Source of the DNA: Halocafeteria seosinensis
Taxonomy: Eukaryota; Sar; Bigyra; Bicosoecida
Length of the DNA: 64,000 bases
Assembly (NCBI GenBank): GCA_001687465.1
Contig: LVLI01000170.1
Coordinates: 52,886 to 116,885 of the forward strand
Reading direction: 5' to 3'
In this document: positions 1 to 64,000 of the stretch, one piece after another
Numbering within the stretch: position 1 is the stretch's first letter
How the letters are laid out: each line of letters begins with the position of its first letter
Notes under the pieces: model-generated
The model's input: only the letters and a program-made list of their open reading frames with translations
Database searches by the model: none
What the model was told of the DNA's origin: nothing
Made by a program: the position numbers and the translations under genes

Positions 1-4591
<4,591 letters not shown>

Positions 4592-5150
4592 CAGGTATGT
4601 GCGTATACAAACGTTCCCGATTGAAGGAGGAGAAATCTATGCACAAAATTCGAGAGAAAAAGCGATAGACAACGCATGAGCATCTCCCGATCCCCAACAT
4701 CAAGATGTTCGTTGAATATAGTCTGTCGAAGACCTTCGTGTTTGAATTTCAAACCCTCCAGGCTGCCTGGCCCGGCGGTCTGGGACACGAGTCCCGAAGG
4801 GCCTTCGGCGAAGGCTACGTGAAGCTCGTCGATAATTCAATTTGCGGGTGAGAACGGATAGTGCTACGTAGTGGTATCGTGCATGGACCATCTGTCGGGT
4901 ATGAGCGACTAGATATGACAGTGACGGAAAGTGAGACAATCTTCTTGAACCTTAGATGGCTTCAGACTCAATCTCTTCAGACGGCAGGCGCATTGTGTAC
5001 GTCCCTTTTTTTGTACTGTGCGCTAGTGGTACAAAACGGTATCTGTTCCATTTTTGTCAGTCAGATCAGCTATACCCACGTGGTTCTGGCTATGCACGCT
5101 ATTGCTCGACAAACCCAAGGTAACTTAGCCATATCAATTCCTACTACTAG
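4592..5150. other. Intergenic spacer, no gene seen
   Basis: This stretch lies between the TBCD start and the stop codon of the next gene on the same strand. It must hold the TBCD promoter and 5' UTR and the downstream gene's 3' UTR. The open frames are short, overlap on both strands and resemble nothing I know. No repeat or RNA gene was seen. Confidence 0.5.
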
Positions 5151-8100
5151 CTAACTGGAATCTTCCCATCCAAATGCTGGATTTTTAGCAGATGATCTCT
5201 TGTCTTTACGAAGCACGACTGGAAGTTCTTGTGCAGTATCATCCACATTTCCACCAGACTTGCGTCTTCTCAGCACAACCACCACTGCAACAAGTATTCC
5301 AACAAACGCTAGTGCTCCAATTGTCGCACCTGCTATCACGGCCGCAGACGAACCGCTTCCGCTCCCAGCCGCTGCAGAGCGTGGAGAAGCAGAGGGCATG
5401 GCAGTTGGCGTAGGGCCCGTTTGTAAATGAACAAAATGCTCAAAGGTACCTGCGTCATCGGAATCCTCTCCATTTATAAGCATTTCGAATGTGTGACTCT
5501 CTCGCGGCTCTTCCTGCAACTCTAGACTTGTCTTTCCGGTAGCTCCCCGTACATGGATGATTGGATCGGTTGATGCTGCTGCGTTGACCCATTCACTGGT
5601 AATCAGAGCATCCACCAGGCTGCTGGAGTTATTGGGTATACCAAACAATTGAGTGAAAACGGCAACCTCTTTGCCTGCTGGAGATACGCCATAGAGGACA
5701 ATAAAATCCCCCTCCTGTTTTACCCAAGTAGCGGCACTAACGCTAAGTAGTCGGTTGGTTGAAAAATCAAACCCTCCAGAACACTTAACTTCCCCACCGG
5801 TGCTCCCACAAACAACCGACTGCCTAGATACTCCTTGCGTAGCTAAATTACTTGTGTCGAAAACTAGCACAAATTCACGGTCAATGGATACAGCGAACTC
5901 AGGGTTTTCAAAGGAAAACGTTTTCTCCTTTATCGCAGGTCCAGTACCAACGGTTCCCTCCCAAGCATTTTTCAAAAGAGAAACCACAGTTGCTTCTACA
6001 CCACTGTCGGAGCAGTTCCACGACATGACAATGAAAGGTTTGCCATTTTTGTCCTTGCCAAATACTTTGACTCCCTCATGTAAGAGGCAACCACTGGAAT
6101 CTTGCTGCACGTTTATGGGAGAAACATTGACTGTATCGCTATCGGTGTTTTGCGTTGCAAGAATTTTTCCCTCTTCTCCAGAGGCAAGGCCGACAACGTA
6201 GGTAGTTAAGTCCCACGTAAGTGCATCCACACTCCTTCCTACTGTTTGGTCTTGTCTGCAACTATTGCAACCAATGATCACTTGTTTTGATTGGCAGTCA
6301 CTAGAAGCGTCAACAGGGGTCAATAACATCTCTCTCGATGCAGGAACTCCGGTGAGCAAGAATGGCTCATTGTTGAGCTCTGTTCCCCGAGGAAGATAGC
6401 TTAACGACCCGACAGACGTTGGACGAGTACATGCACTGAACTGCTTAACCGTGTTGTTTGTCACTACGCCACCTTCACCTTGTCGTCCAGGAACTCTAGT
6501 TGCGGAAGCACTGTGGGTAGAAGTCGGCGACGGAGCGCGAGGTGAACTCGTTGGCACAAACGTTGGAGTACCACTAGGAGTAACTCTTGGGGTAGGGGTT
6601 GGCGGTGATAGGTCTGCATGGTCCGAATACAAATGAGACATATGGATACCTGCCCATTGTTAAAACCCAGTACACACCTCGAATGACAGCATCTCCTTGA
6701 GCTAAAGAGGGGGGCATTGGGGGAGCAATGCAGTCGACATCTATCACTCCTACCCCTTCGTTCCAACCAAAGTAATGTGGATTCAACCACACAAAGCGCT
6801 CCTGTCGATTCTCGTACGCGGTTTCGTACGTAAAACTAAGGCAGTACCAGTTCTGTGTCCCGTTCCCGCCAGGGAGCTTATCAGGATTAACGACAAAGCT
6901 GAACATGACAAAAAGATCCCGGTTAAGCGTAAACAGGGCGTGAGCTAAGAAAGAATAAAAACGAACTTACTTCAGAACAGCTGCGTCGTCGCAAACCACG
7001 TTGTGTTCAACTCCTTTACAGAACTGGAAGTTTGGTTTTTTCTCTGTTGGGTTCCAGAAGAAATTGAAAGAAGCACGGGTACCGTCTTGCAAAAAGAAAA
7101 ACCTTCGTCTGCATGTATCATAAAGGAAACTCTTACGCCTACCAATAATTCTACAATAAAAACCGGACTACATACTGCAGTTCGCCAGGAAGTCGCTGGC
7201 ACATCCCTTCATGAATGTCGGTCATCGAAGGAGGAGTACTACATGCGGAACTCAGCACCCCGGAGGTTCCATCGAAAGAAATCACGAGAGACCTGTTTTT
7301 CTCCGTTAAACCGTAAGAGGTAGTATATTCGAAATCCAAGCAGTAACCAATTGACGGGAGATCGGAAATGTTTCTGCATGAGAACGACCAGAGTCAACTT
7401 AACGTTCGCCTCTCCGGCGTTCCAAAACATACTTAAGCATAGCATTGTTACAATGCCCGTTTCCAGTGCAGAATTGAAAGGTGTCTGTTCCGACGTCGTT
7501 TCTGCCTGGATGCTCAGTAAGATTCAGAGAGCCACACGCTCCGCCATCAACTGGACCCTGGTAAAAGACGTTTGCTTTCCTGTGAAAATAAATTATATAT
7601 CACATGCTTGCGTCGTTGTCTATAGCACCATGAACTGTCGTGCAACATACCTCGAAGATCTCGGGAGAATTGGACATATTCCCGCTGTGAGAAAACGACG
7701 ATGCAACCTTCGCTACAGTGGCTAGTAACAACCGTCGAGCAGTTCATCCGCCAACTTACGTGTTAGGACATTACTATATGCACGGAGATTCTTTTCCCCA
7801 GGCAAACCACTTCTACATACGGTCTCAGAAAAGAAGGCGGATGATTCACTAGTTGTCTGATTCACCGTCATCCATAGCACTCGTCGCTCTGGTTCACCCT
7901 CAATGATGTCCGGCACGGAGAATTCAATACAAAACCAAGTCGCACCACTCTGATCTTTAGACTTGTAGAATAATCTGCAACCGGGACATAAGACCAAACC
8001 TCATCTGTGAGATGCCGCCCCAACTGACACACATACTCTAAAACTGAGAAATGAGAATCGGACGCGCTGGCAGGCTCTGTGCATTGTCGACGACCGCCGA

Positions 8101-10952
8101 CGCCTCTACAGTACTCAAATACGTCGAAATCGTCATAGCCGCGAATAGCCGCATTCTCTTCAAATAATGGTCCCGACAAATTGAACGAACCACATGTTCC
8201 GTTTCGATCCCAGAATCTTAGCTGTTGTCTGCATGTCTCTCAATAGTTGATACGAGCTACCTCAACATGAACGTGTTACAGTACGTACCGCAAACTTGTG
8301 GGTAGTGCTTGACACATTTGTCCTGCGTAAATCCATTGTTAGCATGAAAGCATTCATACACGGACATTTTGGTAGGAGAGTAAACACACCATCTGAGGAA
8401 ATTCGACTGGGACGAAAATCTAGTAAGGGATCACCATTACAGTCTGAGGATATCGCCGCCTCGCTACCATTCTCTTTCAACCATAGGAAAGAAGCACCGT
8501 CTGTAGTGATGGCGCTCGAGAACTCAATACAATACCATCCATTTGTCGTGTTTCTGATACATGAAAAATAGGAGAGAAGAGTGCTACAGTATAAATTTTC
8601 GCAAGATCAGGTTCGGCGTCACTTACGATATAGTTTTCAATCTGGCATCCGCATCACAGGCACGCTCCGTCTGTCCGAGGAAATCACTTTCGCCGTTCTG
8701 ACAATAGCGAAACTGACTATATAATCTTGGACCGTGCGATCCGCCTGCTGGAGGATTGCCCGAGAAATTAAACGATCGACAAGTACCTTCAAAGTCGTTA
8801 AACTTGATGAATTTTCTGCAAATACCATATCAAAGTTAATAGTCTTATGTATACCTCCCAACTGTGTGAAACACATACTGAGTTTCACTTGTCAACCCTT
8901 TGCATCGTCCGGCTGTTACAAATACCAATAGGAGTCATCATGCGCTATAGTCATTGGTACCATTCAAAAATATAATCACGGGTATGTACCTTGAAGGCTA
9001 TAGAAATTGGGAGGCTCTTCGTCGCATCCGACGCTCATCGCTGCACGTGTCGTTCCTTGACCATCGGTTTCTAGCCATAGAAACGTGGCAGTGCCGTTCC
9101 AAAGAAATTCTACACAGAAACTGGTAGATTCCCCATTCCCTCTCATCTTGTGTATGTCTCTGTGAGGTAAGAAACATTTGCGCCTCTAAACCGGCAACGA
9201 AGACGGACAAAACGTACACCGTACGTACTGTGTGGAAGCAGGTAGACAACTTGCCAGGGAAGCGTTAGTGTCCTGGCAGAAACGAAAGTTCGAAACTGGT
9301 CCATTAAGCCCAGGCATTGTTGAAAAATCAAATGAGCGACAACTTCCATCTTGTTTAAATTGGTGTTCCCCTCTGTATAAAAAATCCACAGCCTACTTGT
9401 AAATTGGGGAAATGCTCAAGGTGCTTGGCTTACGTCACTGGCAGTATTGGACAGTCGGAATCAACTGCGAGGCATAAAAGCAACAGGAAAAAAGTGCTCC
9501 ATAAAAAGCAAGGGGGAAATTTGTATACAACTGTACCCAATACGTCTTCGCTTGCTTCAGGAGCGTCATTTTCCTGACAAGGGATTCCTGAAGGCTCCAC
9601 TGCCAGGAACACTGATTGGTTCACTGCTGTCTTGCTCATCCAGAGTGAAAAGTGTTTCGTTTCAAACGGCCCGAAGAATATGCAGGTCCAGTCTCGGGTG
9701 TTCCCTAGCATTGAGTTTACGGTGCTGAAATGACCACAAAATTAAAGCACAATTCCAATTTCCATGCATCTGTGGTAGTGCATGAATGTCCTCACCTAAT
9801 TACCAAATCTTCGCCACAAACACGGTCTCCAAAAGACCCTCGACAAAATTTATGCAACGTGTCACCTTCGTTTGGGTTGCTACCATCGAAGTCTACCGAT
9901 ACGCATTGTTCTCCTTTAATAGAGTCAGGGTCGGAAAATCGAAAAGGGTTACTACTGCAAATACGAGTTGAGCATAGAACCTAGTGGGTCACAGAGTAAG
10001 GAACGATTCCAGCTTACCGGAAAAAAATAGGAACCTCGCCACACATCGCATCTGTTAAGGTACGCCAGGCCTCTATATATTAACAGAGAAAACTACTTAA
10101 TCCAATACAAAAACTTACTCTCAGTTTTTGATTGGTACATAAGAAGTGGTTCTTCTCCAGCACAATCCGAGGAGAGAACCGCATGACTAGCGTCGTTTGA
10201 CATCCAAACATAATTTGACACTTGCAAAGTTGTTGAGAACTCCACACAGAACCAGTTTTCTACATTCTCGTGGAACACGACGGAGCTGCAGCTAAAAGGT
10301 ACAGGGTCAAGAATTGGAGGCCCCGACCAAACAGCGAACATACCTTATTTGTGCATTTGGATCAACATCGATGTCACTCCGTTTTGATCTCAAAGCTAGA
10401 GTAAATTCGTCAGTAGCGTTATTAATGTTGGAAAAATCGAAGGATACACATTCTCCATGTCGGCTCTTAGCAGTATATATCAGCCTATTGTCAAACTTGA
10501 CTTTACGTTGCGCGCTGCAAAGGACATAACTCATGAGTACGAAGTTTGCAAGAGTCAACATTTAGGAAACGCATGGCAAAGTTTCGTTACATGACTCTGA
10601 GACAATTTGCACAGTGCCACCGACTCCAGAAACAAGCAAAGAAGGCTCCTACAAGCTTTCAGTCCCGGTTTAGACTAATTCTTGTAATCTAATCGCTCTG
10701 ATATGTGCTAAGAGATCGAATAGTGAAACCTGACCGAGTTGTGTGGTTAAGAAACACCACCCAAAAACAACCTCAGGCTATACTGGGGCATGCAGAGTGC
10801 TCTCCTTACCTTTCAGGAATACCCCCGCTAGTAACTTGTTCGATCGCTTCAGCTGGAGCTCCCGTGGCAGCTACTAATGATAGCAGAACAAATCCGAAGA
10901 TAGATGTTAGCCCTGGCAGGGCTGGCTTCAGAATCAACTGAATCATTTTCAT
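5151..10952 (-). CDS. Membrane-anchored seven-module cysteine protein with C-terminal propeller-like domain
   Basis: I do not recognise a named family. About 16 exons can be traced. Exon 1 (10952 to about 10812) encodes a signal peptide rich in Leu, Val and Ala. Fourteen exons then alternate between two types. Type A has a C-x-S-F-x-F core, a later F-x-F/Y-C-x-G and a final Cys; type B has W-F/Y-C-V/I-x-F, then V-W-M/F-N, then S-S-D-C-x-G. The A exons lie near 10535, 10018, 9385, 8820, 8225, 7575 and 7130, each followed by a B exon, making seven A-B modules. The last exon (about 6640-5151) encodes a Thr/Pro stalk, a domain of about 370 residues with a paired-Cys CNSCRQD motif, one transmembrane helix (AGATIGALAFVGILVAVVVV) followed by RRRK, and a short cytoplasmic tail. 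A type I surface receptor or adhesin is an inference. The module order matches the divergent neighbour at 11349. Exon edges are approximate. Confidence 0.8.
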
Positions 10953-11348
10953 CCAGAAAAGCTTTCCATCGTTTTTCCGGTAGACAAAAACTTTAAAACG
11001 TTCCTACATTGCCCGAGCAAAACGATCCGGGTCAGATGCTCCTTGAGGCTTAAGCCTCGATATGTTAGCGCTGAAGCAGCGGAGTCTAGGGATAAACATT
11101 CTTCAGGAGTATCTTGTCAAAATGCCCGCCAAAGTGGTGCACCCCTTGAGTTTCCCTGTGTCCCGTTGCCATAAACTTTTTGTCTTTCCCTTTTGCGAGC
11201 GTTGTGCAAGCAATGTAACTAAACCAGAACAAATTGTATGTGTTGTCAGTGCTATCAAGGTTGATAGCATCGTTTGTACTAGTGCTTATCAAAAGCATAA
11301 AGACTACCGGGCTCACTCGTACCAAGTCTGTATCGTTTGCTGAGAACA
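10953..11348. promoter_or_regulatory. Shared intergenic region between two divergent modular surface-protein genes
   Basis: These 396 bp separate the start codons of two paralogous genes transcribed in opposite directions, so they probably hold a bidirectional promoter. I see no certain TATA box or initiator. Short open frames occur on both strands (for example 11062-11343), but they overlap one another and look like chance. Coordinate expression of the pair is inferred from the geometry only. Confidence 0.5.
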
Positions 11349-14300
11349 ATGCGAAAAGCTCTTCCGTTGCTCCTCGGAGCTTTGCTCTGCGCTTACACGG
11401 TTGAGGGAGCTATCCCGGTAGATGGACGGTATGTGTAGTATGATGCATGTCGTGTAGCGTACTTGTTCTTTGAAAAGAGGAAGAGCAGGTAGTGGAGTGT
11501 GTGTATGCCTCTGCCTTGAAGCCATTCATGAGAAGGATCAATATCTGAAATTAACTCCGCCGAGTTTGTTTGCAAAGATCGACAGAAGCAACTCAAGTGG
11601 TTACATAAATGAAATAGCTGACATTACCGGGCTGGAGGGATGATTTGGGTTTTGTGCCTCTTTGCAAAAAGTCGTGTGCCTTCCACAAGGGGAGTGAGAT
11701 GCAAAGAGTGTTTATCTGACGGTGGCATTTGGTGTTCCTTGTTTACAACTCAAAATGTTAGCAGCAATTCATGGGCTATTGAAATTCTATGTCTTGCCTG
11801 ACAGAATTTCTCATGGACTTTGTCCTTTGTTTTGTTTTTCAGAGTCAAACGGAGATTCTTAACCACTGAGAAGTACACCAAGCGCCCAGTGCCAATGGGT
11901 GATAAGACCTGTCATTCAACTGATTTCTCCCACAATCCCGACGAGGGCGATTCCTTCTATTACTGTGAGGGCACCATCGGTGGTGTGGGGAATAACGTCG
12001 ATGCAGGTCCTTTGGATTGCGGTTACGGTGACATCAGGTACAGTTTTGTACAACAATACTATAGGTGCACAGCACTCCTCTAAAGTTGGATGCCACTTGT
12101 AGAAACGCAGCAACATTCGGACAACGGACAATTACTTTTGTGTATCTTTTGAATGGTCTAATACCATGAAATACGTTTGGTATAACAATGCGGCCAGTGT
12201 CGGAGTGATGTCCTCTGATTGTGAGGGCGATCCTCCCCTACCAATGTACACTGCCCCTACTTCGAGTAAGTCTGATTGATGGATGTCCCTGGTTGTTTTT
12301 CGAGCCATCAACCCGTTCAATTTCACGATGCAGATGGGATGTGCGGCCAAATCCCGGAGGAATACCAAAAGTGCGTTTCCGCCACTTTTGTGTGTTATTA
12401 TATATTCCAATGATATGGTATTTACGCAGCTTGAGTCGTATCGTTCTCGATGACGGCTATTGTGGTTCTGTTGACTTAGTGTTGGATGGCAATAGCAACA
12501 ATCAACCGAAGGAGGGGGCTCCTGTTAGTGATTTCTGTACAGCAGGAGACAAAACTTGCACCCCGGCAAGTGCCATCATTCAGTATGTTGCTCCCTCCAG
12601 GTTCGTTTGCTTTCCCCAACCGATGCTTTGTTACTTTTTCTCTATGTCCTCCAGATCAATCCATTCTTCCCTCGAGCATGAATCAATGAACTGGACATGC
12701 GTGCACTTGACTGACTCCGTTTCGACTTCTTACTACATATGGTTGTTGGAGAATCCAGACATGTCGGGCAATCCACCGCAAGCTGGAATTGGAACATCGT
12801 GCCTAGACGCCGGCTTTCCCTCGGAAATACAAAATACAACCCGTATGGAAAAAGCATATCTTTGTTTATCTTGCTTTCTAGATTATATCTCGTTTTCATT
12901 CATATAAGATGCAGAAAAGGCCTGCCCAGTATTACAAGCGTACGGTTACCCGCGTTTCACCAGTAGTATCAAAAAACGAGTTTCACAGTCGCGCGGATTT
13001 GTGCGGTTATTGCAGGCCCTCCGAAATGCAGTTTATTCCTATGAATCTCCCAGATCAATGCCGCTCTTTTGATTTTACATCCAGTATAGGTGTCGCAGCC
13101 AACAACCACTGGTTTCGTTGGTGCGTTTCCAACTCGACAGTCCAGGCTGACTGCAAACCAACCCAACTTACGTACGTCAGTTTTGCTGTAGGAGTCCGAA
13201 ATATTCTTGAATAAATTCTTCTTAGTGCAGCGGGATGACGATAGATGAGGAATCAAGTGCAATGACATGGTTCTGTGTAGACCTCACTGGGATAGATAGT
13301 GACACAGTGCATATGTGGGTGAACAGTGATGGGAGTAAGGCGGAACTGGTTCCCGAGTGTACCGACACAAAACCAGAGACCACCATAGCCACCTCCGGTA
13401 TGAGTTTATTGATACCTATTCTTTCGCGTCGCTCTTACTTCATCTCGGTCTTTGGGTATTGCAGCCGGTAGATGCGACGGGCTTCCTTCGGACTTGGTGT
13501 AAGTTTCCTTTTGAAATGGTGGCGACTTCCTCTTTGCTGATTTGCACAACTGAATCCGCTACTAACTTGTACCGAGTGTTCCAGGGACAATGTACAATTT
13601 AAGGACTTTGACGGGCATTGTCAGTCTTTTAACTTTACGGCGAACACCGCGGGAGGAGGAAATCCGAGCAGGCTTTTGTTCAGCACTTTCCGTCATTGTA
13701 CCAACGGAATAACAAATTGGGATGGTGTATCTCCAACGCTTCGACGGTGTGATAGCAAGGCGACTGTAGAGTAAGAAACCAACCTCCTATACACTGTACA
13801 GGCCTCACGTGAGTTGAAGGAGTAAATATTCTTCCGACCAGGTACATACTGAAATTGGATAACATGGGACAAAGCGCTCCTTGGTTTTGCCTTAAGTACA
13901 CATCTAGTGTTCAAAAAGAAGGACAAGACCATGTGTGGTTCAATACGGATGGAAAGATGGCTGCTTTATCTTCTGACTGCGATGCCGATAAGCTCTTAAG
14001 CTTCCGGTACAGTACGTATAGCGTTGGAGCAAGTGGTAAGCACAAAAACGACTAAGCGACTAAATGAGAACGCTAATGAGATATAATGGGTATTCCGCAT
14101 CTTGTCCTCTCAAAACCACAGATTTTTGTATGGTTCTTCCGAGTTCATTGACTGGGTACGTTGCACTGTCGCTGTGTCTTCGGGCACATAATAGACGCTT
14201 GCTTCTGCAGGACAACTTTAAGATTCTGGGATCCATTGGGCGCCTCTGAGAACACCACATACTGTCGTTCGGTAAACTTTAATCCTATTCTTCTTCCTCA

Positions 14301-16004
14301 GGAAGAAGCAATCACTAAGTCAGTTCCAATGAACGAATACCGTGATGATGCCGACTTGTTTGAATTCTGCGAAGGCACTGGTGGAAGAAAAAAGTGCACT
14401 GACAGTACCACGCGCTCAAGCAATTTGAATAGTTTTGGCAAAAATTTCCCTGAGTACAATTACGCTAGTATCCAGTACGTGTTTGCAATTTATCGACAAT
14501 TTCGCTCGGTTTCTTCAGGTTGACTTCTCTTTGGCAAGTCATTTGCAGAGATCTGAATATTTACCAAGACGGGGACATGAATTGGTGGTATTGTGTGAAT
14601 TACCAGTTCAAGTATGATACCACCAATCAAGGGTCTAATAGTCCTCTGTCGGTATACATGCACCCCGGAAACTCGTCCGATGAGAACAAGGGGAGAATGG
14701 CTTTCTTAGTACAAGAAACTGGTTGTAAAGGAATACCTGGCGGCAATCCGAACCCCATTAGTTCGGGATTCGCTCATCCTCTGAAAGGTAGGGAACAACT
14801 CGACTGACTACTTCTCTTACCAATTGATTTTATTATGTCGTCACGTTTATTTCTTTACAGAAGGAGAATGCCAAGTGATTCCAACTAAAGCACAGTACGT
14901 CCTGCACTGATTCCCAAACTGATGCTTTCGGCATTGAGATCCTACCCGATGTGACTGCAGAAAACAAATTCGATGGCAACAAAACAAGTGGCTCTCGGTT
15001 GATTTTAGTGGGAACCCCGGTAGGATGGATGGGCAGGACCCCTTCGAATTCTGCACGCATAACGGACATTGCTACCCCGCAGTGCCAACGTAAGTTAATG
15101 GCAGTTCCTTCTTCGATGGTTCTGTAAAGCACAGATCACTTGTAACACATAACGGTGCAGCAATATTAGCAATCCCGGCGGAGCTAGTGATGTTTGTATT
15201 GATTTTACCTATACATGCTCATATGGTCTTGACGACCGCTCTCGTGGGCTATGGGTGAGCGACACAATGGCAACTCTGGTGGACAGTTGTATGGCAGATG
15301 GAAGCGCGTCCAATCAATTCGATCCGGGAATGACTCAGAGACTACCTGGAGAACTTCAGTATGTAGACGACTATGGTACAGATGGATATTTATGCTTTGA
15401 ATTGAATCGGTGATTTCATCACGCTTCCAGGAAGAGGATGTCTTTCTGGCAGTATGGCACCTGCGTCTCTTTCGACTTCAGCAAACCACCCTCAGAGCAA
15501 GACGCTAGTGGCCTTCAATATTGTGAAAACGTCAGAGAGAATAACTGGTGTGCGTCTACGGTCTCTCTCGAGTAAGTACAACATACAGTTAACCCCAACT
15601 CCAATCTACTATGTCGACGAAGATGCTACCACGCAGGAGTGTCTCGAATCCGGAGGATGCGCCTCAACAAAACTGGTATTGCGTCACGCTTAACTATGAA
15701 GATCAATACGGGATCTCCGACCATGGGTACGTTTGGTTCAATCCGCACTTCTATTTCTGGAATGTCGGATATGGACAGCTCGTGAAAGATTGTGACGGAA
15801 GTCCTCCTGCGGTTCCTAATTGTGCCGATATTCCAAAGAGAGGAGAAAATGTCCTTCGTAGTAAGTGCTTCGTGCTCTTATCTCGCCCCATTGTTCAGGA
15901 GGCTCACCACTAACTTCTTTGTCTTCCCGCAGATGGAATGTGTGATGACTTTCCACAAACATTGCCTCCGTCTCACTCTGACCAGCAGTGCGCTAACGCT
16001 ATGT
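11349..16004 (+). CDS. Secreted seven-module cysteine protein, divergent paralogue of the gene at 5151-10952
   Basis: Exon 1 (11349 to about 11429) encodes a signal peptide (MRKALPLLLGALLCAYTVEG). A long first intron of about 410 bp follows. Fourteen exons then alternate A and B types. A exons start near 11842, 12424, 13017, 13586, 14211, 14962 and 15430; B exons near 12103, 12652, 13228, 13842, 14520, 15162 and 15630. Corresponding exons match the divergent gene one to one. A4 has HCQSFNF against CRSFNF, A6 has FEFCTHNGHC against FQFCTGNGHC, B6 ends RLPGELQ in both with a GTATGTAG donor next to it in both, and B7 has VWFNPHFYFWN against VWLNPHYFGWN. A final small exon (about 15932-16004) gives a short hydrophilic tail ending QQCANAM. 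There is no stalk, propeller-like domain or transmembrane helix, so the product is probably secreted. The family is unknown to me; exon edges are approximate. Confidence 0.78.
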
Positions 16005-16193
16005 AGTTTCGATAGGGGTTTGGCCATATTTGAATATACTTAGGCGCTGTTGTGTATCCTTGCAAAGGCCTTAATGCGACAATCGTTTTTCTTGTCATCC
16101 GTCCCATGTACGGCGGGGTCACGTGAGAGCCAGAGGACGGTATACTGGATGTCAGGGTCTCGATGGAGCTTCTCCAGAAGAACTAAACTAAAA

Positions 16194-17030
16194 TTAAGAA
16201 ACATTACAACGAAGAACAGCGTTGTTTATCACCTGAAGCATATCCGGAACTACGAATACAGTTCTTCCATATGCTGTTATACTCGTGTGATGCTCCTCTG
16301 TACCAGCTAAACTAGACTTGATACTTGCAGTTCTCACCCAAAGAAGATCCGAGGCATCGGAAATTGGCCTTGCTCGGGGTACATCACTTTGCTTCACCAC
16401 ACAGACAACGTGTTGGAGAACATAATGATAGTTGCCAGAAGATCCTCGGGAAATGGACTCGGTGACAGTGAAGACTGGCGATAGTTCCGACTGCAGGCCT
16501 ATGTTCTGCGGAGAGAACGATTGATTTTCTCTGTTTCCGAATGAGAAATTGACGGGATAAACTTCTAGATCTGTCTCCTCCTTGGCTTCTCGCTGTACTC
16601 CTTCAAAGATTGTTTCTCCAAATTCAAGAGACCCTCCTGTGTCGTGACTAGTACCCACCGGTGATGCCACTTATTTATCATCCCATTACGGTAACAACTT
16701 ACCAGGTACTGACCAGAGGCCCTTAGCGGGCTCTTTCCCACGCTCAATGAGCAAAACTTGGGAAGTATCCACATCCCTCGCAGTGAACGACTCCACCGAA
16801 CGTCCTTCCAGTAGAGGGAAGATAATTGCCGTTATACCTGCGAATATAGGGAATGAACGAAATTGAATCATTGCAGAATGATGGAGAACGTGAAACAAGT
16901 TGTAGAACCGACCAATGCGAGGTTGCTGAGACGAAGAGTTTCGCATTGTGGGTGCATGGTGTGCCGACATCCCTATCTTCCTCGCTCTGGATGATGCCCT
17001 GAAGAGCACCCTTGGTGTCCCTCGGTGCAT
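16194..17030 (-). CDS. Nudix hydrolase
   Basis: Two exons (17030-16703 and 16636-16194) join in phase to give 256 residues. The intron splits the motif WSVPG|GSLEFGE, exactly where the Nudix box begins. The box is GGSLEFGETIFEGVQREAKE followed by ETDL, near residues 110-133. It fits G-x5-E-x7-R-E-x2-E-E except that the usual Gly near its end is Asp. Nudix enzymes cleave nucleoside diphosphates linked to another group, but the substrate cannot be told from this sequence. The N-terminus is rich in Arg and Ser with few acids (RVLFRASSRARK), which could be an organelle-targeting peptide; this is inference. The gene is tail-to-tail with the secreted modular gene (stop codons about 190 bp apart). 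It lies downstream of, and on the same strand as, the CCHC gene. Confidence 0.85.
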
Positions 17031-17388
17031 TTTACTACTCCATTAGGTGGCATACAATAGTGAGGCTATCCTACTATTAGCTCTATATAGGTTCGTGGGT
17101 TGACGGATCTTTTGTGAAGTCATATTGAAGCTATTTCGGCAACCTACGCAATGCTAGTAGGCATGTGTTAAGAAGGCGAATAGAGAACATTCGGACTCCT
17201 TCCTGACGGCCCCGGCAGCTGGCATCTTCATCTTGATGATACCCTTCCTCTCTACCAACGCCGTGGCAGTCCAAGGTAGTCTTCCAGAAGCATCCAGGAC
17301 CAGGTTTACCTGGAGTGTTCTTGCTTTAAAGCACCGTCGAAGGTTTAGATTAGTTATGCATGCCAGCTCTTCGGAGATACTAGCAGAG

Positions 17389-19179
17389 TCACTTTGCCTC
17401 ATTTCGGTTAGCAGCCGCCTTCGCAGCCTTGATCTTAGAATTGAGACGTTTCCTCTTCCTTTTAGATTGTTTTCGGTCCGCCCCAGCTCTTTCTTGGATC
17501 TTAGCAACTTTCTTACTTTTTGCGTTTTTATCTAAGGTAAACGCCGGCTGGCGCCGTAATCCAGCCATCCTAGAAGGGCATTCAGCTCTCTTATGACCAA
17601 CCTGAAGGAGGAAAGCGCGGACGGTATATCGCAGCAGCCGTGGTAAGTGAACTGATGAATTGACTTACCTTCATACAGTGGAGACATCGATTGTTTTCAG
17701 GACAGTGGGCTCGCTTGTGGCCGCTTTCTCCACACTGAAAGCAGACCATACCGGATCGGGCGTGAGAAAAGGCGACATGTCCACGGGGCATATGACACAC
17801 CGTTGCATGGTGGCCAGATCGCCCACAGTTAGCGCAATACAAATGCCCTACAGTCGGCTCTCGAGAAACTAAGGGAATTCCTCCACAGTGCTGCAGTAGC
17901 AAAATGTAGCACATAGTCAAGAAAGGACATGGGAATATTATGAAGGGTTTCTACATACTGCATGTCCTCTTTCACCACACTGCACACACGTCGTCAGCGA
18001 GGAATCTGGCAGCCCCAAAGAATCATCGTAATCCCTTCCCTTAACGGAGAAAATATCTTTAACGATATTGCGTGAGGAGAACTTTTGCCGCTCAAGTCCG
18101 AGAGAATCGTAGTCTAGCATTGTTTGCTTGGCTATTACATTGTTGTCCTCCTGTGCACAGTCTCTGACTTTATGGCCTTCTAAGCCACACTTTAGGCAAA
18201 AGGTGTTGGGGCAATCTTTGCCCAGATGCGAGGACGAAGCGCACACATAGCAATTTCGGTCCGACGTGCTGTTCTGGGGGCACTGAAAAGCGAAATGCCC
18301 TCGCTTTCCACAGTTAAAGCATTTTGGTCCTCCATCTGAAGAAAAGTAGCGGGTAGGGGTCGGTCCACCAAACTTTTTCTGAGATTTGCTTCCTGCGGGT
18401 GTTTTGGCTAGTGTTTGAGACGCTGTGACTGACATATCGCCTCCGCTAGCTTCTGCACCATTCACATCTTCCATAGTTGAAGTCAGCGCCCCAAAGTCAG
18501 ATGGGGTATATAATGGAACATTTCCTCCCTCGGTCGACGTGTCGGCTTTGTATCCGTATGCCTTTTCGGCAAGCGATTGCGGTGTGGTGTAGCCGGAGTC
18601 ACTGTTCCCAACGCTTTGCTCTCTCTTGTTCTTTAACTTTCCTTGAAGCTTTGCCATTTCTTTCGTGATCGGCGAGTTTTTTGCTGACTCCTCATTGATA
18701 GAACTATCATGCTTATCGCGCTGCTTCGATGTTCCAGGAGATCCGTCGGTTCCTTCCTCCTCTTCGTCTGATTCCTCCGACGATGATCCAATTTCTATAA
18801 CCGGATTGTCGTTTCGACGACTTCGCTTAGGGTTTCGCCTGAGACTGCTACGAGTACTAGGACCATTCGTCACACCACGTTTACTCTCGTTGTGCTTGGC
18901 ATCACTCTCACTATCATCTTCCTGGGAGTCTGATGAGGAGGAACTCGAGTGGATTTCTATTACTTCTTCATTAGGGCGCTTCGTGCCATTAGAGATGCCT
19001 TTGTTAAGTTCATCACCTTCGTTGTTACCTTCTTCCCCCTCTGATGAGTCCATATAGTCTGATTCTCCTTCGTTTGAGCTGTATGAATGGTCTTCTTCCT
19101 CACGGCCTGTCTCCCCGCCTTGAATATTGAGGTTGTTCATATGAGAATAGTGGGAGGATGTTTGAGGCTCCACTGTCAT
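17389..19179 (-). CDS. Seven-knuckle CCHC zinc-finger protein, AIR/ZCCHC7-like
   Basis: Three exons (19179-17959, 17890-17669, 17601-17389) join in phase to give 551 residues. Residues 1 to about 290 are low-complexity, acidic and Ser-rich, with basic patches such as RRNPKRSRR. The C-terminal part carries a series of CCHC knuckles: CFNCGKRGHFAFQC, CYVCASSSHLGKDC, CLKCGLEGHKVRDC, an altered CVQCGERGHAHC, CANCGRSGHHATVC, CFQCGESGHKRAHC and CLHCMKVGHKRAEC. A basic Lys/Arg tail ends the protein. Serial knuckles of this kind occur in AIR1/AIR2 and ZCCHC7, the RNA-binding subunits of the nuclear TRAMP complex that hands RNA to the exosome. The assignment is by architecture only; GIS2/CNBP-like proteins are an alternative but lack the long acidic N-terminus. 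Introns interrupt the fourth and seventh knuckles. Confidence 0.8.
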
Positions 19180-19337
19180 TGTGTTCTCTTCTACACCTAC
19201 GTACGGATTCTTTACTTACTACGCATACAATTTCTGACTGACAAGGTCATTCAGCTACCAACTATTTATTGCGCCTGAATACACATTAAACCTCCCGGCA
19301 CTTCAACCACCAAGCGCAGGAAAGGGTGAGTCACCAC

Positions 19338-20525
19338 TAGGGCTGTTGGGACCGGAAAAAAAACAGTTCCCCAGCTGGGGATGGGGAAGCCCCCCCGGAC
19401 CATCCCCATTCCCCATGGGGAAGGTTTGGGGAAGGAACATCGAAGACTTAACATGTTTTATAAGAATAGAACGTATAATCCAAGTTGTGTGCGTACATGA
19501 TTGAGAAGGGGTGCTGGAAGATTGAGGAGCGCTAGACGTTTGGGAATGGGGACGAAATGGTTGAGGAAGAGCACTGGCCGATTGAGAAGGGGGTGGAGAA
19601 GATTGAGAGGGAACTGAAACGTACCGGTAGCCTTGGAACTTCTGGTAGATTGGAAAGGCACACTGGGGCTTCTGGAAGATTGAGAAGTACTGGAAGACTG
19701 AAAATATACACTGGAACTTCTTGACGACTGGGGACTTAGAAGATTGAGATGGGACTCTGGAACACTAGAAAATTGAGAAGGGACCGGGGAACTTCTGAAA
19801 GATTGAAAAGGGGGAATTTGACTTCTGGAATGGCGACAAGGAGCACTGTCCGATTGAGAAGGGGTAGGAGATACTTCCAGAGGAGCACTGGAGATTGAGG
19901 TGGTTGCTGGCTCTCCACAACCTTCAGGAGCTGCTTCGATGTCCACCGTCTCTGCATTAGGTGGCAGCTCATCCTCAAAATCAGACGACCTTCGAATGGC
20001 GGTAGCGAAGGAACTTGACAGAAATTGCCCTCCTCGTCCCAGGAAGCGGTGGCAGCCTGGCTGGTGGGCCAGTGGTGGCCCACTGGCAGGTCGTTGTTGC
20101 AACTCCATTTTCGTCCGATTACGTCTGGTGTAACGTTCTAGTTGTCACGGAAACACACGGCATAAGTATGCTGACGTTTAGGTCAAATGTTATTCCAGAG
20201 AGCACTAGTGTATGTACTTAATAGGCAATGAATAAGCAGCTTGATCTTTGAATATCAGATTTGAAATCTGCATGCGAACTTTAACGGCCACTACTTTTGT
20301 CAGTAGAGATAATGGTGTATTTGATCATATTTGAGCTCGTCGACCTCTAGAATTATACAGTGCATATGCGCAATGACGTATTGCATGTCAATACATTCAT
20401 AATTGGAGTTTTATATTCTCCACTTTGGGGATCCCCATTCGGGATTTCTTCCCCGGGGGATTGGGGATGGGGAAGCCTTCCCCATCCCCAGTTGGGGAAG
20501 TGGGGACGCCATCCCAACAGCCCTA
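19338..20525. mobile_element. 1.19-kb non-autonomous DNA element with terminal inverted repeats
   Basis: The ends are inverted copies. The outermost 14 bases (TAGGGCTGTTGGGA) are identical on both sides. They are followed by about 50 bp of imperfect inverted repeat rich in runs of G and C, including CTGGGGATGGGGAAG on each side. The flanking 8-mers are gtcaccac at 19330-19337 and ctcgccgc at 20526-20533. They match at five of eight positions, with all interior differences A/G, which fits a decayed 8-bp target duplication as made by hAT transposases. The interior has no transposase. It contains an open frame on the minus strand (19458-20108) made mostly of imperfect SSPVPFQS-like repeats, from a DNA repeat with the core gattgagaaggg. 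I think it is a MITE-like hAT derivative; the superfamily is an inference. Confidence 0.65.
19490..19870. repeat. Imperfect short tandem repeats inside the TIR element
   Basis: Units of roughly 30-45 bp share a core like gattgagaaggg preceded by cactgg or cttctgga. They recur about ten times with substitutions. Read on the minus strand they give Ser/Pro/Phe-rich peptide. They look like internal subrepeats of the element rather than a true coding region. Confidence 0.5.
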
Positions 20526-20559
20526 CTCGCCGCTCTGGCCTACAAACCCGCACTTGATA

Positions 20560-20860
20560 CGGAGACGTACGTTGTGGAGATGCAATCGACGTGTATTGTT
20601 GGGAGAGCAGAATCTCTGCACATGGCCAAGAGCCCGGTGTGCGCTATGCGCTTTCATTTGGCTTGCACTAGTACAAGCCTAGAGTTTTTGATCCGGAACA
20701 AACAACTGTACTGCGGTGTTTGTGGTGCCCGAGCAGTTCGAGTCTCAGCGGCCTATTTGCATTACGGCCACACCTCTATATGTAGTATACATTACTTGGA
20801 GGAGCCAAACATACTGTTTGGAAAGGAAGCAGGTAAGTCTGAGCTTGATGATCACTTTAT
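20560..20860 (+). CDS. Possible upstream exon or separate small gene, hypothetical
   Basis: An open frame follows the TIR element directly and ends at a good donor (agcaggtaagt, near 20830). It contains a CGVCGARAV motif and scattered Cys and His residues that could bind zinc. I could not find a clean in-frame junction to the next gene at 21003, so I leave it as a separate tentative exon. The function is unknown and it may be a remnant. Confidence 0.25.
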
Positions 20861-21002
20861 GTTGCAATAGTATTGCTCCAACTGGACCACAGGAATCTCG
20901 GCCCATGGCCCATGGAATAAGTTGGCAGAACCGTTCACTTGCGTTGTTGATACAGTTGCAATTTGTGATATAGAATACACTCTCTGCTTCTTGATGTGAG
21001 AG

Positions 21003-21917
21003 ATGGAGCACGGGCACTCTAGTCTGCTGGGAGATTCTAGGAGCGACTCCTGGGAGGTGGAGGATTCGCAGTGTCGCTCCAGCGAAATCATTAAGGCGAG
21101 GCTAACGAACGATTTTTGGAGCGCAATACGTGATTGGTGTATATCAGCCGACGTAGTCGAGGAATTTGAACAAAGCGTATCTCTGGAAGTCTTGGGCGCT
21201 ATAGCCCACGTTATGGAAAGAGCGAAGCGCAGTGATACCGAGATCAAGACATGCTTTCGGGAGGAATGCAAACTATGCAGGAACTGGTCGGAGTCCCTGT
21301 GGAGGGAAGTACTGTGGACCTCAAGACATTTGCCATTCCTGTTTCCTCCAGTGTTCCGAGGATCTGCCGATCTAGAAGGATCCTCGAAAATCGCCACACT
21401 TCCGACAATCTTCGTAGCCAACTCCTTTCCTGGAGAAAAATATTCTGTTAAGCTAAGAAGGGACGATCTCGCCCTTGGTGTGTTGTGCTGCCACGGAGAA
21501 GTGTTGCTGGAGTACGGAGTCAATCAGCAACACACGGTCGTCAAGGAGTACGGGGAGGACAGAAAGAGCGATGCATGCCATGTACTACAACTTGTAGATA
21601 ACTATGTACCAAGCGAGAGTACCAAGTCAGCGACTAATTCCCTACATCGTATTGCACTCGCGTCTAAGGGAAAAGAGTGTGTGCACAAAATTCCATCAGG
21701 CACAACTATTCGGATGAGCTCAAATAGTCCTACGGGTGCTCTAGTTAGTGTAGAAATACTTCAGGATATGCCTCGCACCCCTGTAACGAATGCGTCCTCA
21801 GGAGCCAGCAACAGTAGAAGCATTCCACCTAGAATTGATGAATGCTTAGAGGAGTTGGTTTCAGAGTTGTGGACCGTCTATCCGCCTGACTCCGGAAAGG
21901 GGAAGACGAAAAAGTAA
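21003..21917 (+). CDS. Hypothetical protein, 304 residues
   Basis: This is an uninterrupted open frame in a region where other long frames are explained as shadows. The N-terminal half is acidic and probably helical (SDSWEVEDS, FWSAIRDWC, EEFEQSV) with a Cys pair (CFREECKLC). The middle contains an alternating hydrophobic stretch (FPGEKYSVKLRRDDLALGVL) with a vague likeness to LON-type substrate-binding domains, too weak to name. The C-terminus is Ser-rich and ends with Lys (GKGKTKK). No signal peptide or membrane helix is seen. An upstream exon may exist around 20.56-20.83 kb. Function unknown. Confidence 0.55.
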   Translation: MEHGHSSLLGDSRSDSWEVEDSQCRSSEIIKARLTNDFWSAIRDWCISADVVEEFEQSVSLEVLGAIAHVMERAKRSDTEIKTCFREECKLCRNWSESLWREVLWTSRHLPFLFPPVFRGSADLEGSSKIATLPTIFVANSFPGEKYSVKLRRDDLALGVLCCHGEVLLEYGVNQQHTVVKEYGEDRKSDACHVLQLVDNYVPSESTKSATNSLHRIALASKGKECVHKIPSGTTIRMSSNSPTGALVSVEILQDMPRTPVTNASSGASNSRSIPPRIDECLEELVSELWTVYPPDSGKGKTKK

Positions 21918-22282
21918 ACACGTCCCCAGCAATAGGCACATTGATTCGGTTGTAGACAGAACTTTGTGAACACTATCATGCATATCGTAGACGCACAACC
22001 TCTAGATACGTCACGAAACGTGTACACGTCGATCGCCAAATGTTAGTAACGGCGGCTCAGAAACTAACCAATATTAACTGCATTGGTGTTGTAAAGACAT
22101 CTACCTATGTACAGGGTTTCCGAGATTTCCTCGCCTCCCCAAACAAACACCACAACATGAAGACAAGTAGTTTGGGCTAGTTCCTGCAAAGCGATGGTCG
22201 TACAGTATCGCAAACATCCGCCGCATGTCACGCCAACAGGAGCATCAATATCCGGAAATATTGAGTTACAGCAGATAATCAT

Positions 22283-22610
22283 TGGCAGTGCAGTGATGAG
22301 AATTTCTTTCCGCACTGTCATGTCTATTTTTGGGATATACAAGCTTCCTGTAGCTCTCGAACCTGTCGGTATCTTCAGTCAGTCTCTTCCCTTACCGCGG
22401 TGTACCGGGTACAAGAACTCAAGGGAATTCCCATGCGCTGGCGCTTATAGAAGGGGAGCCAATTGCTGCGCCTCAAGTACACCACCGGCCATCAAGATGG
22501 CATAGAAATAGACACTATAGACGTTTTGCGGTTGCCATAGACTTGCAACTTGCAACTTCTTCCATGCGCCCTAGTTTTTTAGCTCAGCTCTTGTCCGTAC
22601 CCACGTCCTC
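22283..22610. repeat. Diverged copy of the region upstream of UTP13
   Basis: About 320 bp here match 25555-25870 in the same orientation at my estimate of about 85% identity. Shared tracts include ctgtagctctcgaacctg, aattcccatgcgct, gccaattgctgcgcctca, gccatagacttgcaacttgc and agctcttgtccgtacc. Small insertions and deletions separate the copies. Neither copy encodes a recognisable protein; this is a non-coding segmental duplication. Confidence 0.8.
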
Positions 22611-22650
22611 ATAGTCATTGACAATGATTGACTAGGTCCTCAGGACCTCA

Positions 22651-22759
22651 GGGGTTATACAGGTGGAAGGGCACAGGCGGTACACGGGATCGATGCCACT
22701 GGTGTCGTTGCGTCGATCCGGAATGAGAAATTGGCGCTCTCTGACCTCCATTCGGGTCA
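22651..22759 (+). pseudogene. Near-identical 109-bp fragment of UTP13 coding sequence
   Basis: These 109 bases equal 26567-26675 of the UTP13 coding region with a single difference (T to C). The fragment codes for part of the first WD40 region but has no start, no continuation and no intact context. It begins about 40 bp after the more diverged upstream-region copy. In the donor locus the two parts are about 700 bp apart, so the copy has an internal deletion or came in two events. Confidence 0.9.
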
Positions 22760-22819
22760 TAGCAACTCGTTTATTGATTTTGAGTACACCAAGAAGATAC
22801 GAACAGAAGACCGCTTCTT

Positions 22820-24153
22820 TCAGTCAGAGAGGCGGAATTCCTTTACGTAGTATTGATATATGGATCCCGCGTCGTTCTCGTAATCTACGAAAGTAAACAG
22901 CATATTGAAGTTCCAAGACTTATTCGACGGCGCATATTCATCCGTATGTGGAATAGATACAAAACCAGTCGTTGGATACCCGTGGGTGAAAGATTGAGAA
23001 AACTCCTGAAGGTTCGCTTCGACCCCCTTCGTCTTCTCAGCACCCAGACGAAGGTCAACGAGTGCTGGGCCTTGTTTATTGCGATCCAAATACTGCCCAA
23101 ACACCACAACAAAGTCTCCGTCCAACCAGACCAGATCGTACACTTCTTTGAAAAAATGTGGGCTGTTAAATTGGAACGGGGAAGAACAGGAGAGAGCACT
23201 GGGGCCAGTCGCGTTACACGCGAAAGCCTTCGACGCACCTCCGTCTAAGCCCTCCTGATCAACAACCAGCAAAGATTGTTGGTCTGGGGACGTTGAAAGC
23301 CCTATAGATTTCATATCGAACTCCTTCGCAACATTGAAGCTCTTAAGGGTCTTGATGATACCCGGGTGCTCCCACTGATCCACCACCGCAATTACAAGAT
23401 TATGGCCACCACAGTCAATGGCCACCAACGGTGAGCTACTGACCCCAAAGAGTTTGACCGACGTAACGGTACAAAAATCAGCGCCCTTCGGATAGGGTGG
23501 CGAGACTGGAGACAAATCGATGCTGGTTCTGTTAGGGAAAGTAGTCATCATCATCAGTAGAACTCTTCCATCATCAGCTTCGGTAGCGTTCGCCGCACCG
23601 GCTAAATAAGTACCGCCAGTATGCATTTTCAAGGTATCGGCACTATGCCCCAAGGTTGTATCTCTAGGGCATGAACTACAGGTTACGTTAATGGGGGCAT
23701 TAGTACACGCCTTCTTGGGAGAAAACATGTACTGCCCGGATGTCTTGGGGGCTATTCCCAGTATCCCGAGCAATAACCAATCTGCTTGACCACGGTCAAC
23801 AAGACCCTCAGTTATGTAGTCAACACTGCCAAAAGCTGTACCTCCGGGAAGTGGGCAATAGGAATATACTTGCGCTCCTGAAACAGTGGCCTCTCCTTTT
23901 TCAGTTTGTCTGCCTGGCACTGGTGTCACTGAAGCAGTGGCTGCGGCAGAATTTGTATTCCCGTCCGCTCTGCATCGACGTCCCTATCAACAATAGTCGG
24001 ACAAGAAAACGAACAATAAGCTTCAGTTAGTAGCCCTTACGATTGCAGCATGCTCCTCGCTTGTGCATAAAGTTGGGGACACAATAGTGTAAGGAGAAAA
24101 ATTGGGACTGCATACACGCCGGCCCGGCTTCGTGTTTGTCGCGACGGGAGCAT
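22820..24153 (-). CDS. Secreted paralogue of the propeller-like domain
   Basis: Two exons (24153-24041 and 23969-22820) join in phase to give 420 residues. Exon 1 is a signal peptide (core YAVPIFLLTLLCPQLYAQA). Exon 2 opens with a short Ala/Thr linker ending VPGRQTEKGE, matching VPGRQGEGGV in the gene at 5151-10952. It then follows that gene's last domain: CSSCPRDTTLGHSADTL against CNSCRQDQTVGRSVDAL, GDFVVVFGQYLDRNKQGPAL against GDFIVLYGVSPAGKEVAVFT, and F-x-M-L...DAG near the end. It stops where the other protein enters its stalk and membrane helix, so this one is soluble. The second acceptor (gatgcag) was chosen because it alone restores the frame. Function unknown; the domain looks all-beta and may be a propeller. 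Confidence 0.75.
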
Positions 24154-24216
24154 CTTCCTGATCTTCCAGTGCTGTGCCAAAAAATACAACCGAAGAATTT
24201 CCTGCAAAAGAATACA

Positions 24217-24970
24217 AGTCAAAGCATGGAGCGAGTACGGAATGGTAGTGCTTAAGCCAGTGGCGGTTTACACAACTCCTTTAGAATTTATTCAAATGCC
24301 GGGGAGGTAGCCGGTACTAAGGACACACCTTGAACCACTCATCGATCCGACCCCTTTATGGCGGATATGAAGGGTCTAATGGGTACATAAGGGTACGTTA
24401 CTATTTCATTTTAGTCGATGTTTATTCATGCATTCGAATAGAGCACTTGAATCGTCTAAATGCTCTCTCTATCTGTCGCCTGTTTAAGCGCGGCGCCCTT
24501 CCTCCGGAGGCACAAATACGCCCATTTATGAAAGGTCTTGACGCTTTGCAACTTACAATATGAACATATAAATCGATTTCAGCTCTCAAAGCACGTGTGG
24601 TTGTAACTTCCACATAGGACATACCAAATGGTGTACCATGTAATAATACATGGCAGACTTCCCCCTCCTTTTCTACATCAGCCCGCGTTATCATTCTCCA
24701 CTCCATTCTGACATGAAGATTATTTTTATGCTAGCAACATACAATGTCGTGCAGTTCCGGATGGACCCAAGTCCAGACGGTCCTGTCGGGAACACAGCGG
24801 GGGCACTGTCTTACTCCCGTCCTACGGCTTGGCCCCGACGAAATTAGTCTATGCGGATGCTTCCCAACGGGACCAGTCACATCATTTCCATCTCCCCCCT
24901 GGAGTGAAGTAGCTTCCGTCCTGTCCTCCCGCAACCACGGCCATCCTGGATTCTGAACAAAAACAGACCA
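24217..24970. other. Spacer without a recognisable gene
   Basis: This lies upstream of the secreted propeller-like gene and before the gag-like repeat. Frames at 24422-24706 (-) and 24744-24956 (+) are short and featureless. The part near 24740-24960 is richer in GC than its surroundings and may belong to the adjoining repeat. Nothing firm is visible. Confidence 0.4.
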
Positions 24971-24979
24971 TTTACATTA

Positions 24980-25330
24980 ATGTGTGTCCCTTCCGAGCTC
25001 ATATCCATACCCAATCTGTGACTCACACACACAAATGTGACAGATAGCCCACCGGCCGGGGAATTGACCGCATCCTCTTAACGAGGAGCGGTATGCGCCC
25101 GTGTTAAGCAGCGACGGGACCGCTGTTCCTGCAGCCTTGCTGACATGCGCCGTGAGGGAACACAACACTGGGTTTGCTCAGGAGGCATCGGAGGAGGAGC
25201 CATGCCTGCGCCCACGATGTCAGGGGTACCGTCCAGACTCAGTCTGGCAGGTGAAGCCCCTGAGCCTGCCACAGCGACGCCGACACCAGGACCGGTTGCA
25301 GCAGCGCAGGCAGGATTAAGTGTTGGTCTG
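24980..25330 (-). repeat. Gag-like dispersed repeat, copy A
   Basis: One of three copies in the window (others at 39.8-40.1 and 43.19-43.51 kb, both on the plus strand). On the minus strand it reads PACAAATGPGVGVAVAGSG, then an Ala/Pro/Met-rich stretch with AGMAPPPMPPEQ, then a basic tail with RMSARLQEQRSRRC and a stop. Copies A and C are about 90% identical. The sequence is GC-rich and codes in one frame in two copies, which suggests a piece of a retroelement gag gene. No terminal repeats or polymerase are nearby. Confidence 0.65.
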
Positions 25331-25554
25331 TGACTACATCTCCCATGCGTCTCCCATCTTCTCCAGGAATGAAACAATCAGTCAACAAAATGGCATCTTC
25401 TGATGCTTAGACTCCGATTCTCTCACCTTGTCTCAGTTTCTGACGTATTTACGGTGATTCACCGATGATCGAAGGAGCATCGACAAAGCCCAGGCCTTTC
25501 GGCGTCCCAATCCCAGGGTAAATCCCACAAAAGTCCCAATAACATTTTGGGACA

Positions 25555-25930
25555 GACAGTGATGAGAAATCTCTTTCAGCACTATCATGTCCATTTTTTG
25601 GGATATACGACCTTTCTGTAGCTCTCGAACCTGCCGGTATCTTCAGCCAGCATCTTCCCTTATCGCGGTGGACCGGGTACTGGAACTCAATGGAATTCCC
25701 ATGCGCTTTTAGGAGGGGAGCCAATTGCTGCGCCTCAAATACAGTACCGTGGTACTCCACCGGCCATCAAGATGGCCATAATAGACGTTTTGCAATTGCC
25801 ATAGACTTGCAACTTGCAACTCCTTCCACGCGCCCTAGTTTTGTAGTTCAGCTCTTGTCCGTACCAGGTCCTTATTATCCCAATGTTGACTCTTCAAGTT
25901 GACCTCAAGTTGACCTCAAGTTAGATTATC
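25555..25930. repeat. Upstream region of UTP13, source or sister of the copy at 22.3 kb
   Basis: This is the partner of 22283-22610. Just after it (about 25884-25925) lies a short tandem run with the unit gttgacctcaa, about three copies. The stretch from 25440 to 26472 contains no gene I can support. It must include the UTP13 promoter. Confidence 0.7.
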
Positions 25931-26472
25931 CCCGACCGTTAACGCTGGTACATTTTGCCATACTAAGTTGGATACCTTCTCATTAGTGAGTCATCACTCT
26001 GATCACTGTGAAACTGTGTTTCCCGCGTGTGTTGCAGGCAGGGAAACGGGGACTCTGAAATTGTTGCTTTTGGAGAGATTAACCAGTAGCTACTTAAACT
26101 TCCACACGGGTACCTGGACTTGCCTGGAGAAGCGCTTGTGCTGGCGACTGGTACTGTACAGTCGTATTCACGATGGCTGAAGACGATGAGGCCGCGGCTA
26201 TCACGTATATGAGCCATCCCGAGGCGGCGGCAATGGCTCGTAAACACAGAAGTAGAGGACATTTGGTTGAACAAAGAAGTGATTCCAATTACAAACTGTA
26301 TACAGGGCACTGAAAATTTCAGTCTGAAATCAACCCAACTTCAACTTCAACATGGGTGTCACTGGGAGCTGCCTTCATTAGAGGAGGACACTGCATAATA
26401 TAGTGTGTTTTGTGGGGGATATCGTGTCATTACACAGGAGAAGAAGGCCGAGTCCGTTGTGCATCTGTGGTC

Positions 26473-29400
26473 ATGGGAGAGGAGCAGCAGACGGCGGGGT
26501 TCCCGTCCAACCGCCCGGTCGCAGGTGGGTTGACGAGAGATTGGGACATTTATACGCGTTTTGAAGGGGGTTATACAGGTGGAAGGGCACAGGCGGTACA
26601 CGGGATCGATGCCACTGGTGTCGTTGCGTCGATCCGGAATGAGAAATTGGCGCTCTTTGACCTCCATTCGGGTCAAATTCGCCTGGTTTTGGGCTCTGAC
26701 AGCACCCAATCGGCCGATTTACAAGGCTCGAGTGTCATTGATGAGACCATTACAGCCTTCGCAGTGCACCCCAGCAAGCCTCGAGCGGTCACATGTAGCC
26801 GCAATATGATGATGCGTCATTGGAACCTAGGCACGGGAGAATGCCTTGGGGCGTGGAAGCTGCACCATCAGAAACCCGTGTTATCCATGGATTACGATTA
26901 TACAGGAACCCTCATGGCTACGGGAGGTAGTGACTCGAATGTAATGGTGTGGGATGTGGAGGGAGGCTTCCCAACCCACTCGTTCAAGGGACATGGAGCT
27001 GTCGTTCATTATGTCACCTTCCACCCTCGGAACTTACTACTGGCTTCGGCAGACGATGATGGAAAATTACGGTTGTGGGATCTCAAGCAACGAACTTGCA
27101 TTCAAGAGGTTTCGGAGCACTACTCTGCTGTTACTAGTGTTTTATGGAACCACGATGATTCAAGAATGGTGAGCACAGGTCGTGATAAAGTCATCAACGT
27201 ATGGAGAATCAACAGTGCTTGGGATGTATCATTAGTGAACACAGTCCCTGTGTTTGAGAGTGTCGAATGTTTGATGGAACTATCCAGGGACACAATTCTA
27301 AATGCGTTATCTCAGGACAAAGATGTAAACAAACGGCAGGATCTCACCGCTGACGATGTATTCTTCTTCCTCACAGCTGGCGATAGAGGTCAGATTCGCT
27401 TATGGAAGCACTGTGCGGGCTCGAGCGACAATGTAGAGCTTTCTCATGGGATTGATCTCCGATCTCGTAGTGCTCAGTCTAGCAAGCGCAAAACTCAAGA
27501 CGATAAAGAGGATTCAAATTTGGGGACGCAGTTCAATGAGCTGGTATTGCTAAAGCAGCACTCTGCAAGCCCAGTCGTGGCTGCATTTTCCAAGGGTCAT
27601 ACTATCGAGTTCTTTACGTTGGGGAAACCTAATAATCAAAAATCGCCTTGCCGTCTTCTCCATGACAAAACTGTGGCTGGCCACCTCGACGACGTGATTG
27701 AAGCAAAATATCTATGCAAGGACGGATACGAACAAGACAGAACGCTCTTGGCGATGGCAACAAATAGCGAACAGTGGCAGCTTATGAATATGAGCACGCT
27801 AGGAACCAGAGTTTTTGGAGGACATGATGACATGATTTTATGCCTCTCTGTCTCACCTTGTGGTGGTTTCGTAGCCACTGGGAGTAAAGACTACACTGCC
27901 CGTCTTTGGGATATCAGTAAGAACCAGTGCATCAGCATCTTAGAAGGCCATACCGAGTCTGTCGGTGCAGTATGTTTCCCTTACAAAAAACATACGTTTT
28001 CGTCAGCTGGCACTCCATTTCTCTTGACAGGAAGCAAAGACAGGACAATGAAGAAATGGAACCTGTCTCCCGTATTCAAGAACGCCGAAAATAATGGAAT
28101 GATAAAATTAAATTCAGTAGCTACAATTAAAGCGCATGAAAAAGATATCAATGGGATTGCTGTTTCTCCAAATGACAAACTGGCAGCTACAGCGTCACAG
28201 GATAAGAGCATAAAACTCTGGTCTGCAGATGCCTTAAACCATGTCGGAACACTCAAGGGACATAAGAGGGGTGTTTGGAGCGTCCAATTCTCACCGGTTG
28301 ACCGTGTTCTAGCCAGTGCCTCGGGAGACAGCACTATTAGGCTGTGGAATGTTACTGACTTTAGCTGCCTTCGCACTTTCCAAGGACACAATGCTGGTGT
28401 CCTTCAGCTAACGTTTCTGTCGGGTGGCTTACAAATAATGAGCGGAGGTGCGGATGGATTAGTAAAACTTTGGAATATTCACGACAGTGAGTGCGTCAAT
28501 ACCTGGGAAGCACATGAAGGGAAGATTTGGGCCTTAGATGTTAAACAGTATAGAAGCTCCGGAAAGGTGAACGAAACGACGGATCGTTCGGGAGAGGATA
28601 CATTCGTTGGTGAAATGATCACAGGCGGAGCTGACGGAGTGATCGCTTCCTGGAGAGATGTAACGGCAGAAAAGGCTGAAGAAGAAATTATCATGAGAGA
28701 GAAAGAGACTGAAAAGCAGCAAGAGTTGTATAATTCAATGCTTATGAGGAAGTACAATGAGACTATACAATTATGCGTGGAACTAGACCAACCAGGCCGA
28801 CTCAGAGACATTCTGGCAGAACTTTTGGATATTGGTCCCACCCATTCCAAACTGGATAACCCTAACGACATAAATTCTGTAAATCTCCTCGGAGACAAAG
28901 CCCAACGCCAATGGGAAAAAGCGATGGACTACGAATTCGACGCTTTGAAAAAGGAGCAAGCTGGTATCCATGTGGATAGCGAATCCGGTCAGGCATTTGC
29001 AGGGCTTGGACTTGGCCCAAGAGCGGGTAGAGAGAAGATCGCTGAAGCGCTCCGTCATCTTCGTCCCAGTGACTTAGACCAACTATTCAAGTGGTTGCGT
29101 GACTGGAACACGCGCGCGAGATTTTCTGTTGTGGCGCAGAAGGTGTTGAAAATACTCTTACAGAGTGTTAGCCAGAGTGTACTCAGGGAGTGTACAGAAT
29201 TTAGACCTACAATAGCTGCGATGCTTCCCTATACTGCCCGCCATCTTGAGCGTCTTGATCGCCTTCTTCAATCAGCATATTTACTCAACTACACTGTTCA
29301 CGGAATGATGTCAATGGGAGGAAGTACAGAGTCGCAGGATACCACCGAAATCACCCACGGATCGGACACCGTATCGATAACCCTAGCCAATCGAACAGCT

Positions 29401-29682
29401 CCAGATCCAAGAAGCTCATCAGATGAACGAGACAGCAGCAGCGATAGTGAAAGCGAAGAATCTGAGGATGAAGAGGGTAAGCAAGACAATGTTGATGTTG
29501 ATAGGGGCAACCAAGCCGGTTCTCAGAAGACTGAAAACCCCAAACAAAATGGATACAAAACACCTGCGAAATCCCTGAGCCAATCGCAGACGCGAACGAA
29601 AAGGACCAATCCAGGGTCGAAGAACAAAGAGGCTGTGGGCCCTTCTCCACCGGTGACACGCAAAAGTCGAAGAAAGAAATAG
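26473..29682 (+). CDS. UTP13: UTP13/TBL3, WD40 protein of the small-subunit processome
   Basis: This nucleolar U3 snoRNP protein acts in early 18S pre-rRNA processing as part of the UTP-B subcomplex. It has 1,069 residues and no intron. At least ten WD40 repeats are visible, with motifs such as GGSDSNVMVWD, SADDDGKLRLWD, GSKDYTARLWD, ASQDKSIKLWS and ASGDSTIRLWN, enough for two propellers. They are followed by the conserved C-terminal helical domain (LRDILAELLD, LDQLFKWLRDWN, RHLERLDRLLQSAYLLNYTV). The family is usually about 800-820 residues. The extra length comes from an insert near residues 275-370 and an acidic/basic low-complexity tail ending KSRRKK. The start at 26473 precedes MGEEQQ. 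A 46-codon upstream frame (26173-26313) could be a regulatory uORF. The 3' end converges with the next gene, the stop codons being only 31 bp apart. Confidence 0.92.
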   Translation: MGEEQQTAGFPSNRPVAGGLTRDWDIYTRFEGGYTGGRAQAVHGIDATGVVASIRNEKLALFDLHSGQIRLVLGSDSTQSADLQGSSVIDETITAFAVHPSKPRAVTCSRNMMMRHWNLGTGECLGAWKLHHQKPVLSMDYDYTGTLMATGGSDSNVMVWDVEGGFPTHSFKGHGAVVHYVTFHPRNLLLASADDDGKLRLWDLKQRTCIQEVSEHYSAVTSVLWNHDDSRMVSTGRDKVINVWRINSAWDVSLVNTVPVFESVECLMELSRDTILNALSQDKDVNKRQDLTADDVFFFLTAGDRGQIRLWKHCAGSSDNVELSHGIDLRSRSAQSSKRKTQDDKEDSNLGTQFNELVLLKQHSASPVVAAFSKGHTIEFFTLGKPNNQKSPCRLLHDKTVAGHLDDVIEAKYLCKDGYEQDRTLLAMATNSEQWQLMNMSTLGTRVFGGHDDMILCLSVSPCGGFVATGSKDYTARLWDISKNQCISILEGHTESVGAVCFPYKKHTFSSAGTPFLLTGSKDRTMKKWNLSPVFKNAENNGMIKLNSVATIKAHEKDINGIAVSPNDKLAATASQDKSIKLWSADALNHVGTLKGHKRGVWSVQFSPVDRVLASASGDSTIRLWNVTDFSCLRTFQGHNAGVLQLTFLSGGLQIMSGGADGLVKLWNIHDSECVNTWEAHEGKIWALDVKQYRSSGKVNETTDRSGEDTFVGEMITGGADGVIASWRDVTAEKAEEEIIMREKETEKQQELYNSMLMRKYNETIQLCVELDQPGRLRDILAELLDIGPTHSKLDNPNDINSVNLLGDKAQRQWEKAMDYEFDALKKEQAGIHVDSESGQAFAGLGLGPRAGREKIAEALRHLRPSDLDQLFKWLRDWNTRARFSVVAQKVLKILLQSVSQSVLRECTEFRPTIAAMLPYTARHLERLDRLLQSAYLLNYTVHGMMSMGGSTESQDTTEITHGSDTVSITLANRTAPDPRSSSDERDSSSDSESEESEDEEGKQDNVDVDRGNQAGSQKTENPKQNGYKTPAKSLSQSQTRTKRTNPGSKNKEAVGPSPPVTRKSRRKK

Positions 29683-29713
29683 AACATACCGGTATCCACA
29701 CCTACATCATTTC

Positions 29714-32700
29714 TTAATCTAGTCGAGACAATAGGCGCTTCATATAGTCCACTTGCTGATACTGGCGGTTCCATATGTTGCTCTTATCCCGAAGCGACCT
29801 CTCCTCTTCTTCCTTTGCGTATGTCTCCATCGTCCGCTTAAAATTTGCCTCCTTACGCCGCTGCCTTTCCATCCTCCTTTGCATATCAGATGCCCTGTCC
29901 TTACGTTGATCTTGAGTAAATTCGTCGATTGGGTTCATACCATCCCCTGTACCAATTTGCGGATTGCCCGGTTGATCCCAAGCGTACGAGCGATCCAAAT
30001 TAAAAATTTCGCGTTTCCATCCGGCTCCAGAGGTTGCCAGCTCCTGCTGTGTGGGTGCTCTGGAAGCGCGTTTGTTGAACATTCTATCCTTATCTGAAGA
30101 ATAGTACTCCGTACCAGCGCGACCGGTGACGCTCAGCTCAGTAGCGAGATCCGGGGGTTTGAGTGGTTTCGCTCTCCGTGCAACCCGGTTCGCAGAGGCT
30201 TCATGAAGTACTTGATCCGCAGCGTTATCCAGTTTATTTTCCGATACCAGGGAAGCAACTGAGTCAACACCTGACGAACGCAAATTCTTGCGGGTTCTCC
30301 GCGACAGTGAACTCTTGGAAGATGGAATTGCTTTGTATACTCCCATAAGACCGGGTGAGTATAGTTGGTTTTTCTTCAGCTCATGCTCAGAATTATTGTA
30401 CTGCCCGGGGTTTCGATGGATCACATGATCCTGGCTGTTCTTTTTGCTTGTAGCTTGGAGGGCCGAAGTGCTTCGTGAGACGGCACCTTGTCGCAGACTG
30501 GTCGACCTATCCAAATTCGCACTATCTCGCAACCGTTCAGCGTCTTCGCTACCCGAAATAAACGATACACTGCCAGATCTCTGAAGTTCTTCTCCTCCAT
30601 TCCTCCTTGACCTCTCCTGGATTTCCTCTTCTGTCCATGTTGGCTTTCCTATCGTTTCGCTGTCCTCGATGCTGTGCGGCGGATGCAGCTGATGCTCTAA
30701 TGCTGCGTGTGACTGCATTGGAAGTTCCCTCGTGTGAGCTTGGAAATCGATAGATTGACTTAATGCTTCGGAGTTACTGTCGCAGCGCGTCCTAGATCCC
30801 TCTTCTTCGGGCTGAGATTGCTGCTGCCATTGCTGAGATCGTCTAGATAGTACCGATTCCCGACATTTCCGCTCTTCTTCCAGCTCCTCTTCGTAGAACT
30901 TTATGTGTCTATCGAAATATTCATCAATCTGATCTCCCGGATTTTTATTTCTTGCAGGTTTCGACTGCTCGATAAGTTTATGTGGATAGATCGTATGGTC
31001 TTCTTCTGTTACATTCTCGAGGAGCGCTTTCATTTGATTCGCGGGGAGGGCTAAACAGAGGCCGGTTTCCCCACAAAACGAAACGAACTGATCCTGCGTT
31101 AGGAATCCCCTATTCTCGGTATCAAAATGCTTGAAGAGCTTGACGCATTTCCCTTCTTGATTAGCAAGTTTCTCTTTGAGTTTATCCCTCGCTCTTTCAT
31201 AATCGTCCCTATGATAGGGGTCTACGGCCTCTTCAAATTGCTTCGTCCGCTGTTGATCCTGCTCTAGAGCCTTGTCGTCAAATATAACCCTCCCATCGGT
31301 AGTCACAGCTGAGATGTAGCTAGGATGGTCCACTTGAGCCTTTCCCAAACGTTGAAGCGCTTCAGGAGAGAATGTGCCGTAGCCCTTTACGCGGCCTCGT
31401 GTGTCGAAAAACTGATAGTATTCGCGCTTAAATTCTTCCATTTGTTCTCTTGTCAAAGAAATAGGGAATTTTTTCGAACCACCTTCTCGACCATACTCGG
31501 ATGCAGATTGAGCTGGATCAATCTTCGCCGTCTCACTTGGTTTAAACAGGCTATTCACTTGCCGAACATCCATTCGAGAGTCCGCAGAAGGATTCAATCC
31601 AAGAAATAGCAAGTTAGCCTCAGTTTTGGTCAAGGACATACCACACTCTTTTAGGGCATTATACCAGCTACCTTTGTCAACCACTGTCACATTTCTACCG
31701 TAGGTATCTTTCTTAGACGACGCTCCCCCGCTGGTCACACCTTGACGCTGGAGCGTCCGAATTAGAGTCTTAGCTGAAACATGATTGAAGGCGGCCAGAT
31801 CTGAAAATTTTTGGCGGGCCTTCTTGATTTCGGCTTCGCAAGCACTTTGTAAATAGGCATCGTTAAGCCCAGTCAGTTGTTCGCTTCTATCAACATTCTC
31901 AGTTTCCGTTTGAACACTTTTCTTTTCACTCTCCCCCAGCCTTCCTTTCTCTTCATCAAAGTCTTTGGAAGGCTCTTCGGCACCAGCGGAAGCTGCATGT
32001 TCCCCAGAAGGGACATTTAGCTTTTTCCGTTGCCTTGTCGACGAAACCATACCATTCGCCAGCGTTTGCATATTTCGTCTTCCCCTACTTTCTTTTGCTA
32101 TACCATCTTCCCAGAATGCTGAATCGGTGTTCATTAATGTGCTTTCCATGTAGGGACGATTTCGAACGGATGAGTGCATAACACCAGCATTCTCGGGTAA
32201 CTCTCCGCTTCTTCCCTTCGTATCCTCCGAAACCCGTTTCGCTCTAGTCTTTTTCCTGTGCGTGCTCCCGGCCCTAGATGCTGAAATGCTTGTTGCCAAG
32301 GAGCGTTGCGTGGGGGCCCATCGCTTAGCTTCGGTCGCGAGCGAGGCCCTCTCTTCCCGCTGACTTTGCGCAGGACTGTACGGAGGGTCATTCTGAGGCG
32401 TTTGTTCGCGATGGGCGTATTTTACATCTTCCTCCGATGAGCTCCGTCCGGACAAAAACCTCTGGCTGCGTGACGCCAATTTGTACTGTTGGGTGTCCGC
32501 CACCTTGTCAAACGTGGAATTCAACACTTCCGAGACATTAACGTGTTGAGGATATTGCGCTTCGGGGCTCGTCGAGCGCAACACCGATGTCGACGAGGTT
32601 AAGCGCTGTCCTTTCGTACTGCCTAATGCCGAGCGCTTGCCCCCGGGACGAAACATAGCGGTCTCCCCCGGAATCACGGACATATCGTCTGAAGCTGCTT

Positions 32701-32923
32701 CCATTCCACCACCCCCGCTGGGGCGCGACATTTGTTGGGAGGACCCATGGCGCTGCGACAGCGCTGTCGTCGAGTGACTTGATCCGAGCCGATAGTGCCG
32801 TGGAGGCGAAAACCCTTGGCCTGTCCGCGAAGCGTCATAATGGTTTAATTGAGTGGCTTTGGTTCCCAGCGTCACGCCGCCGCTCAACGGAAGTCGCACT
32901 CGACGAGGCTGCATTCCCCACAC
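29714..32923 (-). CDS. Large EF-hand-like protein, function unknown
   Basis: An intronless gene for 1,069 residues (or 1,066 from the Met at 32914). The N-terminal third and the C-terminal third are disordered, Ser/Arg/Gln-rich and basic. The central part, roughly residues 350-700, is more ordered. It contains one clear EF-hand-like segment (LFKHFDTENRGFLTQDQFV, near residue 590) and a second weaker one (FFDTRGRVKGYGTFSPEAL). In the first loop Gly and the ligand-like residues are only partly kept, so calcium binding is uncertain. The last 80 residues are charged and helical (QRRMERQRRKEANFKRTME). Long EF-hand proteins with this layout often belong to cytoskeletal or ciliary structures, but nothing here proves that. 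It converges with UTP13 and follows STN1 on the same strand after about 900 bp. Confidence 0.8.
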   Translation of the reverse strand: MWGMQPRRVRLPLSGGVTLGTKATQLNHYDASRTGQGFSPPRHYRLGSSHSTTALSQRHGSSQQMSRPSGGGGMEAASDDMSVIPGETAMFRPGGKRSALGSTKGQRLTSSTSVLRSTSPEAQYPQHVNVSEVLNSTFDKVADTQQYKLASRSQRFLSGRSSSEEDVKYAHREQTPQNDPPYSPAQSQREERASLATEAKRWAPTQRSLATSISASRAGSTHRKKTRAKRVSEDTKGRSGELPENAGVMHSSVRNRPYMESTLMNTDSAFWEDGIAKESRGRRNMQTLANGMVSSTRQRKKLNVPSGEHAASAGAEEPSKDFDEEKGRLGESEKKSVQTETENVDRSEQLTGLNDAYLQSACEAEIKKARQKFSDLAAFNHVSAKTLIRTLQRQGVTSGGASSKKDTYGRNVTVVDKGSWYNALKECGMSLTKTEANLLFLGLNPSADSRMDVRQVNSLFKPSETAKIDPAQSASEYGREGGSKKFPISLTREQMEEFKREYYQFFDTRGRVKGYGTFSPEALQRLGKAQVDHPSYISAVTTDGRVIFDDKALEQDQQRTKQFEEAVDPYHRDDYERARDKLKEKLANQEGKCVKLFKHFDTENRGFLTQDQFVSFCGETGLCLALPANQMKALLENVTEEDHTIYPHKLIEQSKPARNKNPGDQIDEYFDRHIKFYEEELEEERKCRESVLSRRSQQWQQQSQPEEEGSRTRCDSNSEALSQSIDFQAHTRELPMQSHAALEHQLHPPHSIEDSETIGKPTWTEEEIQERSRRNGGEELQRSGSVSFISGSEDAERLRDSANLDRSTSLRQGAVSRSTSALQATSKKNSQDHVIHRNPGQYNNSEHELKKNQLYSPGLMGVYKAIPSSKSSLSRRTRKNLRSSGVDSVASLVSENKLDNAADQVLHEASANRVARRAKPLKPPDLATELSVTGRAGTEYYSSDKDRMFNKRASRAPTQQELATSGAGWKREIFNLDRSYAWDQPGNPQIGTGDGMNPIDEFTQDQRKDRASDMQRRMERQRRKEANFKRTMETYAKEEEERSLRDKSNIWNRQYQQVDYMKRLLSRLD

Positions 32924-33824
32924 GCGTTTACTCGTTTTTCATTTAACGGCAATGCCCAATTCTACCACCTACAAATGCATTTAAAGGTGACGCATCCATC
33001 CATGCTGTCTGTCAGACAATCAAGCTGACATGTGCATATTTACAGAACAGTTCAACAATAGAGCCGCTGCAGTCGCGCCAAAAAGTGCAACGTCGCAAGC
33101 AGTCGCAACCTTGTTTACACGGTACAACGACGACCTCCAAAAAAAAAACAAATTGTGGCCAAAACAGCTCACCTTTGATGTTGAGTCACATTAGATTCCT
33201 ACCGTTCATCTACATCTGGTACGCGCTACTACCTACCGGATACAGCTACCGTTCGACATTGTATGGACCTTACTCCGCCTTGCGTTGCTTACAAATCTAC
33301 TAATAACTGCAACTGTGCCAGCACTGCCAGGCTCCGTAATACCTGTCGTCCTTACTGTTTGTGGATAGGTCTGCGTGGTGATAGTGCCCTCAAGAGCTTA
33401 CCCATTGTTTTTTTAATCCAACCTGTACTGCTAATCTGATGCAAATGTGCGAAGGACGCACGGGTACGTAGCTGGTGCCAGGTTTTCAGGAGCACTCCGT
33501 GTTAAGCTAGGTGGTAATTGAGTGGCAAATCTTAGGAACCGACACTGGTTTCGGATCCAATGGCTCCTGCTGGTTCCTTTCGGCAGTGAGAAAGATCGTT
33601 TGCTTGGCTCCCAGCACTTGCGAAGAAAGAAACCTGAGCTCTTCCATTTTCATGCGATAGAACGAATAGTACTAGCAACTATTCTTTTACTCTTGGCCGG
33701 GGAAATTTGTTTGCCATTACTGGAGAAAACCCTCCAAACTAGCAACAATTTGGCTTTCTCCTTCGCTCTGCATATTGATGTGATAAGAGGATACAGTGTC
33801 CCTTAGCAGAGGAATCTGTACCCC
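32924..33824. other. 900-bp spacer between the EF-hand-like gene and STN1
   Basis: No protein gene, tRNA or repeat is recognisable. A short A-rich run occurs near 33141-33151. The right part probably holds the STN1 3' UTR and the left part the promoter of the EF-hand-like gene. Confidence 0.4.
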
Positions 33825-35405
33825 TCACGACGACGGTCTATTGTCCAATTCCTTCCTAAGCCTCGAAGCGCAGGCCTTCAATTTCTCAAGCCCGTGGAAT
33901 AGGTTGTAGGTGTATCTCGAGACGCTAAAGAGCCCACCGTACCCTTCCAAAAGCTCCAATGCCTTTTGCACCGCTCGCTTAGGGCAGTACGCTCCACTCG
34001 CCGAAGCTTGTATTAGCCTCTTATGCAAGTCAGAAACAGTTATTTCAATATTGTCAGTCCCTTCTTCATCACAAACAGATTGAATCGAGGACACAACATT
34101 CGGAATAACGTCGGTCGCAAAATTGACAAGAGACCATGTAACTTCATCCTCTTCTTCCGCATCGTTGAGTGCATAAATTATCCCCAAGTGCTCTAGTTTC
34201 CTCAATGAGTTCTGTACCGCGATGCAGTCTTGTTTTGAATCTCCAATCGAGGAGCCTACAAGAGTCGACAATGCCGGATGATGTCGTATTTCTTTCGCTG
34301 TGAAGGACGAAGGAAGAGCTCTCGAGTCACTCATACGCTGAATGTCGCTGTCTAACGGTTCGATATCGCCCGAGCTGCAAATGCTGTCGATCATCAGATG
34401 GCGCTCGGGACTGTAATTCCGCAATAGCAACCACGTGCCGTAGTGAATCCTCTCGAAGCGCGATTGTGAGTCTCCTTCATGGACCACTCCGTTGGAACTG
34501 GCGCTCTCCTTCGTTTGGCCTCCTGGATAATGCGGCGCCAGTTCTATGGCTCGTTTTCGGTAAACATCACGATGAAGCTGTATCGTGTCCCACCATGCTA
34601 ATGTAAGCTCATCCGCGCGGCTATCGGGAATTATAGTGATGCTCTGAGCGACAATCTCCATCAAGCATATATTATGATAATTGCCTTGATTAGATCCCAA
34701 GTCTTTATCTTCATCCGTTCTCACGTATTGAAAAGAGGGCTTGAGTTTTCCAATGGCTTTCACTCTAGATCCTAATTCCACCTGGCCCACCGGCAGATCT
34801 GTTCGAGGCTGTCCGTCAAAGGCAGTCCTCCATAAATGCACAGACACTGTCGCTGTACCATCGTCTACGGTGAGATTTTCTGCATAATGGTAGCCAAGTC
34901 TACATGAAGGACAAAATAAGCATTTCGACCCATCGGAATGGGGCGTGAAACTCACCAAACTCTTCCTTGACGGATAGAGCCACCACGATCCCGTTGACTT
35001 CAGCGCGATACACTGGGTGTTCGTACAAGAATGTCATCCAAGGATTCACTACCTGCGCATCCCAAAACCCAATAGAAAATATGGTCTAACCCCATTGTAC
35101 GCGATATACACGCTTGCCGGAGCCAATTCAAATCACCTGCAGCTCTCTATTGTCTTTCGCTCTCTGGATGCGCGCCGCCTTGGCGGCTATCTCGCGAACA
35201 TGTTTGCAGAACAGCTTCACCGGCGTCTGTGGAGCCGTAAAAGAGCACAATAAAGGACTCTAATGCCTCAATTGAGGCTGTATATAGTTTTGTGAAGATG
35301 GCGTACCAGAAACAATGGATGCAGTCCGACCACGCTCGATGGCACCTGTATCACTTCTTCCTTCTCCTCGTGTCCTCCCGAGGGACGAGCCGCAGCACTT
35401 GCCAT
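33825..35405 (-). CDS. STN1: STN1, OB-fold subunit of the CST telomere complex
   Basis: Four exons (35405-35307, 35226-35137, 35052-34956, 34879-33825) join in phase to give 446 residues. STN1 acts with CTC1 and TEN1 on single-stranded telomeric DNA, protecting ends and guiding C-strand fill-in by polymerase alpha. The N-terminus matches the family block by block: VGLHPLFLTPVKLFCKHVRE (human GLDPVFLAFAKLYIRDI), then FLYEHPVYRAEVNGIVVALS, then the OB-fold strand VDDGTATVSVHLW (human VDDSTGVINCICW). The C-terminal half should hold winged-helix domains; FTAKEIRHHPALSTL and a final helical LELLEGYGGLF segment fit. The first two introns are short, and the third is placed at tatgcag because that acceptor keeps the frame. 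The 446 residues exceed the 368 of human STN1, mainly in the linker after the OB fold. Confidence 0.85.
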
Positions 35406-36006
35406 TGTGGTTAGGCTGCATGGGGTAACAATCGAGGAGAGATACCAACCTTAATGGATGTTTCATTCAGCTGCCGAGTAGACGAAAAGATTGTCGTGTC
35501 CAACTGGGAAGAAGAAGTGCACCGGACACGATGAATGATTGGGTCGTTTGTTAGAACAGAACGGCACCGTGGGTCCAGAAAAAGCTCCCTCCTTTCCTCT
35601 CGAATAACTAGTTTCTATGCTTGGCTTGGTGCATAGATTCGTGCTGTGCTAAAAATTGGAACTTCCTGTGCGGAACGGCGGTCAGTGTCCCATGGGCTAT
35701 GTTCCGCAATAAAGCGGGTTTCAGCAAAGCTCCCCCGCGCCGCGGAACAACGCAAATAGTAAAGTACTAGTACTACCCCGCAGGATTCTGGTTTTGTTTT
35801 TATTTCCTTGAATTTAGGGAATATGCGTATTATGTGCAGGCCTCGTTAGCCCAGCTGAGAGATGTAGAGCAAACGTTGACTACACTGTAGGCGATAAAGG
35901 CAGATCAGCGGCTCTAGCGGCTTCATGAGCTCCACTCGGGGCAGCGTCCCAGATACATACCTCATTGGTTAATCTGCTTCTTGGTCACAATAGCAATCAA
36001 GGAAGG
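35406..36006. other. Spacer between divergent STN1 and the Cys-rich gene
   Basis: This 600-bp region lies between two genes pointing away from each other and probably contains both promoters. No coding or RNA gene was recognised. A GC-rich patch with a short inverted match occurs near 35700-35750. Confidence 0.4.
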
Positions 36007-37014
36007 ATGATTGTTCTCGCATTGCTCTTTTCGCTAATGTCATTCGTCCAGAGCGCCCAGGAGGAAATCGAATGCACCTGCGCCAAGGACTGTACAATGG
36101 GACACTTTTATCAGTGCATTGAAGTACCAGACCCCACACTTTGCAAATTTGGAGACAGCATTGCAGTGTGCAATGAATGCCCTGTAAGTTGCCGAGAGTG
36201 ACACGCTGCTTGGTTCAACAGGATAACAAAGTCCGTGGGTGCTGTACAGCGAGGAAAGTTTCAAAACAAAGCCAGCCATCGGGACACCAGCTGCGAACGC
36301 TGCCCCAGGGGTCAATATCAAACATCCTTTGGATCTAGCGGGTGTCGCAAATGTGACGACGGAACAACAACTTCAAGTCTGGGTGCGGACACTGCAAATG
36401 CCTGCAGGAAGTGCAATGTTGGCAAATATTCTCGAGATGGTGACCAGTGTAAACAGTGTCCAGGCGGACGGAAGTCAACCACCGCTAGGGATGAGTGCGT
36501 TGACTGCCCAGAAGGAACATACGGATCTACTGGAGAACAATGTACTCTCTGTCCAGGAGGGAAGTTCTCAAATGTCAAAAGGCTTGCAGACAAAAATGGC
36601 TGTAAAGGTTGTCCTGTCGGCGAATTCGCTGAAGCAGGAAGTGAGACATGCCAAGGATGCCCACCAGGCAAATCAACTGTATCAAGAGAGAGTGAATCTG
36701 TCGACGATTGCATTTATTTGCCTTCGGTGTCTTCTTCACCTTCTCCAGAACAGCACCCGTCTACCAGCTCGTTTCCCAGTCAAACGGAACCTCCAACAAG
36801 CAATAGCAGCATAGCAGCCGGAAAAGTGCCGAATGAGAGGGGCGCATCTCCTGCCAGTATTTCCACCTCACGTTTACCATCCAGCAACCAAACCCTACAG
36901 CCACCCACTCCCATCGCAGCAAATCGTACCACTAAAAACGAAGTGACTTGCCTGCAACAGAAGCCAGTACTGTCTCCACAAAGACCAGCACGAGTCACAA
37001 AACGGAAGAAGTAA
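36007..37014 (+). CDS. Secreted Cys-rich protein with ephrin-receptor-like (GCC2/GCC3) repeats
   Basis: Two exons (36007-36183 and 36250-37014; intron 66 bp) join in phase to give 313 residues. A signal peptide (MIVLALLFSLMSFVQSAQ) sets the start. Five or six Cys repeats follow, of the type C-x2-C-x2-G-x-Y/F-x-x-x-G-x-x-C, for example CERCPRGQYQTSFGSSGC, CKQCPGGRKSTTARDEC, CVDCPEGTYGSTGEQC and CQGCPPGKSTVS. This is the pattern of the Pfam GCC2/GCC3 (ephrin-receptor-like) domain, common in protist surface proteins. A Ser/Thr/Pro-rich stalk follows, then a basic tail holding VLSPQRPARVTK. There is no transmembrane helix. The same tail motif ends the GLUG-repeat proteins at 44.2 and 49.2 kb. Confidence 0.8.
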
Positions 37015-37800
37015 CTGCGCATGAGCAGCCTGCCTTAATGAGAATGGGAAGTACTTCAAAGTGGCAAGGTACTTCCGGCAGTGTTTGAATGAGGATGTTT
37101 TGTTCACATGCGCCTTCCCATTATGACTGTAAAAATCCTGAAGCTGTAGACTCTGTGGGAACGATTCATGGATGGCAGATGGCGATATCAAATGAGACCC
37201 TTTGCGACCGGCTATGTAGCTCAAATTTTCGCTCATCCTTTAGGAATCCAACGTCAGTACATGTAGTCTACCGTTCACTGCGATCTAGTAAAGCTGCGAT
37301 GTACTACGCTTAAAACATCTAAGGTTTCAGCAAAGTGGAATAGGCGAACTCTCATGTTGAGTTCACGTGCATGTGTTAACGTTCTGTATTTCTATTCCCA
37401 ATATGAGGAATGACGACTGCTGTGACCTTGGTAGCCAGCATGGCCTATGGTACTCAGCATCCAGTAACAGGCAAAGAATTTCAGTTCACGTTGAACGATA
37501 CGGATGAATAAAAGGCCTCAAGGCTGCGGCCTCCCAAAACGAGGATCTCATCCGAAAGTAGATAGTTTCATGAATATTTGTTTAGTTCAAATGTTTGACA
37601 GCAGTTTGAGTGGTTTTACCGGTATTGTAAGGGACGATACCGTTACTGTCACACTTCTTAAACACTAGGATATTAACAGACCTGCTATTGACATGTTTGT
37701 CCGAAAAGCGTGTGTCATTAAATTCCCAGCCAATATGGACATCATTGAAAGCATTTCCGTTCGCGTTGAACGTTAGCGCTTGAGTCAAGCAAGGCAGATC
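37015..37800. other. Spacer without a recognisable gene
   Basis: Frames here are short. A minus-strand frame at 37582-37803 (73 residues) has no likeness that I trust. The region includes the 3' flank of the Cys-rich gene. Confidence 0.35.
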
Positions 37801-37809
37801 CACAAGTAG

Positions 37810-37935
37810 GCAATCTCAACTGCATAGCTGAATAGATTTGTAATATTCTTATTAGTGCAGTCAAACTAATTCACGGTAGGATGAGTGATTCATCGCCTGT
37901 GTTCAGTTCCACTACCCAATCCCTCAGACCGTTTG
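37810..37935 (+). pseudogene. 5'-end fragment of the alpha/beta-hydrolase gene
   Basis: This stretch matches 50553-50660, the promoter-proximal region and first codons of the hydrolase at 50606. Shared pieces are gaatagacttgtag (one change), taattcacggtag, atgagtgattcatcgc and cagttccac. One extra G lies before the ATG and a gap follows it. The fragment leads nowhere, because its frame runs into the U-box exon on the opposite strand. Confidence 0.65.
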
Positions 37936-37964
37936 CGGTCGCTAAATGGGTACAAGTCCAGATA

Positions 37965-39338
37965 CTATAGATTTCGCACTTTGTGGTCTACCCATTCCCG
38001 AATCTCTTTTATTAAAAGCATATTCGGTCTTAAGTCTAGAACCACTTCCCGCATTTCAGGGATCCCGATCAATTCCACCATGAACTCCCGAGTTTGCGGC
38101 GAATTGTCACTTTCAACCAACCAGCGTTGAATTGCAGAGCGTTCGTACGTGTAGCCGTCCTTAGCAACTACCGGATCTTCCATAATACAACATGTTATTG
38201 GGCAGCAAAACGAGGCTGGACATTCCTCTTCAATTTTGCAACCTTCATCTCGTAACTTTCTTATATCACTAGCGAGTAACGCCTCTCGTCTCGCTCTATC
38301 GGGTTCAATCTGCAAGATTTAGCAATCGCGAAGATAATCCTGTGCATTTATGCTCTTACCTCAGGGGTAAAAGCGACGCACCTTGTTTCTTAGCAGTAGC
38401 ATACCGATAATTTGCATATTTGCCTCGTCTTGGCAACTTCCAACTAACAATTCGGCACCTGATACGTCGGATATTTTTGGGACTTCCTCGCCTTCGCACA
38501 AGGTGATGCGTGTTATTGTCGTATTACTACGCATTGCATCAGCAAAGATGTCGAGAGCTTGACCAGTGAGATTATTGTCGCATAGATCGATCTGATCCAA
38601 TGACGTGTTGACACGCAAGGCATCCGCAACATGCTCGGCTCCCACATCACCGACACTATTCAATGACAAATCAAGCTGCTTCAATGTACCGTTCACGCGT
38701 AACATATCGGCAAACGACTCGGCACCTGCTGCACCCAAGCTGTTTCCTCTTAAGTCCAGCACAGTCAACGTCGTATTGAGACGCAAGGCATTGGCCAATG
38801 ATCTCGCACCTGTCTCTCCAAGATTGTTTTTACCTAAGCTGAGCCTACTTAGGCTCGTATTATTCCGGAGAGCATCTGCCAACGCTTCCGCACCACTGCC
38901 ACATATTCCATTTCGCTCCAACTCAAGGTCCGTCAATGTCGTATTGCTACGCAATACCTCGGAGAATAAGTGGGCACCACCATCGCCTATATAAGTCTCT
39001 CCGATATTGAGATAGGTCAATTTGGTGTCTCCAGTAAATACATCGGTCAGCGCTCGGCACCCTGCCAAGCTGATTTGAATGTTGAGCAGTTGAATGGCAG
39101 ACACTTTTGAATTCGCAAGCAAAGCCTGACCGAGATCTTGCGCGTCTGCATCGGTTAACAGGGTTCCAACCAATACCTCCACGAAACGACCAAACCCGAG
39201 TTTCTTCCCCTTGATGCGTTGGATAAACGCATCCACTCTTGCTGGATAATGTGGCAGTTTTAACGGTACTGTTTGCTGTACACTAGCGTCTCCATCACTC
39301 CTCCTCCTCTTTCTCCCACCGGCATGTGTATCTGCCAT
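37965..39338 (-). CDS. LRR-U-box protein, probable E3 ubiquitin ligase
   Basis: Exon 1 (39338-38382) encodes a basic N-terminus (GGRKRRRSDG, a likely nuclear signal) and about eight leucine-rich repeats of 28 residues, ribonuclease-inhibitor type (NTSLSRLSLGKNNLGETGAR). Exon 2 (38309-37965) encodes a complete U-box: CPASFCCPITCCIMEDPVVA, DGYTYERSAIQRWL, and a closing LRPNMLLIKEIREWV. U-boxes recruit ubiquitin-charged E2 enzymes, and LRRs would select the substrate. The fusion depends on a GTGCGT donor that joins the exons in phase (433 residues). A stronger-looking GTAAGAG donor 13 bp downstream lies just after an in-frame stop (RRFYP, stop). If that one is used, the LRR and U-box would be separate products. 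Confidence 0.65.
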
Positions 39339-39584
39339 CGTGGTTTCCTGTGTATTCAGCAACCGAACAAGTGCGTCAAAGCGGCGCGTCAATACCACAG
39401 TAGTGTAGTGTATCCTGTTGGACGCGAGGATTTCAAATTCCACCGCCACCTACGGTATACTTCAATACCGGTGGTACAGGACGACTTATCAACCTTATGG
39501 CGAGGAGAAAATATACCAGCAGTAACCAAAACCGCACTTATAAATTTCTTCAGTCTATAGTCGATATCAGTCCCTAAAGGACTC

Positions 39585-39611
39585 CCTTTATTTTTTTTTT
39601 TTTTTTTTTGG
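39585..39611. repeat. Poly-T tract
   Basis: A run of about 20 T with one A near its start. It lies between the LRR/U-box gene and the decayed element downstream. It could be a retroposed poly-A tail in minus orientation or plain slippage. Confidence 0.7.
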
Positions 39612-39680
39612 TTGTGAAGCTCCGAGTTCACAGAGTCTGAGAGAACGTGGGATTCCCGTTTCGTGGCTTCAGAAGGACGC

Positions 39681-41040
39681 ATGTTCTTTGACCTCGAGCA
39701 GGAGATGTACTACAATCTGGGCTATGTTGACGAAAATGAGGTGGACGGAACTCCTGGGGAGCCACTTCCCACGTCAGGTGGTGACTTGTCATTGGCCACA
39801 ACTGTTACGTCTGGACGAACACTTACAGTAATCCTAACTTCGCTGCTGCAACCGGTCCTGGCGTCGCTATGGCAGGCACAGGGTCTTCTCCTCCCAGACT
39901 AAGCCTTGACGGTAACCCCCTGACATTGTGAGCGCAGGCATGGCATCTCCCCCGATGCCTCCTGAGCAAAACCAGTGTTGTGTTCTCTCACGGCGCATGT
40001 CAGCATGGCTGCAGGAACGGCGGGTCCGTCGCTGCTTGACACGGGCGCATACCGCTCCTCGTTAAGGGGATGCGGCCAACTCCCCGGCACACACGCAGCT
40101 GTCACACAGGTGACACAGACAATGTCAGACAGCACGGGAAATTGGTTCCGTCCGGCCAACTTTCCGGTCGCTTGAGTGATACACTTCCTGTTGTCACTAT
40201 TTTGTGTGTCTTTTTCGGTGACTATTCATTGTAGGTACGGAACGTCCTCTGAATTTCTCGAGTTGGTCCTCTACCAATGTACGCAAGTCGAGTCCTTGCT
40301 CAGGCTCTTGCGGATTCTGGAAGGCCTCTGAAGGCGGTGACCAAGGTCAAACCACCTACTCAGCCTGCTGACTTACTGAGTCCTGAGATCCCTTTCAAAA
40401 GGTATGGACCCCATTCTGATTCCCTAGGTCCTGGTACCATGAGCGTCTTCACCGGAACGGCCGGAATTCTTCCGGTCGGTCCAGCTCCCACTGTAAACTT
40501 TCCGTCCGTTTCCGTTCTCCGGTCCGTGCACCGGAATGTGGAACTCATCCATTCACCGTCGACAAGGCAAGGTTCGTATGAGCGTCTATACAACACAGAA
40601 TTTGCTCGCCAACTCTTTGTAACGGCTTACCATAATAGTGGACCGAAACAACAGATCCACAATTTTGTCGAGGGCGATCCGTTGGGCATCGTGACGGTGC
40701 CTGAGCTTAAGCAGCTCTGCGCAGCTCGGGGATCACCCACGTCGCTGACAAAGGAGCTAAGCTGAAAGGGTGTCTCGAGGCTGAGGAGCAAGTGGCAGGC
40801 GACGACAATAACGCATCAACTTGTAATGAGTTCCTTCAACTTTCCGATAGTGGGAAATTCTTCGTCGATAGTTTCGTGGAAGAGGCCGGGAGAAGATCCA
40901 AGTGAAATGGGTGGGGTTCCCCTCTTCTGAAAACACATGGGAGTCGACCGATGAGTTGCGAAAGGGCCTAGATGTAAAGTTCCCTATTTTTTATCAGAGA
41001 TTTCATCGCCGTCATCAAGGAGGGCCTGCAGCTCAATAAA
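39681..41040 (+). pseudogene. Decayed retroelement-like gene with gag-like, SAP-like and chromodomain-like parts (copy B)
   Basis: Three pieces read in order on the plus strand with frame changes between them. (1) An acidic N-terminus (MFFDLEQEMYYNLGYVDENE) passes into the gag-like repeat shared with copies A and C (FAAATGPGVAMAGTGSSPPR). (2) A frame at 40277-40765 ends in VTVPELKQLCAARGSPTS, which continues in another frame as KLKGCLEAEEQ, the pattern of a SAP DNA-binding motif. (3) About 40820-41000 encodes FFVDSFVEEAGR, then after a one-base shift KIQVKWVGFPSSENTWES, a typical chromodomain. No reverse transcriptase, integrase or terminal repeats remain. Chromodomains end the integrases of Ty3/gypsy chromoviruses, so a deleted chromovirus is likely; a decayed host SAP-chromo gene is the alternative. 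Confidence 0.55.
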
Positions 41041-41338
41041 ATGAAACCCAGAAGAATCCTCGCGCGCCTCTGCTGTGGCCGCCGGTTATTAAGCCGCAGA
41101 GTTACACACAATACACTCCGCACTTGCAAGGTTACTTCGACGGCATCAGATGAGAATTGGGGCCGATACGCTTATTTGTGCACCAATAGCTGTGAAAAGA
41201 ACTATTATCAACTTTTTTTACACGTTGTTTGTGAAACATGGCTCCAAAGACACGAACTTCGTGGCACAGACGGTACATGTATTCCTTGGATCGCTGATCA
41301 GGATATATTTCCTTGTGACGATTAACATAGTTTTGAAT

Positions 41339-41492
41339 CCCAGTCTGTCAGGGGAATCAAAATGGTCAAGGAGAAAAAATCACTTCGCTTATGTTATTTA
41401 CTTGTGCTGCTTGCTCCCAGTCTGTCAGGGGAATCAAAATGGTCAAGGAGAAAAAATCACTTCGCTTATGTTATTTACTTGTGCTGCTTGCT
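41339..41492 (+). repeat. 77-bp tandem duplication over a signal-peptide start
   Basis: Two consecutive copies of a 77-bp unit start at 41339 and 41416 and are essentially identical. Each contains an ATG (ATGGTCAAGGAG) and the signal-peptide codons of the GLUG pseudogene. Because 77 is not a multiple of three, reading from the first ATG soon leaves the frame, while the second ATG (41439) stays open to about 42302. Confidence 0.9.
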
Positions 41493-44339
41493 ACCAGGAG
41501 TGCTGTAGCGCTTTCGCCATTGACTGGTGCTGCTCGTTCCATTCCGGCCAGTACTGGGAGTATGTTGAAGACGGTAGAATTCTCTACCATTCATGAGCAA
41601 CGATTAGCGGAAACTACCGGAGCAGACTCTCTGGTACAATTGCGGATTAGATGGGTCCTGGCCATCCGACTACCGAGAGCTGCAACAGACCGTAATTTGG
41701 GGTCTCAAACCCAAACCACCGAAGACCGGCTATATCCGACAATTGATTGTGCAAGCTCCTGCTTCTCATACTTTTGCAGTAGCTGTTTTCAAGATATGGG
41801 TAGTCGAGCGGTCCCGGCGGTGCTTCTGTTTCCCATCAGTCACTATAATGACAGAGGTGCTTCGGATATTTCCATTTATTCCACGGCAGACGCTGAAGTT
41901 TGCTCTGTACTGTGTCCCCTGCATAAATGGCCGAGGACTGAAAATGCTCTATCCATTGGTGCACGAAGCTCTCGCTCGATGCTCACCGTAGACCGGGTTT
42001 CGTTTTCTTTCGTCCTTTTCCAACGTATTTCTAGAGATTTTGTTGACCCCGAACAAGTCAAGCGAACCTTCTCGTCCATTGGAAAACCTGGAAAGCCCAC
42101 GACGCTGCTGCCTGCAGTTTTGAGTCAACATCATGTGCATTCTCCCACTTGTTTCAAGTTCATGAAACTATGTGTTTGCTTTCTGGTGCCCGTATCGCCG
42201 TTGGGAGCAACGAAAACTCTGGAAAGTGTCTATCTGAGAGCATTGATTATGACACTGGCTCGACAGAGAGAGTCAGTATCGAAGTCCAAATGTCTCCAGT
42301 AGTAATTTTGGTTTTAGCCCACCTCCTCATCTCGATGATAATATTAGTGGATGGCTACCAGACAGAGATGGAGTCTCGTCCTGTGGATAGATATCACAAG
42401 ACGTCACCATGTTGCTCCGCATACGCGAAAGGAGACGAGAGCGGTGGTTCCGAATACTCTGCCACTCTGATTCTGTGAAGAGGCGGCCACGTAAACCCGT
42501 ATTGAATTCTGAGTCAGTCCGTCCGTATCTCATGAATTTGACAGTTGTGTTGATATTCACTGGTGGATCAGTCGCGCAAGACCCCTGCGATATGCGATAC
42601 AATATCATAAATGGCCATGAGACTTGCCTTCAGTATTTCCCGGATGACAATCTCTTCCGAATGAACTGCAGGGTCCTCAACTGGAAAGCCAATGACAGCA
42701 ATTATGATCGCGACACCCACATTACGCTTGAGGGGAATGAAACATTTGATGGTGGTGGTCGCGAAGGAAATATCATTGACTTGAAGGACACTCAAGACTT
42801 CTTTGGATTATTCCGGGTTGAGAATGATGGTAATGACATTGAATCATTGGATGAAGCTCCGTCGATTCGGAATGCTCATGTCAAGAACGGGAAAACTGCC
42901 AAATTCGGTGGATTTAGTGCTCGAAAAGACCAGAAGTACTTTGTTGTGGATTCATGTAGCTCAACAGGAGAGATTACCATTGGATTACCAATTATGCTGG
43001 TGGTATACGTGGTCGTAAAGCGGCTCTCAACGGAGGCCACATCAAGATATCATATTCCTATTCAACCGGGATAATACAGGGTTTTCGAGCTGGTGGTATC
43101 ACAGGAAAAAATTCAGGTCGCAAGAATGGTACTGTGAATATCACCCAATGTTATTCCACCGGGAGGATTGAAGGAGGTGAGGCAGGTGGTATCAACTGTT
43201 GCGTCGGGAACAACACTTCATCCTGCCTGCGCTGCTGCAACCGGTCTTGGCGTTGGCGCCGCTGTGGCAGGCTCAGGGTCTTCTCCTGCCAGACTGAGCC
43301 TTGTCGGTACCTCTGACACTGTGGGCGCAGGCATGGCTCCTCCCCCGATGCCTCCTGAGCTTAACCAGTGCTGTGTTCCCTCACGGCGCATGTCAGCAAG
43401 GCTGCAGGAACAGCGGGCCCGTCGCTGCTTAACACGGGCGCATACCGCTCTTCGTTAAGAGGATGTGGTCAACTTCCCGGCCGGTGGGCTATCTGTCACA
43501 TTTGTGTGTGTGAGGTGGTATCTGTGGAGACGATGCAGGTTGGAACCATGGACGTGTGTACATCACACAATCATATTCCACAGGAGATATTCGTGGAAGC
43601 CGGAGTGGTGGTATAGTGGCGGATGATAGCCCACGGGCTGGCGGTGAAGTACATGTTGGAGATTGTTATTCACAAGGAAATATTGAAGGTGAGCTGTACA
43701 GTGGCGCAAACAGGTGGAGGGGGCGGCGGGGAGACGGGGCTTCCATTAGCAACAGGCGATGTCTACATAGCGAATACGTATGCTTCCGATGTTGTCAGTC
43801 CTCCCGATGGCGGTGGAATCATTGGGCATATGGGCAGTGACGCAAGTGGCGTGATACAAGTGCAGCATTCGGTCCATAATGACTCCAATGGGGCTAGTAT
43901 GGTAGGAGACGACAACGCTCAAGAGGGTGTTTTAAAGACGACCGCCATTTTCAACACTTTGGATGTTATACGAGGTCAACTGTATCATTATGAGGGCAAG
44001 CAGAAATGGAATAATAAAATCTGGGCTCTCAATGGCACTGATGCTTTGCCCATTTTGCGCTTTCAGCTGTCGCACTCGTCGCCGGAACCAAGTCCAGTTT
44101 CTACTCCCACACCATCCAGAACCCCTTCTCTGTCTGCTTCAGAGACGCCCACTAGCACGCCAACGTTGACACCTTCGGTCACGCCCTCTCAGTCTCCTCA
44201 TGTGTTAACTACGAAGCGGACACTTCTGGCGCAGCGACCCGGGAGAGTTCCGAAGCAAGATTCCGGTTATTGCATGGACGATGTAAAGTTTGAAGGGAAA
44301 ATTCATCCCGGCGACGATGAACTTAACGTAGTTAAATGA
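41439..44339 (+). pseudogene. Broken GLUG-repeat surface-protein gene
   Basis: This is a paralogue of the intact gene at 46717-49296. It has a similar signal peptide (LCYLLVLLATRSAVA), GASDISIYSTADAEV against GASDFSIYSAAAAEV, HETCLQYFPDDNLFRMNC, DGGGREGNIIDL, GLUG repeats, and the same Ser/Thr/Pro stalk and tail. It is broken many times. Frame changes occur in the first part (41.6-42.4 kb) and at the first GLUG repeat (about 42975-43000). A 319-bp gag-like fragment is inserted at 43194-43512, and another shift lies near 43700. Reading continues in the last frame to a stop at 44339. Expression of a full protein is not possible without the breaks being introns, which their lack of splice sites argues against. 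Confidence 0.85.
43194..43512 (+). mobile_element. Gag-like fragment inserted in the GLUG pseudogene, copy C
   Basis: The insertion separates two adjacent GLUG repeats. Sequence before it ends aggtggtatc (43184-43193) and the same ten bases resume at 43513-43522. The intact paralogue has a single gcaggtggtatctgcgg at this place, so this is a clean insertion with an 8- to 10-bp duplicated target. The insert codes PACAAATGLGVGAAVAGSG and the rest of the copy A sequence. It has no inverted ends. Because ggtggtatc recurs in the host repeats, the exact duplication length is uncertain. Confidence 0.8.
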
Positions 44340-44589
44340 GGAATGAGTGTTCAGGAGACGTGTTCAGTGGTGTTGGACCACTTTAGCTGGCTTCACGGCC
44401 GGGACGACAATCTAGAAAATGGCCGGGAGAGCGCAGGCCATTACGGTAACCTATCTGGTGGATGGGGATAAATAGCACCTCCTCCATCGTAGAGGGGAAA
44501 CAAATTACCATACGGATGGAGAAGCGCTGAACACAACCATGCTTATCGCTCGGCATGGATAGTTAGTTACAGACAGGCAAGTCAGCAAA

Positions 44590-44870
44590 GCACAGAAGGT
44601 ATTATATATTATATGGCCTCTCTGAGGAAGGACGTGCAGATACGAATCAATGATGAAGAATTGTCGACGAGTGCACGGGGACAACATACTTGCAGGCCGA
44701 CCCTGAGGACCCACCCCAAGGTCTTGCTATTTCCCGAAAGTAGGGTAGAATGCCTAGTTCCCTTGACTACACGGGGGAACGCTTTTTTCCCGGCGACTAT
44801 ACTTCCTCGTCGATGTTGGGCAAAGTAGAGTCTTACTATGCAATGTAGCAAGGTAGACTTCGTCAAGGCC
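44590..44870. repeat. 3'-flank repeat, diverged copy 1
   Basis: A non-coding block related to 44950-45350 and 49430-49850. Shared parts include gaattgtcgacgagtg (gaattgtcgatgagac elsewhere), ctatttccc, gaatgcctag, ggcaaagt and agcatggt-like ends. It lies just after the GLUG pseudogene. It has diverged far more than the other two copies. Confidence 0.55.
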
Positions 44871-44949
44871 TACCCGCTTCTTGGTTGCTAACCGTTAAAT
44901 TTTTATTCCTTCCAGCACGCTTTCAAAACGGGGACCTCGAGGCAGCCGA

Positions 44950-45350
44950 AGCGCTAATCTTGGGAAATGCAGAGCCACGATGTACGACTCAGCGATGACG
45001 AATTGTCGATGAGACCAGGAACACAACGTACCTAGGGACGTTTAGAGGATGGAACCCAGCAGCAAGTTGCTCTGTTGCTCCTATTTCCCTACTGGAGGGT
45101 TGAATGCCTAAGGTTGCTTGTTGCAAGAGTGAACGCCGCTTCCCAAGTCCTCTACTCCGTCGTCGACAGCTGGCAAAGTGGAAACCTAGCATGGTGGGAC
45201 ACAGCAAGATAAGCTTCCTCGATACTCTTTAGGCCTAGTTCGACGATATTGTTTTACCAGGCGGAACGCGTGTCGGCTTCTTTAGCTTTATCGTGCTCAT
45301 GGCTCTCGCTTAACACGAACAATGTCACCACACATTTTGGCGCATAGCAA
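44950..45350. repeat. 3'-flank repeat, copy 2
   Basis: About 400 bp matching 49430-49850 at roughly 80% or more by eye. Shared tracts include atgtacgactcagcgatgac, gaattgtcgatgagaccagg, agttcgacgatattgtttta and tttatcgtgctcatggctct. It contains no long open frame. It is part of the same segmental duplication as the two GLUG genes, since each gene copy is followed by this block. Confidence 0.8.
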
Positions 45351-46716
45351 GCAGGAGCTCCTTCAGTTCATCCGAGTACTTGGGAATTATATATTTGCTT
45401 CGTCAATCTTGATATAGGTAAATGGACTGGCAACTGAAACGATAAAGTTTACTCAATTCAAGCACTAAAGTTTTTGCTTCACGGATTATGGTTGCTGCGC
45501 TCTGACCCTGGTCATCTCCATTCATTCTATCTAGTTAGAGGAAAAGGATCAATGCATGCGACGGGTGATAGTCAGTAGGAATACGAAGAGCGGTTTAAAT
45601 TGATCGTGTATGTACTTGTGATGTGGGAGGGGTAAGTATCGTGTTTTCTTCCTAGGCCGTGTGTGTAATTCGTCACACAACTTAGTGCAGACTAGGAGCT
45701 ACGACATCACGAGTACACAATCTGGGTCGCTCGAGGACGCATCTAGTGCGAAGTTCGCTGCCACTGCAATCCATGCTGCTGCAAATTTCTGTCGCTTCAC
45801 GTTGTACTTATTGGCGCACGTAATGGGGGTTCGAGTGCTACAGTAGATGGATGCCTTACTTCAGCGTGAAAGGAAACACGGTAGGAGCTCGGCTACAGAC
45901 AGACAAACTGCCGCCGCTGTGCAGTAAGAACGACCTATCAGTGAATCCAGGACAGTGGTAACATCCTACATACACTCGTCTAATTGCGTGCACATTGTAC
46001 ATACCCAAGTGGGGCTCTCCTGCTCTCGTTGCCCCCTAACACCCACCAACACGACTTCTTCCAACGATGTTTCACGAGGCTGCAAGTGTGCCGCATCTTG
46101 TTTCTTGCTTGGCTCCATCCACCACTGAGGGAAGGAACCATGAAACTGAAATGCCAACCGACGCATACAACAGTCATACGTCTCCTTCTGTGGAGTGCCC
46201 ACACAGGGCTGTGACGGTCACGCGGCGTGACTCACGCCGCAATCAGGCATGCCTATGTTCTTGCTTGAAGAAAGAACGATGTATCTGGATACAACGACAG
46301 GGACCCATCCAAGGACAAACAGGGTTGATATGAGAACGCACACGAACTTCTTGAAACAAGTTCGTGGTGACCTCTTTTCCATTTCTTCCGTCCGCATGAG
46401 ACATATATGAGAGCACAAAGCTTTCTTGGAAGGCCAGCTTGCAATTTTCTCCCGTACACATCGCGTTCAGGTGGAGTGGACGAAGGACGGATTCATTCCC
46501 CCGTAGCTACACTGGCTGGGGGTGGGGGCACTTTTTCATATATCTCGGTTTGCCCTTTCTACGTGTTTTACGGCAAGGATAAAGCCCTTCGACCGAGAAA
46601 TCTGACATACAGGGACGTAGCTCCGGAGCCTGTTTCTTGTTTGGCTCGCTCCCTGGTCAGGATTATTCTGTCTGACGATTATTTTCGGAAACAGCCTGAC
46701 AGAGAGAGGGACTAAA
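45351..46716. other. Spacer upstream of the intact GLUG gene
   Basis: Frames overlap on both strands near 45980-46330 and are not supported. Two small perfect inverted repeats lie here: 46222-46240 (9-bp arms around one base) and 46341-46366 (9-bp arms, cacgaactt and aagttcgtg). The last few hundred bases should be the promoter of the gene at 46717. Confidence 0.4.
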
Positions 46717-49296
46717 ATGGTCAACGAGAAAAGTCACTTGGGCTACGCCATTTATATTCTTTGCTGCTTGCTACCAGCGTTGCTGGCGCTTCCGCCATCC
46801 ACGACCCAGACTGAGACTGTTGCTCGATCCATTCCGGCCACTACTGGTGGTATGTTGAATGCGTTGGAATGCTGTGACTTCGATGAAACACTGGCAGCAA
46901 AAACTAAGGAGGGGATTTCTGTTCTGCGCTTGTCCTGGTTATCCAACTACGAACAGCAGCAACGGATAGCGATGTGGGCACATGTTTGGGGTTTCAAACC
47001 CAAATCACTAAAGACCGGAGTCGACGGGCAATTGCTTGTACAAGCTCCTGGTCCTCATGCCACTTCAGTCGCTGTTTTAACGATATGGGACCGGCGGCTG
47101 CAGATAACATGTCGGTTTCCCATCGGTGATTATGTGAGTGAAAGAGGTGCTTCGGATTTCTCCATTTATTCCGCGGCAGCTGCGGAAGTTCGATCTACAC
47201 TGTGTTCCCTGGAAAAATGGTCAGTGGCGGAAAATGTTCTATCCAATAGTGCACTAACACCTCGCTCTTGTTGCTCGGTGCTCAGCGTAGCAAAATCAGT
47301 GGACTGGACGGGTTGCGTCTATTTCGGTTTCTTTTCGACGGATTGCTATTTTTTTTTTGTTGACCGCGTAAATGTCGCACGAGCTTCAGTATCCATTCGA
47401 ACCACCTTGAAAGCCTACGATGATGCTGCTTGCAGTTTCGGGCCCACATCATGCCTAACCTCCCATCAACAAGAGGGCTTGTTTCGCGTTCATGGAACTA
47501 CCTGCTTGCTTCCTGACGCAGGTATCGCCGTTAGAAGCAATAAGCAGGTTGGAAAGTCTCTGCCTGTGAGCAGTAACTATGGCACTCGCTCGGCAGAGCG
47601 AGTCAGTATCGAATTCCAAATGCCTCCATTATGTCTGGTCTGTCTAGTCATTTTTGGTGCAGCCTACCTCTCCATTTCCACGAAGATGTTCTTGGATAGC
47701 TACCAGACAGAGGCGGAGTCTCGTTCTGTGGTTGGATACTACAAAGCGTCGCCAAGTATCCCCTTGTATGGTCAGGAGAAGGAGAGACCCCGCGGGGGTT
47801 TGAACTCACTTTGCAGCGCGAAGCCGAGACGACGTAAACATCAAGCTCGCCTTATGGCTTTGGAATCGGTGCTTCTGTATCTCATCGCTTTGACAGTTCT
47901 GGTGGCATTCCCCGGGAAGTCGCTTGCACAGGAATCCGGCGATTTGCGCGAAAGTATCTTAGACGGCCATGAAACTTGTTTTCAGTATTTCCCGGATGAC
48001 AATCTCTTCCGGATGAACTGCACTGTGCTTAGCTGGGAAGCCAGTGACTTCAATTACGATGGCAACACCCACATTTCGCTTAAGGCAAATGAGGTTTTTG
48101 ATGGTGGTGGTCGCGAAGGAAATATCATTGACTTGGGGGGCACCGAAAACTTCCATGGATTGATCGCGACGGACAAGAACGGTAATGGCATTGAATCCTT
48201 GGATGAAGCCCCCTTGATTCGTAATGTACATGTCAAAAATGGGTACACTGCAGGCTGGGGTGGATTTATAGTTCGAGAAAAGCAAAGGTATTTTATGGTG
48301 GATTCATGTAGTTCGACAGGAGAGCTCACTAACTGGAATACTGGTGGTATATGTGGCCATAAAGCGGGTCACAACGGAGGCCACATTAAGGTGTCAAATT
48401 CCCACTCTACAGGGACAATACAAGGCAACAATGCAGGCGGTATTGCAGGATTTCGTGTAGCATCCGCAAACGGGACTGTTGTTATCACCCAATGTTATTC
48501 ATCTGGGACGATTGAAGGACATCGTGCAGGTGGTATCTGCGGGGCAAAAGCGGGTAAAAACAAAGGTCATGTGTGGATCACACAATCGTATTCCACAGGA
48601 ACTATTTACGGGGAATACAGTGGTGGCATTACGGGAGGTGATACGGCACATAATGATGGTGAAGTCCATCTAAGAGATGTCTATACCCGAGGAGATATTG
48701 AGGGTAAGTCGGCCGGAGGAATTACAGGGGTTAATACACTGGGCTGTTGTGGACTCCAAACAGGCAATGTATACATAACGAATTCGTATGCGTCCGGTAT
48801 TGTCCAAGATCCCAGTAGTGGTGGCGGATTTATTGGAAATATACAGACTGCCGCGAGTGGTTTTATTCAAGTGCAGTATTCGGTGTACAATGGCTCGAAT
48901 GGGTCTACTATGGCAGGAGGCTACGGGTCTCAAGGGGGTGTATTGAACATTACAGGCATTTCAAACACGTTGGGTGGTTTACAAGGTAAACTGTATCATT
49001 ATGAAGGCGTCCAGAGATGGGATACTGAAATCTGGGCTCTCAATGGCACTGATGATTTGCCCATTTTGCGCTTTCAGCTGCAGCAATCTAGACAATCGTC
49101 GCCGCAACCAAGTCCAGCCTCTAGAACCCCCTCTCCGTCTGCGTCAGAGACGCCCACTAACACGCCAACGTGGACACCTTCGGTCACGCCCTCTCAGTCT
49201 CATGTGCTAACTACGAAGCGAACACTTCCCGCGCAGCGACCTGGAAGCGTTTCGAAGCAATGTCCCGGTGATTACACGGAGCGCCAGAGGATGTAA
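46717..49296 (+). CDS. GLUG-repeat cell-surface protein
   Basis: An uninterrupted 859-residue frame. Residues 1-27 form a signal peptide (IYILCCLLPALLALPP). A Cys-containing region follows to about residue 310, then a hydrophobic helix (CLVCLVIFGAAYLSIS) and a basic stretch (KPRRRKHQARL). At residue 380 a second signal-like segment begins (MALESVLLYLIALTVLVAFP), then a region with FPDDNLFRMNC and DGGGREGNIIDL. From about residue 530 to 720 come six or so GLUG repeats with G-x-x-x-G-G-I-x-G and V-x-I-T-x-x-Y-S-x-G-x-I motifs, for example ITQCYSSGTIEGHRAGGICG. GLUG repeats form beta-helices in bacterial and protist adhesins. A Thr/Ser/Pro stalk and a tail with TLPAQRPGSVSK end the protein. The product may be one two-helix protein or two fused secreted units; a surface role is inferred. 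Confidence 0.8.
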   Translation: MVNEKSHLGYAIYILCCLLPALLALPPSTTQTETVARSIPATTGGMLNALECCDFDETLAAKTKEGISVLRLSWLSNYEQQQRIAMWAHVWGFKPKSLKTGVDGQLLVQAPGPHATSVAVLTIWDRRLQITCRFPIGDYVSERGASDFSIYSAAAAEVRSTLCSLEKWSVAENVLSNSALTPRSCCSVLSVAKSVDWTGCVYFGFFSTDCYFFFVDRVNVARASVSIRTTLKAYDDAACSFGPTSCLTSHQQEGLFRVHGTTCLLPDAGIAVRSNKQVGKSLPVSSNYGTRSAERVSIEFQMPPLCLVCLVIFGAAYLSISTKMFLDSYQTEAESRSVVGYYKASPSIPLYGQEKERPRGGLNSLCSAKPRRRKHQARLMALESVLLYLIALTVLVAFPGKSLAQESGDLRESILDGHETCFQYFPDDNLFRMNCTVLSWEASDFNYDGNTHISLKANEVFDGGGREGNIIDLGGTENFHGLIATDKNGNGIESLDEAPLIRNVHVKNGYTAGWGGFIVREKQRYFMVDSCSSTGELTNWNTGGICGHKAGHNGGHIKVSNSHSTGTIQGNNAGGIAGFRVASANGTVVITQCYSSGTIEGHRAGGICGAKAGKNKGHVWITQSYSTGTIYGEYSGGITGGDTAHNDGEVHLRDVYTRGDIEGKSAGGITGVNTLGCCGLQTGNVYITNSYASGIVQDPSSGGGFIGNIQTAASGFIQVQYSVYNGSNGSTMAGGYGSQGGVLNITGISNTLGGLQGKLYHYEGVQRWDTEIWALNGTDDLPILRFQLQQSRQSSPQPSPASRTPSPSASETPTNTPTWTPSVTPSQSHVLTTKRTLPAQRPGSVSKQCPGDYTERQRM

Positions 49297-49429
49297 AGTT
49301 TGAACACAAAATTCATTCCGGCGACCATGAATTTAGCGGAGTTAAATGAGGAATAGACCATTCAATCGTACAAAAAAGCTTACCGAAGCTTTTATCTCCT
49401 CCACCATGCACAAAGAAAGGGGAGCCTTG

Positions 49430-49850
49430 GAGGCGAATGAAGCGTTATTCTTCTCTCCGAAGGAGGAAAGTGCAGAGCAAAGATGTACGACTCAGCGATG
49501 ACGAATTGTCGATGAGACCAGGAATACAACGTATCTAGGAGTTTGAGTGAACGGGACCCAGCAGCAAGCTGCTCTCTTGTTTCTATTTCCCTGCTGCAGG
49601 GTTGGATGCCTAGGTTATTTGTTACAAGAGTAAACGTCTTCCCAGATCCTCTACCCCGTCGTCGACAATCGGCAAAGTGGAAACCCAGCATGGTACAGAG
49701 CAAGATATGATCCCCCAAGACTGGCTTTGACCCTAGTTCGACGATATTGTTTTATCAGACGGAACGCGTGTTGGCTTCTTTACTTTTATCGTGCTCATGG
49801 CTCTGGCTCAACATGGCAGGATTTCACTACACATTTTGACGCATAGGCCG
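49430..49850. repeat. 3'-flank repeat, copy 3
   Basis: Partner of 44950-45350, starting about 135 bp after the stop codon of the intact GLUG gene. Conservation of long non-coding tracts between copies is as strong as in the coding parts. That could reflect a recent duplication or a functional transcript. Confidence 0.8.
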
Positions 49851-50169
49851 TCCAACGCGGAAGCTAGAAAACTGCTGAGGCAAATGATCAATACATCGCA
49901 TGAAGTTCAACAGGACATGGTCCCCGCAGATCAGTTGGTGCTACATTACTTTACTGTCCCCATGTACGCTCGACTACCGTGTCCTGCTTCCATATATTCT
50001 AAATGACGTCCGTTATAAAAAGTGTTTCCGTGGAGCGAACTTATTCATCAGGCTGAGGGCAGTGTTCCACGCCGAAACAAAAGGCTTTCATTTGTTCATC
50101 GTCACAGAAAACTCGGCCTGCAGTGTAATACTGAGTGTATGCGTTGTTGATGCGACATCTGGATGAAGA

Positions 50170-50511
50170 ATGAAAGTGGCCACTCCGGCGCTATTGGCAT
50201 CGGAGCGTATGTACTGTGTTGATGTACTGAGTTCCACCCTGTTGACAGCGAGGGTTGACACTATGCAATTCATCCCAGCGGTTCTCAATGAGAAGCGTCC
50301 TCCGGGGAAGAGGTTTAAGGTAACGGCGAAACAGGATGAGGTTACAATATCCAAAGGGCTCCAGTCGTTCATTAAGCTACCTGGTATTCGAACAAATACC
50401 GGTATGGCCTTGACAGAGTGCCTGTTTATCACCCAAAATGGACGACGTGGTATTCAGTCCCCAGACACTGTACTGGTATTCCAAGTCTGCGGAATTGGGA
50501 TTGTTAATTAG
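50170..50511 (+). CDS. Hypothetical 113-residue frame
   Basis: A single short frame beginning MKVATPALLASERMYCVDV and ending VFQVCGIGIVN, 95 bp before the hydrolase start. No signal peptide, domain or homologue in this window that I trust. A continuous alternation of beta-like segments is the only hint that it is real. It may equally be untranslated leader or chance. Confidence 0.25.
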   Translation: MKVATPALLASERMYCVDVLSSTLLTARVDTMQFIPAVLNEKRPPGKRFKVTAKQDEVTISKGLQSFIKLPGIRTNTGMALTECLFITQNGRRGIQSPDTVLVFQVCGIGIVN

Positions 50512-50605
50512 GTTCACAAAGAGCAGATACTGCGTAGATACTAGATAGTTTCAATTGAATAGACTTGTAGTTCGCGATTTAGTTTGCCGAAATAATTCAC
50601 GGTAG

Positions 50606-52837
50606 ATGAGTGATTCATCGCATGGGAGGACAACTGTGCCCAGTTCCACCAGTGGCACTGTGACTTCTCCGAACAGGCGCACATGTACCATACCCGCAGC
50701 CGCACAGCCACCACGGGAGAATACCGACAATTCCGCCCATGTGAGTTTACTCGAGCGCTTACGAGGGAAGCCCTCGCATTGGATTCACCTCGCTGTGGCT
50801 CTCCTGTGGTGGAGATTGTTACGAGGAGCGGCTACCAAGAGATACCGTCTTCAGAGTATGTTCACGTTGATGACCACGGTACTTCCGTCGGAATTGAGTC
50901 TCGGCTGTGTCGGCATCTTGCATTTCACCATTGTCTGGACGGTGTATCGCTCTCTGAAACAGCTCTATCGCAGGACCCGAAGACCTTCTGAGAGCGAAGA
51001 GATCTCGTGCATACCAGGATGGAATCAGCTGTATCCCGCCATAACAGTAGCTGCCGGGGTAAATGCCCTCTCCACAGGTTCCTGGGTCAAGATGGCATAC
51101 TCTGTTGGAGCAAGTAATCGGGAGATCATTCGACAGCTGGAAGTATCCAATGTTCCAACCGCAAATGTCAGGAAAACCTCGTTCACGAACTCGGTGTTGT
51201 CCTCGTGCTTGCCTGTTGCCTCCTTCAGACTTCCTTCCGATGTGGACTGCAACCGCGATATACCCTATTGGAAGCCCAGGCAGTCCTCGGCGCCCTTAAA
51301 GTTGGACATATACTCTTCGCGGAGGAAGCGGCTACGCAATGCTCCCGTGTTCATGTACATTCATGGTAAGTTTTCAGAGGTGCTTAGCTGGAAGCAGAAC
51401 TTCCTGACGTCATGGGGAATTGGATGGACCATGCAGGAGGAGGATGGGTATTCGGAGATAAGCGCTACGCTTCGAGGGATTTGCTCCATAGACTAGCCCA
51501 GGAGGGATGGATCGTCGTCAGCATACAGTACCGATTAACCCCGAAAGTCTCCTGGCCATTTCACTTGCTGGATTGCAAAAGGTAAGCATCACTTTTGGCA
51601 TAGCTACACAAGGTCTTGGTGCGCATTTCTACCAGTAGGAGGATCTGATGCAGAGCTTTACTATGGATCAAGAAGTACATCTCAACCTACGGAGGCGATC
51701 CTGGGAAGACTGCTGTCGGTGGTGATAGCGCAGGTGGTCATCTAGCAGCCATGGTAGCTTTGACAGCAAATGACCCTACCTTCCAATCCGGATACCTAGA
51801 TGTTGATACGTCAGTTTGTGCGTGTATTGATCTCTATGGAATTATGGACTTGACGGATAGTCATTTTTTGTACCGAGCCAAGGACACCAGCCACGGCATG
51901 AAGAAACTCTCGCAAAATGTGTTACGACGCAAGTTCCCCAAAGAAAGGCCCGAATTCGTCAAGGCCAGCCCATTCTGGTGGGTCCAGGGTAGTGTAGCAA
52001 TGGCCAAGGAACTACATGCTTCGACAGAGGAGGAGGATATTGAATCATTGAATCGATGTGCCAGAGTTGGAGCAATAGAGACAGAAAAGTATAAGGAGGT
52101 ATTGACACAGCTGCGGCAGAGAAAAGAGAAGAAACTCGACGAACCGAGCTCGTTTATTGGGCTTGTGCCACCGACTGGAAGTGAGAATAAAGCTGAAACA
52201 GGTTCAGCAAGGAAGCGTTACTCGAAAGAGCAGGACGAGAAAGTAAGTTCTGGAACAGAAATGTGGAACTGTTCATACGTCCGTGCTTTCACCTCGGTGA
52301 AAACCTTGGGCGCCTGTGCAGACATACGAAAACAAGCCAGATGCAGTTGACTATGAACCCGCGAGAATCCCACCATTTCTTATCGTGCATGGAATGTTTG
52401 ATACTTTAGTCCCTGTAGAAGACAGTATCCTATTCTGGAACGCTCTACAACGCCGAAGAAAGCGAGACAAGGACGCGTGGAATGCCTACCGCAGTGATGA
52501 GTTGCATCTGGCTGAAAGAATACTACTACGAGATCCTCCTGTCTTGGGCCTTGACTGCTTGGCACCAGAGAAACGCGACACTTCGAACAGCGCTGCCAAA
52601 CCATTAGAGGTTTGGGGATACTTGGACCTGGAACAGAAACGGAATGGTTCCTTACCCATTAGATGCCGGAGTTTTGAACCAAATTCCGTGGAAGATGCTT
52701 TGATCTTGTTGGGAGCCACCCATCATGCATTCAACTATAGCCCCTCATTTCGGACGCATTCTGTTTCCAGTGCCGTTGTTGACTACTTGGATCACGTGAT
52801 TAGCAGCGGAGCCAGAAACGAGGAAACGAAATTGTAA
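50606..52837 (+). CDS. Membrane-anchored alpha/beta hydrolase (HGGGW / GDSAGG esterase)
   Basis: Four exons (50606-51365, 51437-51581, 51654-52242, 52322-52837) join in phase to give 669 residues. Two hydrophobic segments near residues 55-75 and 88-112 probably anchor it in a membrane. The esterase domain begins near residue 225. It has an oxyanion-hole motif H-G-G-G-W (residues 253-257, split by intron 1), the nucleophile elbow GGDSAGGHLAA with Ser327, Asp525 in VHGMFDTLVP, and His632 or 633 in GATHHAF. DCKRALLWIKKYISTYGGDP resembles bacterial and fungal hormone-sensitive-lipase-type esterases more than plant prenylcysteine methylesterases. A charged insert of about 80 residues precedes the catalytic Asp exon. 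The substrate is unknown. Its 5' end has a broken copy at 37.8 kb. Confidence 0.85.
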
Positions 52838-53016
52838 AGTCTAGGTCAGGTGAAGTACATTGTTTCCGGCTACGAAATAGCACTAAATGTGAAAGGCACA
52901 AGACGTCATACGGAATGTTCTTGGTCGCATGCTACGACACGGCAATCATACCCAACTGCAAACTGTCAAGCAAAGAATGCTGTCAAACTCATTAATTTAC
53001 GATTAAGTAAATCCCC

Positions 53017-54712
53017 TCACGTATATGCTGGCCAGTAGGCAGCACCGAAAGCACCAGCTCCCATTGTCTGTGTTGCATTACCGGGTGAAGTAGCACGATT
53101 CACTTTCAGCATCCTTCCAGCTATGTTGAACCCGTTCATCGTTTGAATAGCAGAATTAGCAGATTCTTCATTATCAAATTCGATAAACCCATACCCTCGA
53201 TGTTGTTGTCCAGGCTGAGTCGTTTCTAAAGGAGGTAGCATGTTGCAGCTGACTATCCTCCCAAATGGTTCAAATATCTGCTGAACATGCTCGGCCTGCA
53301 TTTCGAACGGCACGCTACCCACGTAAATACGGCAATTAGGATTTTGCTGCATACCAAATCCTGAAGCACCGCCACCTGCCGCAAATGACGCAGCTATTTT
53401 CGCCGCTTTTGATGCTGCTTCTGCTACTTTTTTGTTTTCCGAAGCAGTCGCCGGGGCTTTTACGGTCTGAGACACTTCAGTCTCAGAGTCGTTGCCAGAA
53501 GACGCCGGCGCTTCATCCGTTGCTGTTGTTGTTTCTGTCTGAGAGTTTTCTGCCTGTTCAGATTGTGCTGTTGTTGGCGCTGTAGCGGTAGCGTCCTGAG
53601 TGGGCAAGGAGGCTTGCGCCGCTGCGGCATTAGCAACATTGTTCATGTCGAAGCCTGGAACTTGAGACACGGCTGATCCCGGGGCAATGTGAGGTCTCCC
53701 TACTCGTATCTTCCTTCCTGCTAGCTCAAACCCATTCATAACACTAATAGCAGTTTCTGCCGCTTCGGGAGTATCATATTCCAAAAAGCAATATCCCTTA
53801 TGCTTTCCCGTTCTGCACTCACAAACGTTTGCTTTGGCACCAAGTGTTACTAAAAATGAAACGAACACACTACTGTACATACAATGGATCATTGCTCATT
53901 TCGACTGCGGTAATGTTTCCAAAAGGCTGAAAGACTGATCTCAATTCAGGTTCCCGGATTTCGTAATAAATATTGCCTACATAGATTCGCCGTCGTAAGG
54001 CATCTTTGGCTACAGCTCCCGTCATACCGGCCATCTCTCCCAAAGACTGTAGTATCACCCTATATCATAGATAAAGCCACAAAAAAAAACGAACGCAAGG
54101 AATTCTTCCTCCTGCTAATCCAAGTTTAACTTACCGAGAAATCAGCGTTCAATAGGGGGTTATTTTCGGCCTCCTTTTTCTGCGCTCGTTCCAACAGCTT
54201 CTGTTTGGTGCTAATGGCCTGCTTTATCTGATTCGTGACTTTCTCCTTCTGCGCCTGGGAGAAGTCGTCCCTCTGGTCGATGGTCAAGATCTGCGCCTGA
54301 AGATTGCTTATATCCTGCTGCAGCGTCGATGAGGGCGGTAATTGCTCATCTGTATAGCACCCACACACACAAATACATACACACATACTGTATACAGTAA
54401 TATAAGTGGTCTATGGATGTAATTACCTGGTATTTCATCGGCATTTGAGCTCCCATTGCTCCCCGAATGGCTGCTAAAAAAGCGCCTCCGGCGCCTCCGT
54501 TTCGTCGTTCCTGAGGCCTCTGCCTCTGCAGACGCATTATGCGCCTCTGAAGATGTAGTTTGGGTATCATTCGACGCCGTATTTCCTTGCTGGGAGGAGG
54601 AGGAGGAGGAGCCATTTTTGTCCTCCTCCTGCAGGGCTCGTTTCTGACCACTAGAGGTCATTACATGGGAGGTATTGTTGTCATTGGCGTCCTGTTGGGT
54701 GTTTAATGACAT
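53017..54712 (-). CDS. PUF60: PUF60-like splicing factor with two RRMs
   Basis: PUF60 binds pyrimidine tracts near 3' splice sites and helps U2AF recruit U2 snRNP in the nucleus. Four exons are supported: 54712-54427, 54349-54135, about 54040-53893, and about 53813-53017. The N-terminus is Ser-rich, then RRRRR, then a helical Gln/Lys region (QKEKVTNQIKQAISTKQKL). RRM1 reads RRIYVGNIYYEIREPELRSV with TGKHKGYCFLEY and ends GRKIRVGRP; RRM2 reads CRIYVGSVPFEMQAEHVQQI with HRGYGFIEFDNE. The IYYE in RRM1 and the KIRVGRP linker start are typical of PUF60. A long Ala/Thr/Glu linker separates the RRMs. The usual C-terminal U2AF-homology motif is absent; the protein ends soon after RRM2. A CA-rich microsatellite lies in intron 1 (about 54358-54386). 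Confidence 0.87.
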
Positions 54713-54766
54713 GATTATGGGAATAGAGGGGCTAGTATGCGCTATTGTAGAGACTTTTTAAACAAA
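54713..54766. promoter_or_regulatory. Very short bidirectional promoter
   Basis: Only 54 bp separate the start codons of PUF60 (-) and the BPNT1-like gene (+). If the upstream in-frame ATG at 54737 is used instead, only 24 bp remain. Transcription starts must lie within this gap or inside the neighbouring coding sequence. No TATA box is evident. Confidence 0.5.
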
Positions 54767-57310
54767 ATGAATTCTTCTTGTCGTTCTACGCAGGGGGCCA
54801 TTGACGTCCCTTTTCTCTTATCCACCTGCATTCGCCTGACACGGGGCGCCGGGACCATTGTGCGCCATGTGGTGCATACGGGGGAAAATCTGCAGGCCAT
54901 TGATAAAGCCTTACCGGCAGCAAGTTCAAGAGGAATCGAGAATTCTACAAGTGGAACTGGGACGGGAACCGAGGGTGGAAATGGACTTCTACAGGATCCC
55001 CAGACCATTGCGGATCGACGGGCCCAAGAGTACATTGTGCGTTCGCTCCGGGAGACGTTTGGGCCCCAGTTGCCCATTGTCGCCGAAGAAGGCGATGTTA
55101 TTGAGGATACGGATGCCGAGACGTTATTGTTTCCCAAGGACTTGGAGCGCGAGCTGCATGAATTGGAACAAGAGAATGAGGGAGAACTGGAGAGGAATCG
55201 CCAAAATATGTGGAAGCTTGTGGGCCAGGGCGTGGACTGGAGTCAAGGAGTGGACCCGAAACGGCTGTGCGTCTTTGTAGACCCATTGGATGGAACCAAG
55301 TCGTTCACGCGTGGGCAGTATCATGCTGTTACAACGCTACTGGGAATTACATTGGATGAGCGGCCGCTTGCTGGGGTAGTTGGCATACCGTTTTTGAACT
55401 GGGAATTGCAGAAAACAGAAGCGCAGTCTGTTGATTCCACGGAGGACGATGAGAAAAGCATTAAGCGTCGACGCCTTCGGACGCTTGGAAAATCTGCATT
55501 TTCGCATGAACTCTATGGTCTAGTAGGGGTGGGGACGTTTGGAGTAGAGGAACTAAAGCAAAAACTGCAAGATTGTTCGTTGGCTAATACAGCACCAGCG
55601 GCAATAGATGAGGATAAAACAAAAGAAATACAGACGAATAGTACTGCAGACTTGTCCCTGACCCCGTCGTTGCTGTCTTCACTTAAGCCGACCAGCTACA
55701 TGGTACCGAAGAAAGCTGTGATTTCTGCATCCCGATCGAATTGGGACTCACTCAGTGCCTTGATTATGATGAACATCTTTCCCAAGGATGTCACGTTTAT
55801 CAGTGGTGCTGGAAGTAAATTTGTTGAGATGCTACTGGGTAACGCCGACGTTTATTTATTTCCTCGTCCACATACTTCGCGATGGGATATTGCTGCTGGA
55901 GAAGCCTTAGTTCGGGCGTGTGGTGGTGTGGTATCCGATGCGGAGGGACGGCGATATCGGTATGAGCCGCTTACATATGAAGCATGTCAAGAGAGGACGG
56001 CGAACTCGGACAGTGCGGATACCTTTCAAACGCTTAACAAAAATCACCGTGGTGTCGTCGCTGCAAATTGTCCCATGTTTCACAGGTGGACAGTGGAAAA
56101 CCTGGCAGTGCAACATCTAGCTCGAGATCCCATCGGAAGGGTTGCTTCTCCCGCGTGGATAAGGTCACTACCCAAAGTTACTTCTCTTTCAACACAAGTG
56201 CACTGTCTTGTGGGCATATCGTCATGCACATACGAAGGCGCATCTATGACCGCAACTGGAATTGCGCTCTATACGGAAGAAAGGGCTACACTCACACCTC
56301 GTCAGTGCGGGGAGATAATTCTAAAACGTTTCCTCGGAGAAAGACAACAGCGTCTTCAGCGGTTAAAGCAAGAGCAGCGAATTCACGATATGCTAAGAGA
56401 TGCTCCTCCCGATAGCCCGCTTCTCCGTTGTCTGTTGTCAACAACTGAAAGTGATCTCAAAGGAATTCACTCACCGAAACATGCTGGAAGTAGGTCATGT
56501 GTTAGTTTCCTCGATATTAGCCACCTCAACAGCCCGAAGATACTCCAGAGGCATAGTAGTGAGGAGGCGCATTTAGTTGTTGCAGCGCTGGGAGCTCTGC
56601 ACAAAAGTAGCACCCACCAACGACAGGAAAGACTTGAGTGTTACAACGTGGACATTCTACACCGGTAAGTCGGTATCGTGATTTCATCTCGAGTGTCAAT
56701 GCGGTATCTCAATTTGTTTACCGCAATTTGCAGTGACGAAATTGACTCTACTGATTCGGTTCATACGGAATCTTTGCTATATAAGAACACCACAAGACTA
56801 GTGTCCGAGTTGAAGAGGATAATCCTTTCTTCCAGAACAGAACCGGAGACACTCAGGAAGCGAGACGTCCTTCGTTCGTGGGATGCATTACAAATAGGGA
56901 ACGTGGGCTTAGGCGCAATTGTCATTGCGGAATCTCCTGAAGGAAAACCTGGGGCTTACTTCTACGATACGTCACTTGGGGGTACTGATGGGGGTCTGCT
57001 TGACTTATGTCGCTATATATGGTCCTCGCTCTCGATCGATACCATCAAGAGGCATGAATTATCTCTGGTTGAAAAATACTTCCTTAGTTTCTTGGGAGTT
57101 GCCGAACTAACGGAAGAACAACGGCAGCACTGCCATAATATCTATATTGTATCGTTAGCTTTGTTGGTTCATAAAGCCCTTTTCCTGCATCCTGGTGTGG
57201 GAGCGCCAGAGGATGAACGACTGCCAAGAATTGGTGTGTGCAGTAGGGAAGCCCACAGTTACCTGGATGATCTTTTCAAACGCTGCCACATAGACAGCGA
57301 AAGTTTCTAA
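54767..57310 (+). CDS. 3'(2'),5'-bisphosphate nucleotidase-like protein with a long C-terminal extension
   Basis: Two exons (54767-56664 and 56734-57310) join in phase to give 824 residues; an ATG at 54737 would add ten. Residues 1 to about 430 follow BPNT1 of the inositol-monophosphatase superfamily, which removes a phosphate from PAP. Metal-binding motifs are intact: PIVAEEGD, VFVDPLDGTKSFTRGQY and WDIAAGEALVRACGGVVSD, with ISGAGSKFVEMLLGNADVYL before the last. A Lys/Asp-rich insert lies between the second and third motif. The remaining 390 residues have no counterpart in BPNT1, which is normally about 310 residues. They include LTPRQCGEIILKRFLGERQQ and a helical C-terminus, and I do not recognise them. 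The gene diverges from PUF60. Confidence 0.85.
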
Positions 57311-57344
57311 ACAAACGCTGAACGCACACTCCAGACAACTGGCC

Positions 57345-57420
57345 GAGTTGAAAAACATATTCCATTGTTCGAGAACTATCGAGTTGAAAAACATATTCCA
57401 TTGTTCGAGAACTATCACCA
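57345..57420. repeat. Two perfect tandem copies of a 36-bp unit
   Basis: The unit gagttgaaaaacatattccattgttcgagaactatc occurs twice in a row just downstream of the BPNT1-like stop codon. Both copies are identical. The origin is probably slippage. Confidence 0.9.
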
Positions 57421-57424
57421 ACAA

Positions 57425-57794
57425 GATGCTTCAACCACTATCGAGGTTGACAAGACTGGCCCTGGAACATTGTCATAGTGCAGTGGTAGAGCGTGGAAGT
57501 ACATCTCCGTTGACTTCACTGCTGTGTTTGTGGCTTAAACAATGTCCACGAGTGGACTTGACGAACGACTGGTTTCCCCCTCTGGCTAAGCTGCGAACTT
57601 TACGCCTCGACGATCGTATCTGCCCTGACCAATTTCCTCATGTCAGAATCACTTTGCCCCAAAATCTTGAGCCATTTCCAAACGGGCGAAGAGGAACTAA
57701 AACTGGGGTGAACGTTCAAATGATGGTGGAAATGTGTCCTTGCGGGACAATATTATTCCGCGCAATCAGGGAGCGGCAGCGAGTTGCTGATTAA
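57425..57794 (+). pseudogene. Fragment with leucine-rich repeats
   Basis: The frame contains LSRLTRLALEHC, LTSLLCLWLKQC and LAKLRTLRLDD, spaced like leucine-rich repeats of 20-25 residues. It starts inside the tandem repeat, has no convincing N-terminus and stops after about 120 residues. It could be the last exon of a lost gene. Confidence 0.35.
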
Positions 57795-58410
57795 AAGGGT
57801 ACAAATCAGTCTATCTCAACCGTCTTAGCTAGGTTACATGGTGCCTCATGTACACGACTCATTCTCTCCGAAAACATATCCTGAGCGTATATATGTGGAA
57901 AGCAATCCAATTAACATGTGGGATATTCTGAAGTTGCACCCCTGTGTACAGTTAACCCTGTGCATGTGAGTAGTAGTATTGCTCCTACTAACGAAGTCTG
58001 AAATGGTACTGTGGTACGCGCTAAGGTAGACCGTGTGTGGGGTAAGACCTACCCCGAACAACATCTTCACGTTGTGGTATATCAACGTGAGAGACAGTTT
58101 GGCCATCATCAGCATTCGAAAGTTCCGCATCTTCTTTGTTCCCCAGCGAGAATCGGGTGCTTGCCTGGCAATTCCTCTTAGGACATAGTCTCTATCATGA
58201 ATTGAGAATAAACTTTAGAGTATCAGCAGAGAAGTACCCGGTAGTAGTAAAGCTTATACACGCATATATAGCGGGCTAGTAGTTCTGTCCGAGGTGTCAT
58301 TAGAGCGGATATCTTACTACGCGTAGGTGCATGGAAAGTATAGTTCGTAAGACGTTGCCACTTGCACCTCATACGTTGGTATTAAGTGGTATCAGTGGTA
58401 GTATCTAGTA
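57795..58410. other. Spacer without a recognisable gene
   Basis: No supported frame. A small hairpin-like sequence (tggggtaagacctacccc) occurs near 58036-58055. It lies directly upstream of the hAT-like gene and may include its left end, but no inverted terminus was identified. Confidence 0.35.
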
Positions 58411-58413
58411 GCA

Positions 58414-60290
58414 TGTCGGAGAGCGTTGCAGCAAGTGCCACAGACTCTGGCACAGAGATCGAAGGAGTTCAAGAATCCCAGGTATCTGGGCTTCCCGCTG
58501 CTAAGCCCGGAAAGCAGAATTCTCTTGCTCAAGTGTTCAATAAATCCCGAGCAGCTGCTCCTGTGTATTTCGAGCACCCAGTACGCGTATCTGCCCCCAG
58601 TAAGTGACACTACTAAGGAAGATTTCGCTGAACTTCTTGCCAAAAGCAGTCACTACTGTATTCATTCGTCATCCTGTGCTGGCTGTACTGTAGGATCGGC
58701 CGCTCCAGGTACGCCTAGAGCACGTTGGTCTCAGCGTCAAAGGACAGAAATCCGAAATTTTGATGGAACTGTTTCACCATGGGATAACGGTAGAAGGCAA
58801 GAAAGTGGCCAAATGCCTTCTCTGTGGCACTTGTATAGCTACAGGTGGGGCGAATAGGACTTCTAATTTGACCCGTCACATAAGGGACAAGACAGACTGT
58901 TCACTCCACTCACTCCTTTTCAGGTAAGTGCTAAGGAATTCCCGATGAATTCACATCCAAAATCTGCACTTTCTTCATCATGGTGAGCTTTGGCAGGGTA
59001 CTTTCTGAGCATGGAGAAATTACACAGAAGCCGTCTGTTTCCAGAACAGGGTCAGTTGTAAGTGCCTTCCCGAAGACAAAGCTGTCCCCCACCCAGGAAC
59101 GTGTCAATCGCTTGAATCTGGTGAAATATATTTGCAGGTATGCACCTTCATAATGTTCAGCGTGGCAATGAAAATTGCACTTGCAGTTTTCTTCCCATTT
59201 ACAGGAGGATGGACAAAATAAGTCCGTATACTAGCGACCACGGCAGCGCTGAGCTTCGTGTGTGGTTAAGTAGCATACAGTGTAACCACGGACCTATCGT
59301 GACGGATAAAACGCTGTTCCATAGTCTTATAGAATTGTACCGATGTACAACGTCTCAAGTCCAAGCGAAACTGCGCCAAACCAAGGACGAATTGAATTGG
59401 CTTGGACTTCTGGGATTCAGGAACGCATGGCATCGAGTACGGGGGGATGATCGGAACGTTCGTGTCCTCCGGCAGACTGGAAAAGGTCTGTTTTGGAGTG
59501 AGTCCGTTTAAAAATAACGTAAGTAATGCTGCAGCTGTGAAACGTTGGCTACGCGCTGTCATGGATGCATGTACAAATCGGAACACCGTCTTCTTCTTCT
59601 AACGAAACGACTTCTGGAGATAGCAGCAAAATATCCACTGTTTCAGATGAGGGAGCCAGCGTCAAGACGGCTCTTGAAGGGCTGGCCGCTTCCCACGTAA
59701 ACTGCTTTAATCACAAGTGAGTCCCTGCTCTAATACATTGTGCTATCAATTCAGGATTATACGGGTACTTGAACCAATACAGGCTTAACAACTGTCTTCA
59801 AAGGTCATTGGGAATCTCTGGCAAGGGTGGGAAGCCCTGTGATTTTGTCTTCACGGTTATTGGACAAATTTATTGCAAACTTGGTAGCAAGGGTAAGCAC
59901 GAGTTGTTTCTCACGCTGCAGAAACTCCTTGCTCCGGCCTCCCAACTTCCCCGTTGCAATTAATACGCCATTCCAAAACGCGTTGGACAGGCGTGTATGG
60001 CCTATTAGCTCGCCTGTATCGGTAAGCCTTTCCGAGATTGTCGCTGAAGAATTCACATCCTCTTGACTGTAGGATCTCCACGCAGGGTTCGCAATATGGT
60101 TGACTGTTTGCACTGTCCGAAAACCTGGTGCTGAACAATACTGAATGGTGCATTATAACCGAAGTGCTGGCAATTCTTCGGCCTTGCTTCGTAACTACGA
60201 AGCGTCTTGAAGCCATGGGTGCTACTTCCATGAGTGTGCCCATCCAAAAGGTCAGCAAAACATTAATTCTGTAGAACATCCAACATTTTT
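58414..60290 (+). pseudogene. hAT-type transposase gene with BED zinc finger, decayed or intron-split
   Basis: Pieces read in order on the plus strand. First is a Ser/Ala-rich N-terminus from 58414 ending near a GTAAGT donor. Next comes a BED zinc finger at about 58740-58910 (GITVEGKKVAKCLLCGTCIA then NRTSNLTRHIRDKTDC, giving C-x2-C and H with a following Cys). A piece with LSPTQERVNRLNLVKYICR follows, then a segment ending VSNAAAVKRWLRAVMDAC. The last piece, at about 60123-60270, reads NNTEWCIITEVLAILRPCFV then TTKRLEAMGATSM, the typical hAT motif (an EW followed by iL.Pf...T). Some breaks may be introns, since several have GT-AG edges, but stops and frame changes in the middle suggest decay. 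No terminal inverted repeats were found. Confidence 0.6.
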
Positions 60291-60576
60291 TCCACGACCA
60301 AGAGCATCAACGCATTGGCGTTCCTTGGAGTTCGTAACGCCGAACAACTTCAAGTTTTTGAGATGCGGAGGGTTTTTTTATAAGAGTTGCTGCTCTCCTT
60401 TTACACGTTGTTTGCAACTGGTCACACCCTTCAACACCGAGCGCATCAAGAGCTCGTTACAGCAATATTTCCATCCACGGCAGTTTGTAGAGAAAATATG
60501 TCCTTGGAAATAAGTGTAAAGAAAGCACACAAAGCGTTCATGGCGCCCGTGGCATCCGTTCATATACGGGGGTAGT

Positions 60577-63500
60577 ATGGCACTCTGTCCACAACGGGGA
60601 AATGTGCTGCCAAGTGCTCTCTTGGTGTTTTTCTATGCAATCACGCTGGAATGTAGCCTAATACCTACCGTCCACGCTTTTGGTACGTCTCTCAAAGCTT
60701 AATCAAACTTCATCGTCTGCGTAATGCACAACTTGCTGAGGTTGCACTTCAGATGTGGTGCCGGCAGCGCCTGAATGGGCTCCAGTACATGAATTCATTC
60801 GAAGACGTACCGCCATACAAGTAGCTTGGAAGCCCCCTCTAAATTTAGGATCAGCCCTAACCGGGTACCAGATTCATTACAGGCGCTTTGGTATATCATC
60901 GTGGATGGAAGTGCACGATGAAGACATTGGACGAGTCCGGAGTTTCACCAAACCCATTCAGGAAATATCATTTACAGAAGGTGCTCCTGCGACAGGCTCC
61001 TTTCAACTTGGCTATAAGCCACCGACAATGCACAATATAGAGACCAATTTGCGTTCCAGGACACCTATGATGCCGTTCAATGTCTCGGCGCAAGCTCTCC
61101 AGGAGGAATTGAACAAGCTCGATACGATAGAGCACGTTATAGTGAATCGGAAACAGAGAGTTGAAGGGCCTGGCAGCTGGTTGGTTACGTTTGAGATGTC
61201 CCCTCAGGTGAAAGCGGGAATCTTTTCCCAGCCACTACTTGTCCTTACGAGCAGTGTCACGGAGGAAGGATCAGAATATGCAAAGTCTCCCATACGAATA
61301 GATGTCGTGAGAGAAGCAGGTTTGGAAAATGCTTTTTGTACGAAGAATTGCAAACACAACGTGACGAATTTGATCCCTGGAACTAAATATCAGTTTCGTA
61401 TCAGAGCTGCAAATTCCGAAGGATATGGCCCCTACAGCCAATATTCCGAGGTCTTCCGCACTATTTCTCTTCCTATTCCTTCAACGCCCCGGGCACCACT
61501 ATTCGCTTCGGCGAGTGCTCATTCAATATCAGTCAGGATTACACCACCTGACGTTGCGTCATTGCTGGGAGAGGAAAATAAGGAGGGAAGAGGACAAGCA
61601 GTACTAGCCTTGTCGTCAGAGCATTTGCAAGGTATCCAAGCAGAGCTCGTCTATGCAGCGGTGAGCTCCAGTGGTGAGTCACCGAATTGGAGAACCGCTG
61701 ACGTGAGGCCATTTCCTATATCTCCAATCACTAAAAGACTGCTTTCAGACGCTTTGATTATGACCGCAAAAGACTTATTTCCAAACTCGGCGTATCAGTT
61801 TCAAGTGAGAGTTCAGAGTTCACAAGGTAGTAGCCCCTGGAGCGCTAGTAGTGAACAAATGATGACAGCGGCCGCACCTCCGTTGGCCCCAGTTGTCGAT
61901 ATTGACAAGACTGTGGGGGAAGAAGTTTCGCCTGTGTTAAGACAACGTGAGGTTCTAAACATTTCGACCACAACTGTTCCCCTCACTGGGTCTGCAAGTA
62001 ATGTTCCCAAAGAAAACGACTTGCTTCAGCCTTCTATAGCCGTCCCGCGCATAGTCACGGATGCGGTAACACATGACTCTATTAATCTCGTCTGGTTTCC
62101 GGCACAGACTCAAGGCAGTTTCGTACGTGGATACGATATTGAATATCGCCAAACATCGCCCAGCATTAAGGACTCAAGTCATCCTACTGTTTTTGGGGCT
62201 TCGTCAAGTTTTACCGTGAATGCAACCGACGACCTCCAGTTGCTAGACTTATGGAGAAGAGCAGCAACTGCTTTACCATCTGCTTCGGAAAGTGGCAGAA
62301 GGGAGATCCAGCACATAAAAACCCTTGCTACGGCTCAGGAACCAATCACTGGTGGCACCTTCTCCCTCAGTTGGCAGAAGGACGTGTTCAGTGGAGCCTT
62401 CGTATCCTCAGGCCCAATACCCTTCAATGCTTCAGCCGATCAGATGAGGACGGAATTGATGAAACTTCCCTCTATGGGGAGTGTGAATGTAAATAGAGAA
62501 AAATCTGCGGGTTCTTCTTATATATGGGCAGTGACTTTTGATTGGAGCGCTTTGGTAGGGGATAACGCTGTTCCAGGAGAAACAACTAAGGTAACGGATG
62601 GCAATAATGACCTTAGAGGTGACTTGCCTACTATTCGCGTCAATGGCCACGGCCTCCAAGGAGGATCCCCACTTTTGTCGGAGGGACCAATTGTTGCATT
62701 AGAAATTACCAAAGGACAGGTTCCTTTAGCACTAAAGTCGTACGAGGAGCTAAAAACTCAACCTTTTACAGGTGTGGCGACCCTTCTGTCGTATAGGGTC
62801 ACCAATCTTAAGCCTTTGGCAACGTATCAGTTACGAGTACGAGCCTTGTCTAATGAAGGAGCTGGGCAATGGTCTTCGCCTACAATGAGGATACGAACAG
62901 CCAGTCCCCCGCTTACCCCTGCCTCAAAATCGTCCGTTTTTGGCGCCGAGGGGACAATTTTCCCACCTCCCGCTTTCGAAGCACTGATCCCAGAGAGTGG
63001 TATACCCGAAAATTTGACCGGGGCGTTTTTTCAAGGAAGCAACGTCGCAGAGTTACCAACCGAAGTAACTGCCGATGAAGACTACGTTGTCGGCGTGGCA
63101 CAAGGTGGAATGAACAACACGAAGGGAGGAAACGGATTGGTAGTGGTGTACGCCGTTTCTCTCTCCACCGGATCCCGAAGACGCTTCGAATTCCGGTACA
63201 TTTCGGAAAATAGAATCAGGTCCATCCAGAGCTTTGAAGTACCCGCCCTGGATACGATCGCAGGAAGAGGTTTGTTACTAGAGACTAAGGTCTGGGGAGG
63301 CGGAGGAGGGGGAGCAGGGTCTTCAGGTAATGGAGGTTCGGGAGCATACGTGTTTGCAAAACTGCGCGCTTTTCCCGGGCAGATACTGGAGGTAGTAGTA
63401 GGTGGTGGTGGTAGTCCTGGCACAGCAGGTGCAGAAACAGATGGTGGATTTGGAGGAGGAGGGAACAGCGGAGCGCCAGCGCAGTTTCGAGGCGCAGGTG

Positions 63501-64000
63501 GTGGAGGAGCAAGCGCTATATTTATGTTTGGGAACGCGGAGAAAGCAAGTCCCCAAGATGAATCAATTTTCAGAATCCCTGTTGTTGTCGCGGGTGGAGG
63601 GGGCGGTGGAGGAAATACCAGATTCTGCTGTGCCCATGGCGGGGCTGGTGGGAATGAAAATTCTAGACAAACAATCTCTTTGGTGGGTCAAGGAGGGGAC
63701 GGAAAGTCGCCACATTCTTCCACCCCATTGACCGAGCGGATACGATTGTCCAGACGGGACACATTTGAAACGATGGATATTGAAGAACCCTTCTACAAGG
63801 CAACCACCTTTGCAACAGACGGTAATTTCAGCATCGTCGCAGGTGGGGGAGAGGGTGGCTCCCCACTCGGCGGCGGACAACGTGGGGAATCAGGCAGCTT
63901 CCAGTTTGCTGTTGAGCTTATTCGTTCCCCTGCTCAAAGCGGAAAATGGGGAGCGGGTGGTAAAGGAGGCTCCGGTATGCGCTCTGGGGGAGGCGGTGGA
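60577..64000 (+). CDS. Large secreted fibronectin-III protein with ALK/LTK-type glycine-rich domain, 3' end beyond window
   Basis: Exon 1 (60577-60682) encodes a signal peptide (LPSALLVFFYAITLECSL). Exon 2 (60753 to beyond the window) joins in phase and stays open for over 3.2 kb. Fibronectin type III domains are visible. The first runs from PEWAPVHEFIRRRTAIQVAW to KYQFRIRAANSEGYGPYS; later ones end YQFQVRVQSSQGSSPWS and YQLRVRALSNEGAGQWSSP. Inside the first and third are long inserts of one repeat type, with SAQALQEELNKLDTIEHVIV in one and SADQMRTELMKLPSMGSVNV in the other, each followed by a W-x-V-T-F strand. From about 63290 a glycine-rich domain starts (KVWGGGGGGAGSSG, GAYVFAKLRAFPGQILEVVV), closely like Pfam Gly_rich (PF12810) of ALK/LTK receptors. 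No membrane helix or kinase is inside the window. Confidence 0.8.

Follow-up and report, generated by a model that had tools for sequence, protein, structure and literature searches.

What kind of system is encoded where two divergent genes carry, module by module, the same seven-part extracellular array? At the locus labelled C115 (loci C389, C140, C170, and C506 are labelled likewise) of the window, i.e., the whole 64,000-nucleotide stretch analyzed, gene M (5151–10952, minus strand; 21 exons, 1411 amino acids, a single open frame in a hand splice model) and gene P (11349–16006, plus strand; 21 exons, 968 amino acids, also modelled by hand) are transcribed away from each other, i.e., head-to-head. 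By both models, the start codons are separated by 396 bp (10953–11348, no strand), a candidate shared promoter. Judged by eye, the genes of the window are closely spaced.

Gene M encodes, in order, a predicted signal peptide, seven modules, a stalk, a strand-rich domain, a membrane helix, and a short tail; gene P encodes a predicted signal peptide, seven modules, and a short hydrophilic end. In both genes a module is cysteine-rich and built of exon A and exon B, as the preliminary description had it, but a separate linker exon of 25–37 nt (GxCxxLPxxL type) has to be added at five of the six module joints; between modules 6 and 7 the linker is fused to exon B6 in both M and P. The module and linker exons are short (25–264 nt).

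All parts of M lie on the minus strand. Exon 1 (10810–10952, hand model) contains the start, the signal peptide, seen as a hydrophobic segment by hydropathy, and the first IP element. The hand model and module comparison place module 1 at 10119–10514 (exons 10344–10514 and 10119–10285), module 2 at 9537–9954 (9796–9954 and 9537–9724), module 3 at 8990–9372 (9229–9372 and 8990–9159), module 4 at 8390–8815 (8627–8815 and 8390–8553), module 5 at 7760–8228 (8037–8228 and 7760–7974), module 6, with the linker in its second exon, at 7176–7579 (7433–7579 and 7176–7373), and module 7 at 6678–7108 (6971–7108 and 6678–6898). Linker exon 1 is at 10018–10051 (34 nt, hand model); the others are at 9434–9464 (31 nt), 8879–8912, 8289–8322, and 7651–7684 (34 nt each). 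The last exon (5151–6613) accounts for the stalk, large domain, and membrane helix described earlier: it comprises a Thr/Pro/Ser stalk (about 6480–6613), a strand-rich domain of ~360 residues (about 5402–6480, by domain relatives and by strands predicted in a low-confidence model), a second short stalk, a predicted membrane helix (residues 1354–1372; 5271–5327; Kyte–Doolittle mean 2.85 over 19 residues), and a short basic tail with motifs QELP and KNPAF (5154–5270, read from the sequence). Tails similar to the latter occur at C389, C140, and C170. The structure model of the domain, from a two-row input, has pLDDT 32 and contains strands only; a beta-propeller, with its repeated four-stranded blades, was considered.

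Gene P, on the plus strand, starts with the signal-peptide exon at 11349–11428 (hand model, hydropathy). Its modules, placed in the same way as those of M, are at 11843–12265 (exons 11843–12037 and 12111–12265), 12430–12842 (12430–12582 and 12655–12842), 13016–13397 (13016–13171 and 13231–13397), 13585–14035 (13585–13770 and 13842–14035), 14211–14787 (14211–14474 and 14549–14787), 14961–15358 (14961–15089 and 15161–15358, the latter with the fused linker), and 15431–15860 (15431–15571 and 15637–15860) for modules 1 to 7, respectively. Linker exon 1 (12334–12370, hand model) has 37 nt, and the further ones are at 12915–12939 (25 nt), 13465–13498, 14122–14155, and 14861–14894 (34 nt each). The last exon (15933–16006) begins like a linker, with GMCDDFP, and reads on to the stop at 16006; hence, the short hydrophilic tail ascribed to P is itself a linker-type exon.

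In the hand splice models, all 20 introns of M agree in entry phase with their counterparts in P, and PGEL precedes GTATGTAG in both genes, in agreement with the matching donors noticed before. The equally claimed match of exon edges is borne out by the phases but is partly built in and not fully independent, since manual selection of the exons beyond the automatic models was guided by the pattern of linkers and phases. The first automatic models were identical to the hand models for 16/21 exons of P and 12/21 of M, several exons being mis-spliced; a later gene predictor returned 21/21 exons of M and 19/21 of P, although this agreement is circular, as it had been trained on the very introns of the two hand models.

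The colinearity of modules is independent of the hand-chosen exon phases. In the 7 × 7 M–P table the best cross-gene match is at the same position in all seven rows and all seven columns, and of the 5040 possible orders the colinear one scores best, which confirms that the divergent genes share one series of modules. Same-position scores are 5.9 to 22.9 SD above residue shuffles, with position 2 weakly conserved (z 5.9). Within-gene similarity exceeds that between genes at position 3 only (P3–M3 78.5; best within P 80.5, within M 95.5), and not at every position, the outcome that would have spoken against an inverted duplication. The idea that a module consists of two repeats was dropped: the hhalign probability of kinship between exons A and B is 0.5% (14+14 rows) or 0.3% (47+47 rows), which lies within what 30 column-shuffled controls give (up to 0.98%).

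A second pair is found at C389, where P-type modules 1–7 (P′) on the minus strand are head-to-head with M-type modules 1–4 (M′) on the plus strand, M′ running up to the contig end. The ending of P′, GMCQQYPSVHPFSPSSN followed by an in-frame stop, is of the same kind as that of P; it was read manually, as the predictor joined P′ to a partial M copy. The latter is 5′-truncated, inverted, and just downstream of P′; it is 97.7% identical to M′ over 1081 bp, and in it exon 4A is frameshifted and exon 5B is reversed. Positions 27500–37499 of C389 show no similarity to the C115 flanks at E ≤ 1e-3 (60-residue frames), and between the two intergenic regions there are only matches of 8–12 bases and no longer alignable stretch.

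A single database relative, P0001, was found, via a four-row module alignment. It is a P-type protein of 963 residues, aligns to 21/21 P exons through all modules, and ends in GMCQNFPNVHPYNYPHNSNE, like P and P′ (the stop codon is outside the displayed record). The signal-peptide exon of P and P′ contains LLGALLC, and P0001 has FGALLC. The contigs from which P0001 derives are at most 3.1 kb, the size that a spliced transcript would give. This bears on the reading of the locus as numerous small genes, exons of pseudogenes, or frames open by chance instead of two long genes, to which one might be led by the shortness of the exons, the dependence of the models on splice-site reading, and the lack of any M transcript found; given one 963-residue protein through all modules and the positions of the module profile matches at other loci (below), it is extremely improbable, and for P it falls if P0001 stems from a transcript, which the length of its contigs suggests.

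Searches with M as the sole query (E ≤ 0.001) and with the alignment of its domain (E ≤ 0.01) gave no relatives, and none was confirmed on viral and prokaryote contigs; in the searches with M, its domain, and the four-row modules, scoring extended to the roughly 8000 candidates with the most words in common, and relatives of weaker similarity may therefore have escaped. The PDB yielded nothing by sequence for the last exon of M (E ≤ 10) or for P0001 (E ≤ 1), and a profile search just short matches to unrelated chains (E 0.058 or weaker). No Pfam family matched at E ≤ 1 in four of four module regions, and the last exon of M had only weak matches below the cut-off, to membrane segments and unrelated families. 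The structure model of the module is of middling confidence, and the fold search gave no clear match.

Modules occur on five contigs, two of which have P-type genes, and both of these P-type genes are head-to-head with an M-type gene. Three further loci bear the array: one on an M-like tail, another on a membrane tail without the strand-rich domain of M, and the third on a giant surface protein that is otherwise unrelated. No P-type partner was found in the stretches examined around three other M-type genes, and so M does not always need P. As automatic models skip or fuse exons at C140, C170, C506, and C389, counts are from profile matches: all 73 matches of at least 10 bits at other loci are at the expected module position, with those below 10 bits (8.2 at C170, 9.8 at C389) left out.

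In a tree of concatenated modules (C170 without exons 1A and 2A, M′ with modules 1–4, and the partial C389 copy with modules 3–7), P groups with P′ (support 100), M with the two C389 M copies (76), and C170 joins the P branch (93); with just 76 for the M group and C170 on the P branch, any reading of the history is tentative. Identities are 47% for P–P′, 49–51% for M and the C389 M copies, and 35% for P–M. The linker lengths fit the P-type/M-type split of the tree: both P and P′ have linkers of 37 and 25 nt, while the first linker has 34 nt in M, M′, C140, and C506, and the second 31 nt in M, C140, and C506.

C140/C506 is the one measurable pair, P–P′, M–M′, M–C140, and P–M being saturated at synonymous sites. 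Its module exons show overall constraint (dN/dS 0.31 over 725 codons) and no diversifying selection overall; dN/dS of single exons is 1.30 for 2A (27 codons) and 0.71 for 5A (62 codons). The pair is a mosaic, with dS from 0 to 0.71 by exon. Overall purifying selection does not favour an arms race for this pair.

A membrane-like 19-residue hydropathy segment outside the N-terminus is present once in M and absent from P, P′, and P0001; hence, the product of M is predicted to be membrane-anchored and that of P secreted. Together with the shared endings of P′ and P0001 and the second head-to-head pair, this supports C115 as a probable inverted duplication of old date, one version being anchored and the other free, in line with the earlier suggestion; the receptor/ligand, decoy, mating-type, and allorecognition roles then proposed we would keep as inference, and likewise co-expression of M and P. 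Since related membrane ends are retained by M, the partial C389 M copy, C140, and C170, the ancestor of P may have had an anchor that P lost. The pair may have been duplicated as a whole before the divergence of C115 from C389.

The reading that we prefer, nearly if not quite probable, is that the M/P pair works in recognition or adhesion at the cell surface, as a system of two parts. M would hold the seven-module array off the cell surface on its stalk and strand-rich domain and would signal, or be taken up, via the short tail; P would keep the array of M so as to meet the ligand of M, or M itself, and, once secreted, would bridge, block, or modulate whatever the anchored protein binds. There is an appreciable chance that P and M are instead ordinary diverged paralogues with no functional coupling; the layout would then be what an inverted duplication has left behind in a compact genome, and P would be secreted as a protein of the coat or matrix. 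The P–M identity of just 35% with saturated synonymous sites, the packing of the window genes, and three M-type loci without a P partner in the stretches examined are consistent with this; however, two of two P-type genes are head-to-head with M-type ones, and the same seven positional types are kept, where freely evolving copies would be expected to shift or lose modules.

That the pair is a self/non-self or mating-type locus like tgrB1/tgrC1 or fuhc, with allele-matched mutual binding and nearby broken copies feeding diversity, is unlikely: the divergent paired genes, the broken inverted M′ copy downstream of P′, and the C140/C506 mosaic agree with it, as do the duplicates and inversions described for tgrBC in the available part of PMC12324515, but C140/C506 shows constraint overall and not diversifying selection, and the broken copy, being near the contig end, could be a misassembly. 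Still less probable is M as a receptor for feeding, prey capture, or substrate attachment, with P as an opsonin-like lectin that is soluble or shed; this would suit tandem cysteine-rich modules carried by a stalk, an array found with tails of different types, and a genome in which one search met no chlorophyll-binding family (hence, probably, a heterotroph), while the absence of any Pfam domain from all four module regions argues against it.

Rather doubtful, yet the most far-reaching form of the two-part recognition system, would be a new paired recognition locus, in which a seven-module cassette exists as an anchored/secreted divergent pair, is multiplied as a unit, is moved onto other tails, and lets the partners meet via position-matched modules. 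The cassette swap behind module 7 is clear. To our knowledge, paired-gene recognition loci are known from few lineages; here the layout appears in a family without a Pfam or PDB match, with a predicted secreted partner and a second copy of the pair. Should P and M interact, they would represent a two-part system that evolved independently and would offer a natural way to ask why such partners remain head-to-head.

Soluble decoys and anchored receptors form paralogue pairs in which a free copy of the ectodomain exists alongside the anchored one; unlike the usual cases, M and P are head-to-head and share a long colinear array of distinct modules. In Dictyostelium, the diverging genes tgrB1 and tgrC1 encode an allorecognition pair of surface proteins (PMC12324515, PMC11088635, as far as the available text goes); these are two polymorphic membrane proteins with TIG repeats, and full and partial duplicates and inversions lie nearby, some genomes having more than one pair (PMC12324515, same part). 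Similar here are the divergent paired genes at C115 and C389, more than one pair per genome, and the partial copy and inversion at C389; different are the predicted secretion of P, as of P′ and P0001, in place of a membrane protein, and the lack of TIG/IPT repeats, no Pfam family being found in four of four module regions. The fuhc locus of Botryllus schlosseri, a recognition locus, has adjacent secreted and membrane-bound genes 227 bp apart, with transcripts linking both observed and three immunoglobulin domains in the membrane form (PMC3691228, in the part available). It resembles C115 in the adjacency of one predicted secreted (P) and one predicted membrane-bound (M) product; M, however, has no immunoglobulin match in its modules or last exon (Pfam), M and P have all seven modules in common and in order, and they are on opposite strands, a gene order that rules out one linked transcript. 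Among known systems, tgrB1/tgrC1 and fuhc, whose defining domains were looked for here and not found, appear nearest in layout, and, by analogy, the use of comparable layouts in recognition by an amoeba and a tunicate would count for a recognition role of M and P.

The window lies on contig C115 of a eukaryotic assembly (30.6 Mb, 605 contigs) and holds two head-to-head genes: M, predicted to be membrane-anchored (minus strand, 10952 down to 5151), and P, predicted to be secreted (plus strand, 11349 to 16006). In the splice model each has 21 exons: 14 for the modules and five for the linkers, with a signal-peptide exon in front of them and a last exon behind. Each module is made up of exon A (129–264 nt, consensus around DGtC.SFdF...F.yC...C) and, after it, exon B (155–239 nt, consensus WyCV.F...lW...ssdC); kinship of the two was considered and rejected, as profile comparison shows none. 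The preliminary description of seven two-exon modules per gene agrees with the 14 module exons in each, except that separate linker exons (25–37 nt, GxCxxLPxxL type) occur at five of the six module joints. The linker of joint 6/7 is fused to exon B6 in P and M alike, hence the fusion probably predates their split. Introns are 55–86 nt long, bar the first of each gene, which measures 414 nt in P and 295 nt in M. Exon entry phase is identical between P and M at 20 of 20 introns, although this match is partly built in, because the first automatic models yielded 16 of 21 exons for P and 12 of 21 for M, and the remainder were set by hand with the pattern in view.

The proposed module-by-module colinearity is borne out. 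When the seven P modules are scored against the seven M modules in a 7 × 7 table, every row and every column has its best match at the same position, and the colinear order has the highest sum (945; runner-up 889.5) of 5040 one-to-one orders. Same-position scores lie above shuffles by 5.9 SD (position 2, the lowest) to 22.9 SD (position 4, the highest). The contrary pattern, with similarity higher within than between genes everywhere, is absent; higher within-gene similarity is seen at position 3 only.

Beyond its modules, M continues into a Thr/Pro/Ser stalk and then the M domain, a stretch of about 360 residues for which strands are predicted. A second stalk, also short, leads to a segment that is hydrophobic (mean hydropathy of 2.85 over residues 1354–1372) and to the basic tail. 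The hydropathy scan finds no such segment in P outside the signal peptide, in keeping with the suggested bound and free forms. The last exon of P has a linker-like start, GMCDDFP, and is then open to the stop, so that P looks like an array cut where an eighth module would start. By eye, the tails encoded at 5154–5270 (minus strand) and by homologues on C389, C140, C170, C364, and C194 have NP motifs in common (NPAF, NPSY, NPVH, NPVR, NPYH, NPYR), and four of these cytoplasmic tails have an ELP/EMP motif, a possible sorting signal.

The modules have no Pfam family match, the M domain gave only weak Pfam matches below the cut-off, and no credible relative was found among PDB sequences, viral contigs, or prokaryote contigs. 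One relative, P0001 (963 residues), was found in a collection of 5.8 billion proteins. It spans all 21 P exons, and in global alignment its identity is 48% with P, 61% with P' (a P-type gene on contig C389), and 36% with M's modules; its sequence, listed without a stop codon, ends in GMCQNFPNVHPYNYPHNSNE. So long a protein from source contigs of at most 3140 bases fits a spliced transcript product. P0001 supports the P splice model and is evidence that the free ending is not an artefact of a single assembly.

Modules are present on five contigs (C115, C389, C140, C506, and C170), a lower bound, as only the best candidates were scored. In the stretches fetched outside the window, the exon A and B profiles have 75 matches, 73 at ≥10 bits, and for all 73 the position expected by order is the best match; among them is exon 5B of a partial M copy on C389, in reverse orientation. 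Exon 4B of both C389 M copies scores higher with P4 than with M4, i.e., the right position of the other type. C389 repeats the head-to-head layout of the window. Here, P' (minus strand, start codon near 46905) has P-type modules 1–7 and ends in GMCQQYPSVHPFSPSSN and a stop, and M' (plus strand, ~47840 to the contig end at 50203) has M-type modules 1–4, their starts being ~934 bp apart; no other contig yielded the rest of M'. The partial inverted M copy downstream of P' (C389:37808–42273, L016) is 97.7% identical to M' across 1081 bp. Its exon 4A is frameshifted, and the copy is either broken or the product of a misassembly.

C140 holds a single M-type gene, with the C-terminal domain and membrane end as in M; on C170, M-type modules are followed by a short stalk and a membrane end, but the M domain is missing. 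On C506, a seven-module M-type array (C506:9298–13698, L023/L024) is joined to the front of a giant surface protein that belongs to a different family, and 473 residues of that protein have matches in 15 further stretches, spread over 11 further contigs; a 4997-residue open frame on C515 belongs to the same family. C140 and C506 are 85.6% identical across 4.3 kb, and since the match ends 32 bp beyond the last C506 module exon, inside the intron after module 7, the array probably moved as a cassette. In their module exons dN/dS is 0.31 (725 codons), reaching 1.30 in a single exon (2A, 27 codons), and the spread of dS by exon, from 0 (3A) to 0.71 (5B), suggests gene conversion. C364 and C194 have the M domain, mucin-like stalk frames, and a membrane segment recognised by eye; modules were not detected there (stretches of 3.3 and 20 kb). 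A third M-domain copy, on C115 like M itself (22820–23983 of the window, minus strand) and 7 kb past P, has 30% identity over 279 residues, with neither modules nor a membrane segment detected.

Further along the window, two related neighbouring surface-protein genes (41337–44336 and 46621–49293, plus strand) share HETC.QYFPDDNLFRMNC, Gly-rich repeats, and a Ser/Thr/Pro stalk ending in TTKRTL.AQRPG; similar-looking repeats are seen by eye at C194, ~36034–39449. Also on the plus strand of the window are Cys-rich, possibly ephrin-receptor-like repeats followed by a Ser/Pro stretch (36202–37011), and a long open frame (60740–64000) with presumably fibronectin type III-like repeats and a Gly-rich stretch.

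In the tree, P pairs with P' and C140 with C506, each at support 100; M joins the C389 M copies at 76, and C170 joins the P branch at 93. Identity is 47% for P–P', 49–51% for M and the C389 copies, and 35% for P–M. Linker lengths fit the split of P types and M types: the first linker is 37 nt long in both P and P' against 34 nt in M, M', C140, and C506, and the second is 25 nt in both P and P' against 31 nt in M, C140, and C506. As similar short tails and a membrane end are common to M, C140, C170, and the C389 partial copy, anchoring is probably the older condition and was lost by P, judging from an unrooted tree.

At the sequence level, the anatomy, colinearity, recurrence, and free and anchored ends of the pair are established. 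The favoured reading, at somewhat under even chances, is that P and M are the two components of a surface system for recognition or adhesion: both would be exported, co-expressed, and engaged in binding, and secreted P would bridge, block, or modulate whatever anchored M binds. The main rival, that P and M are uncoupled paralogues, is a less probable but serious contender. Against it, the head-to-head layout recurs at C389; in its favour, a search for P-types next to the M-type genes of C140 (14 kb upstream), C170 (across 14 kb), and C506 (5 kb, as far as the contig reaches) found none. A strict allele-matched recognition locus is an unlikely candidate.

Among the literature matches listed, nothing similar was seen for secreted and transmembrane divergent copies in a protist, a weak sign of novelty. 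Tests for the defining domains of Dictyostelium tgrB1/tgrC1 and Botryllus fuhc were negative for both; at most, the P/M locus works like one of these systems, of which fuhc comprises two genes 227 bp apart, one secreted and one membrane-bound (PMC3691228).
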